Shown one piece after another: positions 1 through 64,000 of a DNA stretch of 64,000 bases. This DNA is from a virus. Where the stretch lies: positions 1-64,000 of IMG/VR virus record IMGVR_UViG_3300005096_000137, one strand, 5' to 3'. Under the pieces are notes generated by a model, which ran no database searches, was not told the DNA's origin, and saw only the letters and a program-made list of their open reading frames with translations. How positions within the stretch are numbered: the first letter of the stretch is position 1; every line of letters begins with the position of its first letter. The position numbers were made by a program, and so were the translations under genes.

Positions 1-938
1 GTGATGTCGACATTGCCACGGAACTTGAGAATGGTGACACACTTGATGGTGTCACACTCGCCACCGGTGACCGGGTGTTGCTTAAAGATCAAGTAGCCCC
101 CGCCACAGATGAAGTTCAAACTATCGAACAGTCTCCGTTGGGTTCCACCGGAGGCACATGGACTCTCGAACTCCATCTTAATGGACTCTCGCAAATTGAT
201 GTTTCGGGTCTCGCTTTTAATGCGTCAGTGGTGGCCCTCGAAGGCGCCATTGATACTGCCTGTAATGGTGTAGTGCCAGGGTGGACCAACGGGGACATTA
301 CTGTCTCGGGTACAAATGCCAATGCCTCTGGAGGTTTGACGCTAACATTTGATGGTACCAGTGTAGCTGGTGCCAACCATGGTGAGGTTACGGCAACAGG
401 TTTTGGAAGTGGTGGATCTATCTCAGGAGCGGGCTTCCCGTATACCTTTGTACCGACCACCGACGTTGAAGGTTCGACTGCAAATTCAATCGGAAACGGT
501 GTTTACATTGTTCAAGCCACCGGAGCTGCTGTTCGAGCTACCGACTGGGCAGCAGCCGCATCCGCCGCCAACTACGCCCTCTTCGTTGAAGAAGGTACCT
601 GCGGCGATCAGGCTTACACTGTTACGAATGATGTTCCAGATGATGTCATTGCAACTGACAGTCTTGTCTTCAGCCAGTTCGCTGGCTCTGGTCAAATTCC
701 ACCGGCTCACATCTATGGTGAAGCTCCAACGGTGACTAATGGTGTTGCATTTGTAACACTAGCAACTGTCCCAATGACAGGCGGAACTGAACGAGTGTAC
801 CTCAATGGTATTCTCCAAGTTGCAGGTGGTTCAAACGATTACACGCTTGTGGACACAACGGGTGTCATCACTTTCACGTTCAATCTGAAGAGCAACCCTG
901 GTCAACTTGACATCGTTGTAGTCGATTACGACAACTAA
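1..938 (+). CDS. Tail-fibre-like structural protein, 5' end outside window
   Basis: The reading frame is open from base 3, so the gene starts before the window; about 311 residues are visible. It begins inside a fibre-type motif (ATGDRVLLKDQ) usual in phage tail and appendage proteins. The normal continuation, NGVYIV followed by AVRATDW, appears only near base 495, because an Ig-like module of about 125 residues (EVQ start, TFDG core) is inserted between the two halves. The C-terminal part is a beta-rich domain ending VVVDYDN. It probably forms a virion appendage or tail decoration; the exact position is not known. Confidence 0.75.
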   Translation, partial: DVDIATELENGDTLDGVTLATGDRVLLKDQVAPATDEVQTIEQSPLGSTGGTWTLELHLNGLSQIDVSGLAFNASVVALEGAIDTACNGVVPGWTNGDITVSGTNANASGGLTLTFDGTSVAGANHGEVTATGFGSGGSISGAGFPYTFVPTTDVEGSTANSIGNGVYIVQATGAAVRATDWAAAASAANYALFVEEGTCGDQAYTVTNDVPDDVIATDSLVFSQFAGSGQIPPAHIYGEAPTVTNGVAFVTLATVPMTGGTERVYLNGILQVAGGSNDYTLVDTTGVITFTFNLKSNPGQLDIVVVDYDN

Positions 939-1000
939 ACGACTTTTGGATGAGGGTAGAAATACCCTCATCCCATTTAATACAATACAAAGGTGAACAC

Positions 1001-1576
1001 ATGCCACGAACCCAAATCACTGGCGAGCAGGTCCTCGACGGTGACATTCAACGGGTAGACATGGACATTATTACCCCAGGGCAAGCGATGATCAGGAAGG
1101 TCATCGCGGGCGCAGGGATGGTCATCCTGAACTCTACGGGAGTTGACGAAGGCACAGGTGACGTGACTTTGGGTGCAGTTGTGAACCCCACCATTTCCTC
1201 ATCCGTTCAGGCATTGTCCACCAAGGGTGTCCCAGGTGGTGGGTTCCTGATGCTATCCCATAGTGGTGTGATACCCTACAGCAAAGTCCCTTTGGTGGTG
1301 TTTTCCCCCATCATTTTAGATAGTATCTCCATCTCCGTAGGCAGTCCAGACCTCACGAGGAGTTTTAACATCAATCTCTATAGTGATCCGGACACTGTAC
1401 CCCTATTTGATCAGACACTATTGGTGTTACCAGCAGGTCAGACTATAACTGAAGTGTCGAACTCAAATATACCAATTGCCCCAGGTAAGTATGGTATTGC
1501 ACTCGAACGTGTTGGTTCTTTGGGGTCCTCCACTTTCAAGGATGTCGTCGTGAACGCTATCATAAGGACAAACTAA
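1001..1576 (+). CDS. Tail-associated structural protein, paralogue family A member 1
   Basis: 191 residues. I chose the ATG at 1001 because AAAGGTG lies 5 to 11 bases upstream; an ATG at 950 in the same frame has no such site. The N-terminus (RTQITGEQVLDGDIQR, then TPGQAMIRKVIAGAG) is a motif common in phage fibre and tail proteins. The C-terminal 90 residues match the ends of the next three proteins: a beta-rich block finishing in G-x-YG-x-x-L-x-R and S-x-F. It overlaps the next start in TAATG, so translation is probably coupled. The function beyond a virion part is unknown. Confidence 0.7.
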   Translation: MPRTQITGEQVLDGDIQRVDMDIITPGQAMIRKVIAGAGMVILNSTGVDEGTGDVTLGAVVNPTISSSVQALSTKGVPGGGFLMLSHSGVIPYSKVPLVVFSPIILDSISISVGSPDLTRSFNINLYSDPDTVPLFDQTLLVLPAGQTITEVSNSNIPIAPGKYGIALERVGSLGSSTFKDVVVNAIIRTN

Positions 1577-2244
1577 TGGCGACCATCCGTGGCACCTTAG
1601 AGAATATCACAAGCCCGCCTACCGACGTGTTTATCTTTGGACTAGGATGGAAGCTCCCAGCCGGTTATACAGAGTCGATCATCGCTGACGTCGCAGTGCT
1701 TCAAGACCTATACCAGGCTGAAGACGAACTCGAAGCCCTAATGGCTGCGTCTAAGATTGAAATCCGAAATTCAGCAGGGACCCTTGTTATTCCCGGAGGA
1801 GTCTATGCTTGGCTCAATGATTCCAGTTCCTCCGGAATCATTTCTCCAACACACATTGTCTCCTTCCACATTAGCAACTGCATCACATCTCAGGGAGAAC
1901 GCTGGTTCCAATGGGTTCCTAACATAACACACCTCGAAGTACCATGGCCTATCAATTCTCAATTCACAATCCTACGTGTTGCACTTGGTGTTGACAAAAT
2001 TGATTCCAGTAATACTTATGGTATTCATATGTATTCAAATACAGACCTGTTTACCCCTGTATTTGAGACTGGTGTGGTTCTACCACTAAACTCCAAGTCA
2101 TCTGGTAAGGATTTTCCCTTTGCTCCAACCCCTCAACAATTTCCTGGGGGTGACTACTTGTTCTCATGCTACCGTGTGAGTGGTTCAGGCAGATCAGACT
2201 TTGACAAGGTAATGCTGACCATATACTACCTGAGGCAAGAATAA
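1576..2244 (+). CDS. Structural protein, paralogue family A member 2
   Basis: 222 residues. The N-terminal domain starts RGTLENI and carries LEALM, then I-x-I-x-N and PGGVYAWLN. This pattern recurs in the next two genes (LEALL, GGVKDWLD; LKVLV, GGLQEWIN). The C-terminal domain is the shared beta block ending in S-x-FDKVMLTI. The start overlaps the previous stop in TAATG. It is probably a minor virion protein of the same complex as its neighbours; no enzyme motif is seen. Confidence 0.65.
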   Translation: MATIRGTLENITSPPTDVFIFGLGWKLPAGYTESIIADVAVLQDLYQAEDELEALMAASKIEIRNSAGTLVIPGGVYAWLNDSSSSGIISPTHIVSFHISNCITSQGERWFQWVPNITHLEVPWPINSQFTILRVALGVDKIDSSNTYGIHMYSNTDLFTPVFETGVVLPLNSKSSGKDFPFAPTPQQFPGGDYLFSCYRVSGSGRSDFDKVMLTIYYLRQE

Positions 2245-2963
2245 TGGCAATCTATGGTACGCTCAAGAATATCTCAGGGAGTCCCCTCCTACTCCCTGAA
2301 TGGTCAATTAAACTTGCCGACCAAGAAGTGGTTGACATTGATACTGACGCTTGGGACAACGCCACACTAGTCCGGTCTCAACCAACCTTAGAAGCATTGT
2401 TACTATCTGTTGATATTGAAATTACACAGAATGGTACAGCTATCACCCTGGGTGGGGTCAAAGATTGGTTGGATGTCAATATCCACACACCTCCTGGTAA
2501 TGGAGGTGGTTCGGGAAATGGTCTCATAAAGTACTCTTCGTACATTAAATTCAATGGATCCAAGCATCTCAAGTTCTTTGAGCATCCCCGCGAGTTAAGC
2601 CACACTGATATTGGGCTGTATATCCCCTACCCGGCCACCATGACCCTAAGTGACTTAATCCTTGATGAATACAGTTATGAGGATGATGACGATGACGATG
2701 ATGACGATGATGACGAGGGCTATGGAGGTGTCGGAGATACTAACCAGTATGAGTGGGCACTCTATACCACCCCAACAACCAACCCTGTAGTTGTTCAGGG
2801 TTCCGAAGTCTCTTTCAGCCCAGTAGACGGGCGAGTGATCGTCACTCAACACACATTGACATTACCTGTGGGCGAATATGGGGTTGGGTTGAAGAGGACT
2901 CAAAAGAACACAGGTCAACATTTCAAACATATGGTTGCTAACTTTTGGATTACAATGCCATGA
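2244..2963 (+). CDS. Structural protein with poly-aspartate loop, family A member 3
   Basis: 239 residues with the same two-domain plan as its neighbours (YGTLKNI start, GGVKDWLD mid-point, VGEYGVGLKR near the end). Its C-terminal domain is broken by a run of eleven aspartates coded by alternating GAT and GAC, a likely surface loop and possible cation-binding site. Start and stop overlap the neighbouring genes (TAATG and ATGA). The function is unknown. Confidence 0.65.
   Translation: MAIYGTLKNISGSPLLLPEWSIKLADQEVVDIDTDAWDNATLVRSQPTLEALLLSVDIEITQNGTAITLGGVKDWLDVNIHTPPGNGGGSGNGLIKYSSYIKFNGSKHLKFFEHPRELSHTDIGLYIPYPATMTLSDLILDEYSYEDDDDDDDDDDDEGYGGVGDTNQYEWALYTTPTTNPVVVQGSEVSFSPVDGRVIVTQHTLTLPVGEYGVGLKRTQKNTGQHFKHMVANFWITMP
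2682..2714 (+). repeat. GAT/GAC trinucleotide tract coding 11 Asp
   Basis: A 33-base run of GAT and GAC codons inside the third family A gene. It lengthens a loop between two beta segments and looks like a slippage expansion. Confidence 0.9.
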
Positions 2964-3607
2964 GAGGCTCTTTAGAGAATATATCACTAGCACCCCTACT
3001 GGTCAGACCCTTGGGTATCATATTACCTGTAGGCGGGATCGAGTACATTGATGATTCCGCGACTATGGAGACATGGAGGGGTATTGTACCTAAGTTAAAG
3101 GTATTAGTTGGTGCAGGGAATTTAGATATCAAGGACCGAAATGGTGTGTCAATCACCTCCGGAGGTCTTCAAGAGTGGATTAACCTTGAGTGGGGTGTTG
3201 GAAATAGTTACCTATTGGAACTTACCTGTGGGCACATTGGTTCCAGCATCACTGAACCCTCTGTGTGGATGGATCACGAGGATGGGGGCAGTCACAAGAC
3301 CCTTGGATTCTTGGCCCCACAGAAACTCAAGGTGCGGACAGTACTCATTGTTGTCAATGCACCTGATGTCGCCAACCAGTGGTCCCTCAAGTTACACGCG
3401 GACCCCATGGGTTTATTCGGAGGACCTTACTACATAAACACCCCGGTGACGCTCGAACCCGGGTCCATGAGTGGTTCAGTTACGGACCTCTCGCTTATCC
3501 TCACTGCGGGTTACTACGGACTTACCCTGGACCGCACAACCGGCGAAGCCCCTTCAGCATTCACTGAAGCACGAGTCAAGATATTCGTCGAACCTCTCTA
3601 CTTCTAA
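2960..3607 (+). CDS. Structural protein, paralogue family A member 4
   Basis: 215 residues from the ATG at 2960, which overlaps the previous TGA as ATGA; an ATG at 2945 in the same frame is less likely. It starts RGSLENI, keeps the GGLQEWIN mid-point, and ends with the shared block (YYGLTLDR, then S-x-FTEARVKIFV). It completes a run of four tandem relatives between the fibre-like protein and the connector genes. It is probably a virion protein of unknown role. Confidence 0.65.
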   Translation: MRGSLENISLAPLLVRPLGIILPVGGIEYIDDSATMETWRGIVPKLKVLVGAGNLDIKDRNGVSITSGGLQEWINLEWGVGNSYLLELTCGHIGSSITEPSVWMDHEDGGSHKTLGFLAPQKLKVRTVLIVVNAPDVANQWSLKLHADPMGLFGGPYYINTPVTLEPGSMSGSVTDLSLILTAGYYGLTLDRTTGEAPSAFTEARVKIFVEPLYF

Positions 3608-3626
3608 AACCCCTCCGGAGAAACAT

Positions 3627-3932
3627 ATGGCCACGAATACCCAAGACCAACTGGTCTATATGGTTGATGGTAAACTGCGCCCACTTGGGTACCAACAAAA
3701 CAACTTGCTGAACACTGTCCAAGGGTTAAGCCCACCTCCAAATTCAAGAGTCTGCATAATCCAGGCAGCCACTCAAAACATACGTTGGCGGGACGATGGG
3801 ATTGACCCAACCGCCAACTCAGGTATGATACTGGCTGCTGGTCGTGACATGCTTTATACTGGGGACCTTGCCAAAATCCGATTCATCGAAGAAGCTGCAT
3901 CATCGGAACTCAACATTGCTTTCTATGCGTAA
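3627..3932 (+). CDS. Small structural protein
   Basis: 101 residues. The ATG at 3627 follows CGGAGAAA. The protein has a central WRDDG, a later GMILAAGRD and a C-terminal IRFIEEA. I recall similar short phage proteins with a WRDDG-G-x-x-LAAG pattern, thought to be small virion or neck proteins, but I cannot assign a role. It lies between family A and the head-tail connection genes. Confidence 0.65.
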   Translation: MATNTQDQLVYMVDGKLRPLGYQQNNLLNTVQGLSPPPNSRVCIIQAATQNIRWRDDGIDPTANSGMILAAGRDMLYTGDLAKIRFIEEAASSELNIAFYA

Positions 3933-3942
3933 AGGCTAATCA

Positions 3943-4452
3943 ATGCCAAATCCAAATCAGAACTTGAACCGACGAATTCAAAACATCCTGTACTCCTTGA
4001 AAAGGCAGTATGGAGGTAGTTTTGACTTCTACCGGCGTGGATCAGGGGGTAGTACGGATTACAAGACTGGAAAGGTGACGGTTGACAAGGAGGTCTACAA
4101 TGTCAACTATGGGATAATCCTCCCCGCCAAGGTTATCACGGATGTCACGCAGTCACTGTCTGTGATCTCGGCCAACAAGGCATTTGTCTATGGTGGGACA
4201 TTTGACAGCAGCACACGTATGTTTATCGTTGATCGGAGAGATATCCCTGAATTGGATTTGAAAGACTTTGAGGTTAATCCTGAAGACTGGATTGTGTACA
4301 AGAATCGCAAGTACGAAATCAAAGCATTCCAAGAGTTTGAGTTTGATACTGCTTGGGTGTTTACCGCCAAAGCAGTACTGGGAGATGCCCCTGAACAAAT
4401 CTACAAACTGGCTGCGGACAACCTAATACGCCCTGAACAATCCGCCAACTAA
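3943..4452 (+). CDS. Head-tail connector or neck-like protein
   Basis: 169 residues. It is placed just before the tail terminator-like gene and the tail tube, where siphophages carry head-closure or stopper proteins. The sequence is mixed alpha/beta (ILPAKVITDVTQS, FIVDRRDIP, VNPEDWIVYKNRKYEI). The WIVYKNRKYEI segment resembles the end of many head-tail joining proteins. The assignment rests on position and fold impression only. The frame stays open for 52 codons after the TAA; see the next entry. Confidence 0.55.
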   Translation: MPNPNQNLNRRIQNILYSLKRQYGGSFDFYRRGSGGSTDYKTGKVTVDKEVYNVNYGIILPAKVITDVTQSLSVISANKAFVYGGTFDSSTRMFIVDRRDIPELDLKDFEVNPEDWIVYKNRKYEIKAFQEFEFDTAWVFTAKAVLGDAPEQIYKLAADNLIRPEQSAN

Positions 4453-4611
4453 GATACAAAGAATCAACTAAGATACGAAATACGAGGCAGTGGACACCCA
4501 CTAGACTATCTCGTTAGTGTGTGGGGTACGGTTGCAGAAACATCCCCCGATGTACCTGCATTAGTGTTTGAAACAGGTGTAGCTATTAACGCCAACAATG
4601 GAGGTATATAA
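4453..4611 (+). other. In-frame open extension after a stop, or small gene without ATG
   Basis: Directly after the TAA at 4450 the same frame reads 52 more sense codons with protein-like content (RYEIRGSGHPLDY, PALVFETG) and ends in a TAA that overlaps the next ATG as TAATG. There is no ATG or TTG at its head; the only GTG (4519) is internal. A 12-base duplication (4446-4457 and 4465-4476) sits at the join. One added G in GATACAAAG would create ATG-ACA-AAG, so a lost or misread start codon, readthrough, or a rare start are all open. Confidence 0.4.
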
Positions 4612-5129
4612 TGACTGCACCTAATCCAAACTGGAGCCGGTGGATTATTTCATCTATCGCGGAGTACTACAGTGTAAACGTCACGACCCCACTTGGTCTG
4701 CCCCTTCTCGTCGCTGGGATAGATGACCGGGACGCTGCTTTTGAGCAATCGCCCGACCGTGCGGAAGTGCGTGTCAATGGACCTTTTACTACTGAACAGA
4801 GTAAAGGCTATTGGTACATCCAAGTTGACATCAACATTCTAATCTCGTCGAACATGGGTGGGGAAGTCAAACATCGTTACACACTGGAAAATAACACTGG
4901 GAAGTTCCATGAATATGCAGACACCTGCATCCCCATATTCAGGTATGGTGATCCCACTCAGACTCCCGAGAATGATGGCACGCAGCTTGGCTATCTGTCG
5001 CCAAAGACGGGGAAGAATGACAGCGTACGAAGCCTCTACTTTGGGCAGATGAATTCGGTTGACCGAATTCGCCAGTCTCAAATTGATGCTAAGTATATCA
5101 TGTACGTATGTACCTCACTAAACAACTAA
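4611..5129 (+). CDS. Tail terminator or tail-completion-like protein
   Basis: 172 residues, with a start coupled to the upstream frame by TAATG and GGAGGT just before it. Features include PDRAEVRVNGPF, then a beta hairpin (YWYIQVDINILIS) and a long C-terminal beta segment. Its place right before the tail tube gene and its size fit tail-terminator proteins that cap the tube, but sequence alone does not prove this. Confidence 0.5.
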   Translation: MTAPNPNWSRWIISSIAEYYSVNVTTPLGLPLLVAGIDDRDAAFEQSPDRAEVRVNGPFTTEQSKGYWYIQVDINILISSNMGGEVKHRYTLENNTGKFHEYADTCIPIFRYGDPTQTPENDGTQLGYLSPKTGKNDSVRSLYFGQMNSVDRIRQSQIDAKYIMYVCTSLNN

Positions 5130-5135
5130 CCCATT

Positions 5136-6263
5136 TTGGGAGATAGTACTATCGCCAGGATCGAACTTCGGGACGCGACCATCACAATCAAAGATGGTCT
5201 TTCGGGGACAGGTCTCATCAATGAGGCCACCCCCGGCGCAACCGACACTGATGTTAACATTGACGCAGTCTCTGTTAACCGACCAAACACGTTGAAAGTA
5301 CCTGTAGGTGCCCGCTTCACAGTGGGCACTGCTGGGAACACAACGAAATACACCGTCACTGCCCGGGCACTTAGTGTCGGGATTGACGAAGTTCAAACAA
5401 TCACGGGGACGGGTGCAACGACGGGTGGTGTTGACATCACCTTAACCATTGCACCAAACCCTGCCTTACCCTCGGCAACACCTATTGTTGTTGGACCAAT
5501 CACAGTTACCTTTGATGCAGCATCAGCGGCAATCCAAACGGCAATTGATAATGCCGTAGGCGCATTACTCAACACGTATGTCGCGGGTGACATTACGGTA
5601 GCTGGTGGTGCCCTGAATACTTCACCTGTGACTCTTACCTATGATGGCAATAGTGTTACGAAAGCCAACCATAGTATACTTACTGTCGGAAGTGGTGGTT
5701 ATGATGGTACCGTTTCTGGTATTGACACCACTGAAGGTGAGTTTGCTGACCAAGTCATGAACATCACATTCTCGCCAGCTTGGGGAACCCCCACGCCAGT
5801 CGATGATGATGTCATCACCTTCCTACCCATCGAAGTCGAAGTGAAGATTGGTGATGGTAATCTAACCTACACCGAGAATGTCGAACTCGAATATGAGTTG
5901 GACCGGGGTGTCTTGGACTCCGTGAAGAAGGGTGATGAACAACCTCTCGAAGTCACAATTGACTTCATCTATGAGTTTGTCACCACGGGCACCGGCGAAG
6001 CTATCACACCTGTGGATGCCCTCAAGGGTATTCGGGGTGCGGCTGAATTCACCAGTTCGTCAACAGACGCTTGTGAACCTTTTGCTGTGGACCTTGAAAT
6101 TAACCATGATCCAGGAACCTGTGGTGGTTTGGTTGAAACCGAACTCACACTGTTCCCTGATTTCCGGTATGACTCACTTGAGTTTGACCTGGATGAAGCA
6201 GCTATTTCGACAACAGGACGTTGTAATGCAACTGAGCCAACCATCACGCGGGTTAGTCCCTAG
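5136..6263 (+). CDS. Major tail tube protein with inserted Ig-like module
   Basis: 375 residues from TTG 5136. The real start may be the ATC at 5151: GGGAGA lies 7 bases before it and the protein would then begin ARIELRDATITIKDG, which matches how this tail-tube family begins. The tube fold is split in two. Residues 1-80 and 207-375 (GDGNLTYTENVELEYELDRG, DALKGIRGAAEF, LPDFRYDSL-type LFPDFRYDSLEFD, TGRCNA) are the tube; residues about 84-206 are an inserted module with EVQTI start and TTEGE end. It sits between terminator and chaperones, as expected for the tube protein. Confidence 0.8.
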   Translation: MGDSTIARIELRDATITIKDGLSGTGLINEATPGATDTDVNIDAVSVNRPNTLKVPVGARFTVGTAGNTTKYTVTARALSVGIDEVQTITGTGATTGGVDITLTIAPNPALPSATPIVVGPITVTFDAASAAIQTAIDNAVGALLNTYVAGDITVAGGALNTSPVTLTYDGNSVTKANHSILTVGSGGYDGTVSGIDTTEGEFADQVMNITFSPAWGTPTPVDDDVITFLPIEVEVKIGDGNLTYTENVELEYELDRGVLDSVKKGDEQPLEVTIDFIYEFVTTGTGEAITPVDALKGIRGAAEFTSSSTDACEPFAVDLEINHDPGTCGGLVETELTLFPDFRYDSLEFDLDEAAISTTGRCNATEPTITRVSP

Positions 6264-6341
6264 TAAGTTTGACTCAACAGTTTTCATGGTGGGTCGGAAG
6301 GATCTGACCCACCACTTTTAACAACAATGGGAGATTATGTT

Positions 6342-6875
6342 ATGCCTATCAAAATTGCAGGCAAAGAGGTGACAAAAGTCACACACGAAGATGTTCTGGT
6401 ACTGCCCCGAGGCGAGGAGGCAATTGCTCTCCGTGCTAAAGCCATCCAGGACTTTGATGAGTTCAGTAAGATTTGCCCTGACCCGAAAGCGCCTGGGAAG
6501 CTTACAAAGAACGGATGGGCACTCGACGAGACTGACCCAACCTACAAGGGCAGTCTTGAAAAGCACAACGAACGGCGAATTGGCTGGATGGTTGTGCGGT
6601 CTCTTCAGGAGATTGATTGGGACAAAGTTGATGCAGAGAAGCCCAAGACCTGGGAACTCTGGAAAGACGACTTTCTGGATTCTGGTTTTACGACCATTGA
6701 ATGCAACCTGGTACTTGACCTGGTCATTTCGGTCAATGGTCTTAATGAGGCGAAACTCAAGGAGGCGCGCGAGTCTTTTATACGTGGTCAGGAAGCAGAA
6801 GCAAAGCGATTAGCTTCCCTGACTACCGAACAGGAGAATACGCCGTCTGGCAAGCATGTGAACGTCTCGGCATAA
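6342..6875 (+). CDS. Tail assembly chaperone, short (G-type) product
   Basis: 177 residues from the ATG at 6342, chosen because GGGAGA ends 7 bases upstream. It lies between the tail tube and tape-measure genes, the conserved place for the chaperone that coats the tape measure during assembly. The fold is helical (ALRAKAIQDFDEF, WMVVRSLQEIDWDKV, LVLDLVISVNGLNEAKL). The last part is hydrophilic. A -1 frame continues the gene as a second chaperone domain. Confidence 0.8.
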   Translation: MPIKIAGKEVTKVTHEDVLVLPRGEEAIALRAKAIQDFDEFSKICPDPKAPGKLTKNGWALDETDPTYKGSLEKHNERRIGWMVVRSLQEIDWDKVDAEKPKTWELWKDDFLDSGFTTIECNLVLDLVISVNGLNEAKLKEARESFIRGQEAEAKRLASLTTEQENTPSGKHVNVSA

Positions 6876-7027
6876 CCCCGCCGGGTCTTTGGGCATCAGG
6901 TCGGGTCAACTGGGATGACCTGGGTGCCTTCCAACAAGCGAAGGTACTTGCTTACCATCAAATCGCTGAGTATGACGAACGTGAACTCCAGATAGCAATG
7001 GCTGGAGGGGTATCTAAGGGGAAGTAA
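6749..7027 (+). CDS. Tail assembly chaperone -1 frame extension (GT-type product)
   Basis: The -1 frame is open from 6749 to the TAA at 7025-7027 and has no ATG, GTG or TTG suited to begin it. It encodes EYAVWQACERLGITPPG followed by a W-DDLG and a LAYHQIAEYDERE helix, a pattern typical of the T half of siphophage chaperones. It is therefore most likely reached by a programmed -1 shift near the end of the first frame. No perfect heptamer was found; AGCAAAG near 6801 and the CAGGAGAAT near 6831 are weak candidates. Its stop overlaps the next ATG. Confidence 0.75.
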   Translation, partial: GETQGGARVFYTWSGSRSKAISFPDYRTGEYAVWQACERLGITPPGLWASGRVNWDDLGAFQQAKVLAYHQIAEYDERELQIAMAGGVSKGK

Positions 7028-7539
7028 TGAAATTCACAGCAACATTCAATCTTCCCACAGAGTCCCCTGCAAAATGGAAAAAGCAGGTTGCCCTCAAGAT
7101 GCAAGATGCTCTAGAGCGGGGCGTCATTGCCTGGTTAAATGCTGCCACTGCTCCAGTCCCAGTCTGGAGTGGTGCATCATTAGCCACCTTCAAACCACTT
7201 GCAAGCCGTGTGAACTTTGCAATCTCAATTACACCAACCCCACTCGGGACTCGGCGTGGACAAGGACCTGGAGCTGGATCTTCTAAGAGCACGGGTAAGC
7301 TTCTCATCAACAAGAAGGCGGGTACCTACTTCGCTGAGTACTCTACCAGTCTGAAACACTTAATCTTCAACGAATTTAATAACGCCAACACGGGTGGTGA
7401 TCCATCTGTATGGGGACGTCTCCGAACCCCAGGTCCCTATAATTTCCAGATAGCTGGGGCAGCAGCCTTCCAAGCAGCAATGAGCAGCGTCCGCTTACCT
7501 TTACCTAAATTGACTTCCAAGAAGAGGATAACCATCTAA
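7027..7539 (+). CDS. Tail protein between chaperone and tape measure
   Basis: 170 residues. The start overlaps the chaperone stop as TAATG and its own stop overlaps the tape-measure start the same way. It has an amphipathic N-terminal helix (KWKKQVALKMQDALERG) and a Gly/Pro-rich middle, then a beta-rich end. Minor tail or tail-completion proteins are common here, but I do not recognise the family. Confidence 0.6.
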   Translation: MKFTATFNLPTESPAKWKKQVALKMQDALERGVIAWLNAATAPVPVWSGASLATFKPLASRVNFAISITPTPLGTRRGQGPGAGSSKSTGKLLINKKAGTYFAEYSTSLKHLIFNEFNNANTGGDPSVWGRLRTPGPYNFQIAGAAAFQAAMSSVRLPLPKLTSKKRITI

Positions 7540-10500
7540 TGGCTGAGGAAGTAAAACAGATAATTGGTATAGATGTATCCGGAGCTATAGCTGCGGTTAC
7601 TGCGCTAGAAAAGAAGCTGGCTGGGTTTGGAACTAAGCTGTCTTTGCTGTCGAAGAAGATGAAGTCCTTCAACAATGCTGCTAACAAGGCATTCAAGTTT
7701 GGAAATGCCGGGAAGGATATCGATAAAGTCAAACGGTCTGTGGACGCACTGGGTCGCAGTGCATCCCAATTGAAGGCACTAAAAGGCTTTAAGGACATCT
7801 TCAAGGGTATAGCTCCAACAGGGGGAGGTCCCGCAGAATCTCTCAAGCAGATACCGGAGGTTACAGCTAAGGCAACGACAGCACTTGGTAAACTTAGCCA
7901 GGCGGCAAAGAGGTTTGGAACAACCAGTGCCTCCAGCTTTGGGAAAGCCACATCCACTGTACAGAGTATGGGCAAAGCGACCATTGCGGCCCTCAAGCCC
8001 ATGACGATTGGGTTCCAGACTCTTGGGCGCATTATTTCAACACAATTGATCATTCGAGGTATCTCCGCGATTGGGCAAGCGTTCTCGTCGGCCGTTGGTG
8101 GAGCCATCGAGTTCCAGCTCCAGATGTCTGAAATCCAGTCTATCTCACAGGGTGCGTTTAGTGGCTTTGAAAAAGCGGCAAGTGACGTCCGAGGGATATC
8201 AGATGCCTTTAATACACCGTTGGGTGAAGCCGGAGAAGGTCTGTACCAGATTATCTCGAACCAAATCAAAGGTGCAGCAAACCAGGTTGATGTCCTCAAG
8301 CAGTCGGCCATTCTTGCAAAGGTTGGTGTCGCGGAACTGGGCTCCACTGTGGAACTAGTCACTGGTACCATCAATGCGTTTCAATTGGCCCACTCGGATG
8401 CTGCCCGAGTCTCAGCCGTCTTCTTTGAGACGGTTCGACTTGGTAAGACTCGTATCTCTGAATTGAACCAAAGCTTTGGTCAAGTGGCTACGCTTGCCAG
8501 TGAAGCTGGGGTGAGGTTCGAGGAACTTGCGGGTGCCTTCGCCACAGTGACCGTGAATGGTATTAGTACAGCCCAAGCTCAGACACAGCTCAAGGGGGTT
8601 ATCAATGCACTCCTGAAGCCTACCAAAGAGATGACTGAGGCCTTGAACAAAGCTGGCTTTGCCAGTGGTCAGGCAGCTCTCAAGGGTATTGGATTTGCTG
8701 GGGTTATGAGGCTGTTGCAGGATGCAACTGGTGGAAGTGCTGCGAAACTGGCTAAGTTAATCCCACGTGTACGTGGTTTAGCCGCTGGTATGATCCTAGG
8801 ACGGAATGAAACAAAGCAACTGACCGAAGCCATTGCTGCCATGGATGCAGCGGCTAGTGACTTAGCTGCACAGAAGTTTGAATTACGTTTGGAGACCAAC
8901 GCAGAACAGGTACAGACCCTACTAAATAAACTCAAGAACACCATGGTTGTGGATGTTGGGCAAGCTATTCTCAAGGTTATTGCACAGTTCCTTGAGTGGA
9001 CCCAGGTGGGTGAGGGGTTAAACAATATCCTCAAAAGCCTGGCGGACGCCATGCCGATCATTGCAGTTGCTATTGGGAGTATTGGGATTGCCGCAGGACT
9101 TGCTCTGCTGACACTTGTCCCATTTGGGGCCATACTTGGAGGTATCGTAGCCCTGCTTGCGTCCCCGGCGATTGCGTTGGCTGCGGGTATTGCGGCCGTC
9201 GGGGCCGCAGGTGCAGTGGCGGTGATAGGTATGAATGTGGCGGAGAACCACGCGAAGGGAAGCTTTGGGCGGGTTGTCGCCGCTGCTGAAGCGGCTGCGG
9301 CCAAAGAAGTCGCAGCAGAACGTAAGCTCCGGGCACAAATAATTGGTATTCGTGAGAAACGCTCCCGGGAAACCCAGACGATTGTCGCTAAAGCGATTGC
9401 CGAAGAGCGGGCCGCAATATCTGAATTAACAGTGGCCTATGCAGTGGAAAACGATAAGCGCCTTAAAGATATCCAGACAACCATGAGTGGTATTGGTAAG
9501 CTCAATGCGGATTTGCTGGACAACTTGAAATCAGAACGGGAAGGTGCTACTGAAGCAGCCATCTCAGGTGAAAAGAAGGTTGGGACATTGCAAGCCCAAT
9601 TGGCTGATAATCAGTTCAACTTTGCTAATAAGCAGAAATCTGCAAGAACCCAAGCACTTAACGCAGAAAAGCGGGCTGCTGATTTGGGACAGCAAGCTGC
9701 TACTGCTTTGGCATCTGCTAGGACGGACGAACAGCGACAAGCAGCCAATGCTTTGGCACAACGAGCTGCGGGGTTCCAACAGCAAGCGGCTGCGGCTGCG
9801 GGTCAGACAAAGGACCTAGGACTCATTAACCGAATCCAACAGTCTGGTGTTCAATTGCAGCAACAGGCCATCAGTGCGACTCAACAGCAAGTTGCTCTTC
9901 AAAAGAAGATTGCGGCTGACATCGCAAAGGTAGAGAAGGTTGAACAAGCCAGGGTTGCAAAGCTACAAGCAGGGATACGTAAAGTTACTGAAATAGCAGA
10001 TAAGCTCAAGTTCGGAGAACCCGGCGACCGGAAGAAGTTGATCAAGGATTTACAGAAAGCCACAGCCGAAGTTCGGAAACTCTCGAAACCTGCCTCAGGT
10101 AGTAAGACTCTTGGTGAAACGCTGGCTCTGGAGAAGTTTATATCTGACTCGAAGAACTTTGAACAGTCCCAAAAGCAGAAGGGGATCAGTATCTCAGGGA
10201 CTATTAACGCATCTGATTTCGTGAAGATGGAAGAGGAATTTGTAAAAGCCCTCACGGCTGGGTACGACCGAGCTGTTGCTGCGTTCCAAGCCGCAGGGTT
10301 TACCATTGATGTCAAACTGGATGCTGAGAACTTAAAGCTCATCCAGGGTGGGGGTGCTGAGGCCATTGGAGCATTGGACAACTTGGCAGATGACGTCACC
10401 ACACAGGCTGAGGCAGGGCGGACACAACTCCAAGCGGCTGAGTTACAGAAGAGGAACAGCGAGGACTTCTCGGCAACTCTGAAGGGTTTGAAGGAGGGGC

Positions 10501-11405
10501 AAGCTAGCCCTATCAATGATACTAGAGATGTCCTAGGCGTCGTAGCATCATCTGTAAAGGGTCTCGCGGGTACATTCATAGATTCCATCAGTGAGGTTGC
10601 TGAATTTACTGGTCTCAAGGATGAGACCGAGAAAATAGGGTCTGGTCAAGGCCGGGTGAATGCTGAACTCGTTACTCAGGGAGCCATAGATCTCGTTCAA
10701 ACGATGAGCGATATTAACGATATTGGCCCGCCGAGCGCCGAGGCATTAGCGAAGATCGTCACAGGGTTAAACTCCCTAATAGATCTTCGTAACGAGACCG
10801 TAACGAAAGCGACGTTTGGGGGAGGAAACTTGAATGCTATCCCACAAGCGGGGGCAGATGATGCGTTACAAAAGGCTATTGACGCGCTTGAGAAACTACG
10901 TGGCGGGGAAGCTACTGAGCTGATTGACCCAAATGCCCCAGCTAAAGCCGCAGCAGTTAACCAGGCACTCACCCCTATCCCTGGGACCCTGTCGGCAGCG
11001 ACTACCCAGGCAAGTGCCTTGAGAAGAGAAATCGAAGGAGCAGTTGCTGCCGCTAACAAACTCACCCTTGGTGGTGGAGGTGCAGCAGCCAATGCAGCCA
11101 TAGGTCGTTTCTTTCCTAAGTACCTAGCTGGCGGTGGATTTGCCGCCCGAGGCTCTGACAAAATTCCGGCAATGCTTTCTCCTGGTGAATTTGTTATCAA
11201 CTCCAGGAGCACCAAGAAATTCTACTCCCAACTTCAATCAATGAATGCGGGTCAGCAACCAATCTACCGTCAGGAAGGCGGACCTGTCACCAACGTTGGT
11301 GACATCAATGTATCTGTTGGAAGTGGTAAGGATGCCACCCTCACAGGTCGTACTATCGCACGGACCCTTCGTCGGGAACTGCGACGAGGATCCTCTTCAC
11401 TCTAA
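7539..11405 (+). CDS. Tail tape measure protein
   Basis: 1288 residues, which by the usual rule (about 1.5 angstrom per residue) fits a long tail. Residues about 190-470 form the phage tail tape-measure core (TP901-type), with VELVTGTINAFQLAHSDA and AGVRFEELAGAFATV. Residues about 503-570 are strongly hydrophobic and could enter the host membrane. Residues 580-800 are a long Ala/Gln/Lys coiled coil. The end carries the usual PAMLSPGEFVINSRSTK motif and an Arg-rich tail. Several long antisense frames here are only shadows of its Ala-rich code. Confidence 0.95.
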   Translation: MAEEVKQIIGIDVSGAIAAVTALEKKLAGFGTKLSLLSKKMKSFNNAANKAFKFGNAGKDIDKVKRSVDALGRSASQLKALKGFKDIFKGIAPTGGGPAESLKQIPEVTAKATTALGKLSQAAKRFGTTSASSFGKATSTVQSMGKATIAALKPMTIGFQTLGRIISTQLIIRGISAIGQAFSSAVGGAIEFQLQMSEIQSISQGAFSGFEKAASDVRGISDAFNTPLGEAGEGLYQIISNQIKGAANQVDVLKQSAILAKVGVAELGSTVELVTGTINAFQLAHSDAARVSAVFFETVRLGKTRISELNQSFGQVATLASEAGVRFEELAGAFATVTVNGISTAQAQTQLKGVINALLKPTKEMTEALNKAGFASGQAALKGIGFAGVMRLLQDATGGSAAKLAKLIPRVRGLAAGMILGRNETKQLTEAIAAMDAAASDLAAQKFELRLETNAEQVQTLLNKLKNTMVVDVGQAILKVIAQFLEWTQVGEGLNNILKSLADAMPIIAVAIGSIGIAAGLALLTLVPFGAILGGIVALLASPAIALAAGIAAVGAAGAVAVIGMNVAENHAKGSFGRVVAAAEAAAAKEVAAERKLRAQIIGIREKRSRETQTIVAKAIAEERAAISELTVAYAVENDKRLKDIQTTMSGIGKLNADLLDNLKSEREGATEAAISGEKKVGTLQAQLADNQFNFANKQKSARTQALNAEKRAADLGQQAATALASARTDEQRQAANALAQRAAGFQQQAAAAAGQTKDLGLINRIQQSGVQLQQQAISATQQQVALQKKIAADIAKVEKVEQARVAKLQAGIRKVTEIADKLKFGEPGDRKKLIKDLQKATAEVRKLSKPASGSKTLGETLALEKFISDSKNFEQSQKQKGISISGTINASDFVKMEEEFVKALTAGYDRAVAAFQAAGFTIDVKLDAENLKLIQGGGAEAIGALDNLADDVTTQAEAGRTQLQAAELQKRNSEDFSATLKGLKEGQASPINDTRDVLGVVASSVKGLAGTFIDSISEVAEFTGLKDETEKIGSGQGRVNAELVTQGAIDLVQTMSDINDIGPPSAEALAKIVTGLNSLIDLRNETVTKATFGGGNLNAIPQAGADDALQKAIDALEKLRGGEATELIDPNAPAKAAAVNQALTPIPGTLSAATTQASALRREIEGAVAAANKLTLGGGGAAANAAIGRFFPKYLAGGGFAARGSDKIPAMLSPGEFVINSRSTKKFYSQLQSMNAGQQPIYRQEGGPVTNVGDINVSVGSGKDATLTGRTIARTLRRELRRGSSSL

Positions 11406-11418
11406 CTGAAAGTTAAAC

Positions 11419-12054
11419 ATGAGTGCTTCAAAACTAAATGCACGTAGTAGTGCATCTGCACAGTTGGTCCGTGCTGGCAATCGAGTCCAAGCCACGAACC
11501 TCAACCCTACTGAGCCCTCCAAGACGTCCCTCTCAGGTCGATACATTGTGCAACACTGGCGAGCTGGTCGCCGTCACAATGAATACCACTTCAACAACGG
11601 TATTGTTGATGAAGGTAAGAACAAGCTGTTGAACGTCATGTTTGATGGTGCGACTCAAATCTCGACTTGGTATCTTGGTCTCATTGACAACAGTGGCTTC
11701 ACGGCCTTGGCTGCTGGTGACACGTATGATGACATCGACCAGGCTGGCAACGGCTGGGACGAGTTCAAGAACTACACGGATGGTAACAACGCTGACAACA
11801 CGACGACTCGACCCGAGTGGGGACCTGATGCGGCGTCTGCTCAGTCAATTACCAACAGTGTGGTAAGTGTTTATAACATCACTGGCTCCGGAACCGTCAA
11901 AGGCGTCTTCGCAGCGGGTGGTGGTGCTGCCCCGAATATCAAGGGTGACCATGCAGCAGACGCTACCCTGTGGGCAACCGCTCTGTTTACGAGTGGAGAT
12001 GTCACGGTTCAGAATGGCGATCAATTGAAGGTCACCTATACCGTCAGTGCCTAA
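11419..12054 (+). CDS. Virion protein, conserved phage family
   Basis: 211 residues starting with a Ser/Ala-rich, probably flexible N-terminus. The middle (NNGIVDEGKNKLLNVMF, STWYLGLID) and end (ATLWATALFTSGDV, then NGDQLKVTYTVSA) belong to a beta-rich family that I recall from many tailed phages, often near tail or decoration genes. It may be a tail or capsid surface protein. It follows the tape measure closely. Confidence 0.7.
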   Translation: MSASKLNARSSASAQLVRAGNRVQATNLNPTEPSKTSLSGRYIVQHWRAGRRHNEYHFNNGIVDEGKNKLLNVMFDGATQISTWYLGLIDNSGFTALAAGDTYDDIDQAGNGWDEFKNYTDGNNADNTTTRPEWGPDAASAQSITNSVVSVYNITGSGTVKGVFAAGGGAAPNIKGDHAADATLWATALFTSGDVTVQNGDQLKVTYTVSA

Positions 12055-12376
12055 CCTTTTGGTGTCCGCTGTATTTAACAGACACACTATTGCCCTCCTT
12101 GTTCAGCCCGCTGCTGGGCTCGGAGGCGGTAGATTGTGCCTTGGGTTTGTTGATGAACTAGTCTACCTGAAGTATAACACACGCGACTGGGGGGTTGTCA
12201 AGCAGACAACCTGTGTAAGACCTTTTCCTAGGTACGCTTTTGTACCGTTACGTCACCCCAGTAACAAGTAACCCACCCGAACAGGTGCGAGCGTAATCTC
12301 CCGCACCGGGGACCAGGTTGGCTAGGGACGGCCGCCTGCTCTCTTTTCTTACCCTGAACCCCACCCTGGAGTCCCA
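12055..12376 (+). other. Gene-free stretch with two stable hairpins
   Basis: About 320 bases between the virion protein and the first of five paralogues. A nested hairpin (CCTCC 12094-12098 with GGAGG 12122-12126, inner AGCCC/GGGCT) and a second (GGTGCG 12284-12289 with CGCACC 12302-12307) are seen. Neither has a clear T-run. A GTG-started frame of about 70 codons crosses the region but has no ribosome site and no recognisable content. It may hold a promoter or a regulatory RNA. Confidence 0.5.
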
Positions 12377-13294
12377 ATGGTACGTCGCGAACGACTGGCG
12401 AATAACGCCGAAACAGTACTCGCCTCAGCGGTGGTACCCGCAGATGGCACCATCACGGTCGCCAACCCTACCAACTTCCCCACCGAAGGAGACTTCAGGA
12501 TTGCCATCGATAACGAACTGATGCTGGTGACATCAGTCAGTGGGAGCACTTTCACAGTGACCCGAGCTATCGAAGGTACGACAGCCTCTAATCACACCGA
12601 ATCAACCCCTCTCGCCGCCATCCTAACCAAAGAAGGAATGCAACGCCTCATTAGTGAGAGTGTTGATCCATTTGCCTTCTCCCGCAACCCTTATCGCATC
12701 CAAGACACCAACGGAAACCTTCTTACCGCATCAGATTTCACAGCCCTCACAGGCTCCAACACTACAGTGGTTGATAATTCTGATGGTTCGATTTCTGTTC
12801 GATTCCTAGCCCCGTCCGCAACCGAACGACTCCCCCGGTTTGTCCGCACGGCCCCCAGCACACCCTACACCATCACGATGGCAACCAAGCTGACAGCAAT
12901 TTCGGCTGGTACCGTTAGTGGTCCAGTGTTTGGACCTATCTTCCGTGACAGTGTCAATGACGAAACCCTACTGTTCCGTTTACGACCATTTGCTGACCTT
13001 AGTGATAGGCTCTCCGTGAATCATCTGGCTGCGGAGGTCTTCCAAGCCACGTTATTCACACGCCTAAGAGCAGAGCCGTCTCCGAGTGCAACCATCTGGT
13101 GGCAAATCGAGGATGATGGGACTAATCTCTTCTGGAGAATCTCTGCAAATGGTGTGGACTGGGTTGAGGTCCACACAGAGGGTCGCACTGCGACCATGAC
13201 GGGCGCCCCGGACCAAGTTGGCTTTGCAATCGACAATGCGAATGTGACACTGTATGATGCTATTGGAACTCTTATGGCGTATGATGGTGAATAA
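12377..13294 (+). CDS. Tandem appendage paralogue B1
   Basis: 305 residues, first of five tandem relatives. The N-terminal module of about 90 residues has the form FPTEGDFRI, then MLVTSV and a TVTR-x-x-EGTTA-x-x-H motif, which is frequent in phage fibre proteins. The C-terminal 200 residues are beta-rich (RTAPSTPYTITMA, then WWQIEDDGTNL and GAPDQVGFAI) and look like a carbohydrate- or surface-binding domain. ATG follows a CTGGAG site. It is probably part of a tail fibre or side appendage. Confidence 0.7.
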   Translation: MVRRERLANNAETVLASAVVPADGTITVANPTNFPTEGDFRIAIDNELMLVTSVSGSTFTVTRAIEGTTASNHTESTPLAAILTKEGMQRLISESVDPFAFSRNPYRIQDTNGNLLTASDFTALTGSNTTVVDNSDGSISVRFLAPSATERLPRFVRTAPSTPYTITMATKLTAISAGTVSGPVFGPIFRDSVNDETLLFRLRPFADLSDRLSVNHLAAEVFQATLFTRLRAEPSPSATIWWQIEDDGTNLFWRISANGVDWVEVHTEGRTATMTGAPDQVGFAIDNANVTLYDAIGTLMAYDGE

Positions 13295-14193
13295 TGGTTA
13301 CACAAGAACGGTTTGTTAACAACGCCCAAACCACCCTGACGTCCAAGTCCCTCTCAGCGGATGCAACGATCACCGTCATCAACGCAGTGGACTTCCCCAC
13401 TGAGGGTAACTTCCGTGTCATGGTTGACACTGAGATTATGCTGGTGACAGCCGTCAGCACGAACATCTTCACCGTCACAAGAGGGGTGGATGGGACAGCA
13501 GCCTTCGACCATGTGGCAGGTTCACAGGTAATGGCAATTGTCACACGAGATAGCCTATCAAGGATGATTGCTGAGCACACACAAGTCCTTGAAGTACCTC
13601 CATTCCGACTCGCTGATTCGAGTGGTAATGTACTGACATCCGCTGACTTCACGACACACAATGCGGGCACACTCACAGTTACGGATGACCTGTCTGGACC
13701 TATTACACTGGGTCAAACGGGAGTTGGTTCCACTACCCTGGCTAAGATTCTGCGAACAGCCCCGACAGCTCCTTACACAATTGTTGGTGCCTACACACTC
13801 AACGTGATGTCAGCCGGTGCCTCCCCGGGTGGGACCTATGGACCCTTCTTCCGTAGGTCGTCCGCAGATGAAATCCTCTTATGGAGGCATGCCCCTTGTG
13901 ATGTTCTGGCTCAGAGGTGGCGTGTAAGTCACTATTTAGGCGATGTGTTTCAAAGTGGTATCACAAACCTCTCCAGGTTTGAACCAAGCCCGTCTGGAGT
14001 TGTGTGGTTCAAGTTGGTGGATGATAACACCAACCTGGAAATGTGGCTCTCAAATGATGGTATCAACTGGACACTAATGTACCAGGCAGGTCGGTTGGTT
14101 ACACTCGGAAGTGCCCCGGATCAGATAGGCATCTCAATCAACAACATCAGTTCAAAGTCTGGCTTCGTACATCTTTTAGCGTGGCAGGAGTAA
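13294..14193 (+). CDS. Tandem appendage paralogue B2
   Basis: 299 residues; start overlaps the B1 stop (TAATG). Same plan: FPTEGNFRV and MLVTAV with a VTRGVDGTAA motif, then RTAPTAPYTIVGA, FKLVDDNTNLEMW and SAPDQIGISI. The N-terminal module is close to B1 while the C-terminal half has drifted, as expected if the distal part meets different surfaces. Confidence 0.7.
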   Translation: MVTQERFVNNAQTTLTSKSLSADATITVINAVDFPTEGNFRVMVDTEIMLVTAVSTNIFTVTRGVDGTAAFDHVAGSQVMAIVTRDSLSRMIAEHTQVLEVPPFRLADSSGNVLTSADFTTHNAGTLTVTDDLSGPITLGQTGVGSTTLAKILRTAPTAPYTIVGAYTLNVMSAGASPGGTYGPFFRRSSADEILLWRHAPCDVLAQRWRVSHYLGDVFQSGITNLSRFEPSPSGVVWFKLVDDNTNLEMWLSNDGINWTLMYQAGRLVTLGSAPDQIGISINNISSKSGFVHLLAWQE

Positions 14194-14197
14194 ACCA

Positions 14198-15088
14198 ATG
14201 GCACGAGAACGACTTGAGAATGGATCAGTTTCAAACCTGAACGGGACAATCAATGACACCACGACCACTGTCGCGGTGGGTGACGCTGGGGTGTTCTCCT
14301 CGGTGCCTCAGTTCCGTATCATCATTGATTCAGAGATTATGCTGGTCACGGCTATCGCGGGTAACAACTTCACAGTGACCCGAGGAGCCGAAGGCACCAC
14401 AGCCTCAGCACATACTAATGGTGCTGTGGTTGCTCAGATTATCACCCGCGAAGGACTGCAACGGTATCACCGAGACTGGTCGCCTGCGTTCGATGATTCG
14501 GCGAGGTCACCCTTCCAACTCCTTGATCAGAGTAACAACACTCTGGAGGTCGCCAACTTCACCTGGCAGAACCAGGATGGCGCCACCGCCGTGGACATGA
14601 ATAGTGGTGGGATCATCCTCACGGACCCAACCAAAGCAACCGATGGTCTGTCATCTCTGATCAGAACAGCTCCGTCTGCCCCATACACCATAACTGCTGC
14701 ATTCATCCCCATGTGGAAGAACTTAAACACCCCAAGCTTTGGTGTGGTTGTGAGGGAATCCGGCACTGGTAAGTTATCGAACATGTCCTGGAGTAAAGGC
14801 TCAAACCTGGTTGCGAGTAACTATACAAATGACACCACCTTCTCAGCGGACATCAAAGCCTCCGAGGAATGGAGTTCCCCAAGTGGACCTGTCTGGCTTA
14901 GGATCGAGGATGATAATACCGATCTCAATTTCTCGATGTCAATGGACGGGATTCACTTTATCCAATTTGCAACCCAAGGTCGCACGTCTTTTATGGCTGG
15001 AGGGCCAGACCAGGTCGGTGTGGTCATCAACAACCTGAACTCGGGTATTGACGCTAAAGTCACCTTACTCGCTTACCTTGAGGAATAA
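14198..15088 (+). CDS. Tandem appendage paralogue B3
   Basis: 296 residues. It keeps MLVTAIAGNNFTVTRGAEGT in the N-terminal module, FTWQNQDGATAVD in the middle, a RESGTGKL segment and the WLRIEDDNTDLNF and GGPDQVGVVI motifs near the end. The middle and C-terminal parts are closer to B4 and B5 than to B1 and B2. Confidence 0.7.
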   Translation: MARERLENGSVSNLNGTINDTTTTVAVGDAGVFSSVPQFRIIIDSEIMLVTAIAGNNFTVTRGAEGTTASAHTNGAVVAQIITREGLQRYHRDWSPAFDDSARSPFQLLDQSNNTLEVANFTWQNQDGATAVDMNSGGIILTDPTKATDGLSSLIRTAPSAPYTITAAFIPMWKNLNTPSFGVVVRESGTGKLSNMSWSKGSNLVASNYTNDTTFSADIKASEEWSSPSGPVWLRIEDDNTDLNFSMSMDGIHFIQFATQGRTSFMAGGPDQVGVVINNLNSGIDAKVTLLAYLEE

Positions 15089-15090
15089 TC

Positions 15091-15981
15091 ATGGCTCGAA
15101 GAGAAACATTCGTCAACGCCGCGATTACCGAACTGGCATCCAGCCTGACTGATGTTGCCACAACGGCTACTGTCGTTGATGGAAGCACCTTCCCCTTGAC
15201 TGGGGATTACCGGATTGTCATTGGCGAAGAGCTGCTCATGGTCACTTCCCGAACAGGGGATGTGCTGACCGTCGAGCGGGGGCTGGAGAGTACAACGGCT
15301 GTTGCCCACAATGCGGGTGACCAAGTCAATGCTATCCTCACGAGGGGTGCCATTGAAGACTATACCAAACAAAACACATGGCATGGGAACTCATCCCCTC
15401 CCCTGCAAAACTACATTCTGGCAACGGGCGCCCCCGCAATTGCGTCAGACTTCACTTGGGTTAATCAAGGAACTGCGTCCGCCACTGATCGTGGAGGGCG
15501 CGTTGTTTTGCAGACCCCACCAGATGCCGGCGACCAGATTCGAGGGCTGTTTCAGGCAGCCCCCTCAGCCCCTTATGAAATTATCCTTGCGTGCCATGGA
15601 TCTGGTGAGTCATCCGGGAATGGGCAGATCGGACTGGCATTCCGGGAGTCAGGGACCGGGAAGATTATGACTCTCGCCAACTTCCTGACCAATGATATCG
15701 AAGTCGCCAAGTACACCAGCCCGACTGCATTCAGTGCATTGCTTGGAACAAAGAAGCCCTGGGATGTGGGGCAGTCTGTGACCTGGCTCAAGATTGCAGA
15801 TGACAACACAAACCTGAAGTTCTATGTTGGTCCCAATGGGCAGGATTGGATTGAAGTTGGTTCCGAAGGTCGCACAGTCTTTATGGCTGGGGGTCCTAAT
15901 GAAGTTGGTTTCCACACCAACCCTGATGGCTCCAACACATATGACATCCTAATGGAAATCTTCCACTTCGGAAGTGTGTAA
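15091..15981 (+). CDS. Tandem appendage paralogue B4
   Basis: 296 residues. It has LTGDYRIVIGEELLMVTS, a VERGLESTTAVAH motif, DFTWVNQGTASATDRGG, FRESGTGKIM, then WLKIADDNTNLKFYVGPNGQDW and GGPNEVGFH. The FYVGPNG loop is shared with B5 but not with B1-B3. It is separated from B3 by two bases. Confidence 0.7.
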   Translation: MARRETFVNAAITELASSLTDVATTATVVDGSTFPLTGDYRIVIGEELLMVTSRTGDVLTVERGLESTTAVAHNAGDQVNAILTRGAIEDYTKQNTWHGNSSPPLQNYILATGAPAIASDFTWVNQGTASATDRGGRVVLQTPPDAGDQIRGLFQAAPSAPYEIILACHGSGESSGNGQIGLAFRESGTGKIMTLANFLTNDIEVAKYTSPTAFSALLGTKKPWDVGQSVTWLKIADDNTNLKFYVGPNGQDWIEVGSEGRTVFMAGGPNEVGFHTNPDGSNTYDILMEIFHFGSV

Positions 15982-15995
15982 CAAGGAGAAGTCTA

Positions 15996-16913
15996 GTGGG
16001 TAACGCAGTTTCACAAATAATCAACAATGCCATCACAACATTGGCATCCGTAATGGACAACAGCCAGACCACGGTTGTTGTTGCTACTGCTGCCCCCTTC
16101 CCACTTGAGGGGGACTTCTACATTCTGATTGGAACGGAATCAATGCTGGTGACAGCCGTAGCCGGCACCTCGCTCACGGTCGCTCGCGCGGTTGGGGGGA
16201 CATCCGCTGCTGAGCACGGGGCTGGAGCCCTGGTGAAGGCTGTCACCAGCAAAGAATCACTTGGGGACTTCTTCCGGGCACAATGGATCCGGAATGAACA
16301 GATGTCCATTACAAAACCTGTAACTCAAATCCGAGCCACTGTCTCGGATTTCACTTGGGTAAACCAAGGTGCTGCAACAGCAACAGATAGAGAAGGGAAG
16401 ATTGTCCTGAAGGTGCCCTCGGATGGTGCTGGAGACCAGTTGCGTGGGATGGTGATACTGTCTCCAACTGCTCCTTACAACGTCGTACAGGCAATTTCCT
16501 TGCACGCCGAGACAGGTGGTGCAGGCACGGGGATGACACCCTTCCCTCAAGGGGTGTTGATGTTCCGGGAGTCTGGGACCAGTAAGCTATTTACACTGGG
16601 AGTGTTACCCCGCTCGGATGGCCACACCGTCCAAGTCAAGACAATGACCAATGAGACGACTGAATTGGCCAGTAAGGTTCACATACCGTGGCAGTTCGGG
16701 AAGGGTCCAATCTGGCTCAAGATTGAAGACACCAACACAGACCTGAAGTTCTATGTTGGTCCCAACGGGATTGACTGGATTCAGATTTACAGCGAAGGGC
16801 GTACAACCCATATGGCTGGAGGACCCGATCAGGTTGGATTTGGATTCAATCAGAATGGGGTGAACAATAATGAGGCTTTTATAGAGCTTCTTCAATTTGG
16901 ACTGGGGGCATAA
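15996..16913 (+). CDS. Tandem appendage paralogue B5
   Basis: 305 residues from a GTG start, supported by AAGGAG 8 bases upstream. It keeps MLVTAVAGTSLTVARAVGGT, DFTWVNQGAATATDREG, FRESGTSKLF and WLKIEDTNTDLKFYVGPNG. It closes the five-gene series, directly before the lectin-fold genes, so the eight genes probably build one host-binding apparatus. Confidence 0.7.
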   Translation: MGNAVSQIINNAITTLASVMDNSQTTVVVATAAPFPLEGDFYILIGTESMLVTAVAGTSLTVARAVGGTSAAEHGAGALVKAVTSKESLGDFFRAQWIRNEQMSITKPVTQIRATVSDFTWVNQGAATATDREGKIVLKVPSDGAGDQLRGMVILSPTAPYNVVQAISLHAETGGAGTGMTPFPQGVLMFRESGTSKLFTLGVLPRSDGHTVQVKTMTNETTELASKVHIPWQFGKGPIWLKIEDTNTDLKFYVGPNGIDWIQIYSEGRTTHMAGGPDQVGFGFNQNGVNNNEAFIELLQFGLGA

Positions 16914-16915
16914 CT

Positions 16916-18007
16916 ATGGCTTTGCTTTTCATGGAGGGGTTTGACTGGCTTGACAATGGCACCACCTCCACAAGTCTTCAGACAGCCATTTCTCAGAAAT
17001 GGGGACCAGAATACGAGGTCCTTTCAGGTACAGATGCGAATATCATTGCAGGGTGTGGTGGGAATGGACAAGCCTTAGCACTCCGAGAGACCAGTCACTA
17101 TGTCCGATTCCACTTACCAAACACCCCTCTGGCGACTGATGAAGTAGGAGTGTCGTTCTGGTTTAAGTATAACCAGGGGACAGGCGTTCTTGGTTCTGGG
17201 GTCATGATGAAGTTTCTTGACACAAACAATACAACATACCACCTCAACCTAAGAATGTCCACGAAGGGGCAGCTTCAACTGTATCGATGGAATACCTTAC
17301 TTACCACATTTACAGATGTCACATTTGGAAATGATCAATGGTACCACATCGCTATGAAATGTGTTATCAATGACACCACAGGTTCTTGGCAGGTCAAGAT
17401 TGATGATGTGACGGTGGGCTCCGCCTCGGGTACTGACACCAGAGATGGGACTGGGAACAATGGGATCATTGGGTCACTCGAAGTAAATGGTATACAGAAT
17501 GGATCAGCTTCAAATGATGATGCCTCCATGTATGACAGCATTGTGTGCTGGAATGACAACGGGGGTGATTTAGTTGACTTCCCTGGTAAGACGCATGTCC
17601 GCACAAAACACCCTGATGTGGACGGGGACGACGAGCAGTGGGCTCTAAGTAGTGGAGTTGATAGTTATGCCCTAGTCAACGAGACATACCCTTGGGATGA
17701 TGACAGCGATTATCTCGAAGACAGTACAACCAGTAATAGAACCCTCCTCAACTACGAAGCTGTCGAGACCCGAACTGCCTATCATGGGATACAGGTCAAT
17801 TCAGTTGTGCGTGAAACTGACGGAACAGACTTCACACATATTAACACACTCAAGCAGAACAGTGTCCTGTACCCCCAGTCAGGACAAGCCATTGCTGGAC
17901 AGACCTACGAGAATTTGTATGATGTCCTTGACCAAGATCCAAACACCAGTTTAGCCTGGACCGAATCAGGGCTCAATGCCCTCCAAGTAGGAGTGAAAGT
18001 AGGATAA
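16916..18007 (+). CDS. Lectin-fold (ConA-like) tail protein, paralogue C1
   Basis: 363 residues. It starts LLFMEGFDWLD and has the jelly-roll signature of LamG/ConA-like phage proteins: VSFWFKYN, WYHIAMKCVINDTTGSWQVKIDD near residue 150. The last 150 residues form a second domain (ALSSGVDSYALVNE, HGIQVNSVVRETDG, SLAWTESGLNALQVGVKVG). It is expected to sit on the virion and bind glycans. First of three tandem copies. Confidence 0.75.
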   Translation: MALLFMEGFDWLDNGTTSTSLQTAISQKWGPEYEVLSGTDANIIAGCGGNGQALALRETSHYVRFHLPNTPLATDEVGVSFWFKYNQGTGVLGSGVMMKFLDTNNTTYHLNLRMSTKGQLQLYRWNTLLTTFTDVTFGNDQWYHIAMKCVINDTTGSWQVKIDDVTVGSASGTDTRDGTGNNGIIGSLEVNGIQNGSASNDDASMYDSIVCWNDNGGDLVDFPGKTHVRTKHPDVDGDDEQWALSSGVDSYALVNETYPWDDDSDYLEDSTTSNRTLLNYEAVETRTAYHGIQVNSVVRETDGTDFTHINTLKQNSVLYPQSGQAIAGQTYENLYDVLDQDPNTSLAWTESGLNALQVGVKVG

Positions 18008-18008
18008 C

Positions 18009-19109
18009 ATGTCTTTACTATTTCTTGAAGGTTTCGATCAATATGACTCTTCCTTGACTTCTGCAAATCTCGAAGCCAATTTGAAGAAGAGCTGGGGTCC
18101 AACTAATATCACAACCGGTAGCCCAGACGGTGAGATTGTGGCTGGACGACATGGTGGTCAAGCTATAAACGGACGAGTTTCAACCCAGTACCTTACAACC
18201 AACCTTCTACGTGACTCATCTGTGGAGGCCGAGGTGTTCTGTGGGTTTGCTTTCAAACTAATCCCCGATCAGCCTCTATTCGCGAATGCGTATCCAATTT
18301 ATATCATGGCTGGTGACCAGTTACAGTTTTCATTCCGAATAAACCAGTCTGGTACACTGGATGCGTACAGGAGTACAAATGCGTTTCTCGCGACGAGTCC
18401 CACCCCAATCTTCCAAGCGAATATGGGTTGGGGTTACTTGGAGTTCCGTGTGAAGATACACGATACAGTAGGCAGTTGGACAGTTAAACTAGATGGAGTA
18501 ACTGTGTGGGATTCGGCTGCAACCTACGATACCCGTGTTGACAGTCAGAGTGTTTATTGGGATTCAATACGGTTCTTCCCCGGAGCAATTGCCCTAGATT
18601 CTGTCCTGGATGATATTTATATCTGTGATAGTATCGGAGCAGCAAATAACACCTTTCTAGGAGATGTGGTTGTTGAGAACATCAACCCCACAGCAGAAGG
18701 GGACACGAACGCCTGGACACCTAGTACAGGGGTAGACAACTCTGCACTTGTGGATGAAGCCCAGAACATTACAACTGCTGGCTTATCAGAAACTGACTAC
18801 GTGGATTCCAATACACCTGGTGACCTTGACCTATACCAATATGCGAACCTTAGCACACTGGCAAGTGCCTCTGCTATCCATGGTGTGCAAGTAAATACTT
18901 GGCGTCGGATTACTGCTGAGCAACCAATGGACTTAATCATCAAGGCTAAGACAGGTACAACTGAGGCAGATATAACCGAGACAGTTAGGCATGATGACTC
19001 GGCACCTGTATTCCAACGCCATGCCATCTTTGAACTGGATCCCGATACTGCTGTTGCCTGGACTCCCAGTGGAGTGAATGGGGCACAATTTGGAGTGGAG
19101 GTTGGCTAA
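18009..19109 (+). CDS. Lectin-fold tail protein, paralogue C2
   Basis: 366 residues with the same order of motifs as C1: LLFLEGFDQYD, CGFAFKL, YLEFRVKIHDTVGSWTVKLDGV, a DSVLDDIYICDSIG segment, and the ending AWTPSGVNGAQFGVEVG. The DDIYICD segment is shared with C3 and missing from C1. Confidence 0.75.
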   Translation: MSLLFLEGFDQYDSSLTSANLEANLKKSWGPTNITTGSPDGEIVAGRHGGQAINGRVSTQYLTTNLLRDSSVEAEVFCGFAFKLIPDQPLFANAYPIYIMAGDQLQFSFRINQSGTLDAYRSTNAFLATSPTPIFQANMGWGYLEFRVKIHDTVGSWTVKLDGVTVWDSAATYDTRVDSQSVYWDSIRFFPGAIALDSVLDDIYICDSIGAANNTFLGDVVVENINPTAEGDTNAWTPSTGVDNSALVDEAQNITTAGLSETDYVDSNTPGDLDLYQYANLSTLASASAIHGVQVNTWRRITAEQPMDLIIKAKTGTTEADITETVRHDDSAPVFQRHAIFELDPDTAVAWTPSGVNGAQFGVEVG

Positions 19110-20218
19110 TGGCTCTTCTTTGGGCAGATGGTTTTGACTGGATTAACCCTACGAGTGATGGGACGGAAACCCCCCAAGCCCTCATAACAAAGTATACTGG
19201 TGGTTATTCTCTTAACACATCGGTTGTCGCTGAGACTGGACGGGGTGGCAAGGGTGTCGCATGGAATGGAGGCACCAGTTCAGGCAACTTTATAACTACC
19301 CCAGCTATACGGAATCCCGAGTCTGGAAACACCTGTATTATAGGGTTCGCTTGTCGCCCTGGTTCCCCCTTTATCAATAGCATTGCCTTCCTGAGAGTCA
19401 ATCAAGGTGATAACACCCAGGTTGCTTTGAGGTATGACACTTCCAGTAATACAATAGGGCTGTACTGGGGAGACTCAAGCTTACGCGAAAGTAGCCCCAG
19501 TGTAGTTGGGTTGATTGACGCAGACAAATGGGCGTATCTTGAATTCAAACTGGTTATTGATGATTCAGTTGGTAATGTGTCTATGAGAATCAATGGGAAA
19601 CCATTCTGGACATCAGCAAACTATGATACAAAACGTTATGAACTATTGTGGGATAATATATTCATTCGACCACGTGGTATTGCGAGTAATACACATATGG
19701 ATGATTTGTACATATGTGATACTTTGGGTGACACAAATAATGATTTCTTAGGTGATGTTATTATTGAGGCACAAGGACCCAGTATTGATGGGAGTTACAC
19801 TGAGTTTAGCCCGAGTTCGGGTTTATCACATGTGAACCTTGTGAATGACTACGTTCTCCAGGGTACGCCTGCGGAAACCACATACGTTGATTCTCTGGTT
19901 ACGGGTGAACGGGAACTATTCCAGTTTGCTGACCTCCCAGAAAGGATACCAAACCCGAACCCAAAGGTACTCGGAGTTGTGGTTGAGCCTCTCTGGAGAA
20001 TTACGGAAGAGACACCTCGACAAACACGAGGTGTGGCACACCTAAATCGGCAATCAGTCGAAGTGACGTCCAAGGCAGGTGATCCACTCAATGTGGGGAC
20101 TCTAAGAAAAGACTACCTCACCCACACTCCTCTGGTCATAGAGAGTGATCCAAATGGGGAACCCTGGACCTCACGCACTGTTAATAAGTCCCAGTTTGGT
20201 GTCAAGATAGAAACGTAA
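19109..20218 (+). CDS. Lectin-fold tail protein, paralogue C3
   Basis: 369 residues; start overlaps C2 as TAATG. It keeps LLWADGFDWI, IIGFACRPG, YLEFKLVIDDSVGNVSMRING and HMDDLYICDTLGDTNNDFLGDV, and ends SRTVNKSQFGVKIE. Stretches of this gene (19620-19760) are richer in A and T than its neighbours. Confidence 0.75.
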   Translation: MALLWADGFDWINPTSDGTETPQALITKYTGGYSLNTSVVAETGRGGKGVAWNGGTSSGNFITTPAIRNPESGNTCIIGFACRPGSPFINSIAFLRVNQGDNTQVALRYDTSSNTIGLYWGDSSLRESSPSVVGLIDADKWAYLEFKLVIDDSVGNVSMRINGKPFWTSANYDTKRYELLWDNIFIRPRGIASNTHMDDLYICDTLGDTNNDFLGDVIIEAQGPSIDGSYTEFSPSSGLSHVNLVNDYVLQGTPAETTYVDSLVTGERELFQFADLPERIPNPNPKVLGVVVEPLWRITEETPRQTRGVAHLNRQSVEVTSKAGDPLNVGTLRKDYLTHTPLVIESDPNGEPWTSRTVNKSQFGVKIET

Positions 20219-20231
20219 AGGCAAGGTCAGA

Positions 20232-23200
20232 ATGGCTATTCGTTTAACTGCCCAATACATCGAAGTTGCTGTCAGCGGAAACGCTGTTGGTGGTCTCCGC
20301 GTCGAAGCACAGAATGCTGCTGTGGGTGGTACTGTTGACCTGGGCCCTAACCTGCGGATTGAAGCCCAGAATGCTGCTGTGGGTGGTACTGTTGACCTCG
20401 GACCTAGCCTACGTATTGAAGCACAAAACGTGGCTGTTGGTGGTACAAACCCCGGTCAGACACCTGTGCTGCTTGACAGCCTATTCATTAGTGTAGTCCG
20501 CCCTAATGACCATCGCGGCTTGACCAGTGTCCTGGGTACTCTTGGTTCCGGATTAGCGACTGAGACATTGCAGCTCGGTGCTGGCGCCCAGGGTCCTTCA
20601 TACATTGAGCCTGAGAACACAGGCATGGTGGGTACCCGCAGCTCCATGGCTGGTGTCTTCCTGGTCCCAGGTAAATCTCTGACTGGAGGGGCCCTAAGTG
20701 ATACAGGTCAGATCGGTGTCACTGATGCCGTCCTGAACCAACACCATATCCTAGCGTTTGGTGCTAATGTGTTGCCACCTGGTGATAGGTTCGGCGATGG
20801 TACATCGACCCTAGCTTTAGTAAGTCAAGCTGATGTTGCTGTGGCCATTACTCTACCTGCTGTAACGGACATGGATATTGATGGTACTTGGTCAGTGGAA
20901 ACTGTTTCCAGCATCAAGTCCCGCAGTGCTACCAACACTATCGCCCTGGGTTCGGTCACAGACCATAACTGGAAGTTCGCCGACGCAGAGAATACGATCC
21001 TGGTCACCCAAGTTGGGAGTCCGGGGCTCTTTACGTTATACACATCTAGTTCCCTTATTCTGAGCGGGTCCGACTCCGATTCGGGCATTAGTGACGGTGA
21101 TGCAAACAACAACCTGTTCCTGGTCCAAGAGACAGACAAATTCACAACCATTCTGACTGTTGGTGCCGAGACGATCATCCCTGAGATGATCGTCACAACC
21201 GAAGACCAGTCGATTAACCTATCGGCTGAAAATACACTCACCCTGACCCAAGACGAGAATGTTGCTGGTCCCAAGACTGGCGATTCGTCGAGTACCATCC
21301 CCATCACCGTTGTTGCCGACGGAACGGTGAACATCTTTGGTAGGGTGGCTGAGAGTGACCTGGACATTAGTGCAACCAACCCCAATGGTGGGGAGGTCAC
21401 CAGTAATATCCACAACTTGCTTGCGACGACGCCTGATCCCCAGTCTGACCCCATAGAATTGATTAGTGGATTTACGGATAACTGGACCGTCTTTGCACGT
21501 CTGGCAGATACCTTCGATGTCGAAGCTGCGAACATCCTTGAATTGGATCAATCTCTGCCACAACCGACAGGTAAGCGAAGTGTTGATGCTGAGAACACAC
21601 TTGAGATATTGGACTTTGCAGATGATATTGCAAAGCGTCGAGCAGTAACATCCACGATTGTGGTCACACAGTCGGCGGACGCCTCCCTCGTCCATTCAGC
21701 AGTTAGTACTCTTGGAATCACCTCAGCAGTTGTAGAAGGGTTTGTGAACCTGAGTGCTGAAAACACTCTGACCATCCAACAATTCAGCCGCGCCAAGGAG
21801 TTAATCCGGGATTCCAACACTACACTTGAACTGACCCAAGAAGTCCAATCCAGTATCCGGATGTTGGACGCCACCAGTACCATTGATGTCACGCAAGACA
21901 TTGACGTGCGACGACCATGGTACCGTAATGCTGTTGTAAAGGTCGGAAGAGTCTCTACTGACCTGGGTGATGGGGTCCTGTTGATCTCCGAAACAGAGGA
22001 AGTGGAACAGTTACTGGGTGGTGGACCTACTGAGGGTGCTGATCCCATAGCCCCATTTGATCTGGACCCCACGGCTAGTGATATCCTTCAGGGTTTAGAA
22101 ATCAGCATTCTCCAAGAAGCGAGTGTGGTGATCAATGGGGTCCGCAACCCAACGTCAGTTATTCAAGTAGGCTCCGTGGCAACCGCTGTTCTCATAGACA
22201 GCAATGCAATAGGTTTAGAGGCAACGACATTCGTTGGCTTAACCCAGAGGGTTAATCGGAGTATTACAGCAGAGGCTGAAACCGTTATTGACACACTGAG
22301 TGTGTCAGCTATCGGAAACACGAACACCGTGGACCTGTCCAACACTTTGGACACCCTTGGCCAAGAGGTAGTGGTTCAAATAACTCATGCACCCGAGAGT
22401 GTGGATAGTCAGATTGACTTGAAGCATGCTCTGGGGTATTCGATCACGCGCGACACTACTGATTGTGACTACACCCCCTTTATCTCAGAATCGGATGCAG
22501 ACACCACACCCCCGCGTCCCATATTACCCGAAGCTTACCACTCGGCTGCACTTGAAGGTGTGCGATTCAGGCTCGTGTACCCAGCGTTTGATACCGGGGC
22601 TACTATTGACTCCCTTAACCTGCGGGCTCCAGAGTTCGGGAACCGGGAAGGAATTTCGGCAACCCGTATCGTCCGGGAGAGCATGGGTGGGACACTCACA
22701 GTATTCGCGGACCCAGACTGGCCTAAAGTTCACACCCTCACCATGTCATTTGCCGCCTTGAAACAAACCCAAGCCAGAGATCTGTTGGATTTTATGGAGA
22801 GATGGTTAGGTCAGGAAATCGGGATATACGATTATGAAGGTCGTATTTGGAAGGGTGTTATTACTAATCCAACGGAAGCTGTGACCCAAGATGGTCTTGA
22901 GAGATACTCGGTAAATCTGGAAATTGAAGCGGAACGGGTTCACCAGTTAAACCGGAGCGCATTGTCGAACCTCGGACTCGCTGTGGAATCCGAACAGGAT
23001 GAGGCTTTGGCATTCAGCAGTGTGACAATGGGTAGTTTGGCAGATTATTCGCTAGATCCCGTACAATCTGGGATTTCTACCCTTGACCTTGCCGATAATG
23101 CCGATTATAATAGAGTTCCGGTACATCCTGGTTCAAACCATCTTTCAGTGATTGGACGGGCGAGTCGAAACAGCTTCTACTACCGGGTCGCCGAGTCAGG

Positions 23201-23930
23201 TATCAGTCTGGGTGACAGTGGGCGATTTATCGAATTCGATGATTTCGGCAACCTAGTGCATAACTGGGATGCCCGTTCCATCCTTGACGCTGATGGTGAT
23301 CCCATCTCGTTGTGGTCTGACATCGCTGGAACCGTGAACCTCTCCAACCTTGGGTTGGCACGTCCGACCTTTCGAGAGAATGTATTGAATGGGCAGCCGG
23401 TAGTTGAGTTCCGACACAGTGTTGCTGTGCAGCGGATGCTCAGTAATACTCCAGACTCAGTATTCAATAACACCACTAAGACGGGTACAATCTTCATTGT
23501 ACTTGTCACACGACAAGCGATGACCAACGAAAACAATCTGGTATTTGGTACGAACCCTGGGTCGCCAGACTCGACTGTTCTGTGGCTTGGTGGTGATGCG
23601 TCATCCGAACGACCTGTGGCATACAAGTCACCTGAGGGGTTGGTAGGGTTGGAAACTCCCGCGTCAACTATTGGAACCAATTCAGCACAGGTATTGGTCT
23701 GGCAGCGGAACAACAATCAGGTCATACTCAGGAGAAACCGTGTGACGCAAGTTGGACACACATTATCAACGAATCCCGTCCCATTATCTGATGATCTCTA
23801 TGTAGGTGGTCTTGGAACTGGTAACAGTGCCGATATGGATATTGCTCAAATCTTGGTCTACGATGACATCATGGACTTGGCTGACGTCAAATCCATTGAG
23901 GGTATCATCGGTTCTATCTGGGGAGTCTAA
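20232..23930 (+). CDS. Large repeat-rich tail-tip or appendage protein
   Basis: 1232 residues. The N-terminus has three near-identical 18-residue repeats (LRIEAQNAAVGGT). Residues about 240-570 hold many degenerate 25-30-residue beta repeats of the type ENTL-x-LTQ. Residues about 770-900 look like a distal-tail (Dit-like) domain (ISATRIVRESMGG, LLDFMERWLGQEIGIYDYEG, KGVITNPTE). Residues about 1000-1232 form a LamG-like lectin domain (HNWDARSILDADGDP, LNGQPVVEFRHS, ending AQILVYDDIMDLADVKSIEG). It probably spans from tail tip to host surface. Confidence 0.75.
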   Translation: MAIRLTAQYIEVAVSGNAVGGLRVEAQNAAVGGTVDLGPNLRIEAQNAAVGGTVDLGPSLRIEAQNVAVGGTNPGQTPVLLDSLFISVVRPNDHRGLTSVLGTLGSGLATETLQLGAGAQGPSYIEPENTGMVGTRSSMAGVFLVPGKSLTGGALSDTGQIGVTDAVLNQHHILAFGANVLPPGDRFGDGTSTLALVSQADVAVAITLPAVTDMDIDGTWSVETVSSIKSRSATNTIALGSVTDHNWKFADAENTILVTQVGSPGLFTLYTSSSLILSGSDSDSGISDGDANNNLFLVQETDKFTTILTVGAETIIPEMIVTTEDQSINLSAENTLTLTQDENVAGPKTGDSSSTIPITVVADGTVNIFGRVAESDLDISATNPNGGEVTSNIHNLLATTPDPQSDPIELISGFTDNWTVFARLADTFDVEAANILELDQSLPQPTGKRSVDAENTLEILDFADDIAKRRAVTSTIVVTQSADASLVHSAVSTLGITSAVVEGFVNLSAENTLTIQQFSRAKELIRDSNTTLELTQEVQSSIRMLDATSTIDVTQDIDVRRPWYRNAVVKVGRVSTDLGDGVLLISETEEVEQLLGGGPTEGADPIAPFDLDPTASDILQGLEISILQEASVVINGVRNPTSVIQVGSVATAVLIDSNAIGLEATTFVGLTQRVNRSITAEAETVIDTLSVSAIGNTNTVDLSNTLDTLGQEVVVQITHAPESVDSQIDLKHALGYSITRDTTDCDYTPFISESDADTTPPRPILPEAYHSAALEGVRFRLVYPAFDTGATIDSLNLRAPEFGNREGISATRIVRESMGGTLTVFADPDWPKVHTLTMSFAALKQTQARDLLDFMERWLGQEIGIYDYEGRIWKGVITNPTEAVTQDGLERYSVNLEIEAERVHQLNRSALSNLGLAVESEQDEALAFSSVTMGSLADYSLDPVQSGISTLDLADNADYNRVPVHPGSNHLSVIGRASRNSFYYRVAESGISLGDSGRFIEFDDFGNLVHNWDARSILDADGDPISLWSDIAGTVNLSNLGLARPTFRENVLNGQPVVEFRHSVAVQRMLSNTPDSVFNNTTKTGTIFIVLVTRQAMTNENNLVFGTNPGSPDSTVLWLGGDASSERPVAYKSPEGLVGLETPASTIGTNSAQVLVWQRNNNQVILRRNRVTQVGHTLSTNPVPLSDDLYVGGLGTGNSADMDIAQILVYDDIMDLADVKSIEGIIGSIWGV
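20289..20452 (+). repeat. Three 54-base coding repeats
   Basis: Three tandem units encode the LRIEAQNAAVGGTVDLGP-type repeat at the N-terminus of the 1232-residue protein. The second and third are nearly identical at base level, which suggests recent duplication or slippage. Confidence 0.8.
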
Positions 23931-25714
23931 TGGCTTTTACACTCGTTGCACCAGTACCACTAACCGAAACCACCGTCCAGCTCCCTAACCCAACCTTTGG
24001 TGACTCAGAGGCAGGTACGGGGGAGGTCACGGTATACCGGACCCTTGATGGTGCGCGTCGAACATACGTGACGTCGAAGGGGCGGAGGAAATTGAATTGG
24101 ACGTTCCGCCTCACTCGGAATAAGGCACTTGAACTTCAGGCTTTCTATCGTTCGTATAATGCTAAGAAAGTCCGTATTACTGACCACAACGGGCAAGTAT
24201 GGTTGGGGAACTTCACCAATAACCCGTTTGAAATTGAAATGGTGAAGCGTGGACTCCCTACCCGTCAGGGGTGGCCGGTTGGTGAAACATCAACCGCTAC
24301 CATTGAATTTGAGGGTGTGTCGGAAACGATATTCCGTGACCAGACCAAGATATTCACACCCCTTGCTGGTTCCGTTATTAGTGACCTGAGTCAGATGGTA
24401 GGATCTGAATCTATATTTCCTGACTTTGGGAGTTTGAAACACAACTGGGACGCCAACCAAATAGTCGCTCAACATGGGGATGACCTCCAAACCTGGCAGG
24501 ATAATGGTCGAGGGGAGAATGACCTCATTGGGCGTATTGGTGATGTGGCCAACCCACTTATTGACCGAACCCCTACTTACATCAAGTCCAGTGTCCTGAT
24601 GCAAGGGCGACCAACTGTTTCCTTTGGAGATGTGCAAAATCAGCAAGGATCAACGACAGCAGCGATGATCACCACCAGTGATACTTCGCTCTTTCCGAAT
24701 CGGCGGGGTACCATCTTCTGGGTTTTAGCCACGACTATCAACAGTCAAGCATATGCCAACTACCTGTTGGCAAGCAAGTCCCCCGGTAAATTTGACTTGG
24801 GCATGGCTACCCAGGCTTTAGAGGAAGCCCGGGAAACCCCTGAGCAACCTAACGACGAAATTGAAAGAGCTGTCTGGGGATTGCAAAACACTCAGGGCAC
24901 TGACCTCGTCGAACAGGTACATTTTGCAGGGTCAAGCAGTATTCTGACACCCGCGAACATCCGCTACCAACCGTCGTTGGGTGCCTCCGGGAACCTCACC
25001 GAAGCAGGCGTATTGCTCTCGGATACAGGTCAGGCTGTGATTGATACCACTATCGCTTCGGATTTAGCGAATAGTCTCTTAGCAGCCGCCAATCAATCTG
25101 TTACCATCGCGGAGGCTGACCTTCAGGATGCCCTGACCAGGCAAGCGACCGCCGTCGCGTCTAACGATCCAGATCAGGTTGTGGAAGCAGAAACTCAGGT
25201 GGCTATTGCCGAACAGGCACTTGTGGAAGCGGAAGCTGCGGCTGCTGCTGCGGAAGTCCGAGCTACTGAGGCGGAGACCACAAAGGTACAAGCAGAGATC
25301 GACCATGCTGAGAGCATTGCGAGCCTCGATGAAACTACACTCATCGAGGAAGATAACGCAGGACTCCAAGGTCTAAGTTTAGCCACCACAAACAATGGAA
25401 GTATCACCACATTAGCAACTGGGCTGTATATGCTCTCCCGGGATAAAGATGACCACCTTCGATTTCGTATGAATGGAATTGAACAGAGTGGCGTAGATAT
25501 CCGTAACAACCCCGGGCGAGTCGGTAAATTCGTTGTTAACGATCAGTTTTGGGTACCTGCCTTCAACACTAAGATAACTGGGGAGTGGGGGCAGATTCTA
25601 GTCTACGAAAAGGCATTGACAACTGCGCAAATTGAAGATGTGGAAAGATACCTCCGATTACGGTGGGGTATTGTACAGGGTCCAGTAATTCTTGAGGATG
25701 ACATCAATGGCTAG
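23930..25714 (+). CDS. Dit-like tail-tip protein with lectin domain split by a coiled coil
   Basis: 594 residues. Residues 1-145 resemble a distal-tail domain (RRKLNWTFRLTRNKALELQAFY, GQVWLGNFTNNPFEIEM, STATIEFEGV). A LamG-like lectin domain follows (LKHNWDANQIVAQHGDD, LQTWQDNGRG, GRPTVSFGD, GTIFWVLATT). It is interrupted at about residues 373-470 by an Ala/Glu-rich coiled coil, then resumes and ends WGQILVYEKALTTAQIEDVERYL. Its first domain is a relative of the Dit-like domain in the previous protein. Confidence 0.75.
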   Translation: MAFTLVAPVPLTETTVQLPNPTFGDSEAGTGEVTVYRTLDGARRTYVTSKGRRKLNWTFRLTRNKALELQAFYRSYNAKKVRITDHNGQVWLGNFTNNPFEIEMVKRGLPTRQGWPVGETSTATIEFEGVSETIFRDQTKIFTPLAGSVISDLSQMVGSESIFPDFGSLKHNWDANQIVAQHGDDLQTWQDNGRGENDLIGRIGDVANPLIDRTPTYIKSSVLMQGRPTVSFGDVQNQQGSTTAAMITTSDTSLFPNRRGTIFWVLATTINSQAYANYLLASKSPGKFDLGMATQALEEARETPEQPNDEIERAVWGLQNTQGTDLVEQVHFAGSSSILTPANIRYQPSLGASGNLTEAGVLLSDTGQAVIDTTIASDLANSLLAAANQSVTIAEADLQDALTRQATAVASNDPDQVVEAETQVAIAEQALVEAEAAAAAAEVRATEAETTKVQAEIDHAESIASLDETTLIEEDNAGLQGLSLATTNNGSITTLATGLYMLSRDKDDHLRFRMNGIEQSGVDIRNNPGRVGKFVVNDQFWVPAFNTKITGEWGQILVYEKALTTAQIEDVERYLRLRWGIVQGPVILEDDING

Positions 25715-28547
25715 AGACATATCCGATAAAAGCCTGCAAATCATTAACCAATCACATGGAACAGAGCCCATTTCAATACTGGGGGTTACCTGGGTGGCTG
25801 GTGGCAAGGAGTCCTGGTATGCAACCAAGACGATCAACGCCCCCAGTACAGCTACTGGGAACCCGGTCGTCGTAGAAGGACGAATCATCGAACTTAGCAA
25901 CATTGACTCAGTTGTGGCAGTTTCATTCAATGAAACATCAGAGGAATTCGACCTGGTATTAGATGATACCCCAGGTGACCTAAAAGCTATCCTTGATGTC
26001 AATGATATTATGCTACGGGACGTAAAACTCTATCAATGGTTTGAGGGGTTAGACTGGGAAGATAAGTTCCTTGTGTTTCAAGGGAAGATTAACTCTCCGA
26101 TATCTTGGAGCGAAACTGATAGATCATTGAAGCTCTCAGTAGTCTCCCAACTAGAAGATCGAGACGTTGGATTCTCCCCTGAAGAAGGTGTGTTCCCAGA
26201 TTTACCCGAGGATATGATCGGCGAACTGTGGCCAGAATGTTTCGGAACAAGTATCTACCAGCAGGCGGTCCAAGTTGATTACAAACATACAGGATCACTT
26301 GGTACCGCTGTATCAATTCCCGACTTCACTATCTGGGCTTCAATCCTGGCGTTAGGACCTATCCAGCAACGAATTGCTGATAAGGTCACCATTCAGAATA
26401 AGATTGCCGCCCAGAATCTCTTTCCCATCGACAACCCAGAATGGTCGGAGGCTAATGAGAAGAGGAATGAGTTAAATCACCAGATTCTGGGGTATGGGAT
26501 TCAACAACAGAATCTCGCCAGTAAATATGCTGCACAAGCATCCCAAGCACGGCGGAGTCTTCGGATTATAGGCGGCGAACGATTCCCTCGGACTGGACTC
26601 AAACTTGATATTGGTGGAGCTATATTCCATGGACGCTTCAAACAAGTTCCCGAAGGCGAAGACCCCAGTGATATCTTTGAAGTATCGCGGGCTGATCATC
26701 CCGAACTCAAGAACTATGTAGTCAAGTCCTGGAATCAAGCGCCCTCCAAAACACACAAGGTTATGCCATTCCCGGAATATGAGAGGGTGGTGGAGGAGCA
26801 CGACGAAGAAGCCCACATTGAAGCTTCAGGGGGACATGTGTCTGCCTTTGGACATGCGGATGAGGTTACATCCAAACCAACCGGAAGTATAGGAGGTGAT
26901 CAAGCTGGTCCTTTCTTTGCACAAGCTGGGGCAGCCGTTACAATTTCCAGCAATGAGAGACTTCGATACTTTGTCAGCATTACCCCAGGGGAGGTGCTTG
27001 GAATCGCTGCATTCACTACTTTTGCAAATGGTGAAAAGACCCTCATTGATGTACCTCGGCACCGGTACTCGGTTTTCGTACAAAGTTATGGCAGTATCAG
27101 TGTAACTGTGGTACAGATGAAAGAGGCACTTTCAAAACTAGATGTACCCTATAATGATACTATCTATGTAAACTTCAAATCATCAATTGGTCCCAACCCA
27201 ATTGATATCATGACCTACTTGATTGGGAAATACTCCAGTCTGAGTTATGATAAAGCCTCCTTTGCAAAAGTGCGCGGATTCTTGCAAAACTACCCGATGC
27301 ACTTTTGCTTAAAACAGAAGAAGAACATTATCACGGTGATGAAGGAATTGGCCTTTATGTCCCGGACGGCAATCAGCATAAGGTCAGGAAAGTTCTACAT
27401 CAGGTACCTACCAGAGGAACCGACTTCCATATTCACATTTACTGAGTCAAACGTCCTTGAACAAAGTATGCAACTTGACTTCACGCCCACGGAAGACCTG
27501 ATTACAAAGTACACCGCAAAATGGAGAAGTAGTGGGGCTCAGGAGAAAGATCACAATTCCATCCAGAAAGCAAATGTCGCCAAGTATGGAATACATGAAG
27601 AAACCATTGACATGTATGCCTACAATTACCTGCCAATTGTTAAGAAGGTGCTGACCTTTTGGCTAATCCGGAAGGCAAACACTTGGAAGAAACTGACATT
27701 CAAAACAGGTATTGATGCACTCAATGTGGAGACACTAGATGGGGTGACATTGGATTTTGCTGGTCAGTTTGCCTCGAATGGTCCAGTATTGGGTACAGTT
27801 GAGGCAGGGGAATTCAACCCAAATGACCGCACCCTAACGTTCACTGTGTGGACGGGGGTCCGCTCCGGAGAAATGGAACCTTATGACTTTGCGTACCCTC
27901 AGAATGTGTCTGCGTTTACCAGGTTCCCCACGACCGAGGATGTGAACAAGGGGAATGCAGGGGGTATGGGTCCAGGAGAAAAGGCGGCTGGGTTTATTGA
28001 AGCCAAACTGCACCCTTTTCAGAAGGGGCAAACAACGAACCCAAATCCTTACGATGATTTTGTCATTCAACGAAATCGTGGATCAACAAAACCATCTGAT
28101 CAGAATGACAAGAACCCGGGCATCACTGTACCCGAGGGTACGGGGCAAGCCGAACGGGGTTTTCAACCAGATGGCACACCTGTCCATACACCATTGCTCA
28201 CAGGTACGAAGCTCCGTCACCAAGAGAATATCCACATCATTGATATTCGTAAAACCCCTATTGTTGATTCAAGCAACCAACGAGATGTAAGTAGACCTCG
28301 TATTACGCTTGATTCATTCTTTCGTGAGATCACAGATGGGAAACTTAAAGCTAGGACGGACGCCATTTGGAAGAATTCAGAGGATAAATCGTCTGCATTC
28401 ATAGATGGTGCGGAGACGGGTGTAGAAAGGACAGAACCTACGGAGGACACATCAAAGAGACGAGAGGGTGTCTTTGACTTCAAGTGGGACAAAGACGCCG
28501 AGCAGTTTGGAGCAGGTACAGCATTCTTGAAAGACGACGAAGAGTAA
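25707..28547 (+). CDS. Tail hub or tail-associated (Tal-like) protein
   Basis: 946 residues from ATG 25707, preferred over TTG 25692 because TTGAGG lies 9 bases before it; it overlaps the previous gene by 8 bases. The N-terminal 160 residues are beta-rich (VVVEGRIIELSNID, FDLVLDDTPGD, FQGKINSPISW), then GELWPECFG, a motif seen in phage tail hub proteins. The middle has long helices and a segment on peptide-like chain folding (GFLQNYPMHFCLKQKKNII). The last 250 residues are disordered and charged. Position after the Dit-like proteins supports a hub or central-fibre role. Confidence 0.65.
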   Translation: MARDISDKSLQIINQSHGTEPISILGVTWVAGGKESWYATKTINAPSTATGNPVVVEGRIIELSNIDSVVAVSFNETSEEFDLVLDDTPGDLKAILDVNDIMLRDVKLYQWFEGLDWEDKFLVFQGKINSPISWSETDRSLKLSVVSQLEDRDVGFSPEEGVFPDLPEDMIGELWPECFGTSIYQQAVQVDYKHTGSLGTAVSIPDFTIWASILALGPIQQRIADKVTIQNKIAAQNLFPIDNPEWSEANEKRNELNHQILGYGIQQQNLASKYAAQASQARRSLRIIGGERFPRTGLKLDIGGAIFHGRFKQVPEGEDPSDIFEVSRADHPELKNYVVKSWNQAPSKTHKVMPFPEYERVVEEHDEEAHIEASGGHVSAFGHADEVTSKPTGSIGGDQAGPFFAQAGAAVTISSNERLRYFVSITPGEVLGIAAFTTFANGEKTLIDVPRHRYSVFVQSYGSISVTVVQMKEALSKLDVPYNDTIYVNFKSSIGPNPIDIMTYLIGKYSSLSYDKASFAKVRGFLQNYPMHFCLKQKKNIITVMKELAFMSRTAISIRSGKFYIRYLPEEPTSIFTFTESNVLEQSMQLDFTPTEDLITKYTAKWRSSGAQEKDHNSIQKANVAKYGIHEETIDMYAYNYLPIVKKVLTFWLIRKANTWKKLTFKTGIDALNVETLDGVTLDFAGQFASNGPVLGTVEAGEFNPNDRTLTFTVWTGVRSGEMEPYDFAYPQNVSAFTRFPTTEDVNKGNAGGMGPGEKAAGFIEAKLHPFQKGQTTNPNPYDDFVIQRNRGSTKPSDQNDKNPGITVPEGTGQAERGFQPDGTPVHTPLLTGTKLRHQENIHIIDIRKTPIVDSSNQRDVSRPRITLDSFFREITDGKLKARTDAIWKNSEDKSSAFIDGAETGVERTEPTEDTSKRREGVFDFKWDKDAEQFGAGTAFLKDDEE

Positions 28548-28576
28548 GGTAACAAGTCACCTAAAGGAAACTAGCC

Positions 28577-29155
28577 ATGACGAAGAAGCTACCATTTGAT
28601 AGTGACTGGGTTGACGCATACTTTGACCATGGAATTGACGTGGAAAACCGACGGGTATTCATTGGTGATATTACCGATGAATCGGTGGGGTGCGCCATCA
28701 AGGGTCTTTATCTCATGGAGACCGCCTCCCGGGAAGAACCATGCGAGATGTTCATCTCCTCCTATGGGGGCTCCATCTATGACGCCTTGGCTCTCTATGA
28801 CGTCATGAACACCCTCACCTGTCCCATCCACACGTTTGCGTATGGGAAGTGCATGTCAGCGGCTCCGTTGCTCCTGGCGGCTGGTACAGTGGGTCAGAGG
28901 TGGGTCTCACCCCATGTTGCCTTCATGCACCATGACTGGGCCGACGATATTGCCGGCAAGGGGATGGAACTTCAAGCTGCCGTCAAGCACAGCGAAGACA
29001 TGGGGAAGACATGGACGAAACTGCTCGCCGAACACTCCACCAAGTCCTTCAAGTGGTGGGACGATCGAGGTAAAAGACCTGCGGACTTCTACTTCTCATC
29101 AGATGAGTCTCTCAAATGGGGACTCGCTGATGAAATCTGGGTTCAGAAACAATAA
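28577..29155 (+). CDS. clpP: ClpP-type serine protease
   Basis: 192 residues. It has the ClpP/crotonase fold signature: ISSYGGSIYDALALYD (60-75), AYGKCMSAAPLLLAAG with nucleophile Ser94, VAFMHHDW with catalytic His118 or His119, and PADFYFSSDES with likely Asp170. Cellular ClpP works with a Clp ATPase; phage relatives often cleave scaffold or capsid proteins. Here it lies after the tail genes, not next to portal and capsid, so a role in tail protein maturation or in host proteolysis is possible. AAAGGAAACTAGCC precedes the ATG. Confidence 0.85.
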   Translation: MTKKLPFDSDWVDAYFDHGIDVENRRVFIGDITDESVGCAIKGLYLMETASREEPCEMFISSYGGSIYDALALYDVMNTLTCPIHTFAYGKCMSAAPLLLAAGTVGQRWVSPHVAFMHHDWADDIAGKGMELQAAVKHSEDMGKTWTKLLAEHSTKSFKWWDDRGKRPADFYFSSDESLKWGLADEIWVQKQ

Positions 29156-29163
29156 GGTAAATC

Positions 29164-30807
29164 ATGGCTGACAGTAAAACCCCATTCAAACGTCAAGGTG
29201 ATAATTCGTGGCAGGCAATCCTAGACCTTGTCAATGAGGAGCTTGAAAGCCCTCCACTGGGTTGTGATCCAATTGAACCCATTGAGGATGTTGATGAGTG
29301 CCATCGCTGGTCGAAATCGGACATCCAAGAGGTTTATGACAAGCTTGACGAAATGCCGGGTGGATGCTTTGAATGGGATGACATCCCAGATATCTGGAAA
29401 GTGTCTGTGGTGGAAGACATTGAAACCCAACTCGAAGACAATGCCTGGTGTGAATGTGATGACCTCTGTTGTGAGCCATGCGTAAATGCTGGACCAACAT
29501 TTATACGACAATTCTTAGGAAGTTATACCTCTGAAAACCTGTGTGTTTGGTGTGGTAGTATTGTTGATGGCTGTACATCTAGTGAGTGTCAGTTAAGCTG
29601 TAATGAGGCTGCTCATGGTACTGAATCCGATAAATTGACATATATAGCCGAGAATATTATTATCGACAGCATAAGTATAGAAATCAGCAACCTTGAAAAC
29701 GAGATTGAAGTCCTGGAAAAAGCTATCGAATCTAATAGTCTTCAACAAGTTCAGCTTGAGGAGGATTTATTAGATTGCCCTCCAGGGAGTGCAGGTAACA
29801 CCTGCCGGGCACTTATTGACGCAGAACTCGCCGAACTTGAGGAAGAGAGAATCAGGATACAAGAAGAGATTGATGAGAAAGAGGCCGAGAAACTTCAGAA
29901 AGAAGAAGAACGGCAGGTTCATCAAGTATTAGCAGATGCTGTCGCTGGTATTGAAAACCATAGATTGAGATATATCGACGAGAGTATCGTTTCCTGTCGG
30001 ATAAGTGGAGAAATCAAAACCCTTGAAGACGAGATTGAAGTCCTGGAAGAAGCTATTGAAGCTAACAGTCTTCAACAAGTTCAGCTTGAGGAGGATTTAT
30101 TAGGTTGCCCCCAGGGTGACTCAGGTAATCCATGTCGGGAAGCTATTATCAAGGCACTCGCTGAACTTGAGAAAGAGAGAATCAAGAAAGAAGATGAGAA
30201 GGTAGAGAAAGAAGACGATAAACTTCAGAAAGAAGAAGAACGGAATACCCATCAAGAAGCGGCGGATACTGCGTACACAAAGATGGTTTCTAAAGCCAAT
30301 GCGTTCCGTGCCTGTTCAAAGGCATGTTGTGGCATAGCACCAGTCTGTACTCAATGTATTATGGGTATGCTACCTATTACAGGGTCAATCCCTGATCCCT
30401 TATGTGTGTGTGATCCCGAGAAGATTGCAACACATGACTGCTGTAATAACTGGTGCTGGGAGGGGTGTAACGGGTCATTCAACATCCAAACAAGACTACC
30501 AGCATCGTCCAACTTCTTCTCTCGCGTCTGGAGATCAATCGTCAGTGGATATGTGTATGGGGGTGTAAATCTCCCCTTTCAATCAGATGGTACTTCTTGT
30601 TTGTGTTTTGGTGATGTTGGGTGCTGTTGTTCAGCCGAGGATGTCACACTCTGTTCTGGTTGCGCAACTGGGGTCTGTGTTAACGCTCCGGAACCCCTGT
30701 TAAGAGAATTTCAAATAATCACGAGAGGTCCCCGTATATTTGATCCCTTTAACTGTGAGAACGGACTACCCTGTGGTGAAGAGGGGGAAGCCGTACCAGT
30801 ATTCTAA
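29164..30807 (+). CDS. Cysteine-rich protein with duplicated coiled coils
   Basis: 547 residues. Residues 1-155 and 376-547 are rich in cysteine, with clusters such as CECDDLCCEPC, CCNNWCWEGC and CLCFGDVGCCC. Between them lie two tandem units of 110 residues, each a charged coiled coil (EIEVLE, SLQQVQLEEDLL, KLQKEEER) split by a small CP-G-x-C loop. No signal peptide is seen. Disulfides or metal binding would be needed to hold the ends. A fibre or spike with cystine-stabilised ends is one idea; no family is recognised. Confidence 0.75.
   Translation: MADSKTPFKRQGDNSWQAILDLVNEELESPPLGCDPIEPIEDVDECHRWSKSDIQEVYDKLDEMPGGCFEWDDIPDIWKVSVVEDIETQLEDNAWCECDDLCCEPCVNAGPTFIRQFLGSYTSENLCVWCGSIVDGCTSSECQLSCNEAAHGTESDKLTYIAENIIIDSISIEISNLENEIEVLEKAIESNSLQQVQLEEDLLDCPPGSAGNTCRALIDAELAELEEERIRIQEEIDEKEAEKLQKEEERQVHQVLADAVAGIENHRLRYIDESIVSCRISGEIKTLEDEIEVLEEAIEANSLQQVQLEEDLLGCPQGDSGNPCREAIIKALAELEKERIKKEDEKVEKEDDKLQKEEERNTHQEAADTAYTKMVSKANAFRACSKACCGIAPVCTQCIMGMLPITGSIPDPLCVCDPEKIATHDCCNNWCWEGCNGSFNIQTRLPASSNFFSRVWRSIVSGYVYGGVNLPFQSDGTSCLCFGDVGCCCSAEDVTLCSGCATGVCVNAPEPLLREFQIITRGPRIFDPFNCENGLPCGEEGEAVPVF
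29630..30289 (+). repeat. Two tandem 330-base coding units
   Basis: The unit from about 29630 recurs 330 bases later. A block around 29738-29775 is identical at 30068-30105 except near its ends, showing recent tandem duplication of a coiled-coil hairpin. Confidence 0.85.
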
Positions 30808-30827
30808 CCAATGGAATGATTCGACAC

Positions 30828-31343
30828 CTAAAATCTATCGATTAAATCCTCGATGGTGTATTCACTGTATGCCTTCATGTGAATCTGCATGTCGTTAGTT
30901 GTGATCCCTTTGTCACCTTTTTCCGCTAATTTAGCTGCCCACGCATCCAACTCATGTTTATTGGTGGAGGGTTCCTGTAAAAGCTCGCGGACAGTGGACC
31001 ACCATTGTGTATCTGGGTGAAGCAATTCAATATCGTAACCGTACCTCTCCATAAGGAACGCTGCAACTTTCCAGGTGGCTGGTTGAAGGTAGTTGTCCTG
31101 ATCAATGTAGATAGGAGTTGCACCAGCATCCGCTAAACGTTTCAAGGAGACCCACCACCAGTGTGTGCGTCTCCGTAACGCTCCTGAATCAAAACTATAT
31201 TCAGTGGGAGAATGAGGTGCATGGACTTGGTAGAAGAAGTTCTCCATGTGGAGGGCAACCCCTCCTGAGTCCTTGGCCTTCTGAGCAGCAAAGGTGGTCC
31301 TGCCACACCCAGGTATTCCTTGTATTAGATATGCAATACTCAT
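30828..31343 (-). CDS. P-loop NTPase, kinase-like, with Arg in Walker A
   Basis: 171 residues. The start carries a P-loop written G9-IPGC-G14-R15-T16-T17, in which arginine replaces the usual lysine. The layout (short P-loop at the extreme N-terminus, then DSGGVALHMENFF, later PIYIDQDN) resembles nucleoside or polynucleotide kinases of phages. The replaced lysine could reduce activity. It is the last gene of a leftward operon and overlaps the previous gene by 4 bases. Confidence 0.6.
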   Translation of the reverse strand: MSIAYLIQGIPGCGRTTFAAQKAKDSGGVALHMENFFYQVHAPHSPTEYSFDSGALRRRTHWWWVSLKRLADAGATPIYIDQDNYLQPATWKVAAFLMERYGYDIELLHPDTQWWSTVRELLQEPSTNKHELDAWAAKLAEKGDKGITTNDMQIHMKAYSEYTIEDLIDRF

Positions 31344-32137
31344 GATTTGTTTCTCCTGTGGTTAGCCTGCTCAATACTCTCGGCGACTGGACAAGCTTTA
31401 CAGATACTCCGGGTTACTTTGGACTGGAAGGCTTCAGCAGCAGAGTTGTTACACATAATACCCTTATTGCAACTACTACACCCAGATGGTGATGTTGGTT
31501 GCTGGTCTGGTTGATGTCCGGGGGCATGTTCGATCCTGTGGATACATGGGACCCATCGCAATTGGATCTTACGTCTATTACGTTCATGTACGGGATCATT
31601 CAGAAGAGGTGGCGCTGTTTCCATCTCCTTTTGAAATAAAGCCTCTTCCAGGGCATCAAGGTCGTCTGAGTGGAACCCAAATAGTGGGTGCTCATAGTGT
31701 ATGGTTGGTTTGCCAGCTTCTAAATCTGCTTCCCAAGGGCGGGTGAGCAAATCGTCCAAGGTGACTCCTTTGGGGAGTTTTGGGTTGGCGGGTACTGTAG
31801 TGAAAACCTTACAGTCTTGGCAAGTCTTGATGGGGATGGGTTCGCCTAGCTCATTGTACTTGATGCACAGTATATTAAACTGAGGGGGCGCCCCTCTAAA
31901 GACTTGAACATCAACACGCCTATGTTTACAGTCGGGCCAGTCTGGTATCCAACGATTCCCCCCAATGTTGACCCAACCCTCAGGTATCCATTCAGGAGGA
32001 GGTTTACGAACACCTGTTGATACGATTTCACAGGTTTCAGTATTGACTTTTAGATTGTAACCGGAGTGCCGCTTAGTCTCAGGATCATATGTGCCTGACT
32101 CGGGGGTGTTGAATACATCCTCACGTTCTTTGCTCAT
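31340..32137 (-). CDS. Cys/His-rich protein, probably zinc-binding
   Basis: 265 residues. Paired cysteines and histidines occur as PDCKHRR, TCQDCK, CIHRIEH, CSSCNKGIMC and ICKACPVAE, enough for two or three zinc sites. A WIPEGWVNIGGNRWIPDWP segment precedes the first. It overlaps both neighbours by 4 bases in a leftward operon with an exonuclease. No family is recognised. Confidence 0.6.
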   Translation of the reverse strand: MSKEREDVFNTPESGTYDPETKRHSGYNLKVNTETCEIVSTGVRKPPPEWIPEGWVNIGGNRWIPDWPDCKHRRVDVQVFRGAPPQFNILCIKYNELGEPIPIKTCQDCKVFTTVPANPKLPKGVTLDDLLTRPWEADLEAGKPTIHYEHPLFGFHSDDLDALEEALFQKEMETAPPLLNDPVHERNRRKIQLRWVPCIHRIEHAPGHQPDQQPTSPSGCSSCNKGIMCNNSAAEAFQSKVTRSICKACPVAESIEQANHRRNKS

Positions 32138-32745
32138 AGGTCAAACTCCATCAACTTCCGGTACACTTCAGCTTCGGCTCGGGCATCAGCGAGGGCGTCA
32201 TGGGGGCAGTCATTCACTACATCCAATTGCCGGCACAAGTCCTTGAGCCCAACTCGTGGGAATGGTCTCGGCTGACATCGCCAGTACGCCTTATCATTCA
32301 GGTAGATGGCAATTGACATAGTGTCTCGGGGATGGAAGTAAAAGAATGAATCGAACCCCTCAACCCCAAGCCAGGCTTTCAGGAACCCGGATTCAAACGA
32401 CCAGTTCTGCGCGAGCGGAATGATCTTCTTGCCGAAAGGCAAGTCCAGATTATCGAACCATTCCCCAAGCCAATCCTCCACTTGCCACTTGGTTGGGGCA
32501 TGGATCATCAACTCATCCAAATCAATACCATGGACGCTCGAAGACCGCTTATCTTCGTTCTCCCGCTTCTCGGGCTTCATGGTCATATAAAATGGGCTGA
32601 TGCCTTTGATGGGTTCGATATTCGAGTCAAGTGGCACAATTGCAATTTGAATCACATCGTGAAGAGCCGGATCCGTCCCAGTTGTTTCTACGTCCACGGC
32701 ACAAAGTACGTGCCCATTCCAATCTACAAATCCTGGTTGAACCAT
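32134..32745 (-). CDS. DEDDh 3'-5' exonuclease (DnaQ-like)
   Basis: 203 residues. Motif Exo I is AVDVETTGTDP with metal ligands Asp18 and Glu20; Exo II is seen as QNWSFESGFL, where the usual Asp is Glu; Exo III is HDALADARAEAEVY with the general-base His and the Asp five residues on. The fold removes nucleotides from DNA or RNA 3' ends and could proofread, degrade host DNA or mature RNAs. No polymerase gene is in the window. Confidence 0.85.
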   Translation of the reverse strand: MVQPGFVDWNGHVLCAVDVETTGTDPALHDVIQIAIVPLDSNIEPIKGISPFYMTMKPEKRENEDKRSSSVHGIDLDELMIHAPTKWQVEDWLGEWFDNLDLPFGKKIIPLAQNWSFESGFLKAWLGVEGFDSFFYFHPRDTMSIAIYLNDKAYWRCQPRPFPRVGLKDLCRQLDVVNDCPHDALADARAEAEVYRKLMEFDL

Positions 32746-33614
32746 TATTTAGCCTCCCCATGACCATTGCGATCCCGGTAGGCAGCCTCATCGAAAAGCT
32801 GATTGAAATCGTCGATGGAATCCGTGAAAAACGCATTAGCGGGTGGACGGTCATCCCCATCAGGGTGGCTATTCACAAAGTGACGGAGCATGAGTACATT
32901 AGCCATCACATGGTCGAGGTGGTGTTCCCCTGACTCAGGGTCAATATCTTCACCGAGATAGAACCACTTGAAGAGATGACGAAGCGTACAATCGAACGCA
33001 CTACTCCAAGCCATACCCTTGGCCCAATTCCAGGGCCTGTATTTGATCTTCCCCCCCATCAATACACGAGCTGTACCCGCAAGGAGGTGCAACGGAATTA
33101 GGGATAATGCAGCTTTCCCACCGTTGCGGCGGGCGCCCGAGCCCTTTTTATCGCTGTTTAGGTTACCAATGGAAACATCACCATCAGACTTACCCTCGCG
33201 TGAATCCAATTCACGGTGGAGCGAATCTCTGTCAATGGGTCTATCGATATTGGGTGGACCAGCAGTATCACCAGAGGGGTTACCTACCCAGTCAGGGCGA
33301 ATCTGAATAGGTCGCACCCGAGGGGGTGGTCCCATGGGTAGCTTAACAAGGTCCCCGGGGTCTGGTGGGATACCACCAGGGGGCATTGGGTCGCCTGGAT
33401 GCTGAAACACAGCGTTGGGTTCAATATGGAGACTTGGTTGAGGTGGCTGAGATGCTGCCTTCAACATATCCGCCAATTCATCCCGCTGTTTGCCCAGGAT
33501 GTCGTCCTGTTGAGTGTTCAGTTCAAGCTGCTTTATTCGTTGGGCTCCCATATGGCTGGCATCCCGTTGTTGGATACGCCGGTCATCTGCATCTTGTCGT
33601 TCATTCTCGTTCAT
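32745..33614 (-). CDS. dATP/dGTP diphosphohydrolase N-domain-like (DUF5664-type) protein
   Basis: 289 residues. The first 150 are Pro-rich and charged, probably disordered. The C-terminal 110 show the all-helical pattern I associate with DUF5664 / dATP-dGTP diphosphohydrolase N-terminal proteins: LSLIPLHLLAG, KIKYRPWNWAKG, AFDCTLRHLFKWFYLGED-D-x-ESGEHHLDHVMANVLML. Such proteins are found in phages and may adjust dNTP pools. AGAGGA lies before the ATG. The enzyme activity is inferred from family only. Confidence 0.65.
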   Translation of the reverse strand: MNENERQDADDRRIQQRDASHMGAQRIKQLELNTQQDDILGKQRDELADMLKAASQPPQPSLHIEPNAVFQHPGDPMPPGGIPPDPGDLVKLPMGPPPRVRPIQIRPDWVGNPSGDTAGPPNIDRPIDRDSLHRELDSREGKSDGDVSIGNLNSDKKGSGARRNGGKAALSLIPLHLLAGTARVLMGGKIKYRPWNWAKGMAWSSAFDCTLRHLFKWFYLGEDIDPESGEHHLDHVMANVLMLRHFVNSHPDGDDRPPANAFFTDSIDDFNQLFDEAAYRDRNGHGEAK

Positions 33615-33640
33615 CTTGTATCCTCTACCGTTGTCTACCT

Positions 33641-33661
33641 GACTGGGAGGGCCCCAGTCAA
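33641..33661 (-). other. Hairpin between replication genes
   Basis: An 8-base stem (TGACTGGG with CCCAGTCA, loop of 5) lies between the primase-helicase and the next leftward gene. There is no T-run on either side, so it is not a standard terminator; it could process or pause the transcript. Confidence 0.45.
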
Positions 33662-33705
33662 TTATCCAGTATAACCTAACCTTTCAATTAAAACAAGCGA
33701 TATTC

Positions 33706-36513
33706 TTACTTCTTTGATCGCCGCCCCAGGGGTTTAAGCTTCAGACGCCCCTTGACAACCTCCAGGTATTGCCCAGTGGTCTTTGAATCAGCACTCCATG
33801 AGATATTGCCGACATAAGTACCACCCTTCCCTCCGGACTTGCCGGTAACAAAAGGACGAGGGAGGCGGAGGGAGAACTGCTTCTGGCTCCAGTACTCTTC
33901 GTCATCAGCCGAAAGGGTAACCCGAAAACGGTCATAGACTTCGCCAAACAAAACCTTTGCGCCGGGGCACTCGAAGGCAGTCTCCGTGAAGAACCGAGCG
34001 ATAGGATCCATCGTCAGGGCTTCAACGGCTTCCTTCTCGCGAGTTGCCATCACAGGGATCCGAAGTCGACCGGACGCTGGTGGTATGTCCCAGTCCATTA
34101 GTGTCCGCATGAAATGGGGAGCTTCAGCTTCAAGAGACTTCTTGAGGAGGCTCTTCGGAATCTCATCATCATAGTCAATCTCTGACACGTACAGCATGGT
34201 GACTCGGGTGTCCCCGTGCATGATGGGGCAATAGGACCGGTCATTGGCACAATGAACAAAGTGGAGACTGTTCCGGAGCATGTAGGTGTCCGTCCGCATC
34301 TGCCGAATGGCGATGTAATCGGATGTAATCCAATCCTTCATTCGGTTAAGAGCACGTTCCCCGTTCTTCCCATTTAGGTTGGTCTCTTCGACAACTGCAA
34401 GCACTGCATTTGCCAACTCCCCGTTGTGCTCGCCAGTTGTCTTTAGCGGGTTATCTGCTTTACAGTAACCCCCCGTGAACAACTGACGTGCTGCTTCGTG
34501 GAAGATGGATTTACCGGAATTCTCAGGACCATGCAGAAACAAGTAGGGCAGTGGCTCAAATGGCTCACGGAGCATGGCGGCGATCCAAAGCTGAAGGTAT
34601 TGGCGACCCGTCTTAACGTTGTACTTGTTCGCCCAGATATCGTCTACTAGAACCTCACCCAAGTCCTTTCCAATGTGGTCAAGAATCATATCCCAGTGGG
34701 GGTGGACTGGTTCCTCTTTGTCACCCAGGATTGCTGGGGCATAATTGAGCTGAGGGGCTTTGTGATTCCACTGCCGATTGCCTGGGAATTCAGGCTGGAA
34801 CGGCATGTTCACAAGCCGCCACCGTTTCTTCAAAATCGTACCCATGATGTGTTCAGCATCACCCTTGGCAACAAAGTCACTCTGGAGCATAAGCTTGATG
34901 TTGTTGGATGGGTGCATATCCCATTCCTTCTGGGAAGCATCCCAGGCTGCCCACCCTGCCTGGTCACCAGCCGTTGACATCAGGACGCGATACATCCCAT
35001 CGTACTCAGGATAATCCACGTTCTTCATCTCGCGGGGATCACACTCCACCTCAAACATCCGTTCCCAGAAAGTCTTATTCAGAATCCAGTGGTGGCTGGG
35101 CTTGGCGTCACTCTCGTGCTTTTCCACCCTTACCGATAATTCGTTGGACTTCAGCTCATGTTTTAGGATGACCTTCCGGTCCCCCTCAGCCCACTGCTTG
35201 ATATCATCCATCTGGGTTGCCTTGACCCCAAGTGCGGTCATTGCCTGCATGGCATGCCGAACACATGTAAAGTAAAAACTCCCATCCTTGGATTTGGCCG
35301 CCTGCATCGAGAGTGCAGCCGCCTTCAGATTTGGACGACAATTGAAGAATGTGGTTGTGTACCCACGTCCATCCTGGTCCCAGGTCTCATGCTCGTGATG
35401 ACCCTTACTGAATCGGTAAACCTTCCAACCGCCATCAGCCATTGGGAACGCGAAGGCATTTGGTTCGGCTAGATTGTTACCATCAGAGTTGGTCTCAAAG
35501 AACCCTGCGTACTTATCAGGATGTGTTTCCCTTAGTTGTGCGAACCCAGCCGTGTGCGTCTGCAACAGATTGTATTCGGGAATCCAGACAGTTGTACAGT
35601 TGCATTCCTCCGAAAGTGCCTCGATGATTTCATGATGGACTTCGTCCAGAGAAACCATATCCCGGGCGCTTGCCATCACATCGAAAGCTTCGTCTTCCTT
35701 GGTGGGGATACCCCGAACCTTGATCTTCGTTCGCTTTCGAGTCACCACATCAATGTGGTCACGCCAGTTGATTGGAAGATCACTAAGTGTTAATTCCTGA
35801 GTACTATCCTGGATAACCGCCAGCCCTTCATTCTGGGCAGTTGCATCACGATGCCAAATCCACATGTTTCCACCACAGGCATCAATAGCTGAGGCAAAGT
35901 TGAACCCGGACTCTTGGCTCATCTTGCTGAGGATACAACGACCCAGCCCTTGATGGATGGTGTGGTTCTCGGTAGGGATGCCAGCATCATCGAAGTACAC
36001 GTACATGTGGTAACCTTTACCGCGTGTACTCTTCCGGGTCTGAACCCAGGGGATCCGCATTGCTGCTTCCCGGACCTGCGAGAGCTGAACTTCATCGACT
36101 CCGACACCGGGTGCATGCCCAGTGATGGCATCAAAGTCAAATGCCACCCACCGTGAGACTCGGTGGCACCAGTCCCACCCTGTCATACCAACCGCTTCTG
36201 CGTTCATTGACAATGACCAAGGCAGCACCTTGTCCTCGAAATGGGGGAAGTCGGTCATGGCGTCGGCCGGGATGCGGATGTTCCAAAACTGGACACCGTC
36301 TTTGGTCCAAGTGTTTCGTCGCCCTTCGACTGCCTCAGCGCCACTGCCCGAGACGTTGACTTGAACTTCCATGTTGATTGAGAACCGCTCCAGCATATCT
36401 GGATTGTTCACCAGGGGCCGCTTCTGGCCTTTGGGCTCCATTGGGTTTCGTGGGAGGTTGCCAGCAGCAGCGGCGTCCAAGAATGATTTGATTACTTCGC
36501 GAGTCGTCTTCAT
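33706..36513 (-). CDS. Primase-helicase (AEP-like primase plus SF3/D5-like helicase)
   Basis: 935 residues from the ATG at 36513, chosen because AAAGGTC lies just upstream; an earlier in-frame start at 36612 lacks this. The N-terminal half has archaeo-eukaryotic-primase features: VAFDFDAITGH near residue 124 and TRKSTRGKGYHMYVYF near 165. The C-terminal half is an SF3/D5-like helicase: LHGPENSGKS near 661, VLAVVEE near 704, and FVHCANDRSYCPI near 750 as motif C. It would unwind and prime phage DNA. It is read away from the adjacent control region. Confidence 0.85.
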   Translation of the reverse strand: MKTTREVIKSFLDAAAAGNLPRNPMEPKGQKRPLVNNPDMLERFSINMEVQVNVSGSGAEAVEGRRNTWTKDGVQFWNIRIPADAMTDFPHFEDKVLPWSLSMNAEAVGMTGWDWCHRVSRWVAFDFDAITGHAPGVGVDEVQLSQVREAAMRIPWVQTRKSTRGKGYHMYVYFDDAGIPTENHTIHQGLGRCILSKMSQESGFNFASAIDACGGNMWIWHRDATAQNEGLAVIQDSTQELTLSDLPINWRDHIDVVTRKRTKIKVRGIPTKEDEAFDVMASARDMVSLDEVHHEIIEALSEECNCTTVWIPEYNLLQTHTAGFAQLRETHPDKYAGFFETNSDGNNLAEPNAFAFPMADGGWKVYRFSKGHHEHETWDQDGRGYTTTFFNCRPNLKAAALSMQAAKSKDGSFYFTCVRHAMQAMTALGVKATQMDDIKQWAEGDRKVILKHELKSNELSVRVEKHESDAKPSHHWILNKTFWERMFEVECDPREMKNVDYPEYDGMYRVLMSTAGDQAGWAAWDASQKEWDMHPSNNIKLMLQSDFVAKGDAEHIMGTILKKRWRLVNMPFQPEFPGNRQWNHKAPQLNYAPAILGDKEEPVHPHWDMILDHIGKDLGEVLVDDIWANKYNVKTGRQYLQLWIAAMLREPFEPLPYLFLHGPENSGKSIFHEAARQLFTGGYCKADNPLKTTGEHNGELANAVLAVVEETNLNGKNGERALNRMKDWITSDYIAIRQMRTDTYMLRNSLHFVHCANDRSYCPIMHGDTRVTMLYVSEIDYDDEIPKSLLKKSLEAEAPHFMRTLMDWDIPPASGRLRIPVMATREKEAVEALTMDPIARFFTETAFECPGAKVLFGEVYDRFRVTLSADDEEYWSQKQFSLRLPRPFVTGKSGGKGGTYVGNISWSADSKTTGQYLEVVKGRLKLKPLGRRSKK

Positions 36514-36957
36514 TTCTGACCTTTCGTGTTTAATCTTGTATGTCCCGAGTATACTTGAAATTGGACAACGAACTAGGGCAAAATGGAATAATCCTGACAA
36601 GGGTCGATCCAAAACCTATCGACCTTCCACTTAACCTGGGATTGGCATTGGAGTTACGTCAATTGTTAAGACTAATCCTCTTTTCTTACCTTATCCTCTA
36701 TATGAAGTTTTCTCTCTCTCTAAAAACATATAAGTACTAAGGGACCTAAGGGTATTGACCCTTTTTATTCGTAACCTGTTGATACGATTGAGGTTACGTG
36801 GGAAGGGATAGACCCTCGTGGACCCCATGATTAACTACCTCTTAAGGGTGCCAGTATAGATCGTAAGGGTTGTCCAGATTCCAATGGGTCATTATTTCAG
36901 AAACTTTCCACAAAATCGACAAAATCCCAATAATTCCAACCCGTTAGGTCGTGAGGC
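36514..36957. promoter_or_regulatory. Divergent control region with TAAGGG repeats
   Basis: About 440 bases separate the leftward primase-helicase from the rightward ParB-like gene. It is rich in A and T between 36660 and 36740. TAAGGG occurs at 36738, 36747, 36843 and 36864, and two ACAAAATC words lie near 36910. A TATACT lies on the minus strand near 36548. It could contain divergent promoters, ParB-type operators or an origin; the sequence does not decide. Confidence 0.5.
36748..36766 (+). terminator. Hairpin with T-run in the control region
   Basis: AAGGGT and ACCCTT pair over a 4-base loop and are followed by five T. The form is that of a small intrinsic terminator on the plus strand, but the position between divergent genes suggests attenuation or a protein site instead. 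Confidence 0.45.
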
Positions 36958-37914
36958 TTGGTACAATATAGTATGGACGTATCTACTGTACCAATTGAAA
37001 TGATTGACCCACCTAATCCGATTCTCCGGAGATTCTCTGAGAATTCGGTTCAGTTCCTAGAACTTGTTGACCAAATCAAGTCCTGTGGTGGGGCATTACA
37101 AGCCCCACCCGCACGCCCTGTTGAGAGGGGTCGGGTTCAGCTATGTGATGGTTATCGCCGCTATCGGGCAACCATTAAAGCAGGTCTCTCCCACATGAAC
37201 CTGGTTATTCAGGAGATGGATGATGTCGAGTACCTGGCAAACCAGATGCTCTGCAACTCTATGCACGAAGAAACGGACTGGATCGATTACGCAAAACACC
37301 TTGATCGCCTTCGGCATCTTAATAACACCGAGATGACGTTGCGAGACCTGGCAGGTTACTGTAGTCGGTCAACCCAGTGGGTACGCCAGGTTTTGAACCT
37401 CAACCACCTCCATCCCCACTTTGCTAAGATGGTGAAGAATAACGAAGTCCCAATTGGTAACGCCAAGATGTTGGCTCGATTACCATTGAGTGAGCAGGTA
37501 CACTTCATTGATGATGCCCAAACCATGGGGTCCATGGAATTTGTACGGGTGGTTCGCCGGGCTATCAATGATTACCGGGAAGGTATCAAGCAGGGCAGGC
37601 TTCTGAAACTGGGGAAGGACAATTTCCGCCCAGTTATGCGTGACCTCCGGGTTGTTGAAGAGGAATTGCGATCCCCTTCCCATCTCCCTGCACTCATTGT
37701 CGCAGCGGGTATTACTAACGTGGCGGAGGCCGCCCAGCTTGCTCTTCAGTGGGCGTTCCGGGTTGATCCTAAGACTCTCGCAGAGCGTCAGGAGAGTGTC
37801 CATGCCAACGAAGTCCAGCACCTCCAAGATACTGAATATCGCAAGCACGCACGAAAACTTATACAATTTGCTGAAGAATCCCAGACACGCTCTTGTCCAA
37901 AGGGCGAGCTTTGA
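36958..37914 (+). CDS. ParB-like partition or DNA-binding protein
   Basis: 318 residues from TTG 36958, or 313 from ATG 36973. The N-terminal domain has the ParB/Srx form, with LCDGYRRYRAT as the nucleotide-binding box and DDVEYLANQMLCNSMHEETDWIDYA after it. A helix-turn-helix follows near residue 140 (MTLRDLAGYCSRSTQWVRQVLNL). It may act in segregation, replication control or regulation. TACAAT at 36962 is 5 bases before the ATG, so a leaderless message is possible. The nearby TAAGGG repeats could be its target. Confidence 0.75.
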   Translation: MVQYSMDVSTVPIEMIDPPNPILRRFSENSVQFLELVDQIKSCGGALQAPPARPVERGRVQLCDGYRRYRATIKAGLSHMNLVIQEMDDVEYLANQMLCNSMHEETDWIDYAKHLDRLRHLNNTEMTLRDLAGYCSRSTQWVRQVLNLNHLHPHFAKMVKNNEVPIGNAKMLARLPLSEQVHFIDDAQTMGSMEFVRVVRRAINDYREGIKQGRLLKLGKDNFRPVMRDLRVVEEELRSPSHLPALIVAAGITNVAEAAQLALQWAFRVDPKTLAERQESVHANEVQHLQDTEYRKHARKLIQFAEESQTRSCPKGEL

Positions 37915-38053
37915 TTACACTGGTCGATAGAGCAGTTGACTTTGTCATATCGTTTGATCGGTTAGCCCGTTTGACCTACCACTTGATGGTGGTTGGTGTT
38001 GAGGTTCACAATCGTTGAACCCATGTTATGTTTCGAGAAGAAAGTACAGAGTA

Positions 38054-38767
38054 ATGAGTAACGACATGATCCCCACAGATGTTTTCGGTGAAATCTCCAC
38101 AGAGGTTGATGACGACAAAGACTTCGCAGACATGAGTTCGTCCCCGTTTCTACAACGGCTCGAACTAAAATCTAAAGGAGCCCTCATCGATTCCGGGAAA
38201 GTTCGCCCGGGAGGTTATGCTATTATCAAATCGTCGGATGATGCTGTTGACCTTGGGTCCTCAGTTGACATTCTCCCCCTTGCACGACGTGCAAAGGCGA
38301 TTGATATGAGTGACAAGAAGAACGTTGTGGTTTCATATGACCGTAGCAGTGACGTTTTTGCGAGTATCGAAAAGCGATCGTCGCAGCAAGACAGCCACTG
38401 CCAATTCGGCTCCAGTTTCTTGGTGGTCGAACGTCGTACAGGTAAGATGTACGAGCTGTTCCTCGGTTCCAAATCAAACCGCCGAGAGACTGGTACCATC
38501 TCCAACTACTTACCTCAGGTGGTCAATGGAGAACGTGTCCAGCCCCAGCCTTTGACATTGAAGTCAAAGCACATTAAGAATGAGGAGAAAGGGTACTCTT
38601 GGTTCGTTATTGTTCCGACGCCCTGCTCGAATCCATTCACGAAGGACCAGATTCCTGATGGGGACCTGATTCGCGCTGAAATAGAGAAGTTCAAGGCTCC
38701 CGCCGAAGGTGGTGATGCCATTGAGGTCGAGAAGACTCCTGAGACTTCAAAACGACGCGCACGCTAG
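38054..38767 (+). CDS. Conserved phage protein of unknown function
   Basis: 237 residues from ATG 38054. It is acidic at the start, then beta-rich (KKNVVVSYDRSSDVF, CQFGSSFLVVERRTGKMYELFLGSKS, GYSWFVIVPTPCSNPF) and ends with a charged disordered tail. The size, beta-rich core and acidic-to-basic tail resemble phage single-strand DNA-binding or recombination-accessory proteins, but no family is certain. It follows the ParB-like gene after a 140-base gap and ends at a strong terminator. Confidence 0.6.
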   Translation: MSNDMIPTDVFGEISTEVDDDKDFADMSSSPFLQRLELKSKGALIDSGKVRPGGYAIIKSSDDAVDLGSSVDILPLARRAKAIDMSDKKNVVVSYDRSSDVFASIEKRSSQQDSHCQFGSSFLVVERRTGKMYELFLGSKSNRRETGTISNYLPQVVNGERVQPQPLTLKSKHIKNEEKGYSWFVIVPTPCSNPFTKDQIPDGDLIRAEIEKFKAPAEGGDAIEVEKTPETSKRRAR

Positions 38768-38778
38768 GGTTGAGTTCA

Positions 38779-38794
38779 GCCCCATCATTGGGGC
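38779..38794 (+). other. Small hairpin before terminator
   Basis: GCCCC and GGGGC pair over a 6-base loop, 10 bases after the stop at 38767 and before the main terminator. It may help termination or protect the 3' end. Confidence 0.5.
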
Positions 38795-38801
38795 CCTTTC
38801 G

Positions 38802-38836
38802 AGCCCAGCAGGTATCCCCTACCTGTTGGGCTTTTT
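38802..38836 (+). terminator. Strong intrinsic terminator
   Basis: A 13-pair stem (AGCCCAGCAGGTA with TACCTGTTGGGCT, one G-T pair) with a 5-base loop is followed by TTTTT. It ends the ParB-region operon before tRNA cluster 1. Confidence 0.9.
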
Positions 38837-38868
38837 ACTGAAACACAAGAACCACACGAGACAAACCA

Positions 38869-39129
38869 ATGGGTTGGATAAACGAAAACGGCGAGTACAT
38901 TGACCAACTTGGTGACATGGATAACAGCCACTTGTTGTTCTTTGCCCAGAGGATGGTAGACGTCTTCAGACATCACCAGGACGAGTGCTTGTTCCGGATG
39001 CTGAAGGGCAGCGAATTCGACGAAGACCACGCTTGTCATATGCACAAACCGTTGGTATTTACTTACCCCTTGACTGAACTTGTGGCGGAGTGTCAGAAAC
39101 GCGGGCTTCCTTTGAATACTTCCAGATAA
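38869..39129 (+). CDS. Small hypothetical protein
   Basis: 86 residues, mostly helical and acidic (MDNSHLLFFAQRMVDVFRHHQDECLFRML). It ends YPLTELVAECQKRGLPLN. Only a weak ACGAGA site precedes the ATG. It starts the tRNA-rich accessory region. No family is recognised. Confidence 0.55.
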   Translation: MGWINENGEYIDQLGDMDNSHLLFFAQRMVDVFRHHQDECLFRMLKGSEFDEDHACHMHKPLVFTYPLTELVAECQKRGLPLNTSR

Positions 39130-39136
39130 ACATTAT

Positions 39137-39208
39137 TGCGGGATGGTCGCTGGTGACCCAGCAGGTCTCATAAGCCTGCCTTCGGTGGTTCGATTCCACC
39201 TCCCGCAA
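39137..39208 (+). tRNA. tRNA-Met (CAT)
   Basis: TGCGGGA and TCCCGCA form a perfect acceptor stem; the anticodon loop CTCATAA sits on a 5-pair stem, and the T arm is GGTGG-TTCGATT-CCACC. CCA is not encoded; the trailer is CTT. An Ile CAT function after modification cannot be excluded. Confidence 0.85.
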
Positions 39209-39210
39209 CT

Positions 39211-39276
39211 TGGCGTATAGTCGGTGACCCCAGGACTCATGAGCCGGGGAGGTTGGTTCAACTCCAACTGCGCTAT
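39211..39276 (+). tRNA. tRNA-like, CAT loop, weak anticodon stem
   Basis: TGGCGTA pairs with TGCGCTA (two G-T pairs) and the T arm GTTGG-TTCAACT-CCAAC is good. The anticodon loop could be CTCATGA, but its stem has mismatches. It directly follows tRNA-Met, so it may be a decaying duplicate. Confidence 0.5.
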
Positions 39277-39287
39277 TCGTTAATTGT

Positions 39288-39330
39288 CCCGCCAGACATT
39301 TGTCTGCAAACCAGCTTCGGCTGGCGCGGG
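39288..39330 (+). ncRNA. Compact three-helix RNA element between tRNAs
   Basis: CCCGC and GCGGG close a structure holding two neat hairpins: CAGACA-TT-TGTCTG and CCAGC-TTCG-GCTGG with a UUCG-type loop. It lies between two tRNAs and resembles a cloverleaf without an anticodon arm. Its function is unknown; it may aid processing or be a tRNA relic. Confidence 0.45.
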
Positions 39331-39342
39331 CCGGAAACAGAT

Positions 39343-39426
<84 letters not shown>

Positions 39427-39440
39427 CTTTAGACAGCTTC

Positions 39441-39525
39441 GCTCTCTTGGTGGAATTGGGATACACATCAGGTTTAAGCCCTGACGCCCGTTGAGGGATT
39501 GAAGGTTCGAGTCCTTCAGGGAGCA
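39441..39525 (+). tRNA. tRNA-Leu (TAA)
   Basis: Class II tRNA with acceptor GCTCTCT/AGGGAGC, anticodon loop TTTAAGC on TCAGG/CCTGA, a long variable arm, and the same T arm as the TAG tRNA. CCA is not encoded. Confidence 0.9.
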
Positions 39526-39550
39526 CTTTACTTTACTTTTGGAGAACACT

Positions 39551-39757
39551 ATGAACGAGAGACCCGAGTTTATTAGCCCACCAGTAGATGCTCTACAGGC
39601 ATCTGAGGCACTCCAAGCAAACCTCAAAAAGGGTCTCGAAGATCTCATCAAACTAGGGGGCTCTGACGCTGACATCCAGGCACATCAGACAGCCCTTGAT
39701 GCTTTAAGAAAGTCCGATGTGTCTTTAAGAGAGTCTGGTGAGGCAAAGACCCCATGA
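39551..39757 (+). CDS. Small helical hypothetical protein
   Basis: 68 residues from ATG 39551, preceded by TTTGGAGAAC. It is nearly all helix (ALQASEALQANLKKGLEDLIKL, IQAHQTALDALRK) and acidic. The stop overlaps the next start as ATGA. No family is recognised. Confidence 0.6.
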   Translation: MNERPEFISPPVDALQASEALQANLKKGLEDLIKLGGSDADIQAHQTALDALRKSDVSLRESGEAKTP

Positions 39758-40110
39758 AACTAGTACGACAACCACCTTGTTCAAATCTATGTGGTCAGGC
39801 CTGCATTGCCACAGTTCTAAACATCACCTTGGACGAATCAATCGAGTTGATGGGTACCAAAGGTAAAACGGATACTCGGCAACTCAAGGACGCCTTGGAT
39901 GCCCATGGTGTTGAGCATGGCGACCGGCGTATCCGGGGCTTTCCTACCTCTGGGTCTGCTATTCTCTGGTTTACCAGTGATTTTGGTAAGCATTGGGTTG
40001 TCTGGCACAACAAGAAGTATTATGATCCAATTGCAGGGGTTCATCGGAAGCTCCCCAACCACTTGGAGACTGCCCGAGTTACCTCCCACTTACCAGTGAT
40101 AATCAAATGA
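39754..40110 (+). CDS. Papain-like C39-type cysteine peptidase domain protein
   Basis: 118 residues. The start has NLCGQACIATVL, the form of the catalytic-cysteine helix of C39-type peptidases (Cys13 followed by Gly). A later KHWVVWHNKKYYDP supplies the expected His and Asp. The domain stands alone without a transporter, so it may trim a peptide or be a regulatory relative. It overlaps both neighbours by 4 bases. Confidence 0.65.
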   Translation: MKLVRQPPCSNLCGQACIATVLNITLDESIELMGTKGKTDTRQLKDALDAHGVEHGDRRIRGFPTSGSAILWFTSDFGKHWVVWHNKKYYDPIAGVHRKLPNHLETARVTSHLPVIIK

Positions 40111-40595
40111 CTCAGGAATCAGCGGAAGCGTTCTATGACAAACTTGAGCGACACCTCGACTATTTCCGCAAGGAATTCGATTTAACCTACTTTGAGCTGG
40201 TGGGTGCATTGACGCACATGGCTCACACTCTTTCCAGCGAGGCTGAAGCCCTTGACGAAGAATCAACCGAATACGAAGACGAAGACGAAGACGAAGACGA
40301 AGCCTATGGCACGGGCTTCGACGAAGGGTTCCAAGAAGGGTTCAAAACCTGCCAAGAGGAAGGTAACGGCACCGTTGACCGAGGCCTCCGTGCAGGACAC
40401 AAAGAAGTCCTCGAAGATGGGCACGGGTCACCGGACCAGTTCGACGCAGGTCACAGAACCGGGTACGAGTACGGTCTCGAAGAAGGCCGGGACAAAGGCT
40501 ACAACGAGGGCTACAAGGACGGGCTCCAAGAAGGCCAAGACAAAGGAACCCGTGATTCCAATAGAGTGGATGAGGGCAAAGAAGGACCAGACTGA
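40107..40595 (+). CDS. IGAL-family protein with acidic tract and GYxxG repeats
   Basis: 162 residues. Residues 1-45 carry the motif of this gene group: FYDKLERHL, then L-x-YFELVGALTHMAHTL. An Asp/Glu tract follows, then repeats of the type G(Y/F)-x-x-G-(Y/F/L)-x-x-G over the last 90 residues. Similar glycine-aromatic repeats form helical scaffolds in other proteins. An overlapping Lys/Thr-rich frame is an artefact of this repeat. The role is unknown. Confidence 0.6.
   Translation: MTQESAEAFYDKLERHLDYFRKEFDLTYFELVGALTHMAHTLSSEAEALDEESTEYEDEDEDEDEAYGTGFDEGFQEGFKTCQEEGNGTVDRGLRAGHKEVLEDGHGSPDQFDAGHRTGYEYGLEEGRDKGYNEGYKDGLQEGQDKGTRDSNRVDEGKEGPD
40277..40303 (+). repeat. GAAGAC hexamer tract
   Basis: Repeated GAAGAC units encode alternating Glu and Asp in the acidic part of the previous gene, a slippage-type tract. 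Confidence 0.8.
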
Positions 40596-40803
40596 CTGTT
40601 CTAAGAGGCGGAAATGGATGTCTCGGTGTGGTCGGTTCAAAGTGGTGGAGTGCATCAGCCTACTGGGTTTGAACACAATCTACTATGCCATAAGGTTTCA
40701 ACGAATGGATGACGGGCGAGTCCAAGAGTACATCATCAGTCGGCATCGGAAACGTAATCCAGCAGAAAAGGCGTGTGACAAATGGCAACGGAAGCGGAAG
40801 TAA
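40570..40803 (+). CDS. Small basic protein
   Basis: 77 residues from ATG 40570, overlapping the upstream gene by 26 bases and the next by 22. It has KWMSRCGRFKVVEC, YYAIRFQ and QEYIISRHRKRNPAEKACDKWQ. I recall short phage proteins with this CGRFKV-YAIR-ISRHR order, of unknown function. The basic end could bind nucleic acid. Confidence 0.6.
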   Translation: MRAKKDQTDCSKRRKWMSRCGRFKVVECISLLGLNTIYYAIRFQRMDDGRVQEYIISRHRKRNPAEKACDKWQRKRK

Positions 40804-41117
40804 AATCAAGAGAAGTCAGGCTGACTGCTGATTGGAAGTTCAAGATTGGTCTGCGGAAACGGCTGCGGGAATCATTGAAGAAATACGACGGGTCAGTGTT
40901 CGAGATGATTGGGGCTTTGACTGCCCTAGCGTCTCAGATTTCTGTGTTATCAGAAGGTTGGACGTCCCAGGCGGGTGGTGAAGTCTATATTGATTTGGCT
41001 GACTTTCTAACTGAAGCTCGGGTGGATAAAGACTTGACCCTTCCGACCATAGTAGGTATCTTGAATATCATGGCGTTGGATATTAACCGTCTGGGGTTTA
41101 CAGTTGCCACATCATGA
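40782..41117 (+). CDS. IGAL-family helical protein 2
   Basis: 111 residues, two copies of one helical motif: LRKRLRESLKKYDGSVFEMIGALTALASQI-type in the first half and LPTIVGILNIMALDI in the second. Neighbouring genes at 40107, 41114 and 41457 have the same motif, so this is a tandem family. Overlaps on both sides suggest coupled translation. Confidence 0.6.
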   Translation: MATEAEVKSREVRLTADWKFKIGLRKRLRESLKKYDGSVFEMIGALTALASQISVLSEGWTSQAGGEVYIDLADFLTEARVDKDLTLPTIVGILNIMALDINRLGFTVATS

Positions 41118-41473
41118 GTCGTACATCAGAGCGGGTTATGTCAAGTCAGAATTTCTACAAAGACTTACAAGTTCTTGCCCAGCGTGTGGGTGAGGCCCAA
41201 GGTCTGGATTTCTCAGAACTAATTGGGGCCTTAATTACAGTTCGCCAATACTTGGCTCCAGGTTGTGGGCATACCACACTAGGTCTCCAGGCTGCCACAC
41301 GTAAGATGCTGAGGGAAGTCACTGATCTTATTGACCAACATAGCGTCAATCTGGATCAGGTTATCGGTTCAATCACGATATTGGTTGCAAAGATTACATC
41401 TGTTGGATTAGAACAGGAGTCAACAGCTTGGATATCAGCAAAGAAGGAGAATCCTAATGGCTACCCCAATTAA
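41114..41473 (+). CDS. IGAL-family helical protein 3
   Basis: 119 residues. It has FYKDLQVLAQRV with LDFSELIGALITVRQYL, and a second repeat LDQVIGSITILVAKI. The start overlaps the previous stop as ATGA. The even hydrophobic spacing suggests a four-helix bundle or oligomer. Confidence 0.6.
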   Translation: MSRTSERVMSSQNFYKDLQVLAQRVGEAQGLDFSELIGALITVRQYLAPGCGHTTLGLQAATRKMLREVTDLIDQHSVNLDQVIGSITILVAKITSVGLEQESTAWISAKKENPNGYPN

Positions 41474-41756
41474 ATCCTTCTATGCTGAATTAGCAGACGC
41501 TTTGGAATCAGTGATTGATGCTGGGGACCTGGACTATGTGGGTATCCTGGGGCTCCTTACGCTCGTCCAACATCATTGTCTCCACGTAAATGACACCCAG
41601 CTCCCTATCATGGATGAGGTCGCGGATCTATTTTCCGTAACGGTTGGGAGGCTACAATTTGAACACAAGGTCACCCAGAGCCAGGTCGTCGGGGCTTTGA
41701 CGCTGTTGAAAGCCCAAACGGCTGAGATTGGCATGAGTGTCTGGGGACAGCAATGA
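41457..41756 (+). CDS. IGAL-family helical protein 4
   Basis: 99 residues. It has FYAELADALESV with LDYVGILGLLTLVQ, and a second repeat QSQVVGALTLLKAQ. The ATG follows AAGGAG. The stop overlaps the next gene as ATGA. Confidence 0.6.
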   Translation: MATPIKSFYAELADALESVIDAGDLDYVGILGLLTLVQHHCLHVNDTQLPIMDEVADLFSVTVGRLQFEHKVTQSQVVGALTLLKAQTAEIGMSVWGQQ

Positions 41757-42625
41757 ACAAACCACAAATGACTAAGGAACAACTCCTCAAGGCTCTGAGC
41801 GGCGTTTCTAAGCTCGTTGAGTGTTCACCCTGGTGGGAGAAGAATATGCTTGAAGAAGCGTCCAAATCGACCTGTGACGAGCCCAGACGACCAGTTCCTC
41901 GCGGCACCCTCAAGGCAGAACGAGTCCCTGAGGTGAATGCAGCCCAAGACGGGCTTCTCAAGAAGTTGGAGAAGGTCGCGGAGTTAGTGGCAAAGCGACC
42001 CCTGTGGCAGAGGGGTCTCCTTGACGACTGCAATAAAGCGACGTATGATAGACCTGTGGACTATGGTCCCGATGAGTGGCTGACCCTCTACAAAGACCTG
42101 GTCTCTGCCCACGGGTGGGGTTCAGAACAGGCTGAAGAGTTCAAGGCAAACTATTCTGGGAATGATAGGTTCAGTCACATGGTTGGAGAATTTGAGAAGG
42201 CTGAGCGTGGCAGTGTCCCTAAGTCAGATGAGCATGGACCCACTGAGTGGCTGATTATCTACAAGGCCTTCGTCTTTTCGTATGGTCTGGGTTCCGAGAC
42301 GGCTGAGATTTACAAAGGTACCCACTCAGACAATGATTGCTTCAACTACATGGTAGGACTCTTTGACCAGGCTGAGCGGGGCGAACTTGATGAGCCAGAT
42401 GATCAATGTGATGGATTGGATGAACCTGAACCTGAGCCTCCTAAACCAGGTGAGGCCCAACCCATTATCCTGACTTATGCGAAGCTGATTCATGACTATG
42501 GGTACAGGTCCCCTCAAGCTGAGAACTTCCGTATCCACTACGAGGATGATGCAACCTTTCTTCATCAGGCACAGACACTTGAATTCCACATGATGGACTC
42601 CCCTAGAACAAGGTATTCGGAATGA
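41753..42625 (+). CDS. GSAF helical-repeat protein 1
   Basis: 290 residues. The first 95 hold two copies of a short motif (LVECSPWWEKNMLEEA and LVAKRPLWQRGLLDDC). Then three copies of a 45-65-residue repeat follow, each of the form Y-x-x-L-x-x-x-x-G-x-x-S-x-x-A-E-x-F/Y-x-x-x-x-x-x-D-x-x-F. A Pro/Glu linker separates the last. The same repeat builds the next two proteins. No family is recognised. Confidence 0.6.
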   Translation: MNKPQMTKEQLLKALSGVSKLVECSPWWEKNMLEEASKSTCDEPRRPVPRGTLKAERVPEVNAAQDGLLKKLEKVAELVAKRPLWQRGLLDDCNKATYDRPVDYGPDEWLTLYKDLVSAHGWGSEQAEEFKANYSGNDRFSHMVGEFEKAERGSVPKSDEHGPTEWLIIYKAFVFSYGLGSETAEIYKGTHSDNDCFNYMVGLFDQAERGELDEPDDQCDGLDEPEPEPPKPGEAQPIILTYAKLIHDYGYRSPQAENFRIHYEDDATFLHQAQTLEFHMMDSPRTRYSE

Positions 42626-43374
42626 CATCTGAACCAATGACAGACATGGAACGGTTCACGAAGTACCAGGAGCTGGTCAATGAATTTGGCTTTGAGTCAA
42701 ATCAGGCTAAGGAGTTCAAGCACCAACACCCCGGGGGTAGCTTCCAGGAATTGGTGGTATACTTTGATACTGCCTATGGGGTCAACCTGACGCTATTGTC
42801 CGAGTATAAAGATTGGGTGACTAGGTTTGGAATGTTCTCGGATGGTGCCAAGGGGTTCAGAGCCTGCCATATTAGCAACCGCGCACTGGGTGACATGATG
42901 GCTTGCTTCGATGACAAGAATAGGGCTGATCTTTGGAAGTCTCAATACCAGTCCCTCGAACATCAGCAGAAGGGCGACCTTGTTACCTACACCCAGATGA
43001 TCCAACAACATGGTGTTGATTCAACGGCGGCATACGGGATCCGGTTCCTCTACCCAGATGATCACGAATTCCACAACCTCTGTCAGCAACTAGATGACCA
43101 GCACAACAAGTCCCGGGAATTGGTTAAAGCGGTGTGCGAGGACCCGTTCGCGGGCGACGAACCTTCTGAGGATACCGAACCTTCTGAGGATACCGAACCT
43201 TCTGAGGATGACCAGCCCCTAATCCTGGAGTACGCCAACCTCCTCTATGAACATGGGTTTCAGTCCTATTATGCTGAGGCGTTCTACAAGGAACATGCGG
43301 ACGACACTCTGTCCGGCCACGTATTTGAACACCAGGCTGCGGCGATTGAATTCTACGCGGGGTTTCGACGATGA
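42622..43374 (+). CDS. GSAF helical-repeat protein 2
   Basis: 250 residues with four repeats of the same type (YQELVNEFGFESNQAKEF, YKDWVTRFGMFSDGAKGF, YTQMIQQHGVDSTAAYGI, YANLLYEHGFQSYYAEAF). Between repeats three and four is a linker of three EPSED(T) units. It overlaps both neighbours by 4 bases. Confidence 0.6.
   Translation: MTSEPMTDMERFTKYQELVNEFGFESNQAKEFKHQHPGGSFQELVVYFDTAYGVNLTLLSEYKDWVTRFGMFSDGAKGFRACHISNRALGDMMACFDDKNRADLWKSQYQSLEHQQKGDLVTYTQMIQQHGVDSTAAYGIRFLYPDDHEFHNLCQQLDDQHNKSRELVKAVCEDPFAGDEPSEDTEPSEDTEPSEDDQPLILEYANLLYEHGFQSYYAEAFYKEHADDTLSGHVFEHQAAAIEFYAGFRR
43159..43212 (+). repeat. Three 18-base repeats coding EPSEDT
   Basis: GAACCTTCTGAGGATACC occurs twice, and a third copy differs only at its end. 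It forms a charged linker in the second repeat protein. Confidence 0.9.
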
Positions 43375-44030
43375 GTAAGGTCATGCTATTTTCACTGTTA
43401 TTCCGGAAACTACCCTCAGCCCCCACGTCAGCCCGGGCACTCTTGGCTGCTTCCATGTTGGATATCCCACCCACTGACTTACTGTTTGAGAAATACTGTG
43501 ATTTATTGATTCGTAAGCGTGGGCACACCCCTAACGCTGCCCAGTCCTTCAAAGAGCAGCACTCGGATAACGCTGACTTCATGCAACGGGTAACCCAGTC
43601 TGAACTAAACGAACTCCAACGTATCAAGCGGGTAAAAGATGACTATGTGAAGACTCAGCAAGCCGCTCGTCAAGCAGAACAGTTGGCGGCATACTCCCTC
43701 GCTCTGAAGAGGGGTGTGGGTTCCAAAGAAGCGGCTTGGTTCCGGGATTCCCATCGGGACGACCTTGACTTTCAGAAAGAGTGTGCTAGACTTGAGCATT
43801 GGGATGTCGAAAGAGTGCATGCCCTCCAGGTGGAGGCCCAGGTTATCGAGGACGCACAGAACCGACCCTTAATACTGGTGTATGCCACCCTCCTATACGA
43901 GCATGGCGCCCAGTCACAGAAAGTCCAGTACTTTCGCAACCAACACAAAGACAACGAAGCTTTCATGTTCCAGGCAGGAATACTTGAGGGGTTCAACGAC
44001 AACCCTGAAACAACACGGATAGGCGTCTGA
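43371..44030 (+). CDS. GSAF helical-repeat protein 3
   Basis: 219 residues with three repeats (YCDLLIRKRGHTPNAAQSF, YSLALKRGVGSKEAAWF, YATLLYEHGAQSQKVQYF), each followed by H-x-D-(N/D)-x-x-F. The last repeat of this protein is closest to the last repeat of the previous one, which suggests duplication of whole genes as well as repeats. Confidence 0.6.
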   Translation: MSKVMLFSLLFRKLPSAPTSARALLAASMLDIPPTDLLFEKYCDLLIRKRGHTPNAAQSFKEQHSDNADFMQRVTQSELNELQRIKRVKDDYVKTQQAARQAEQLAAYSLALKRGVGSKEAAWFRDSHRDDLDFQKECARLEHWDVERVHALQVEAQVIEDAQNRPLILVYATLLYEHGAQSQKVQYFRNQHKDNEAFMFQAGILEGFNDNPETTRIGV

Positions 44031-44638
44031 TGAACTGGAAAGCTGTAACCAGGTATGAAGGAATCTATGAGGTGAGTGAATGTGGTTGCGTTCGCTCGTT
44101 GGACCGGCAAATCTTCCCAAAGGCAGGCCCAACTTACTGGCTCAAAGGTGTGGTGCATAAACAATGTAAGAATCGGCGTGGTTATTTCAAGCTGAGTCTA
44201 TTCAAGAACAACAAAGAGAAGACCTTCGAGACCCACCGGTTGGTGATGATGGCGTTTGTTGGACCATGTCCTGAGGGTATGGAGATCCGACACCTGGACG
44301 GGACTCGGGACAACAACCATGTGGATAACCTGACATATGGGACATTGAGCGAGAACCAGCAGGACCGGAAGACACACGGCACAGCTTGCCTCGGAGAGAA
44401 CAGCCCAGTGAGTAAACTCACGGATGTACAATGCCATGAGATAGTTGACCAGTATGCCACTGGCAAGTATACTATGAGGGAAGTGGGCACCCAGTTTGGT
44501 GTGACTGCCGGTAACGTGTGTCGGGTTGTTAATGGACAGCGGGGTCTCGTTGATGGTACTCGTGTACCTGAGAAGAGAATTGCATTCAGACGGAGTGGGC
44601 AGAAAGGTGCCAACAATGGCCAAGTTAAATCGAGCTGA
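44030..44638 (+). CDS. HNH homing endonuclease with NUMOD4 domain
   Basis: 202 residues. NUMOD4 at the start (WKAVTRYEGIYEVSECGCVRSL), HNH core in the middle (ETHRLVMMAFVG, IRHLDGTRDNNHVDNLTYGT), and a C-terminal helix-turn-helix (SKLTDVQCHEIVDQY, MREVGTQFGVTAGNVCRVV). Free-standing enzymes of this kind cut DNA and spread themselves among phages. It is inserted between a repeat protein and the GGQ gene without breaking either. Confidence 0.85.
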   Translation: MNWKAVTRYEGIYEVSECGCVRSLDRQIFPKAGPTYWLKGVVHKQCKNRRGYFKLSLFKNNKEKTFETHRLVMMAFVGPCPEGMEIRHLDGTRDNNHVDNLTYGTLSENQQDRKTHGTACLGENSPVSKLTDVQCHEIVDQYATGKYTMREVGTQFGVTAGNVCRVVNGQRGLVDGTRVPEKRIAFRRSGQKGANNGQVKSS

Positions 44639-44990
44639 TGTCAAGTTTGACACCATGCGGGGATCCGGACCCGGTGGACAGCACAGAAATCGTACTGATT
44701 CGTGTGTACGTGCCACCCATAAGCCTACTGGTATCTCAGTCACAATTGACGGGAGAAGTCAGGGAAAGAACAAGGCACTTGCCCTCAAGGAGCTTCAGAA
44801 GCGTCTCGACGAACGGGAAAACGACGCCAAAGAGCAAGCCAAGAAAGCAACCAGAGACAAGCGTATCAAGGAAGAAAGAGTTATCAAGACCTACAGTTTT
44901 GTACGCGGAGTTGTGACGGATCATCGAACCGGCAAGGTCGCCTCCCTGAAAGATGTCCTTACTAAGGGTAAGATTGAGAAGCTACGATGA
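44616..44990 (+). CDS. Release-factor-like GGQ protein (RF-1 domain)
   Basis: 124 residues from ATG 44616, with AAAGGTG 6 bases before it. GSGPGGQHRNRTDSCVRATH holds the GGQ (residues 20-22) that triggers peptidyl-tRNA hydrolysis on the ribosome, and the THKPTGISV strand follows. The tail is a basic helix. It lacks the stop-codon-reading domain of RF1 and RF2, so it resembles ArfB/RF-like rescue factors. It may free stalled ribosomes or change termination. It overlaps the HNH gene by 23 bases. Confidence 0.8.
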   Translation: MAKLNRADVKFDTMRGSGPGGQHRNRTDSCVRATHKPTGISVTIDGRSQGKNKALALKELQKRLDERENDAKEQAKKATRDKRIKEERVIKTYSFVRGVVTDHRTGKVASLKDVLTKGKIEKLR

Positions 44991-45035
44991 GTGCAGTTGA
45001 TATTCGTTATCTCGACCCAATAAGGAACACCTCCA

Positions 45036-45266
45036 TTGAGTGATAACCCTTCCGACCTGCTGTGGATTCGGACAGACGAGTTCAGTCCTCACTTGACAGT
45101 GGAGCAACTCCGGCGTACACTTGAGGGCTTAGACCCTAAAACACCTATCCTCATTGGAGTGCTTGGTGCCTTTGGGTTTATCGAAGACATAAGTATAGCT
45201 ACTCCCGCCCTAGGGGGTACCTACCCATCTGAGCCAACCCTTGTAATCTCTATGGACCAGCTATGA
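45036..45266 (+). CDS. ELxxxL array member 1
   Basis: 76 residues from TTG 45036, preceded by AAGGA. It has the array signature LTVEQLRRTLEGLDPKTPILIG followed by a short beta part (EPTLVISM). A reading frame of 18 codons (44987-45043) overlaps its start and may serve only to couple translation. Function unknown. Confidence 0.6.
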   Translation: MSDNPSDLLWIRTDEFSPHLTVEQLRRTLEGLDPKTPILIGVLGAFGFIEDISIATPALGGTYPSEPTLVISMDQL

Positions 45267-45505
45267 CCGAACCACCCTACGACTTATGGCAACAATGTCA
45301 CAGTCAGACACCCCGCTTGACTGTCGGAGTCCTTCAAGCTATACTAGAAGGTAAGGACCCAGAGATGCCCATTCGCGTAGGTCCAGAGGGTACCGAGGGA
45401 GACGTTGAGAACGTCTGCATTGATACTCCTGACCCTTTGTGGCCATATACCCGCGAACCCACAATCATGATTTCATGTCCCAGAACTTACCCGGATAGCT
45501 ACTAA
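45263..45505 (+). CDS. ELxxxL array member 2
   Basis: 80 residues. The core LTVGVLQAILEGKDPEMPIRVG is close to member 1, and the end is again a strand before a short tail (EPTIMISC). Start overlaps member 1 as ATGA, the clearest sign of tandem duplication at the left end of the array. Confidence 0.65.
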   Translation: MTEPPYDLWQQCHSQTPRLTVGVLQAILEGKDPEMPIRVGPEGTEGDVENVCIDTPDPLWPYTREPTIMISCPRTYPDSY

Positions 45506-45506
45506 A

Positions 45507-45788
45507 ATGAATACTGCTCAGAGAAACGAAACAGGTAACCTCATGTCACCCCTGGAAAATGTACCCATCTTCACAGATGCTGTGTGGCTGGGGTCCTCCT
45601 GTCTCCACGACAACCTGTACGAGGTCTTCCGAGTTACCACCACTCAAGAGGATCGACTCCGACTCAATGCCGGAGAACTCGTGGTTCTCAATCAGCGCCA
45701 GTACGTCCTCCAAGGGTCATTGTTATCGCCAGAGTCCTACAAGACTGATGACCTACTCTTTGTTCAAAACCTCGGAGTCCCATCCTAA
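45507..45788 (+). CDS. YxLFV-family small protein 1
   Basis: 93 residues from ATG 45507, or 81 from ATG 45543, which has AGGTAA before it. It has ELVVLNQRQYVLQGSLL and DDLLFVQ. The next gene and the N-terminal part of the gene at 49688 share this beta pattern (VLN or VND, then Y-x-(L/I), then LFV). Unknown function. Confidence 0.55.
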   Translation: MNTAQRNETGNLMSPLENVPIFTDAVWLGSSCLHDNLYEVFRVTTTQEDRLRLNAGELVVLNQRQYVLQGSLLSPESYKTDDLLFVQNLGVPS

Positions 45789-46048
45789 TGAATCAATCTT
45801 GGTGCGACCCCACCTCAACCCCATCTAAATTCACAGAGGCAGAATTCCTGTGCGAGATTGTGCTGGAGAGCAAGGTGTATTTGGTGTTCCAAGTCCTCTC
45901 AGGTCACGGCAGAATTCAAGGACTCCACCGCGAGACCGTCATCATTATCAATGATCGGAAGTACACCTTCAAGGACTCCCTTGACCTAGGTCCGACTAAG
46001 CCTGGGTCTTCCGACCATGAATACCAATTGTTTGTCCAGCCTGCTTAG
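45788..46048 (+). CDS. YxLFV-family small protein 2
   Basis: 86 residues. It has EIVLESKVYLVFQVLSG, then ETVIIINDRKYTFKDSLD and YQLFVQ, aligned with the previous protein. It starts as TAATG on the previous stop. Probably a tandem duplicate with the same unknown role. Confidence 0.6.
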   Translation: MNQSWCDPTSTPSKFTEAEFLCEIVLESKVYLVFQVLSGHGRIQGLHRETVIIINDRKYTFKDSLDLGPTKPGSSDHEYQLFVQPA

Positions 46049-46056
46049 GCCACATA

Positions 46057-46218
46057 ATGAAAGTCCACGAACTCCGTGCCCTACTCAACGACTGGGCTGA
46101 TGATGCTCTCATCGAAATTGTCGACGAATGCGGACAAATCCATTCAATCGCTGATGTGTACGAAGGGTATACACCTCAGGGTGTTACCCGGTACTTAATC
46201 GATATGGATCCACAATGA
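46057..46218 (+). CDS. ELxxxL array member 3
   Basis: 53 residues: KVHELRALLNDWADDALIEI at the start, a turn with DECG, and a strand near the end (TRYLIDM). The stop overlaps the next start as ATGA. Too short for most gene finders, but the motif and overlap support it. Confidence 0.6.
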   Translation: MKVHELRALLNDWADDALIEIVDECGQIHSIADVYEGYTPQGVTRYLIDMDPQ

Positions 46219-46625
46219 CTGACTACACCCCTGTACAATACGAACTGGTCTGGGACAACCCCAACTATGAACCTGTGTCTGTGGACACCTTGCAGGCTGC
46301 CCTGAGCACATGTGACCCCAGTTCTCTGGTTGGCTTTGACGCAGGGGGTAACTACGCCTCAATCATCCAGAACATCTACACCATAAAAGATGTGGTGGTT
46401 ATCGAGCCACTACTCCTGTACACCGACCAGTGTGCCTGGGCCAAGGAATGCTCTCGCCTTTGGACCAACGAGGTTCGGAAGGTTCTGACTGTTGACGAGC
46501 TTCAAGGGTTGCTGAGCCTGTATCCCTACAACAATCAAGTGTCCACAAACCCCAACGATAGCAATGGTCGCCCAATGGGGATTTACCAGCGTCCAGGTTT
46601 CACTTTCATTAAGGTGGTTCGATGA
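46215..46625 (+). CDS. ELxxxL array member 4, double module
   Basis: 136 residues with two copies of the array motif: VSVDTLQAALSTCDPSSLVGF near residue 21 and LTVDELQGLLSLYPYNNQV near residue 90. It looks like a fusion of two array units. ATGA overlaps at both ends. Confidence 0.6.
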   Translation: MTDYTPVQYELVWDNPNYEPVSVDTLQAALSTCDPSSLVGFDAGGNYASIIQNIYTIKDVVVIEPLLLYTDQCAWAKECSRLWTNEVRKVLTVDELQGLLSLYPYNNQVSTNPNDSNGRPMGIYQRPGFTFIKVVR

Positions 46626-46816
46626 CAGTCATTTGGCACGAGGACGAGGATACTGAGATTTGGGGTGGTCTCACGGTGGGCGAACTCCAAGGGCTCCTAC
46701 ATGGTCGCCCCTCCAATACCATTGTCCGTATTGGGTTTGAGGGTACTAAATACCCTGTCACCCTGGTTGATGAAGAGTCAGCAGGGTCTATCACATTGGA
46801 AAGGTTCGACGCTTGA
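46622..46816 (+). CDS. ELxxxL array member 5
   Basis: 64 residues. An acidic start leads into LTVGELQGLLHGRPSNTIVRIG and a final strand (SITLERF). The stop overlaps the TTG start of the next gene. Confidence 0.6.
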   Translation: MTVIWHEDEDTEIWGGLTVGELQGLLHGRPSNTIVRIGFEGTKYPVTLVDEESAGSITLERFDA

Positions 46817-46974
46817 ACATCCGCGAATTGCGAAAAGTCCTAGACACATTCGACGATTTGGACGCCATCCAGGTTTATGACCGCAATGGCTGTTTGGTTG
46901 ATATTACGGAGCACTACCAAGATCGGGAGCCAGATGGTTCCAGGACTTGTGTGCTCATACCAGGCGGTAACTAA
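46813..46974 (+). CDS. ELxxxL array member 6 (TTG start)
   Basis: 53 residues from TTG 46813: NIRELRKVLDTFDDLDAIQVYD, then TCVLIPGGN at the end. The start lies in TTGA over the previous stop. A RBS-like AGGCGG near its own end could serve the next unit. Confidence 0.55.
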   Translation: MNIRELRKVLDTFDDLDAIQVYDRNGCLVDITEHYQDREPDGSRTCVLIPGGN

Positions 46975-47163
46975 CGACACCCCTCTGGGCGGCGATAACA
47001 CCAGGAACCCAACTTACGGTGGGTGGGCTCAGGGGAAATCCTTGAGTATGCTAAGGACGACGAGGTTGTGGAGATTCTCTATGAGACCCACGCACGTCGC
47101 GATGTGCTCAATGTTACACGAGAACCCAAGACAGGAAAGCTTGTTTTGGAGGCACATGACTGA
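46974..47163 (+). pseudogene. ELxxxL array member 7, frameshifted, no ATG
   Basis: In place of the usual TAATG the junction reads TAACG (46972-46976), so the start would be ACG 46974. The frame reads TPGTQLTVGGLR; after a G4 run (47032-47035) it must move by one base to read EILEYAKDDEVVEILYETH and end at the TGA of 47161. Joined, the two parts match the array motif exactly. Either the gene is dead, or the start and the G-run are sequence errors. A GTG at 47023 could start the second part alone. Confidence 0.45.
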
Positions 47164-47303
47164 TGAGTGCCTCTGAAAACACCAACCGTTTCTGGGTCAA
47201 GATTATAGTAATAAGTGCCACCAGGTGGGCAATGGACGTAACGTCTCAACAACCAACCAGTGGGCTCGCCGTAAGGTCAACCGAAAACGCCGCAAACATC
47301 TAG
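47163..47303 (+). CDS. Possible small protein, uncertain frame
   Basis: 46 residues from an ATG overlapping the previous TGA as ATGA. The content (SENTNRFWVKIIVIS) is plausible only at the start. The frame one base back, from about 47190, reads a better protein that continues into the next entry, so another indel near 47192 is possible. Confidence 0.25.
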   Translation: MSASENTNRFWVKIIVISATRWAMDVTSQQPTSGLAVRSTENAANI

Positions 47304-47509
47304 CCGATGATTTGGAAGCACAACTCAGGGAGGAAGAGAATGAAGAACGTGGAACACACCGGTCAATTCACCGTGCATGGACAGAACAGTGTGAAGTGCA
47401 TCGGCCTGGGGAACAACCGGAAATCCTCAGTCATCAACGCAAAGGTAAGGCAGGACTCGAACACAAAGAGACGGCAGTATCTCAAGAAAGACCTGGAGAA
47501 GCAAATTGA
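47225..47509 (+). CDS. Basic small protein, uncertain
   Basis: 94 residues from GTG 47225. The first 45 are convincing (NQWARRKVNRKRRKHLADDLEAQL), basic then acidic, and could bind nucleic acid. The later part overlaps another gene in a different frame and is less natural. The true 5' end may lie in the previous entry through an indel. Confidence 0.35.
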   Translation: MGNGRNVSTTNQWARRKVNRKRRKHLADDLEAQLREEENEERGTHRSIHRAWTEQCEVHRPGEQPEILSHQRKGKAGLEHKETAVSQERPGEAN

Positions 47510-47546
47510 CGATACGCCGGTAGAAACGCCGGTAGAAACCAGGTGA
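47340..47546 (+). CDS. Small basic protein
   Basis: 68 residues from ATG 47340, with GGGAGGA 4 to 11 bases upstream. It has FTVHGQNSVKCIGLGNN and ends in a Lys-rich helix and two PVET units. No family is recognised. Confidence 0.5.
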   Translation: MKNVEHTGQFTVHGQNSVKCIGLGNNRKSSVINAKVRQDSNTKRRQYLKKDLEKQIDDTPVETPVETR

Positions 47547-47563
47547 TGAAGAGGGGCAGCTAG

Positions 47564-47768
47564 ATGAACATTGGTGAATTGAAACAGATGATTGATGGGC
47601 TCCCCAATGACATGCCCTTGATTGTCGTGAATGATAACTATGCGTTCGGTTGTATCGAAGATGTTGGTGTGGACCTCCCCAATTGGGGGAAATGTTGTGG
47701 CAATTGACGTTTTGCATTTGGACGATATTTACCTGGAGACCCCACTTGATGATACGACTCTACTATGA
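47564..47768 (+). pseudogene. ELxxxL array member 8, frameshifted
   Basis: From ATG 47564 the frame reads NIGELKQMIDGLPNDMPLIVVND and then FGCIEDVGVDLPNWG, but stops early at 47705. Skipping one base in the G5 run (47685-47689) lets it continue VVAIDVLHLDDIYLETP to a TGA at 47766. As written, the intact product has 47 residues. A single-base insertion, natural or technical, is the simplest reading. Confidence 0.6.
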
Positions 47769-48306
47769 CACTTCGGCTCAGCGAACCATTGCGGTGAAAG
47801 GTTCTCACCGACTCAAGATTCGCGATACCTCGCCAAGGTGTTACCCCGTGGTTGCTGAATACTTAAAGTGTCTGAGTGCCCACCTCGATAAAGTTGTGGT
47901 TTCCCCACTGGATCACTTTGCCCCTCAAGGTTTGAATCTCCCGGCACATGGGCAATGTGACCCCTGGGATGCTGTTGGTCGGGTGGGATATACACTTGAG
48001 CGACTACAGCGATTGCAACGGGACCCCAAGATGTGTCTGAGTTGGTGGGAAGGAGATTCCGATGCCTGCAAATCTTACTTCCACCTACTACAGGGTAGCC
48101 TCCTAAGATTTGACCCCGAGGAGAAACATCGGGCCCAGTGCATCGGTGGTCCCTATGCAGGAGATGTTCACGGAATACGGATTGCCGATCATCGACATGT
48201 ACTTGACTGCAATCACGACATCCCGGCGTGTGTTTATGAGGGTCGTTCGGTTGACGGCAACACCCCCGAGAAGATTTACTTCGTCCGTGAAATAAACTCA
48301 CGCTGA
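47749..48306 (+). CDS. Hypothetical protein
   Basis: 185 residues from ATG 47749, with CTGGAG upstream. It contains WDAVGRVGYTLERLQRL, LSWWEGDSDACKSYFHLL and a His/Asp-rich C-terminal half (VHGIRIADHRHVLDCNHD). The histidines might bind metal. It overlaps the end of the corrected frame of the previous gene. No family is recognised. Confidence 0.6.
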   Translation: MIRLYYDTSAQRTIAVKGSHRLKIRDTSPRCYPVVAEYLKCLSAHLDKVVVSPLDHFAPQGLNLPAHGQCDPWDAVGRVGYTLERLQRLQRDPKMCLSWWEGDSDACKSYFHLLQGSLLRFDPEEKHRAQCIGGPYAGDVHGIRIADHRHVLDCNHDIPACVYEGRSVDGNTPEKIYFVREINSR

Positions 48307-48357
48307 CGCCTATTTTGAGAATTCCACTTGACCAATCACGTTTTGGAGGTATACTTA

Positions 48358-48519
48358 ATGCAGAAGACACTTGGAGACTTGAAGCGGGACTTGGCAAAGA
48401 TATCGGAGAAGTTCTCGGATAATGCCCTGGTGGAACTACTGTGTCCCGAGGATAAGTCAGTGGGTCACTTGACCGACGTATTTGAACAATTCGGAATCAT
48501 CTTCCTGGAATCAAAATGA
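48358..48519 (+). CDS. ELxxxL array member 9
   Basis: 53 residues from ATG 48358, with TTGGAGG 9 bases before it; a TTG at 48328 in frame is less likely. It has LGDLKRDLAKISEKFSDNALVEL and ends VFEQFGIIFLE. The stop overlaps the next start as ATGA. Confidence 0.6.
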   Translation: MQKTLGDLKRDLAKISEKFSDNALVELLCPEDKSVGHLTDVFEQFGIIFLESK

Positions 48520-48992
48520 GTGACACCCCGTACATCAGTGGATTCGAGTTTAACAACACACCAGAGCAAGCCCGCGAATTGGTAGCTCAAGCACTGGAGT
48601 CTGGGGACTATGTGCAGGGTTATGGGTACCTCGAACTTCAAGTAGACGGGGGTTGCACAAACTGTTGCCTCGGGGTGGCATGTCGGGAATTTATCAAACA
48701 CGAGAACGATGTCCACGCTATACCGGCTGAGTTGTTTCATGATGGGACAACATCCTTTGATGGGGAACGGAGTAAACTCCCGTACTATATCCAGGGGTGG
48801 TTGGGCTTTAATGATTCGAGTGGCTCCTATGACGGGGGCTGCCTAACAGAAGACAACGACGGGGATCTAACCCCCAATCCCGTTAAACGTAGTGAGGACC
48901 ATGCACGTGAAGCTTGGCTGTATTCTGGTGATAAGACGTTTACTGGAATCGCCAACCTATTCCGTAACCCACCAAAGGGACTGCTGGAATGA
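48516..48992 (+). CDS. CCLGV-family protein 1
   Basis: 158 residues. It starts TPEQARELVAQALESG, then CTNCCLGVACREF near residue 48, a LPYYIQGWLGF segment and CLTEDNDGD, ending FTGIANLFRN. I recall phage proteins with this order (helix, CCLGV, W-G, ND, FxxIAxxI) of unknown function. The Cys pair may bind metal. Confidence 0.65.
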   Translation: MSDTPYISGFEFNNTPEQARELVAQALESGDYVQGYGYLELQVDGGCTNCCLGVACREFIKHENDVHAIPAELFHDGTTSFDGERSKLPYYIQGWLGFNDSSGSYDGGCLTEDNDGDLTPNPVKRSEDHAREAWLYSGDKTFTGIANLFRNPPKGLLE

Positions 48993-49426
48993 TCAACACA
49001 CCAGAGCAAGCCCGAGAATTGGTTGCCCAAGCCCTGGAGTCGGGTGAGTACACTCAGGGTTATGGTCAGTTGGAACGAAACACACCTGAAGGTTGTACGA
49101 ACTGCTGCCTTGGTGTAGCATGTCGGCAATTTGAAAAGCACGAAGGTACTGTCTACGCATACAGGGAAGAGGACGACGCCAATACATGTTTTGAGAAGGA
49201 AGTAACCAAGCTCCCATATCGCGTGCAGCAATGGTTGGGTTTTTCAAACGCTAGCGGTGGTTATGACACAGGTTACCTAACTGAAGACAATGATGGCGAT
49301 GTCGTCAGGAACCCGGACAAGGGTCTCAAGTTGGACGAGAATAACCAACTTGTGTATGCCGGCGGTAAGTCATTCACTGAAATTGCCGAACTCTTCCGTA
49401 ACCCTCCCGAAGGATTACTCGAATGA
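48989..49426 (+). CDS. CCLGV-family protein 2
   Basis: 145 residues, a tandem copy of the previous protein: TPEQARELVAQALESGEYTQGYG, CTNCCLGVACRQF, LPYRVQQWLGF, LTEDNDGD, FTEIAELFRNPPEGLLE. The first 45 bases of coding sequence are almost the same in both genes. ATGA overlaps on both sides. Confidence 0.65.
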   Translation: MINTPEQARELVAQALESGEYTQGYGQLERNTPEGCTNCCLGVACRQFEKHEGTVYAYREEDDANTCFEKEVTKLPYRVQQWLGFSNASGGYDTGYLTEDNDGDVVRNPDKGLKLDENNQLVYAGGKSFTEIAELFRNPPEGLLE

Positions 49427-49695
49427 GACGACCCAGAGTATGTGATATAACGATCCAGGTCCTAAAGGACACAGGGAACGAAGCGGTCATGTACGGCGAC
49501 GAAGGTCTCATGCACTTGATTGCCATGGAACTCCACTGGAAGATTCCCAGTGATATCCCAGGCTGGGACAAACTGTATCAGCGTCTCCTGAACGCCCTCA
49601 CAAAGACACCAGGTGATTTGATACACAAGTTCACACAAAATGGGCGTGGACGGTTGGTGCGGATATTCCGTTTACCGGAGGAAGACAGTGCTTGA
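49423..49695 (+). CDS. Small hypothetical protein
   Basis: 90 residues, mixed helix and strand (ITIQVLKDTGNEAVMYG, LMHLIAMELHWKIP, LYQRLLNALTKTP). It overlaps its neighbours at both ends (4 and 8 bases). No family is recognised. Confidence 0.55.
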   Translation: MRRPRVCDITIQVLKDTGNEAVMYGDEGLMHLIAMELHWKIPSDIPGWDKLYQRLLNALTKTPGDLIHKFTQNGRGRLVRIFRLPEEDSA

Positions 49696-50311
49696 ATTCA
49701 AAGGCAAAGCGTATCGACCCGAGTGTCCCTTCCACATGTGTGGCGAGGATACTTCACTGTTCAAGGTTCAGATTACAGCGGAACCACCCTGGGTGTTGGT
49801 GAGTGGCGACCCCGTCATGGTCAATGATTACCAATACACCATCATCGATTGGCTACCCATCGACCGGTCAAAGAACGAATACTATCTCTTCGTGAGCGGT
49901 GAGAGTTTTCTGCAATTCGCTCAGAAGTATGTGGACGGGTATCTGAATGCTGAGCTACCCTGTCTGAATACAGTCATGGACTGGATGACAGATGCACCAG
50001 TTGATTATTACACCTACGAGTGTGAAGTGGATGACAGGGTTGCAAACTGGGAGGTACTAATGGAGGACACTCTCCGCTTTTCACTCAGGGAGCTGATGCA
50101 GGATTTGATTGCGTATCATCGCCAGATTGTGTTCGCCTGCACAAATCCTCGCAGCGATGGGGCATACCGACTCCGGCTGACCTGTGACTTACCAATTGCG
50201 TACAGTGTTCGTCCCACCGACGAACCGCATGTGTACGACCACATTATTGAAGTTGCCATCGTGGCAGACCCAGGTAAGAAATGCTCACGACCAGACTGGA
50301 TCGCGGAATGA
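49688..50311 (+). CDS. Two-domain hypothetical protein (YxLFV plus PIxY domains)
   Basis: 207 residues from GTG 49688, preceded by GGAGGAAGA. The N-terminal part (VMVNDYQYTIIDWLP, EYYLFVSG) is related to the genes at 45507 and 45788. The C-terminal part (LPIAYSVRP, DHIIEVAIV) is related to the ends of the genes at 52228 and 53332. It thus links two small families. Role unknown. Confidence 0.55.
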   Translation: MLEFKGKAYRPECPFHMCGEDTSLFKVQITAEPPWVLVSGDPVMVNDYQYTIIDWLPIDRSKNEYYLFVSGESFLQFAQKYVDGYLNAELPCLNTVMDWMTDAPVDYYTYECEVDDRVANWEVLMEDTLRFSLRELMQDLIAYHRQIVFACTNPRSDGAYRLRLTCDLPIAYSVRPTDEPHVYDHIIEVAIVADPGKKCSRPDWIAE

Positions 50312-50454
50312 ACGTCTTTGATTTACGAGACATAGTACAGGCAGCCATTGACAGCGGTCAAGGGCTCGCCGAGGTTACCATGTGGGTCAACGGTAGAGAC
50401 AGCCCTATCATGAGTACTGACCTAACTGAGGGTGAGTTGAGTCTCGAAGAATAA
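50308..50454 (+). CDS. ELxxxL array member 10
   Basis: 48 residues: NVFDLRDIVQAAIDSGQGLAEVTMWVNG and an acidic end (GELSLEE). It overlaps the previous stop as ATGA. The next gene is a close copy at base level. Confidence 0.6.
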   Translation: MNVFDLRDIVQAAIDSGQGLAEVTMWVNGRDSPIMSTDLTEGELSLEE

Positions 50455-50469
50455 TGATTGGAGCGCAGA

Positions 50470-50616
50470 ATGAACGTCTTTGCTTTACGAGACCGGTTAC
50501 AGGCAGCCATTGACAGCGGTCATGGAGACTGTGAGGTTATAATGTCTGTTCCAGGTGATGAAATACCGGCTAGGGACACTGAAATCATAGATGGTGAATT
50601 CGTCATCGAAGACTGA
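50470..50616 (+). CDS. ELxxxL array member 11
   Basis: 48 residues: NVFALRDRLQAAIDSGHGDCEVIMSVPG, ending DGEFVIED. GGAGCGCAG precedes the ATG. Offset from member 10 is 162 bases with long identical stretches, so the copy is recent. Confidence 0.65.
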   Translation: MNVFALRDRLQAAIDSGHGDCEVIMSVPGDEIPARDTEIIDGEFVIED

Positions 50617-50628
50617 GGTTAGGAATAC

Positions 50629-50777
50629 ATGACGTTAAACGAATTGCTGACTGTGGTGGGAGATGCTGTTGCCGTCCTGGATGAAACCACCAGCTCAAAG
50701 ACCTGGAGGGCCCGTACATAACGGACGTCACCCAGGGTGCCAGCGAATGTATTATCTTTGTTGACGACGTTTATTAG
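50629..50777 (+). pseudogene. ELxxxL array member 12, frameshifted
   Basis: From ATG 50629 it reads TLNELLTVVGDAVAVLDETTSSK and stops at 50721. One extra base near the AAA run at 50697-50699 would let it go on as DLEGPYITDV and ECIIFVDDVY to the TAG at 50775. That end fits the family. As written only 30 residues are made. Confidence 0.5.
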
Positions 50778-50786
50778 GAGTGAACC

Positions 50787-50945
50787 ATGATTGTAGACGA
50801 ATTGATTGCTCATCTTGAGCGACTGTCGGACGATGGTTTCGGACGCCATGAAGCTCAGGTCGAGGGACATGTCGGCGAACTCAGTGACATTGAGAGCGTC
50901 GAAGTTTGCGATGATGAAGTATTCATTATCACTGACCACTTGTAA
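50787..50945 (+). CDS. ELxxxL array member 13
   Basis: 52 residues: IVDELIAHLERLSDDGFGRHEAQV, then SDIESVEVCDDEVFII at the end. TAGGAG precedes the ATG. The DDEVFII ending is close to members 11 and 15. Confidence 0.65.
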   Translation: MIVDELIAHLERLSDDGFGRHEAQVEGHVGELSDIESVEVCDDEVFIITDHL

Positions 50946-50955
50946 GGAGAGACGA

Positions 50956-51138
50956 ATGACACAGAAGATTGTACTGGGCCAACTGATTGAGAAGTTACAG
51001 AAACTCGCTGAGGATGGTCACCAGTACACACCAGTCCACGTGCAGGATGGTTCGTCCGGTATAAAAGTCATCACCGGTATTGCTGTTGCTGATGACTACG
51101 AAAACGTGGAAATCCTTACTGAGTATCCGGAGGATTGA
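50956..51138 (+). CDS. ELxxxL array member 14
   Basis: 60 residues: IVLGQLIEKLQKLAEDGHQYTPV, then GIAVADDYENVEILTE. AAGGAGAG precedes the ATG. It is close to member 16 in the G-x-L-(I/V)-EKLQ-x-L part. Confidence 0.65.
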   Translation: MTQKIVLGQLIEKLQKLAEDGHQYTPVHVQDGSSGIKVITGIAVADDYENVEILTEYPED

Positions 51139-51140
51139 GA

Positions 51141-51317
51141 ATGAGACTTGGACAATTACTTGCTCAGGTGAAGGAAGCAGTTGACGCCGGGCACGGGCAC
51201 ATGGACGTCATACTCTGGTGCAACGGAGCTACGATACCTGCTGATCGCACTGACATTTGTGACGGTGAATTCATCATCGACGTATATCCAAAGGTGACGA
51301 CATGCCCCGACAAATGA
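51141..51317 (+). CDS. ELxxxL array member 15
   Basis: 58 residues from ATG 51141 (GGAGGA 8 bases upstream): RLGQLLAQVKEAVDAGHGHMDVILW, then DGEFIIDVYP. It overlaps the next gene by 16 bases. Confidence 0.65.
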   Translation: MRLGQLLAQVKEAVDAGHGHMDVILWCNGATIPADRTDICDGEFIIDVYPKVTTCPDK

Positions 51318-51487
51318 TACTCGGCGAACTGGTCGAGAAGTTACAGGCACTCGTGGCTGCGGGTCACGGGTACACACCCGTTCAGGCTGTGAGTCGGCTG
51401 ACGGAGATGGTAGTTGTGGATGTTGCAGCCGACGATGAGGACGAATACGTGAATCTCTATGTTGAACCTCAAGGAGTAGGCAAATGA
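51302..51487 (+). CDS. ELxxxL array member 16
   Basis: 61 residues: MILGELVEKLQALVAAGHGYTPV, then VDVAADDEDEYVNLYVEP. AAGGTGACGAC precedes the ATG. The stop overlaps the next start as ATGA. Confidence 0.65.
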   Translation: MPRQMILGELVEKLQALVAAGHGYTPVQAVSRLTEMVVVDVAADDEDEYVNLYVEPQGVGK

Positions 51488-51630
51488 AAGTTAGTGAACT
51501 GATCCAACTGTTGATGAAGTATCCAGCGAGTGATGACGTGGAGTTTCTGGTCCCGGGGGACGACCCCTGGCCTATCGAAACGGTCACAGCAGATAGTCCC
51601 GGGGTGACATACATCATTGCCGATGATTAA
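51484..51630 (+). CDS. ELxxxL array member 17
   Basis: 48 residues: KVSELIQLLMKYPASDDVEFLVPG, ending VTYIIADD. This is the plainest form of the family: helix, acidic turn, two strands. Confidence 0.7.
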   Translation: MKVSELIQLLMKYPASDDVEFLVPGDDPWPIETVTADSPGVTYIIADD

Positions 51631-51631
51631 G

Positions 51632-51673
51632 GAGTAAACCATGATTGTTTCTGAATTGATTGAGAAGTTGCAG
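51632..51673 (+). repeat. 42-base exact direct repeat, copy 1
   Basis: Covers the ribosome site, ATG and first codons of array member 18; the same 42 bases return at 51802-51843 at the head of member 19. Confidence 0.9.
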
Positions 51674-51814
51674 ATAGTAGCCAGTCATGGTTATGCTGAC
51701 TCTGATGTGCGGGACCTTGTGACGGACAACTTGATGTTGGAGGTTGTGGTGGTGGCTGGCAGTTTGTATCTTATCGCGGGGGTACCTGAGGTGAACGAGG
51801 AGAGTAAACCATGA
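51641..51814 (+). CDS. ELxxxL array member 18
   Basis: 57 residues: IVSELIEKLQIVASHGYADSDV, then LEVVVVAGSLYLIAG. The first 32 coding bases are identical to those of member 19. The stop overlaps the next start as ATGA. Confidence 0.65.
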   Translation: MIVSELIEKLQIVASHGYADSDVRDLVTDNLMLEVVVVAGSLYLIAGVPEVNEESKP

Positions 51815-51843
51815 TTGTTTCTGAATTGATTGAGAAGTTGCAG
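51802..51843 (+). repeat. 42-base exact direct repeat, copy 2
   Basis: Identical to 51632-51673, including the region before the ATG, marking a recent duplication of one array unit. Confidence 0.9.
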
Positions 51844-51969
51844 GAGGCTGACGCGAATAACGAGGTTGACATTGAATTACCAGGTGGTGTGGAACTTGAT
51901 GTTTCAGGAATTCACTTCTACCTCTACCGTGTAGCCATCCAAACCACAACGAAGCATAAGACATACTGA
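51811..51969 (+). CDS. ELxxxL array member 19
   Basis: 52 residues: IVSELIEKLQEADANNEVDIELPG, then LDVSGIHFYLYRVAI. It ends the array 6 bases before tRNA-Ala. Confidence 0.65.
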   Translation: MIVSELIEKLQEADANNEVDIELPGGVELDVSGIHFYLYRVAIQTTTKHKTY

Positions 51970-51975
51970 ACAAAT

Positions 51976-52046
51976 GGGCTGTTAGTATAACGGGATTACC
52001 CCGGTTTTGCATACCGGAAATCAGGGTTCGATTCCCTGATGGTCCA
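51976..52046 (+). tRNA. tRNA-Ala (TGC)
   Basis: Acceptor GGGCTGT/ATGGTCC with wobble pairs, anticodon loop TTTGCAT on CCGGT/ACCGG, T arm CAGGG-TTCGATT-CCCTG. No CCA encoded. Confidence 0.85.
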
Positions 52047-52051
52047 CTTTT

Positions 52052-52133
52052 AAGCGCGAAGACTGGTTCGACTCCAGTACGCTCGTCGAGGTTCGGTAGG
52101 GAAGTCAGGTTCGATTCCTGATGATTGAGGTCT
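52052..52133 (+). other. tRNA T-arm fragments
   Basis: Two T-arm-like hairpins follow tRNA-Ala: ACTGG-TTCGACT-CCAGT near 52067 and TCAGG-TTCGATT-CCTGA near 52106. The first lies in an AGCG/CGCT helix, making an acceptor-T-arm minihelix. No D or anticodon arm is present. They may be relics or truncated tRNA mimics. Confidence 0.45.
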
Positions 52134-52227
52134 GGGTGTAGGACACAGCTCCCAGGCTAAGGGTGGTCTCCAGGACGCGCTTAATCCCCGTAAGGGATGT
52201 GTCATTTTACAACTGAAAGGGTGCGGT

Positions 52228-52617
52228 ATGAACCACGACGACATGAATTTCCAAGGGTTTATTGCCGAGAGACTGACTGGGTTCCTGAGTAATCTACCGG
52301 TACCTATTCATCCAGATGCAGAATTACTGAGTGTGGGGAAGAACATCCCAGTTGATCCACGACTCGGCAAGAAGCACTTGCTCACTTACTACATCGCCCC
52401 AATGATTGAAGACCTAGTGGCACCAATTCGTGAGAAGAACGTTCCGGTTAAATTCGTGGATTTGCCGCCCCTTGAAGACGGGAGAACTGAAGTTCCGCTT
52501 GACACCTCACTGCCAATTCGGTACTGTGTAAAGTATGTTCCAGGGGAGCCCTTTGACACAGTGATTCATGTGCTTGAACTCAACGTAGTGTACCTGTACG
52601 CTAGGTGTGGAAGGTAG
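52228..52617 (+). CDS. PIxY-family hypothetical protein 1
   Basis: 129 residues; AAAGGGTGCGG precedes the ATG. Helical start (FIAERLTGFLSNL), then LPIRYCVKYVPGEPFDTVIHVLEL, the block it shares with the genes at 49688 and 53332. It stands between tRNAs. Function unknown. Confidence 0.55.
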   Translation: MNHDDMNFQGFIAERLTGFLSNLPVPIHPDAELLSVGKNIPVDPRLGKKHLLTYYIAPMIEDLVAPIREKNVPVKFVDLPPLEDGRTEVPLDTSLPIRYCVKYVPGEPFDTVIHVLELNVVYLYARCGR

Positions 52618-52621
52618 TCAT

Positions 52622-52708
52622 GGAAGGTAGGCAGATATTGGTTTGCTGCCCCTGTTTTGAAAACAGTACGTCGTAAAGGCGGTGCGAGTTCGATTCCCGC
52701 ACCTTCCG
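52622..52708 (+). tRNA. tRNA-Ser (TGA)
   Basis: Class II tRNA with perfect acceptor GGAAGGT/ACCTTCC, loop TTTGAAA (anticodon TGA) and a long variable arm. No CCA encoded. Confidence 0.9.
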
Positions 52709-52709
52709 C

Positions 52710-52777
52710 TGTCGCTTACCAGTGGTAAGGGACTTACAAAGGCTTTCGCTGAGCCAGCCTGGTCAAATCAGCGATAC
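52710..52777 (+). tRNA. tRNA-like, possibly Ala (CGC), abnormal T arm
   Basis: TGTCGCT and AGCGATA form a full 7-pair acceptor. GGCT-TTCGCTG-AGCC could be the anticodon arm. The usual T arm is missing. It fits exactly between two tRNAs, so it is probably processed with them. Confidence 0.4.
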
Positions 52778-52860
52778 GAGAGGGAGGTAGATGTTGGCTT
52801 TGCTACACCTGTCCGTTAGACAGGGGCTTCGGTCTGTGGGTTCGATTCCCACCCCTTTCG
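52778..52860 (+). tRNA. tRNA, GTT anticodon, class II-like variable arm
   Basis: Acceptor GAGAGGG/CCCTTTC, D arm GTAG/CTAC, stem CCTGT/ACAGG with loop CCGTTAG, T arm GTGGG-TTCGATT-CCCAC. Position 33 is C, not T, and the variable arm (GGCTTCGGTC) is long for tRNA-Asn, so identity is unsure. Confidence 0.6.
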
Positions 52861-52865
52861 CTTTG

Positions 52866-52953
52866 GGAAGATAGTCAGATATTGGTTGGCTGTACCTGCT
52901 TGGAAAGCAGGCGGCGTTAATTCGCCGTGTGGGTTCGATTCCTGCATCTTCCG
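52866..52953 (+). tRNA. tRNA-Ser (GGA)
   Basis: Class II tRNA with acceptor GGAAGAT/ATCTTCC, loop TTGGAAA on CCTGC/GCAGG, long variable arm. It resembles the TGA tRNA-Ser nearby. Confidence 0.9.
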
Positions 52954-52958
52954 CTCGG

Positions 52959-53016
52959 GCAGGTATCTTGGTGAGGGGAGATGATCACCCTGGGGGTTCG
53001 ATACCCTCTACTTGTT
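52959..53016 (+). tRNA. tRNA-like without D arm
   Basis: GCAGGTA/TACTTGT acceptor, GGTGA/TCACC stem with a 10-base loop, and T arm GGGGG-TTCGATA-CCCTC. There is no room for a D arm. No anticodon can be assigned. Confidence 0.4.
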
Positions 53017-53029
53017 CAGTGAGTGGGTT

Positions 53030-53221
53030 ATGGACGTGACAGGCCTGACCGCCTGGGAGGTAAGATTCCTCGCCCACTTGCATGGAGGACCCTACGAGGT
53101 GGGGACGTACATGGGTAAAAGTCCATTATGGAAGAACTACCCGCGTGCGTCGAGGTTCGTAACCTTACTCCTCCGCTTTAGTTTATCAACTGAACCGGCA
53201 CCGGATGGTGTTCCTTCGTGA
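53030..53221 (+). CDS. Possible small hypothetical protein
   Basis: 63 residues from ATG 53030, with TTG 53012 as an alternative. It has VTGLTAWEVRFLAHLHGGPYEVG and WKNYPRASRFVTLLLRF. It lies within a tRNA cluster and its ribosome site (GAGTGGG) is weak, so it could be non-coding. Confidence 0.4.
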   Translation: MDVTGLTAWEVRFLAHLHGGPYEVGTYMGKSPLWKNYPRASRFVTLLLRFSLSTEPAPDGVPS

Positions 53222-53331
53222 CTCACCCACGATAGGTTGGTAAGCGTTAATGGGCGGTCCCCGCGACAAGTCTATACGACAAACCGTCTGGGGTACGACT
53301 CCCCGCCCTTTGATACAAATGAGGTGGATGA
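53222..53331 (+). other. tRNA-like remnant
   Basis: TGGGG-TACGACT-CCCC resembles a T arm and GGGC/GCCC an acceptor end near 53250-53312, but no proper anticodon arm is found. It is probably a degraded or aberrant tRNA. Confidence 0.3.
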
Positions 53332-53751
53332 ATGTTTGATGACTGGATTGAATTCGACGAGCAGATGGTAGCTGATGTTGTGGCTGGTAATCTCAGACAA
53401 CGGCTTGCGTCTAACCCGCCCATTGCTATGATCCCTGACGTCCGAATGATACGTTGCTTCATCGAGGAGGAAATCAAGAATCCTAAACCTCTGTGGGAAC
53501 AGTACGATGGTCCGGTAAGCACTTATGATTTTGTTGATCCACCTTGTGCATGTCTGAGGACCATGATAGATGACCTGTGGCGGGTCATAATTGAGTCTTC
53601 ACCCGAGTCTCTGACATTTTACCGTCCAGAACCACAGCCCCAGCTAGATGGGGTTGTTGCAGGCGGGCGGATACCCGTGAGGTACACACATTTTGGCACT
53701 GATAAGTGGGGTTCCCACTGCATCGAAGTTTATCTGAAGGAGCCCAGTTAA
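53332..53751 (+). CDS. PIxY-family hypothetical protein 2
   Basis: 139 residues; GAGGTGG precedes the ATG. Helical acidic start (FDEQMVADVVAGNLRQRL), then IPVRYTHFGTDKWGSHCIEVYL at the end, aligned with 52228 and 49688. Its stop overlaps the next start as TAATG. Confidence 0.55.
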   Translation: MFDDWIEFDEQMVADVVAGNLRQRLASNPPIAMIPDVRMIRCFIEEEIKNPKPLWEQYDGPVSTYDFVDPPCACLRTMIDDLWRVIIESSPESLTFYRPEPQPQLDGVVAGGRIPVRYTHFGTDKWGSHCIEVYLKEPS

Positions 53752-54251
53752 TGCCTGATGGACACAGTTTCGTGATGTTGCTCACAATGGAGCATATCAC
53801 CCGACAAGTCCTGGAATCTGGACTTAATGCCGACACCCTCCTCGACTACCTATCTAGTGGTGAGATTTCTAGACACTGGAAACTCGCCGGCAACCGGGCA
53901 GAAGCTGATATCCGGGTGTTCAAAGAAACCTCCTCCCTCGAACATGATGAGCCCATTGCTGAGTTGATTCTCTGCCAAATGGGTTGTCGCTTTGCAATTG
54001 ATATCAAGCTTAACCTAGGTGACGACCTTGTTGTGAAGCTGCTGGAAGACCACACCCCCGTTTGGCTTGAGGGTTACCTGGCTCGCTGTGACTGGTCACT
54101 CCATAAGTCCTACAAGATTGAATCTAACCGTGACCGGAATATGGCGCTAAAGAAGCAGAAGCAGGCACTTCATAAGAAGTACTCTTCGACGGGCACCTAC
54201 TACGAGTATCGAAAACACGAATCATTTATTAACCCTGAGGCGACCGAATGA
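53751..54251 (+). CDS. Hypothetical protein with basic C-terminus
   Basis: 166 residues. Helical (EHITRQVLESGLNADTLLDYL), then strands (ELILCQMGCRFAIDIKLNL) and a C-terminal basic helix (NRDRNMALKKQKQALHKKY) ending YYEYRKHES. The end is shared with the next protein. No family is recognised. Confidence 0.6.
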   Translation: MPDGHSFVMLLTMEHITRQVLESGLNADTLLDYLSSGEISRHWKLAGNRAEADIRVFKETSSLEHDEPIAELILCQMGCRFAIDIKLNLGDDLVVKLLEDHTPVWLEGYLARCDWSLHKSYKIESNRDRNMALKKQKQALHKKYSSTGTYYEYRKHESFINPEATE

Positions 54252-54562
54252 ACAAGCGACACTGGGAGGACCTCCCCGACAAGGGCCCACCAATCCAGGA
54301 TACCCACAGACCTAATAAGAAGCGGGGCGGTGGTAAGAAGCCCTTTGGTATCGAATGCCGGCACATTATCAGTGAGGACCACTGGTCACGGAAACAGGGT
54401 AAAACCGTTTGGAGCTGGTTTTCCAAATGGCAAGAATGGCACATGTATCAGAAATACAAATTGGAGAAAGACCGTGATCAAGCTCTCACCACCCTTACAA
54501 GAAAAGCTGGACAGGTTCAGGCACTGGGACGCTCGTACTGGGAGTACCGAAAAGCTTCTTAG
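54248..54562 (+). CDS. Small basic protein
   Basis: 104 residues, rich in Lys, Arg and Trp (WSWFSKWQEWHMYQKYKLEKDRDQAL), ending YWEYRKAS, a relative of the previous protein's end. The Trp-Lys pattern may contact membranes or nucleic acid. ATGA overlap with the previous stop. Confidence 0.55.
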   Translation: MNKRHWEDLPDKGPPIQDTHRPNKKRGGGKKPFGIECRHIISEDHWSRKQGKTVWSWFSKWQEWHMYQKYKLEKDRDQALTTLTRKAGQVQALGRSYWEYRKAS

Positions 54563-54743
54563 TGTGATAGCCCACACCGTTGTGGGGATTTGCTTGTTGA
54601 TAGCCTCCTGGGTGTTCTTCAGCTATGTGCCTTTGAGTCTCGTCTTTGCAGTCATCATACTTTCCACGTCCTTCACGGCACTAGCGATGTTGCTTTACTG
54701 GTCATTCACAACCGTGTTCAAGTCTAAGGATCCAGAATGGTAA
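54474..54743 (+). CDS. Two-pass membrane protein 1
   Basis: 89 residues from GTG 54474 (GGAG 8 bases upstream), overlapping the previous gene by 89 bases in another frame. A short amphipathic head (LQEKLDRFRHWDART) leads to two hydrophobic segments (AHTVVGICLLIASWVFF, LVFAVIILSTSFTALAMLL), ending SFTTVFKSKDPE. First of three tandem relatives. Holin-like size, but no proof. Confidence 0.6.
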   Translation: MIKLSPPLQEKLDRFRHWDARTGSTEKLLSVIAHTVVGICLLIASWVFFSYVPLSLVFAVIILSTSFTALAMLLYWSFTTVFKSKDPEW

Positions 54744-55009
54744 CCTCTACGCAAAATACACTGCACAAGTTCAGGAAGTGGTACGCTCTCACTGGGGGTC
54801 TCGGAACGCTTCGTAACATTGTGGCATATTCGTTCGTGGCGTTGTGTGTCCCGTTGTATACCCTATTTGCTCTCGGTCTTGCGATAGCCATCTACAATAA
54901 TTTGGCGGAGATCATCCAGGGGCTTCTGGCGATTATACTTCCAGTGGCGTTCCTGTTATTGGGTTTGTGGTCATTCACAACCGTCTTCCCTCCAAAGGAA
55001 TCAAGATGA
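54737..55009 (+). CDS. Two-pass membrane protein 2
   Basis: 90 residues with the same plan: LHKFRKWYALTGGLGTLR, two hydrophobic segments, and SFTTVFPPKES at the end. It overlaps both neighbours. Confidence 0.65.
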   Translation: MVTSTQNTLHKFRKWYALTGGLGTLRNIVAYSFVALCVPLYTLFALGLAIAIYNNLAEIIQGLLAIILPVAFLLLGLWSFTTVFPPKESR

Positions 55010-55353
55010 CATTACCCTTAAAGACAGAGCTGGCGAAGTTCAAGAACTGGGACGACCAGACCAGTGCCCTTAAAACACTTCGTAGTTTGGGAGCAGGACT
55101 AATCGTTCTGGTGACGGTACTCACGGTCCTCTGGCTCCTGTACCAAGCCAGAATAGGGCTGCTCCTGATTGCAATGGCAGCCCTTATGACCTGTGCAATC
55201 ATTGGTGGTGGCGTCTGTATCCTCTACCTGATTGGCTGGGCGTTCAAAACCATCTATGCGATAATGTTCCCTGAAGGTCTGGGGGTCGAGGACGAGGACG
55301 AGGACGATTATGAATCTCATGCTGACTGGGTACGTCGAGATATGGAGCTGTAG
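55006..55353 (+). CDS. Two-pass membrane protein 3
   Basis: 115 residues from ATG 55006 (AAAGGAATC upstream). LAKFKNWDDQTSALKTLR, two hydrophobic segments, and an added acidic tail (EDEDEDDYESH). The three genes are tandem duplicates; a role in the host envelope is likely but unproved. Confidence 0.65.
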   Translation: MTLPLKTELAKFKNWDDQTSALKTLRSLGAGLIVLVTVLTVLWLLYQARIGLLLIAMAALMTCAIIGGGVCILYLIGWAFKTIYAIMFPEGLGVEDEDEDDYESHADWVRRDMEL

Positions 55354-55557
55354 ATGAGCAGAACGAATAGAGGTGAGAAGGGTCCAGGCTACGATTATTG
55401 GACGAGCCGGTTACCCGGACCCTGTGGGATGATACCCGGACGCCAGACAAAGAAGTGGACGGCTCGACACGAGCGACGTAAAGACAAAGACAAATGCCGA
55501 GACCCTGAGGAGGTTGATGATGTCGGAGGCGAGAGACCACCTGATGACAGTGATTGA
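55354..55557 (+). CDS. Small charged protein
   Basis: 67 residues, ATG directly after the previous TAG. Basic middle (QTKKWTARHERRKDKDK) and an acidic end. Probably disordered; no family is recognised. Confidence 0.5.
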   Translation: MSRTNRGEKGPGYDYWTSRLPGPCGMIPGRQTKKWTARHERRKDKDKCRDPEEVDDVGGERPPDDSD

Positions 55558-55675
55558 CACCTACCGGTTCTGTGAAGATGCCTGCGGCTGGTTTATGATC
55601 ACCATACCTCTATGGGCTATAGCCGTCGGTTTGTCTGTGGTAGTCAATGAGGTGTATGCGTGGCAAAGCAGATAA
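55520..55675 (+). CDS. Small membrane protein
   Basis: 51 residues from ATG 55520, AGGAGG 7 bases upstream. One strongly hydrophobic segment (WFMITIPLWAIAVGLSVVV). It overlaps the previous gene by 38 bases in another frame. Too short for most gene finders. Confidence 0.55.
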   Translation: MSEARDHLMTVIDTYRFCEDACGWFMITIPLWAIAVGLSVVVNEVYAWQSR

Positions 55676-55788
55676 TCTGGGACCTCCTGATGGTTAGTCT
55701 CTCAGTCACAGCGTTCGTGCTTGCCCTAAACCTAGTCATAGCAATGAGTTACGTTATATTCGACGCTTTCATACAATGGATGGTATAA
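55660..55788 (+). CDS. Small membrane protein (GTG start)
   Basis: 42 residues from GTG 55660, with GAGGTG upstream. One hydrophobic segment (LMVSLSVTAFVLALNLVIAM). Its TAA overlaps the next ATG as TAATG, supporting translation. Confidence 0.55.
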   Translation: MAKQIIWDLLMVSLSVTAFVLALNLVIAMSYVIFDAFIQWMV

Positions 55789-55970
55789 TGGTACAGAAGC
55801 CTAAAGGACGTGAACACCATCCCAGTGACAGACCCTGGATGAAGTGGGTCAAGATATTCAGCAATCGGAAAGACCGACAGGCAACAAAACAGAAGATTCA
55901 TCACGAAGAGTACGAAGATATCCCTAAAGACCAGCCAACCAAAACGGAAGACCCGTGGGGTTGGGACTAA
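55788..55970 (+). CDS. Small charged protein
   Basis: 60 residues. Basic start (VQKPKGREHHPSDRPWMKW), acidic end. A TATAAT lies over its start codon and may be a coincidence. No family is recognised. Confidence 0.5.
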   Translation: MVQKPKGREHHPSDRPWMKWVKIFSNRKDRQATKQKIHHEEYEDIPKDQPTKTEDPWGWD

Positions 55971-55985
55971 CCAAAGGAGACCCTA

Positions 55986-56711
55986 ATGGGACTTATCACT
56001 GACTTTCTTGCGAACGCTACGAGTATTGACACCACCCCTGAGATCACCGCGTTGGACCGCACTGTGGTGAAGGAGTTGAATGCCGCCATCAGTCGGGGCG
56101 ACCCCAACCTACAACCTGCCCTAGAGGGTACTAACGAGGTTCAAGCGCTGGCTCAGTATGCTGTGAATCACTCTGGAGGTACATTTGCCCTCTTGGTCAC
56201 ACTCGCGAACGGTGAATCGGTTACAACAGCAGCCATTGCCTTTGGTGCTGATGCTGCCACAATTGAAGCGGCGATTGACACTGCTGCCAATGGTAATATC
56301 ACCGGGTGGGTTGATGGCGATATCTCGATTGCTGGTGGTCCACTCACAGCAGCCGCCGCATCCGTGACCTATGATGGGGTATCAGTATCAGACACTAACC
56401 AGGTGTTGATCACCTTGGATGGCGCACTATTAACGGGCGGGACCACAGCCTCGCCTGCTACGACGATCACCACAGAAGGTCAAAGTGCCCGGCGTGCTTG
56501 GGGTGTTTTGGTAGTTCTGGGCATCATTGATATCAGTGAAGTTCCCGCCCAAGGCGTGGATCCAGGTATTCTGACTCTGGTCACAGCTCCCGGAGACAAT
56601 TCATACTACCCAACCGCAGCCACGATTCGTGCCCTGGCAGACGAGGTAGGTATCACAGATGATAGTGTTGCAGCTCGGGACGCAGTCTTGCGGGCAGCAA
56701 AGCTCCTGTAA
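55986..56711 (+). CDS. Protein with inserted Ig-like module
   Basis: 241 residues; AAAGGAGA precedes the ATG. The parts around the insertion are helical (TPEITALDRTVVKELNAAISRG at the start, RRAWGVLVVLGII and ATIRALADEVG later). The module lies at about residues 49-165 with EVQ start, VTYDG core and TEGQ end, as in the tail tube and fibre-like proteins. It may be a virion or host-attachment part placed far from the tail genes. Confidence 0.65.
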   Translation: MGLITDFLANATSIDTTPEITALDRTVVKELNAAISRGDPNLQPALEGTNEVQALAQYAVNHSGGTFALLVTLANGESVTTAAIAFGADAATIEAAIDTAANGNITGWVDGDISIAGGPLTAAAASVTYDGVSVSDTNQVLITLDGALLTGGTTASPATTITTEGQSARRAWGVLVVLGIIDISEVPAQGVDPGILTLVTAPGDNSYYPTAATIRALADEVGITDDSVAARDAVLRAAKLL

Positions 56712-56719
56712 CAGTTAAG

Positions 56720-56791
56720 GCGACGTTGGTGTTAATGGTAGCATGACTGGTTTCCAACCAATTGGTGAGAGTTCAAATCCCTCACGTCGCA
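56720..56791 (+). tRNA. tRNA-Gly (TCC)
   Basis: Perfect acceptor GCGACGT/ACGTCGC, D loop with AATGGTAGC, loop TTTCCAA. The anticodon stem has one mismatch. No CCA encoded. Confidence 0.85.
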
Positions 56792-56794
56792 CTT

Positions 56795-56878
56795 TACCGT
56801 CACGGTGTAACCGGCATCACACTAGATAGTACCTATAGGGCTATCTGGAGGAATGGGTTCGGGTCCCGAGGGCGGTAC
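56795..56878 (+). tRNA. tRNA-like, 11-base anticodon-arm loop
   Basis: Acceptor TACCGTC/GGCGGTA (7 pairs), T arm TGGG-TTCGGGT-CCCG, and an AGATAG/CTATCT stem with an 11-base loop. The anticodon cannot be set. Confidence 0.45.
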
Positions 56879-56880
56879 TT

Positions 56881-56957
56881 TGCCGTAGTGGTGTAAATGG
56901 CACAGCATACCAGGGCGTCCACCCTGGAGGCATGGGTTCGATTCCTGGGTGCGGCAC
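56881..56957 (+). tRNA. tRNA, anticodon CCA or GTC
   Basis: Acceptor TGCCGTA/TGCGGCA, D loop AAATGGCACAGCAT, stem CCAGG/CCTGG around GCGTCCAC, T arm good. The 8-base loop makes Trp (CCA) or Asp (GTC) possible. Confidence 0.6.
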
Positions 56958-56967
56958 TTTGAGTTTT

Positions 56968-57072
56968 GCAGCGGTGGTGTAAAAGTGATCTAGGGAGGCC
57001 TCTCTAGGTACCATAGGTGAACATTACTGGGTTAGATACCCGGAGATGGGGGTTCGACTCCCCCACGCGGCG
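56968..57072 (+). tRNA. tRNA-like with hairpin inserted in D loop, copy A
   Basis: 105 bases. Acceptor GCAGCG with CGCGGC (one mismatch), anticodon-arm stem CTGGG/CCCGG around TTAGATA, T arm GGGGG-TTCGACT-CCCCC. The D loop, normally about 10 bases, contains an extra hairpin at 56987-57010 before GGTGAACATT. The loop would read AGA as anticodon, which is unusual. Copy B follows. Confidence 0.55.
56987..57010 (+). other. D-loop hairpin insert, copy A
   Basis: GATCTAGGGAGG pairs with CCTCTCTAGGTA (11 of 12 positions), with GGCC at the tip. Differences from copy B fall on paired positions. Confidence 0.75.
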
Positions 57073-57083
57073 CTTCGAGTTTT

Positions 57084-57187
57084 GCAGCGGTAGTGGAAAA
57101 GTGATCCCGGAAGGCCTTCTGGGGTCCCATAGGTAACATTCCAGGCCTTTTAGCCTGGCGACAGGGGTTCGAGTCCCCTACGCTGCA
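57084..57187 (+). tRNA. tRNA-Lys-like (TTT) with hairpin inserted in D loop, copy B
   Basis: 104 bases. Acceptor GCAGCG/CGCTGC, anticodon arm CCAGGC-CTTTTA-GCCTGG (TTT likely), T arm AGGGG-TTCGAGT-CCCCT. Removing the insert leaves a normal D arm with GGTAACATT. The insert is a perfect 12-pair hairpin. The leader GAGTTTTGCAGCGG is the same as in copy A. Confidence 0.65.
57103..57126 (+). other. D-loop hairpin insert, copy B
   Basis: GATCCCGGAAGG pairs with CCTTCTGGGGTC at all 12 positions, allowing G-T pairs. Confidence 0.8.
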
Positions 57188-57189
57188 CT

Positions 57190-57260
57190 GTAGCTATGGT
57201 GTATTTGGCCTGCACAAGCCCTGCGAATGTCTAGGAGATGGTTCAAATCCTCTAGTCACT
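57190..57260 (+). tRNA. tRNA, probably Cys (GCA)
   Basis: Acceptor GTAGCTA/TAGTCAC with one mismatch; CTGCACAA loop closed by GGC/GCC suggests anticodon GCA; the T arm is weak. It lies 11 bases before a promoter. Confidence 0.5.
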
Positions 57261-57271
57261 CCATATTCCTC

Positions 57272-57300
57272 TTGACTGTCAACGAATTCAAGGTTATACT
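57272..57300 (+). promoter_or_regulatory. Sigma70-type promoter
   Basis: TTGACT and TATACT are separated by 17 bases, near consensus. Transcription would start near 57307 and cover a structured leader, tRNA-Pro and the secreted-protein gene. Confidence 0.75.
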
Positions 57301-57306
57301 AGAAGC

Positions 57307-57471
57307 TCACGGCTTAAAGGTGTTGTCTGAGAAATGACACGCGCCCGCAACGTGCGGGTGCCATTTTATGAATCAGGACTTAAAGTGCCGCGATGGTGGC
57401 ACTCCACCAGAATAAACCTGGTGGTGTCACGTGGACCCAGGTTGTCGTGCATCGCATCGTGGGTCCGCTAC
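57307..57471 (+). ncRNA. Structured leader or small RNA
   Basis: Three stable hairpins follow the promoter: CCCGC/GCGGG (57344-57358), CCACCAG/CTGGTGG (57404-57424) and GGACCCA/TGGGTCC (57433-57466). No convincing reading frame is present. It may be a separate small RNA or a processed leader of tRNA-Pro. Confidence 0.5.
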
Positions 57472-57545
57472 CTGGATGTAGCTCAGTTTGGTAGAGCGGG
57501 TGGTTTGGGACCATCAGGCCGGAGGTTCGAGTCCTCTCATTCAGA
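57472..57545 (+). tRNA. tRNA-Pro (TGG)
   Basis: Acceptor CTGGATG/CATTCAG, D arm with TAGCTCAGTTTGGTAGAGC, loop TTTGGGA, T arm GGAGG-TTCGAGT-CCTCT. The most normal tRNA of this cluster. Confidence 0.95.
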
Positions 57546-57620
57546 CTTAGCTGACCTGCCATGTGTAGGTTCAGTAACGGTACCGTCAGGTGGCGGTACC
57601 AGCCTTTAACGGAGATCACA

Positions 57621-58034
57621 ATGAGACGACTTTTGATGCTGTTGGCTGTTGCTACGTTTACCTTGGTTCTCAGTGATATTGCTGAAGCTCGCCGGGCGCC
57701 CCATTCGGGTTCCCGACATAATTCCATCGAGTCCTTTCAACACTCCTCCCGAGACCATTCCAGCCGGCACCAGTGGTATCCACACTACCAACGCCATCAA
57801 TCCCGACATAATCAACCCCACCGTCCCCACTACCAGCATCAAGAACGTCATCAGTCCAGGCGTCACCACTATCGACCTTACCAGTATCATAGACCACTGG
57901 TTATTGCAAATCCCTATTTCCAATCCCAAGGGTCCTTCTTCCCTAGTGGTGTGCTTGCACCTCGGGGACCCCAGTTGATTGAGAATCCCTACTACCCAGA
58001 CTGGATTCCGTGGAACACCTGGTTCAGGTTCTAA
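57621..58034 (+). CDS. Secreted His/Arg-rich protein
   Basis: 137 residues from ATG 57621 (ACGGAG upstream). Residues 1-24 are a signal peptide (MRRLLMLLAVATFTLVLSDIAEA). Residues 27-95 are extraordinarily rich in His, Arg, Gln, Ser and Tyr; the rest has two ANPY/ENPYY motifs and a Trp-rich end. There is no cysteine. It would be exported from the host cell; metal or surface binding is a guess. Transcribed with tRNA-Pro from the promoter at 57272. Confidence 0.65.
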   Translation: MRRLLMLLAVATFTLVLSDIAEARRAPHSGSRHNSIESFQHSSRDHSSRHQWYPHYQRHQSRHNQPHRPHYQHQERHQSRRHHYRPYQYHRPLVIANPYFQSQGSFFPSGVLAPRGPQLIENPYYPDWIPWNTWFRF

Positions 58035-58214
58035 ATGAGAGACTGTCAATTTACAATCAAAGGTTGGTTCATGATTGTTCTGACGTTTGCCATCGGGTTT
58101 ATGTTCGGGCGGTATGAACACATGATAGCCGAGGTGTTGGAATGCCTGTTATCAATACTCTGGCATCATGTTTACCAGTATACGGATGGTGTGGCCTATG
58201 GGATGCCCGTATGA
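58035..58214 (+). CDS. Small membrane protein
   Basis: 59 residues, ATG directly after the previous stop. One hydrophobic segment (WFMIVLTFAIGFMFG) and a His/Tyr-rich end. Its stop touches the 5' end of tRNA-Tyr. No family is recognised. Confidence 0.55.
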   Translation: MRDCQFTIKGWFMIVLTFAIGFMFGRYEHMIAEVLECLLSILWHHVYQYTDGVAYGMPV

Positions 58215-58306
58215 GGGTGGTGTTCCCAACGTTGGACTGTAAATCCAGCGTCCTTTAATCATGTTGGGAAGCATTGGGACAGGGGGTGCGATTCCCTCAC
58301 TGCCCA
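58215..58306 (+). tRNA. tRNA-Tyr (GTA), abnormal D region
   Basis: Acceptor GGGTGGT/ACTGCCC, anticodon arm TTGGA-CTGTAAA-TCCAG, T arm GGGGG-TGCGATT-CCCTC. The D region is only about 10 bases (GTTCCCAACG), and its TTCCCAAC is fully complementary to GTTGGGAA in the very long variable region. Confidence 0.7.
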
Positions 58307-58327
58307 CTTAACGAACGGAGAGTTGAG

Positions 58328-58678
58328 ATGGCGAAGTCAAAGTCAAAGTCAAAGTCAGAGTCAGAGTCGAAGTCGAAGTCGAAGTCGAAGTCGAAGTCAG
58401 CGGACGAGGCAAAGTCGAAGTTTCAAGTCATAGTGCAGCAGCGTGGTGTTCGCGTCCAAGTCTCAGAAGTTGAGGCGACCACTGAAGAGGAAGCTCTGGA
58501 GCTGGTATTGGCCCGCAACGTTGCAGTCCAACTGGTCTCAGATGTATTCGAGCCAACGGATGGGCATGAGACGGAGGTTGAAGAATGCCAAGATTCAGAC
58601 TCGAACGAGCCGAAACCGGAATCCGACACACCACCCACGAAGTCACCGCGCAAACCAAAGAAGAAGCCGAAGACCTAA
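58328..58678 (+). CDS. Lys/Ser-repeat protein, EEA-family member 1
   Basis: 116 residues; GGAGAG precedes the ATG. The start is a KS/ES repeat, then a small domain (FQVIVQQRGVRVQVSEVEATTEEEALELV, VSDVFEPTDGHE) and a Pro/Lys tail. The domain is shared with the next two genes. The tail overlaps the next gene in another frame. Confidence 0.6.
   Translation: MAKSKSKSKSESESKSKSKSKSKSADEAKSKFQVIVQQRGVRVQVSEVEATTEEEALELVLARNVAVQLVSDVFEPTDGHETEVEECQDSDSNEPKPESDTPPTKSPRKPKKKPKT
58334..58399 (+). repeat. AAGTC(A/G) hexamer repeat
   Basis: Eleven six-base units, mostly AAGTCA or AAGTCG with two GAGTC units, encode the Lys/Ser repeat. A slippage tract. Confidence 0.9.
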
Positions 58679-58776
58679 TCTCCGATGATTTCGATGGCAC
58701 CATGGTGTCCGAGTACTTCAAGCAGTATGACTGTGAGAATGGGGACATCGAAGAAATCCCAATGGAGACAGACTGA
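58585..58776 (+). CDS. EEA-family small protein 2, overlapping gene
   Basis: 63 residues; GAGG precedes the ATG. It has EVTAQTKEEAEDLISDD and VSEYFKQYDC, aligned with members 1 and 3. Its first 94 bases overlap member 1 in another frame, so both proteins are coded by the same DNA there. The stop overlaps the next start as TGATG. Confidence 0.6.
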   Translation: MPRFRLERAETGIRHTTHEVTAQTKEEAEDLISDDFDGTMVSEYFKQYDCENGDIEEIPMETD

Positions 58777-58964
58777 TGCCTGAGTACACCATCTATAAGG
58801 GGAAAGTGGGCGTTTACAAGCAAGTATTCCGTGTCCATGCTAAGAACTCTGAGGAAGCAGACGCCTTGGTGGGCGCTGGTAATGCAGGTCCACCTGTGTC
58901 AGAGTACTTTGTCTGTGATGGCGGGCAAGTATTTACTTTCAACGAACCACCGGAGACAGACTGA
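58776..58964 (+). CDS. EEA-family small protein 3
   Basis: 62 residues: YKQVFRVHAKNSEEADALVGAG, PPVSEYFVCDGG, ending EPPETD as member 2 ends METD. A clear tandem duplicate. Confidence 0.6.
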   Translation: MPEYTIYKGKVGVYKQVFRVHAKNSEEADALVGAGNAGPPVSEYFVCDGGQVFTFNEPPETD

Positions 58965-59161
58965 TGCCTGCCTGTGATTCTAAAGACCGTCAACCAGTGC
59001 CCTTAAAAGAGGAACCACCACTGTCTGTTTTGGTGGTGTTGGGACTCAGCGTGGTGGGGCTTGGAGTCATCTTCCTACCAATAGTGATATTTGCTGTCCG
59101 GACCATGTTTAGATTGACTTGCCAAAATTGGTTCGATGTGTGGACATTGTTCTACTATTAA
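58964..59161 (+). CDS. Small membrane protein
   Basis: 65 residues. One long hydrophobic segment (LSVLVVLGLSVVGLGVIFLPIVIFAV) after a charged start. TGATG overlap with the previous gene. No family is recognised. Confidence 0.55.
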   Translation: MPACDSKDRQPVPLKEEPPLSVLVVLGLSVVGLGVIFLPIVIFAVRTMFRLTCQNWFDVWTLFYY

Positions 59162-59190
59162 CGAAATTCCCTGGATCCGGAGAACGAAGA

Positions 59191-59325
59191 GTGATTTGGA
59201 AATTGAAACAATTGCTGCCCCTCTCATACTGGACGACGTACAGAACAGGGTCTGGTGAGAAGCGGTTTGCAATTTGGCGAATGTGGTTTGGACGTTGCTT
59301 CGATGTGACGGACGTCCGTGTCTAA
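59191..59325 (+). CDS. Small conserved phage protein (GTG start)
   Basis: 44 residues from GTG 59191, CCGGAG upstream. LPLSYWTTYRTGSGEKRFAIW then RMWFGRCFDV: I recall this YRTTYR-x-G-W-R-MWFGR pattern from small phage proteins of unknown function. Confidence 0.6.
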   Translation: MIWKLKQLLPLSYWTTYRTGSGEKRFAIWRMWFGRCFDVTDVRV

Positions 59326-59418
59326 TTCTGCAATAAACAGAAAGGACAAACCAATTCCACCATGGTGGGACGTTGCTGTGGGCAGCGGTACAAGTGTGAC
59401 ATTCACACTCCCCAGACA

Positions 59419-59495
59419 TCAGGTCGGTAAGCTTAAATTGGATAAAGCACTTGGTAGCTCCAAGGTTACGGAGGTTCGAGTCCTCCCCACCTGAC
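59419..59495 (+). tRNA. tRNA, anticodon unclear
   Basis: TCAGGT/ACCTGA acceptor, D loop AAATTGGATAAAGC, CTTGG/CCAAG around TAGCT, T arm GGAGG-TTCGAGT-CCTCC. The 5-base loop, or a 7-base loop on a 4-pair stem, leaves the anticodon unsettled. Confidence 0.6.
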
Positions 59496-59500
59496 TTATT

Positions 59501-59574
59501 GTGCAGCAGCTTAAACCTGGTTCAAGCGACCACCTATCTGGTGGCTGAGTGGGGGTTCAAATCCACCCTGCACG
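59501..59574 (+). tRNA. tRNA, anticodon unclear
   Basis: GTGCAG/CTGCAC acceptor, D loop CTGGTTCAAGC, CCACC/GGTGG around TATCT, T arm with GTTCAAATC. Same loop shortening as the previous tRNA. Confidence 0.6.
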
Positions 59575-59580
59575 TCTCAT

Positions 59581-59655
59581 CGGACAGTGGCCAAGCCTGG
59601 TTAAGGCGTCTGCCTGATACGCAGAAGACCGGTGGTTCAAATCCATCCTGTCCGA
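59581..59655 (+). tRNA. tRNA-Ile (GAT)
   Basis: Perfect acceptor CGGACAG/CTGTCCG, anticodon arm TCTGC-CTGATAC-GCAGA, normal D and T arms. No CCA encoded. Confidence 0.95.
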
Positions 59656-59661
59656 CTTAGT

Positions 59662-59733
59662 GTGTAGTCGTTTAGATCTGGGAACAAGACACTCCGCATG
59701 TAGTAGAGAAGGGGTTCAAGCCCTCCCTACACA
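59662..59733 (+). tRNA. tRNA-like, weak anticodon arm
   Basis: GTGTAG/CTACAC acceptor, D loop CTGGGAACAAGAC and T arm AGGGG-TTCAAGC-CCTCC, but the anticodon stem around TCCGCAT is poor. GCA or CAT are possible. Confidence 0.5.
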
Positions 59734-59758
59734 GCCCTCAACTCTGAAAGGTAATGCA

Positions 59759-59851
59759 ATGCCAAAACTCAAGTTCAAATTCCATCCGCAGATTGTCAAA
59801 GACAAGAACGAGAAGAAAGACTTTATTGTCTACTTTGGCTCAAAGTTCTGA
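59759..59851 (+). CDS. Very small basic protein
   Basis: 30 residues from ATG 59759 (GAAAGG upstream): PKLKFKFHPQIVKDKNEKKDF. It may be a true small protein or a coupling leader for the next gene. Confidence 0.4.
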   Translation: MPKLKFKFHPQIVKDKNEKKDFIVYFGSKF

Positions 59852-59866
59852 GGACCTTGTACTAAG

Positions 59867-60133
59867 ATGGCTCCCCGTGTGGAAGCTATGGCAAAGACAC
59901 ATATTGTCTACAAGTTCTTGATGGAATCCAAGGATGAACCCACAAAGGCATTTATCAAAGCACTCCAGGTCCAGGGCGTACCCGTAATTCGGGTATTCAA
60001 AAACGGAACACCCATCGAGAGACGGTTCCCAGGTATTCAGGAGATAAAGGTGGTGCTGAAAGGTGTGAAAACCCGGAAGTCCCAAGAGAATTCAGACGGC
60101 TGGAATTGGCCGGACTGGTTGAAACTGTGGTAA
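59867..60133 (+). CDS. Thioredoxin-fold-like small protein without active-site cysteines
   Basis: 88 residues. KAFIKALQVQGVPVIRVFKNGTPIERRFPG resembles the cis-Pro half of thioredoxins (PV before the strand, K-NG turn). There is no CxxC. ATG 59888 is an alternative start. The similarity is weak and the role unknown. Confidence 0.4.
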   Translation: MAPRVEAMAKTHIVYKFLMESKDEPTKAFIKALQVQGVPVIRVFKNGTPIERRFPGIQEIKVVLKGVKTRKSQENSDGWNWPDWLKLW

Positions 60134-60344
60134 GTAGTTAGGTTTCTAGGGTACCCGCCTCGGCCTTGAAGCCACAGTTCAAATTCATTCCATAACAGAG
60201 GAGACTAGGGTAAATGTTCTGTTTGAGGTTTGTTTACAATTACCAATGAAACGAGGAACACCACAATGCGATTTACGTGAATGTAGAGGTCCCCCTTAGG
60301 GTTGTTGTCCATACCCTTCCATTCCTTTTTGAAAGTACTGAACA
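60134..60344 (+). other. Non-coding stretch with tRNA-like relic
   Basis: About 210 bases. GGC-CTTGAA-GCC and a TTCAAAT loop near 60160-60190 recall anticodon and T arms, but no acceptor stem was found. The rest shows no clear gene, promoter or terminator. Confidence 0.35.
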
Positions 60345-60716
60345 ATGACTAATCAAAGTGAGACCAATTCTATGACCAACGACGACACTCGACGCGACCT
60401 TTTTAGCCCATACCGACGTCAGTTCCTGAAAGTGAAAATCAAGTCACTCTCTGAGGAATCCCGTATCATTAGGGCGGAAGAAAAGAAGGTGGCCAACGTT
60501 TATCTAATGGGTCAATTGCATTGGCATCGTACCAACGATGTCCGTATTGAGTCCCGGGCAGCTCAACTTGCCTATGGCTACCTTCGAGGGAAGACCCTCA
60601 AGCAAGTGGAGAAATCCGCCGATCGACCCGAATGGGTGGATAAGCGGGCTATTTCCATTGTAAAGAAGTTTGGCCGCCTTGAAGCCCGTGAGGGTTTTGT
60701 GGAGTGGCTTAAATAA
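60345..60716 (+). CDS. Hypothetical protein
   Basis: 123 residues, helical and basic (SRIIRAEEKKVANVYLMGQL, SRAAQLAYGYLRGKTLKQVEK, ISIVKKFGRLEAREGFVEWL). I recall similar phage proteins of unknown function near tRNA genes. The ribosome site is weak. Confidence 0.6.
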   Translation: MTNQSETNSMTNDDTRRDLFSPYRRQFLKVKIKSLSEESRIIRAEEKKVANVYLMGQLHWHRTNDVRIESRAAQLAYGYLRGKTLKQVEKSADRPEWVDKRAISIVKKFGRLEAREGFVEWLK

Positions 60717-60724
60717 CCTGAAGA

Positions 60725-60798
60725 CCGCGCGAGAGGCAACATGGTGTTGCGGCGGGCTTTCAATCCCGTTCTGGTGGGTTCGATCCCCATCTCGCGGT
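60725..60798 (+). tRNA. tRNA-Glu (TTC)
   Basis: CCGCGCG/CTCGCGG acceptor with one mismatch, CGGG/CCCG around CTTTCAAT (anticodon TTC), T arm GTGGG-TTCGATC-CCCAT. Confidence 0.75.
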
Positions 60799-60838
60799 TT
60801 CAATTTCACCACCACCACCAATCTATGGAGAATGGATC

Positions 60839-61018
60839 ATGTTTCTTAGACTACGTATTGGCATTCTTAACCTCCGGGTTAACCGCTTGGCGAGACGAGT
60901 TATGCGTCTTAGCAAACGATTTGACCGTCTTGACATCCGTATGGAACGTTTACAAGATAAGTTGAACGCTAAGCAAGCACGTAAGAAAGCCAAGTGTTGC
61001 GATCACGACTGTAAGTAA
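60839..61018 (+). CDS. Small basic coiled-coil protein
   Basis: 59 residues from ATG 60839 (GGAG 9 bases upstream). An Arg/Leu heptad-like helix (LNLRVNRLARRVMRLSKRFDRL) ends in KCCDHDCK, a possible metal site. No family is recognised. Confidence 0.55.
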   Translation: MFLRLRIGILNLRVNRLARRVMRLSKRFDRLDIRMERLQDKLNAKQARKKAKCCDHDCK

Positions 61019-61027
61019 TGACTAATT

Positions 61028-61195
61028 GACCGCTGGAGTGGCATGACACATTTCATGCTGACGAGACGTATTCTCGCCTCCGGGAGCCTAAATCACACCG
61101 TGTATACAAGTCACCCCTGTGTCATCTGGGGTGGCAGGGTCGCTTCTCTCAACGACACATTGAGCTGAGGTACGGGGTTAGTGAAGCCAGCGGTC
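61028..61195 (+). ncRNA. Structured RNA candidate with five helices
   Basis: A perfect 9-pair helix (GACCGCTGG 61028-61036 with CCAGCGGTC 61187-61195) encloses four hairpins: GCATGA/TCATGC (61041-61058), CGAGA/TCTCG (61062-61076), CACCCC/GGGGTG (61112-61133) and CTCAA/TTGAG (61148-61164). No reading frame is convincing here. It lies between two small genes on the coding strand. It matches no RNA class I know. Confidence 0.5.
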
Positions 61196-61220
61196 GATTT
61201 TATATACATAGGATGTCTGT

Positions 61221-61454
61221 ATGCGGAAACTTCGCAAACAACCAACTGCTTTCCTCAATCCTTGGAATCAAGGCTTTGAGGTCGGAGACCGGGCATACAC
61301 TTTTGTGGCTGGTGGCTATCACATATACGATTTAGTCGAGAGTCGCGGTCAGAATAAACGGGATGCAGGTGAACTTACTCCAACCTGTGTGAAGAAGAAT
61401 GGGTATCCACGTCGTGCTATCAAGCAAGGTGGTGTGTGGTACTGGGAAGACTAA
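61221..61454 (+). CDS. Small hypothetical protein
   Basis: 77 residues, beta-rich (FEVGDRAYTFVAGGYHIYDLVES), ending AIKQGGVWYWED. AGGATG lies near the ATG. It may be a small SH3-like fold, but this is a guess. Confidence 0.55.
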   Translation: MRKLRKQPTAFLNPWNQGFEVGDRAYTFVAGGYHIYDLVESRGQNKRDAGELTPTCVKKNGYPRRAIKQGGVWYWED

Positions 61455-61527
61455 TCCTAGGTAGCTCAACTGGAAGAGCGGGTGGCTGTTAACCACCAGG
61501 TTGCAAGTTCGATCCTTGCTCTAGGAG
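61455..61527 (+). tRNA. tRNA-Asn (GTT)
   Basis: Acceptor TCCTAGG/TCTAGGA, D arm TAGCTCAACTGGAAGAGC, loop CTGTTAA on GGTGG/CCACC, T arm GCAAG-TTCGATC-CTTGC. It starts directly after the previous stop codon. Confidence 0.95.
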
Positions 61528-61529
61528 CT

Positions 61530-61593
61530 TCAAGGTGATTTAATGGTAAAGTGGACCCACAGCAGAGAATTGGGTTCAAATTCTACCCTTGAT
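61530..61593 (+). tRNA. tRNA-like, degenerate
   Basis: TCAAGG/CCTTGA acceptor and a D-like GATTTAATGGTAAAGTG are present, but anticodon and T arms do not fold normally (AGAAT/ATTCT around TGGGTTCAA). Confidence 0.35.
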
Positions 61594-61596
61594 AAT

Positions 61597-61668
61597 GCCA
61601 CTGTGGCAGAATGGTTATGCACCTGTTTTGTAAACAGGATTATGTGGGTTCGAGTCCCACCGGTGGCC
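61597..61668 (+). tRNA. tRNA-Thr (TGT)
   Basis: Acceptor GCCACTG/CGGTGGC, D loop GAATGGTTATGC, loop TTTGTAA on CCTGT/ACAGG, T arm GTGGG-TTCGAGT-CCCAC. Confidence 0.95.
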
Positions 61669-61707
61669 CTATGTGCAACCCCAGGGATAGTATCCTTGGG
61701 CCTAATG

Positions 61708-61730
61708 CCTCCCTTGCGGGAGGTGTTTCT
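61708..61730 (+). terminator. Probable intrinsic terminator
   Basis: CCTCCC-TTGC-GGGAGG followed by TGTTTCTT, after another hairpin at 61682-61700. It would end transcripts from the tRNA region. Confidence 0.6.
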
Positions 61731-61782
61731 TGAGTCCTTCGTGGCTCATACTGATGGGGTCCTCCGTGGCTCTTAATAATTT

Positions 61783-61813
61783 ACCCCTAGTTCTTCGGAA
61801 CTAGGGGTTTTCT
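61783..61813 (+). terminator. Strong intrinsic terminator
   Basis: An 11-pair stem (ACCCCTAGTTC with GAACTAGGGGT) with a TTCG tetraloop, followed by TTTCT. It separates the accessory region from the helicase operon. Confidence 0.9.
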
Positions 61814-61851
61814 GCTTGCCCTACCTGGCAATTTAGATTAGAATAGAGTTT

Positions 61852-62376
61852 ATGATACCTCGTTCCACATTTGTGTCGCAACCCGCCGTTGCCTTCTCGG
61901 AGTTATTGTCGGCTTGCAACGAGATATTAGATCATTCGGTCACGACTTCCGTGGACAGTACTGTCAAGAAGCTCAGCGATTCCGAGAGATTCCTGTCGAT
62001 ACTGTCTGCGATGCGTGACAAGAATGCCCCCGCCTGTTTACCTCCTCACTTGTTGACGCATATCTCCTTCTCAGTCCTCATACTTTCTAATGAGAATGAT
62101 ATGCTTGACATCTTGGAGGCCTGTGGTGGAATGCCCTTTACCTACGCAGAAACGAAGCGGAGTGGTATCCTGGTAGCTGTAGTGACCGGGAATGTCCAGC
62201 AGTGGCGTGATGCCATTGTGACTGGCACTCAGCACAAACATTCTGAGCTTCGAGAAGGGTTTAATCAGATGCACAATCTCTTTGTAGAGGTTGGTCTGCA
62301 CCAAGTCTGGGAAGACTTTGAACAGAAGCCACAGGATGATGGAACCTACTTACTCGTGGAGTTCAAGCCATCCTAG
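61852..62376 (+). CDS. Hypothetical protein, weak ThyX-like resemblance
   Basis: 174 residues. The C-terminal half (RSGILVAVVTGNVQQWRDAI, SELREGFNQM, VWEDFE) has an order of motifs like the end of flavin-dependent thymidylate synthase, but the substrate-binding signature of ThyX is not seen. The N-terminal half is helical. It is the first gene after the terminators; no clear ribosome site precedes the ATG. Confidence 0.45.
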   Translation: MIPRSTFVSQPAVAFSELLSACNEILDHSVTTSVDSTVKKLSDSERFLSILSAMRDKNAPACLPPHLLTHISFSVLILSNENDMLDILEACGGMPFTYAETKRSGILVAVVTGNVQQWRDAIVTGTQHKHSELREGFNQMHNLFVEVGLHQVWEDFEQKPQDDGTYLLVEFKPS

Positions 62377-62411
62377 GAACAGATCATTACATTAAGCATA
62401 TACTCACCCTG

Positions 62412-62603
62412 GTGCCTCTGGCGGTCAAGGTTTCCTTTCGAGGCTGCATCTCTGAGATGAAATATGCTTGGGAGAACACACCTGGTCAACCCGAATCAGA
62501 AGCTGACCGTGCCCACAGGGTCCAGGCAGCACACGACTCCAAGTTTGCTGACATCATGGCAGCCAAAGCCCGTTCCGAACGTATCAAGAATCAAACTAAC
62601 TGA
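62412..62603 (+). CDS. Small hypothetical protein
   Basis: 63 residues from GTG 62412, or 48 from ATG 62457. Acidic start, basic helical end (FADIMAAKARSERIKN). It precedes the helicase. No family is recognised. Confidence 0.45.
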   Translation: MPLAVKVSFRGCISEMKYAWENTPGQPESEADRAHRVQAAHDSKFADIMAAKARSERIKNQTN

Positions 62604-62640
62604 GCCCAAACTAACTGAGCCCAAAATAACTGAGAGCCAA
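62592..62640 (+). repeat. Three imperfect 15-16-base repeats
   Basis: AAACTAACTGAGCCC occurs twice in a row and a third, changed copy follows. The first copy contains the stop codon of the small gene; the helicase ATG comes 4 bases after the last. Confidence 0.85.
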
Positions 62641-62643
62641 TCA

Positions 62644-64000
62644 ATGTCCAAGACCGAACGCCGTATCCTTGAAACCCAATTGTATGTTGACCTAAACGGG
62701 GGTCTCCGAGCCAAGTACCCTGTTACGATGGCAGTTAGTCCTACCACAATTGAATTCCAGAGATCACCCTTCCAGCTCAAGGATGAGATTAAAGCGCTCA
62801 AGGGCGCTAAGTGGATGGGCTTCCACCCCACAGAGCCTAAGAAGGTTTGGACAGCGGATAACTGTGCGAGGAACTGGTTCCAGCTCAAGTACCTAATGGG
62901 GCAGAATCCCTATGAGTGGTTCGACCGCGAGTTGATCAAGCACGAGTTTCGAGACTTTCCCTCTGTTTTGGATAAGAAAGGGAAGCCCTGTAAGCTGATG
63001 AGCCATCAAGCTCACATGGTAAACGTTGGGTTGACCTACCATTACCAGATTTGGGGTGCAGAAATGGGCACGGGCAAAACCTTATCCGCCCAGACCCTCA
63101 TGGAGATGTCTGGTCAGGAAACTTGGTTCTGGGTTGGTCCCCTCAAATCTCTGGAAAACATTGAGCGCGAGTTCGAGAAGTGGGATTGCCCGTTATCCTT
63201 GTGCATTCCAAAGGATGGGGCGAGTCTGTTGTCAGCAGTCCGCGCAAATGAACACAACATCTACATGACCACTTACGAGCGACTTCTCCGGTACATGGCT
63301 ATCAAAGAACCAGATGAGCGTGTTCCCGGTGGTGTTATCTTCGATGAGTCTTCACGTCTGAAGACCCCAACCGCTCAGCGGACGAAGGCTGCCATGCAGC
63401 TCGCCGATGACATTCGCACAGAGTACAAGGAAGACGGTTTTGTCATCCTGATGTCTGGCACCCCCTCGCCGAAGTCCCCCCTAGATTGGTGGAGCCAATG
63501 CGAAATAGCCTGGCCTGGCTACCTGCGGGAGGGTTCCAAAGGTCAGCTCCAAAAGACATTGGCATTCATGGTGTTGCATGAACTCCCGGACAACATCGTC
63601 AATGTTCAGATAGGTTGGAAAGACAACGATAAGAAGTGCGCCAAGTGTGCTGACATGAAGGGTGAGGGTGCCCACGTTTATGATCCAGATAACCCAGATC
63701 AAGACAGGCACGTCTTCGTGAAATCCAAGAACGAAGTCGCATACATGTACGACCGGTTGGCAGGGTTAGCAACCATCATCCACAAGAAGGATGTGCTGGA
63801 CCTTCCGCCAAAGGTCTACGAGATTGACATCTGCGAGCCATCTGCATCAACAATGCGGGTCGCCAAACATCTGGCGGCTTCTGCACCCAATGTGATGACT
63901 GGTATCACCTGGCTACGTGAACTCAGTGATGGCTTTATGTACAAGGAGATTGCTGATGGTGTTCGCCAGTGTCCCACTTGTGCTGGCTCACCTGAGGACG
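62644..64000 (+). CDS. SF2/SNF2-type DNA helicase, 3' end outside window
   Basis: 452 residues are visible and the frame is open at the window end. Walker A is AEMGTGKTLSA, motif II is FDESS, and motif III is LMSGTPSPKSP. A region with CAKCADMKGEGAH and QCPTC could bind zinc. An upstream domain has KWMGFHP and LMSHQAHMVNVGL, the latter like the Q-motif of SNF2-type helicases. Such phage enzymes act in replication or recombination. Confidence 0.85.
   Translation, partial: MSKTERRILETQLYVDLNGGLRAKYPVTMAVSPTTIEFQRSPFQLKDEIKALKGAKWMGFHPTEPKKVWTADNCARNWFQLKYLMGQNPYEWFDRELIKHEFRDFPSVLDKKGKPCKLMSHQAHMVNVGLTYHYQIWGAEMGTGKTLSAQTLMEMSGQETWFWVGPLKSLENIEREFEKWDCPLSLCIPKDGASLLSAVRANEHNIYMTTYERLLRYMAIKEPDERVPGGVIFDESSRLKTPTAQRTKAAMQLADDIRTEYKEDGFVILMSGTPSPKSPLDWWSQCEIAWPGYLREGSKGQLQKTLAFMVLHELPDNIVNVQIGWKDNDKKCAKCADMKGEGAHVYDPDNPDQDRHVFVKSKNEVAYMYDRLAGLATIIHKKDVLDLPPKVYEIDICEPSASTMRVAKHLAASAPNVMTGITWLRELSDGFMYKEIADGVRQCPTCAGSPED

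What the first reader, a model, noticed from the sequence alone, without database searches (positions are those of the whole stretch)
45036..51969. Tandem array of about 18 tiny paralogous genes (ELxxxL family)
From 45036 to 51969 about 18-19 very short genes (mostly 48-80 codons) share one plan: M, a strand, (E/D/Q)L-x-x-x-L helix, an acidic or Gly turn, a V-x-(V/I) strand, and a strand at the end. Most overlap by ATGA or TAATG. Pairs such as 50308/50470 and 51641/51811 are nearly identical at base level at their 5' ends, so the array is still expanding. I know single genes of this type in other phages, always without a function; an expansion on this scale is new to me. Repeated copies would fit proteins that each meet a different partner, such as inhibitors of host defence or dose-driven antagonists.
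Basis: partly seen in the sequence, partly recalled or inferred. Interest (0 to 1): 0.92.

Follow-up and report, generated by a model that had tools for sequence, protein, structure and literature searches.

The report
Tandem array of tiny phage genes
An uncultured phage carries about sixteen tiny related genes of a widespread but functionally unknown phage family side by side, twice as many as in any other virus examined here, and part of the array follows a copy of the phage's own putative early promoter, so these may be a toolkit against host proteins or defences.

Summary
The array is real but the count needs trimming. Between 45036 and 51969 about 16 of roughly 26 genes belong to one family: 7 in a left block (45036-47707) and 9 in a right run (50308-51969). 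One more is frame-broken. The other genes in the span belong to different families.

The family is a known, functionally blank phage family (MTVxELIxxLxxxPxDxxV; PHROG 5861/7217/18091-like). It occurs elsewhere in tandem sets of 2-6; the highest count per record found was 8, in a 424-kb virus. G000 has the largest set seen here. The array is absent from the closest relative (104 kb, primase 61% identical), which keeps the flanking genes.

Three new facts:
- 24.6% of this phage's genes lie in tandem-paralogue groups, against 0-9.6% in ten relatives, so the array is the extreme case of a genome-wide habit.
- A copy of the phage's repeated TTGAC-N17-TATACT promoter, otherwise clustered at 139-147 kb, lies at 48314-48355, at the head of the right block.
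- All 15 intact single-domain members are acidic (pI 4.1-4.7).

Similarity sits mostly in the N-terminal helix; bodies diverge, and two neighbours share an identical 42-nt 5' end on different bodies. Best guess: early, diversified inhibitors of host or defence proteins. Function is untested.

The parts
45036..45266 (+). family member m01, 76 aa, N-terminal extension then LTVEQLRRTLEG
   Evidence: LOO 0/1000 shuffles; pair with m02 E 8e-13
45263..45505 (+). family member m02, 80 aa
   Evidence: LOO 0/1000
45507..46048 (+). p03/p04, a paralogous pair of another family (not members)
   Evidence: pair E 1e-4; no match to the family profile
46057..46218 (+). family member m05, 53 aa
   Evidence: LOO 2/1000 to left group, 0/1000 to all; subgroup m05/m08 hhalign 91%
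46215..46625 (+). m06, 136 aa; second half is a family domain, first half not shown
   Evidence: m06b 0/1000, m06a 5/1000
46622..46816 (+). family member m07, 64 aa
   Evidence: LOO 0/1000; phrog_4110 E 0.0011
46813..46974 (+). family member m08, 53 aa
   Evidence: outside HMM 1/2000 shuffles
47564..47707 (+). family member m10, 47 aa, perhaps truncated by a frame break after a run of five G
   Evidence: outside HMM 0/2000; continuing frame to 47768
48314..48355 (+). promoter-like copy TTTGAGAATTCCACTTGACC-N16-TATACT of the class repeated at 139-147 kb
   Evidence: 17 exact copies of TTGAC-N17-TATACT in the genome against 0.3 in random genomes over all spacings
48358..48519 (+). m11, 53 aa, looks alike but does not join the family
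   Evidence: 104-224/1000 shuffles as good
48516..49426 (+). q12/q13, tandem pair of another family
   Evidence: pair E 5e-56, 62% identity; no family match
49423..50311 (+). x14, x15, other genes
   Evidence: no family match
50308..50454 (+). family member m16, 48 aa
   Evidence: LOO 0/1000
50470..50616 (+). family member m17, 48 aa; AF2 model helix 3-18 then four strands, pLDDT 84.5
   Evidence: LOO 0/1000
50629..50776 (+). m18, probable dead copy: stop after 30 codons, remainder in another frame
   Evidence: does not join by score
50787..50945 (+). family member m19, 52 aa
   Evidence: LOO 0/1000
50956..51138 (+). family member m20, 60 aa
   Evidence: LOO 0/1000; outside HMM 0/2000
51141..51317 (+). 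family member m21, 58 aa
   Evidence: LOO 0/1000
51302..51487 (+). family member m22, 61 aa
   Evidence: LOO 0/1000
51484..51630 (+). family member m23, 48 aa; AF2 model pLDDT 88
   Evidence: outside HMM E 1.4e-6, 0/2000
51641..51814 (+). family member m24, 57 aa
   Evidence: LOO 0/1000; outside HMM 1/2000
51811..51969 (+). family member m25, 52 aa; first 33 coding nt and 9 upstream nt identical to m24
   Evidence: outside HMM E 2.7e-6, 0/2000

Best explanation
An accessory, lineage-specific array in a large tailed phage. A widespread family of very small acidic phage proteins (N-terminal helix followed by a strand region) has been multiplied to about sixteen copies by tandem duplication, divergence, loss and exchange of 5' ends. 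Shown by computation: membership, tandem layout, absence from the nearest relative, birth and death of copies, and genome-wide excess of tandem paralogues. Inferred: the right block is made early in infection from the promoter copy at 48314-48355. Each protein keeps the same helix core but presents a different body, so the set acts as a collection of inhibitors, each binding a different host or defence protein, much as SPO1's takeover module or T4's small anti-toxin proteins do.
For: Family: leave-one-out and outside-profile tests. Other viruses have tandem sets of the same family. Accessory: G013 has the genes on both sides but 1.2 kb in place of 15 kb. Duplication. Constraint: dN below dS in every pair where dS could be estimated. 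Promoter copy of the 139-147 kb class. All 15 intact single-domain members have pI 4.1-4.7, charge per residue -0.130 against 0.005 for other small ORFs. Precedent for copy-number gain of a small phage inhibitor: T4 tifA (PMC9391042); SPO1 takeover cluster of 26 genes (PMC6873191).
Against: No member or relative has a known function; no match in Pfam above cut-off, NCBIfam or PADLOC, none in the PDB by sequence or fold. The early class of the promoters is inferred from clustering alone. The promoter's predicted start falls inside ORF 48358. The left block has no such promoter. Acidity is common among phage proteins, and the control set includes some spurious ORFs. Diversified targets are not shown.
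Confidence: 0.45

Rival explanations
1. The array is a by-product. This phage has a recombination system or replication mode prone to tandem duplication, many copies are near-neutral, and only one or two ancestral members matter.
For: 24.6% of its genes are in tandem paralogue groups, including structural genes at 12377-20218; one copy is broken and another perhaps truncated.
Against: Most copies keep an open frame, an RBS and dN below dS over saturated synonymous divergence; old neutral copies would be lost. Genome size limits punish idle DNA.
Confidence: 0.25
2. The members act together as one assembly: strand-rich small proteins that form a mixed oligomer or scaffold, the copies being subunits rather than separate inhibitors.
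For: One helix core throughout, neighbouring translation with many -4 overlaps; AF2 models are small and low in pTM, 0.40 and 0.59, as for chains that need a partner.
Against: Bodies differ beyond detection, unusual for co-assembling subunits; other viruses manage with 2-8 copies.
Confidence: 0.15
3. Dose-driven antagonist: many copies serve to raise the amount of one activity, as in T4 tifA amplification.
For: T4 tifA precedent; identical 5' end with RBS reused at 51641/51811.
Against: Copies are about 20-50% identical in protein sequence; dosage needs like copies, not this divergence.
Confidence: 0.1

Closest known systems
PHROG 5861 / 7217 / 18091 / 6161 / 22847 (small phage proteins, unknown function)
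   Same: MTVxELIxxL start, 46-72 aa, body with strands; phage hosts
   Different: Outside relatives match these at E 1e-7 to 1e-2, G000 members only at E 0.1 to 0.001; 2-8 copies per record in the tandem-bearing records tested, about 16 here
Tandem sets of the same family in IMG/VR viruses (L096 5 copies, L114/G047 6 in 2.7 kb and 8 in all, L119/G050 4-5)
   Same: Same family, side by side; L113 and L114 even carry both linker types (PxD and GFG) next to each other
   Different: Fewer copies; other viruses, no shared flanking genes tested
SPO1 host-takeover module (26 small genes, PMC6873191)
   Same: Run of very small accessory genes, presumed host-directed
   Different: SPO1 genes are largely not paralogues of one another (only 3 tandem pairs in 50 kb by the same pipeline)
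T4 tifA and its amplification (PMC9391042)
   Same: Small phage inhibitor whose tandem copy number rises
   Different: Segmental copies under laboratory selection; here diverged copies; no sequence relation tested
Pfam DUF6225 (PF19735)
   Same: Weak N-terminal match (E 0.08)
   Different: Half the curated cut-off score; not a member by that test

Membership tests
Phage small-protein family MTVxELIxxLxxxPxDxxV (PHROG 5861 group) | Profile match to outside members with no G000 sequence in the profile | tested here: met
   m10, m20, m23, m25 0/2000 shuffles, m08 and m24 1/2000; all five subgroups above 40/40 shuffled profiles, hhalign 38-91%
Phage small-protein family MTVxELIxxLxxxPxDxxV (PHROG 5861 group) | Similarity beyond the N-terminal helix | tested here: inconclusive
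   Only m08 clearly matches with residues 1-12 removed; within the late run m16, m17, m19, m21, m22 do, m20, m23, m24, m25 do not
Phage small-protein family MTVxELIxxLxxxPxDxxV (PHROG 5861 group) | Match to a PHROG profile | tested here: inconclusive
   Best E 0.0011 (m07, phrog_4110) and 0.0036 (m10, phrog_7217)
DUF6225 (PF19735) | Score above Pfam gathering cut-off 26.5 | tested here: not met
   13.4 bits at best
Host-takeover / counter-defence module | Early expression | not testable with these tools
   Only a promoter of the 139-147 kb class at 48314-48355
Host-takeover / counter-defence module | Demonstrated effect on host or defence protein | not testable with these tools
   none; no PADLOC, PDB or named-family match
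Host-takeover / counter-defence module | Accessory, absent from close relatives | tested here: met
   G013 lacks it at the same place; no late-type member in ten relatives

The most novel reading that the evidence does not exclude
The array is a modular repertoire: a constant 5' cassette (RBS plus start of the helix) is copied onto divergent bodies by recombination, so that the phage builds new small binders against changing host defences much as a multigene family does in larger pathogens. The 42-nt identical 5' end of two neighbours with different bodies is the trace of one such exchange.
Probability: 0.25. Interest if true: 0.82.

Novelty: new variant of a known kind. Interest (0 to 1): 0.56.

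Why it matters
The family is widespread in phages and has no known function. A phage with about sixteen members, several of them behind a promoter copy of a recognisable class, is the natural place to find what the family does: members can be cloned one by one and as a block and set against defence systems. The genome-wide excess of tandem paralogues also makes this phage a case for how phages grow accessory genes.

Tried and rejected
Nucleotide search for the phage or the array in 50,697 phage records: no match. tblastn of single members 50470 and 51302: nothing at E 1. Array protein patterns in IMG/VR: none confirmed; DNA patterns of paired starts worked instead. In genome contigs only a few of 97 pattern hits hold family members. 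Two loci with repeated pattern hits (L104, L110) hold no family member. Fold searches of both models: no significant match. First hhalign script timed out. Promoter-like sites inside m01 and m02 (45093, 45317) coincide with the LTVxxL..ILE codons and were not counted as promoters. Assembly artefact rejected: copies differ too much.

Full report
WHAT THE WINDOW IS. The window is the first 64 kb of a 148,427-base virus record (G000). It is a tailed phage: tape measure protein at 7539-11405, primase at 33706-36612 on the minus strand, ParB-like protein at 36958. Elsewhere it encodes DNA polymerase A, a ribonucleotide reductase, Ro60/TROVE, RtcB and RNA ligase. It has no nucleotide relative among 50,697 phage records; cultured phages match only distantly by protein. 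A primase alignment found 27 related IMG/VR records. The closest is G013 (L029): 104 kb, primase 61% identical, about 54 shared genes.

THE OBSERVATION. I translated 25 candidate genes between 45036 and 51969; the span also holds at least one larger gene ending at 48306. Leave-one-out profiles with 1000 shuffles per gene gave two groups. The late group holds 50308, 50470, 50787, 50956, 51141, 51302, 51641 and 51811. The left group holds 45036, 45263, 46622, 46813, 47564, the second half of 46215, and more weakly 46057. The gene 51484 lies in the late run but scores with the left group.

OUTSIDE EVIDENCE. A DNA pattern for two successive starts of the form M-x-V-x-E-L found 37 stretches in IMG/VR. 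Most of those read contain tandem small genes starting MTVxELIxxL. A profile of 42 such proteins, none from G000, recognises 51484 (E 1.4e-6) and 51811 (E 2.7e-6), also 50956 and 47564 (0/2000 shuffles each), with 46813 and 51641 at 1/2000. In profile-profile tests all five G000 subgroups scored above 40 of 40 column-shuffled controls, while the neighbour pairs 45507/45788 and 48516/48989 did not. Two outside loci (L113, L114) carry a PxD-type and a GFG-type gene next to each other, which links the two linker types seen in G000. The supported count is 16 members plus one broken copy at 50629.

A LIMIT. With the first 12 residues removed, only 46813 still matches the outside profile clearly. 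Within the late run 50308, 50470, 50787, 51141 and 51302 still match one another, whereas 50956, 51484, 51641 and 51811 do not. The family rests chiefly on its N-terminal helix and the first strand. AlphaFold models of 50470 (pLDDT 84.5, pTM 0.40) and 51484 (pLDDT 88, pTM 0.59) show a helix followed by strands, with no match in the PDB and only insignificant ones among viral models.

HOW THE ARRAY GREW. 50308/50470 share 81% over 90 nt, 50972/51318 share 76% over 67 nt, and 51632/51802 are identical over 42 nt including the ribosome-binding site. Over the whole pair 51641/51811 synonymous change is near saturation (dS 3.5), so an identical 42-nt start is best read as a later exchange and not as the remains of a whole-gene duplication. 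dN is below dS in every pair where dS could be estimated. One copy is broken. I read this as birth, divergence, death and exchange. The same habit runs through the genome: 61 of 248 genes (24.6%) have a tandem paralogue within 4 kb, against 0-9.6% in ten relatives and 4.7% and 7.1% in the first 50 kb of T4 and SPO1. The gene caller is crude but the same for all.

ACCESSORY PLACE. G013 has the genes that flank the region in G000 (40252 and 55986) about 1.2 kb apart, where G000 has about 15 kb. No late-type member was found in ten relatives. The region also holds an HNH endonuclease (NUMOD4) and an RF-1 domain protein just upstream and tRNA genes on both sides.

EXPRESSION. The sequence TTTGAGAATTCCACTTGACC-N16-TATACT at 48314-48355 belongs to a class repeated in front of nearly every gene at 139-147 kb. 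TTGAC-N17-TATACT occurs 17 times exactly in the genome; random genomes of the same dinucleotide make-up give 0.3 for all four spacings together. The predicted start of transcription lies inside ORF 48358, which is not a family member, so the promoter would serve 48516 onwards. That the 139-147 kb block is early is inferred from its layout only.

NATURE OF THE PROTEINS. All 15 intact single-domain members have pI 4.1-4.7. Mean net charge per residue is -0.130, against 0.005 for 71 other small ORFs (some of which may be spurious) and -0.097 for the outside family. No function is known for any relative: not in Pfam above cut-off, NCBIfam, PADLOC, PDB or PHROGs. Cultured phages with a likely single relative include Caulobacter phage Cr30 (gp056, MKVAELIERLKLFDQDLEV) and Rhizobium phage RHph_N38.

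MECHANISM AND COMPARISON. Small, acidic, accessory, fast-changing, multiplied and probably early proteins fit a set of inhibitors of host or defence proteins. The working analogues are the SPO1 takeover cluster (PMC6873191) and T4 TifA, whose gene is amplified in tandem under defence pressure (PMC9391042). Neither is shown to be related in sequence. Neutral by-product, mixed oligomer and dosage remain as rivals. Copy number elsewhere was 2-8 per record in 24 records tested, which were chosen because they carry tandem copies, so the array is the largest found here but of a known kind.

Noticed in passing
G000 139090-147070 (L007/L008): About fifteen near-identical promoters (TTGAC-N17-TATACT, upstream GAGAATTCCA, downstream TTCAAGTGTTCAAGCAAC), about one per small gene: a candidate early region.
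   Followed up: partly
12377-20218: Five tandem paralogues followed by three more (tail-fibre-like), largely shared with G013: old tandem duplication among structural genes.
   Followed up: partly
44526-44990: Stand-alone RF-1 (GGQ) domain protein, 154 aa, in the accessory region next to an HNH/NUMOD4 endonuclease (44030-44638).
   Followed up: partly
48516-49426: Tandem pair of 145-158 aa proteins (62% identical, phrog_18067-like) with a conserved CTNCCLGVACR motif, inside the array.
   Followed up: no
47564-47768: Family gene whose frame breaks after a run of five G; the continuing frame ends at 47768, overlapping the next start. Assembly error, decay or frameshifting cannot be told apart.
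   Followed up: partly
57272-57338: LTVNEFKVILEAHGLKVLSEK-stop between a tRNA-like end and a terminator-like hairpin: a promoter-like site or a remnant of a left-type family gene; the same DNA fits both.
   Followed up: partly
45093-45121 and 45317-45345: Promoter-like hexamers coincide with the LTVxxLxxxLE codons of m01 and m02.
   Followed up: no
L114 (record G047, 424 kb): Large virus with eight copies of the same family, five of them at 61.6-64.4 kb, both linker types present.
   Followed up: partly
G000 76166-77740 and 135656-137191: Ro60 (TROVE plus vWA) and RtcB homologues, with an RNA ligase at 106629: RNA repair set.
   Followed up: no
L044-L049 (G013) about 28771-31218: The nearest relative has its own trio of tandem paralogues at the place where G000 has the array.
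   Followed up: no
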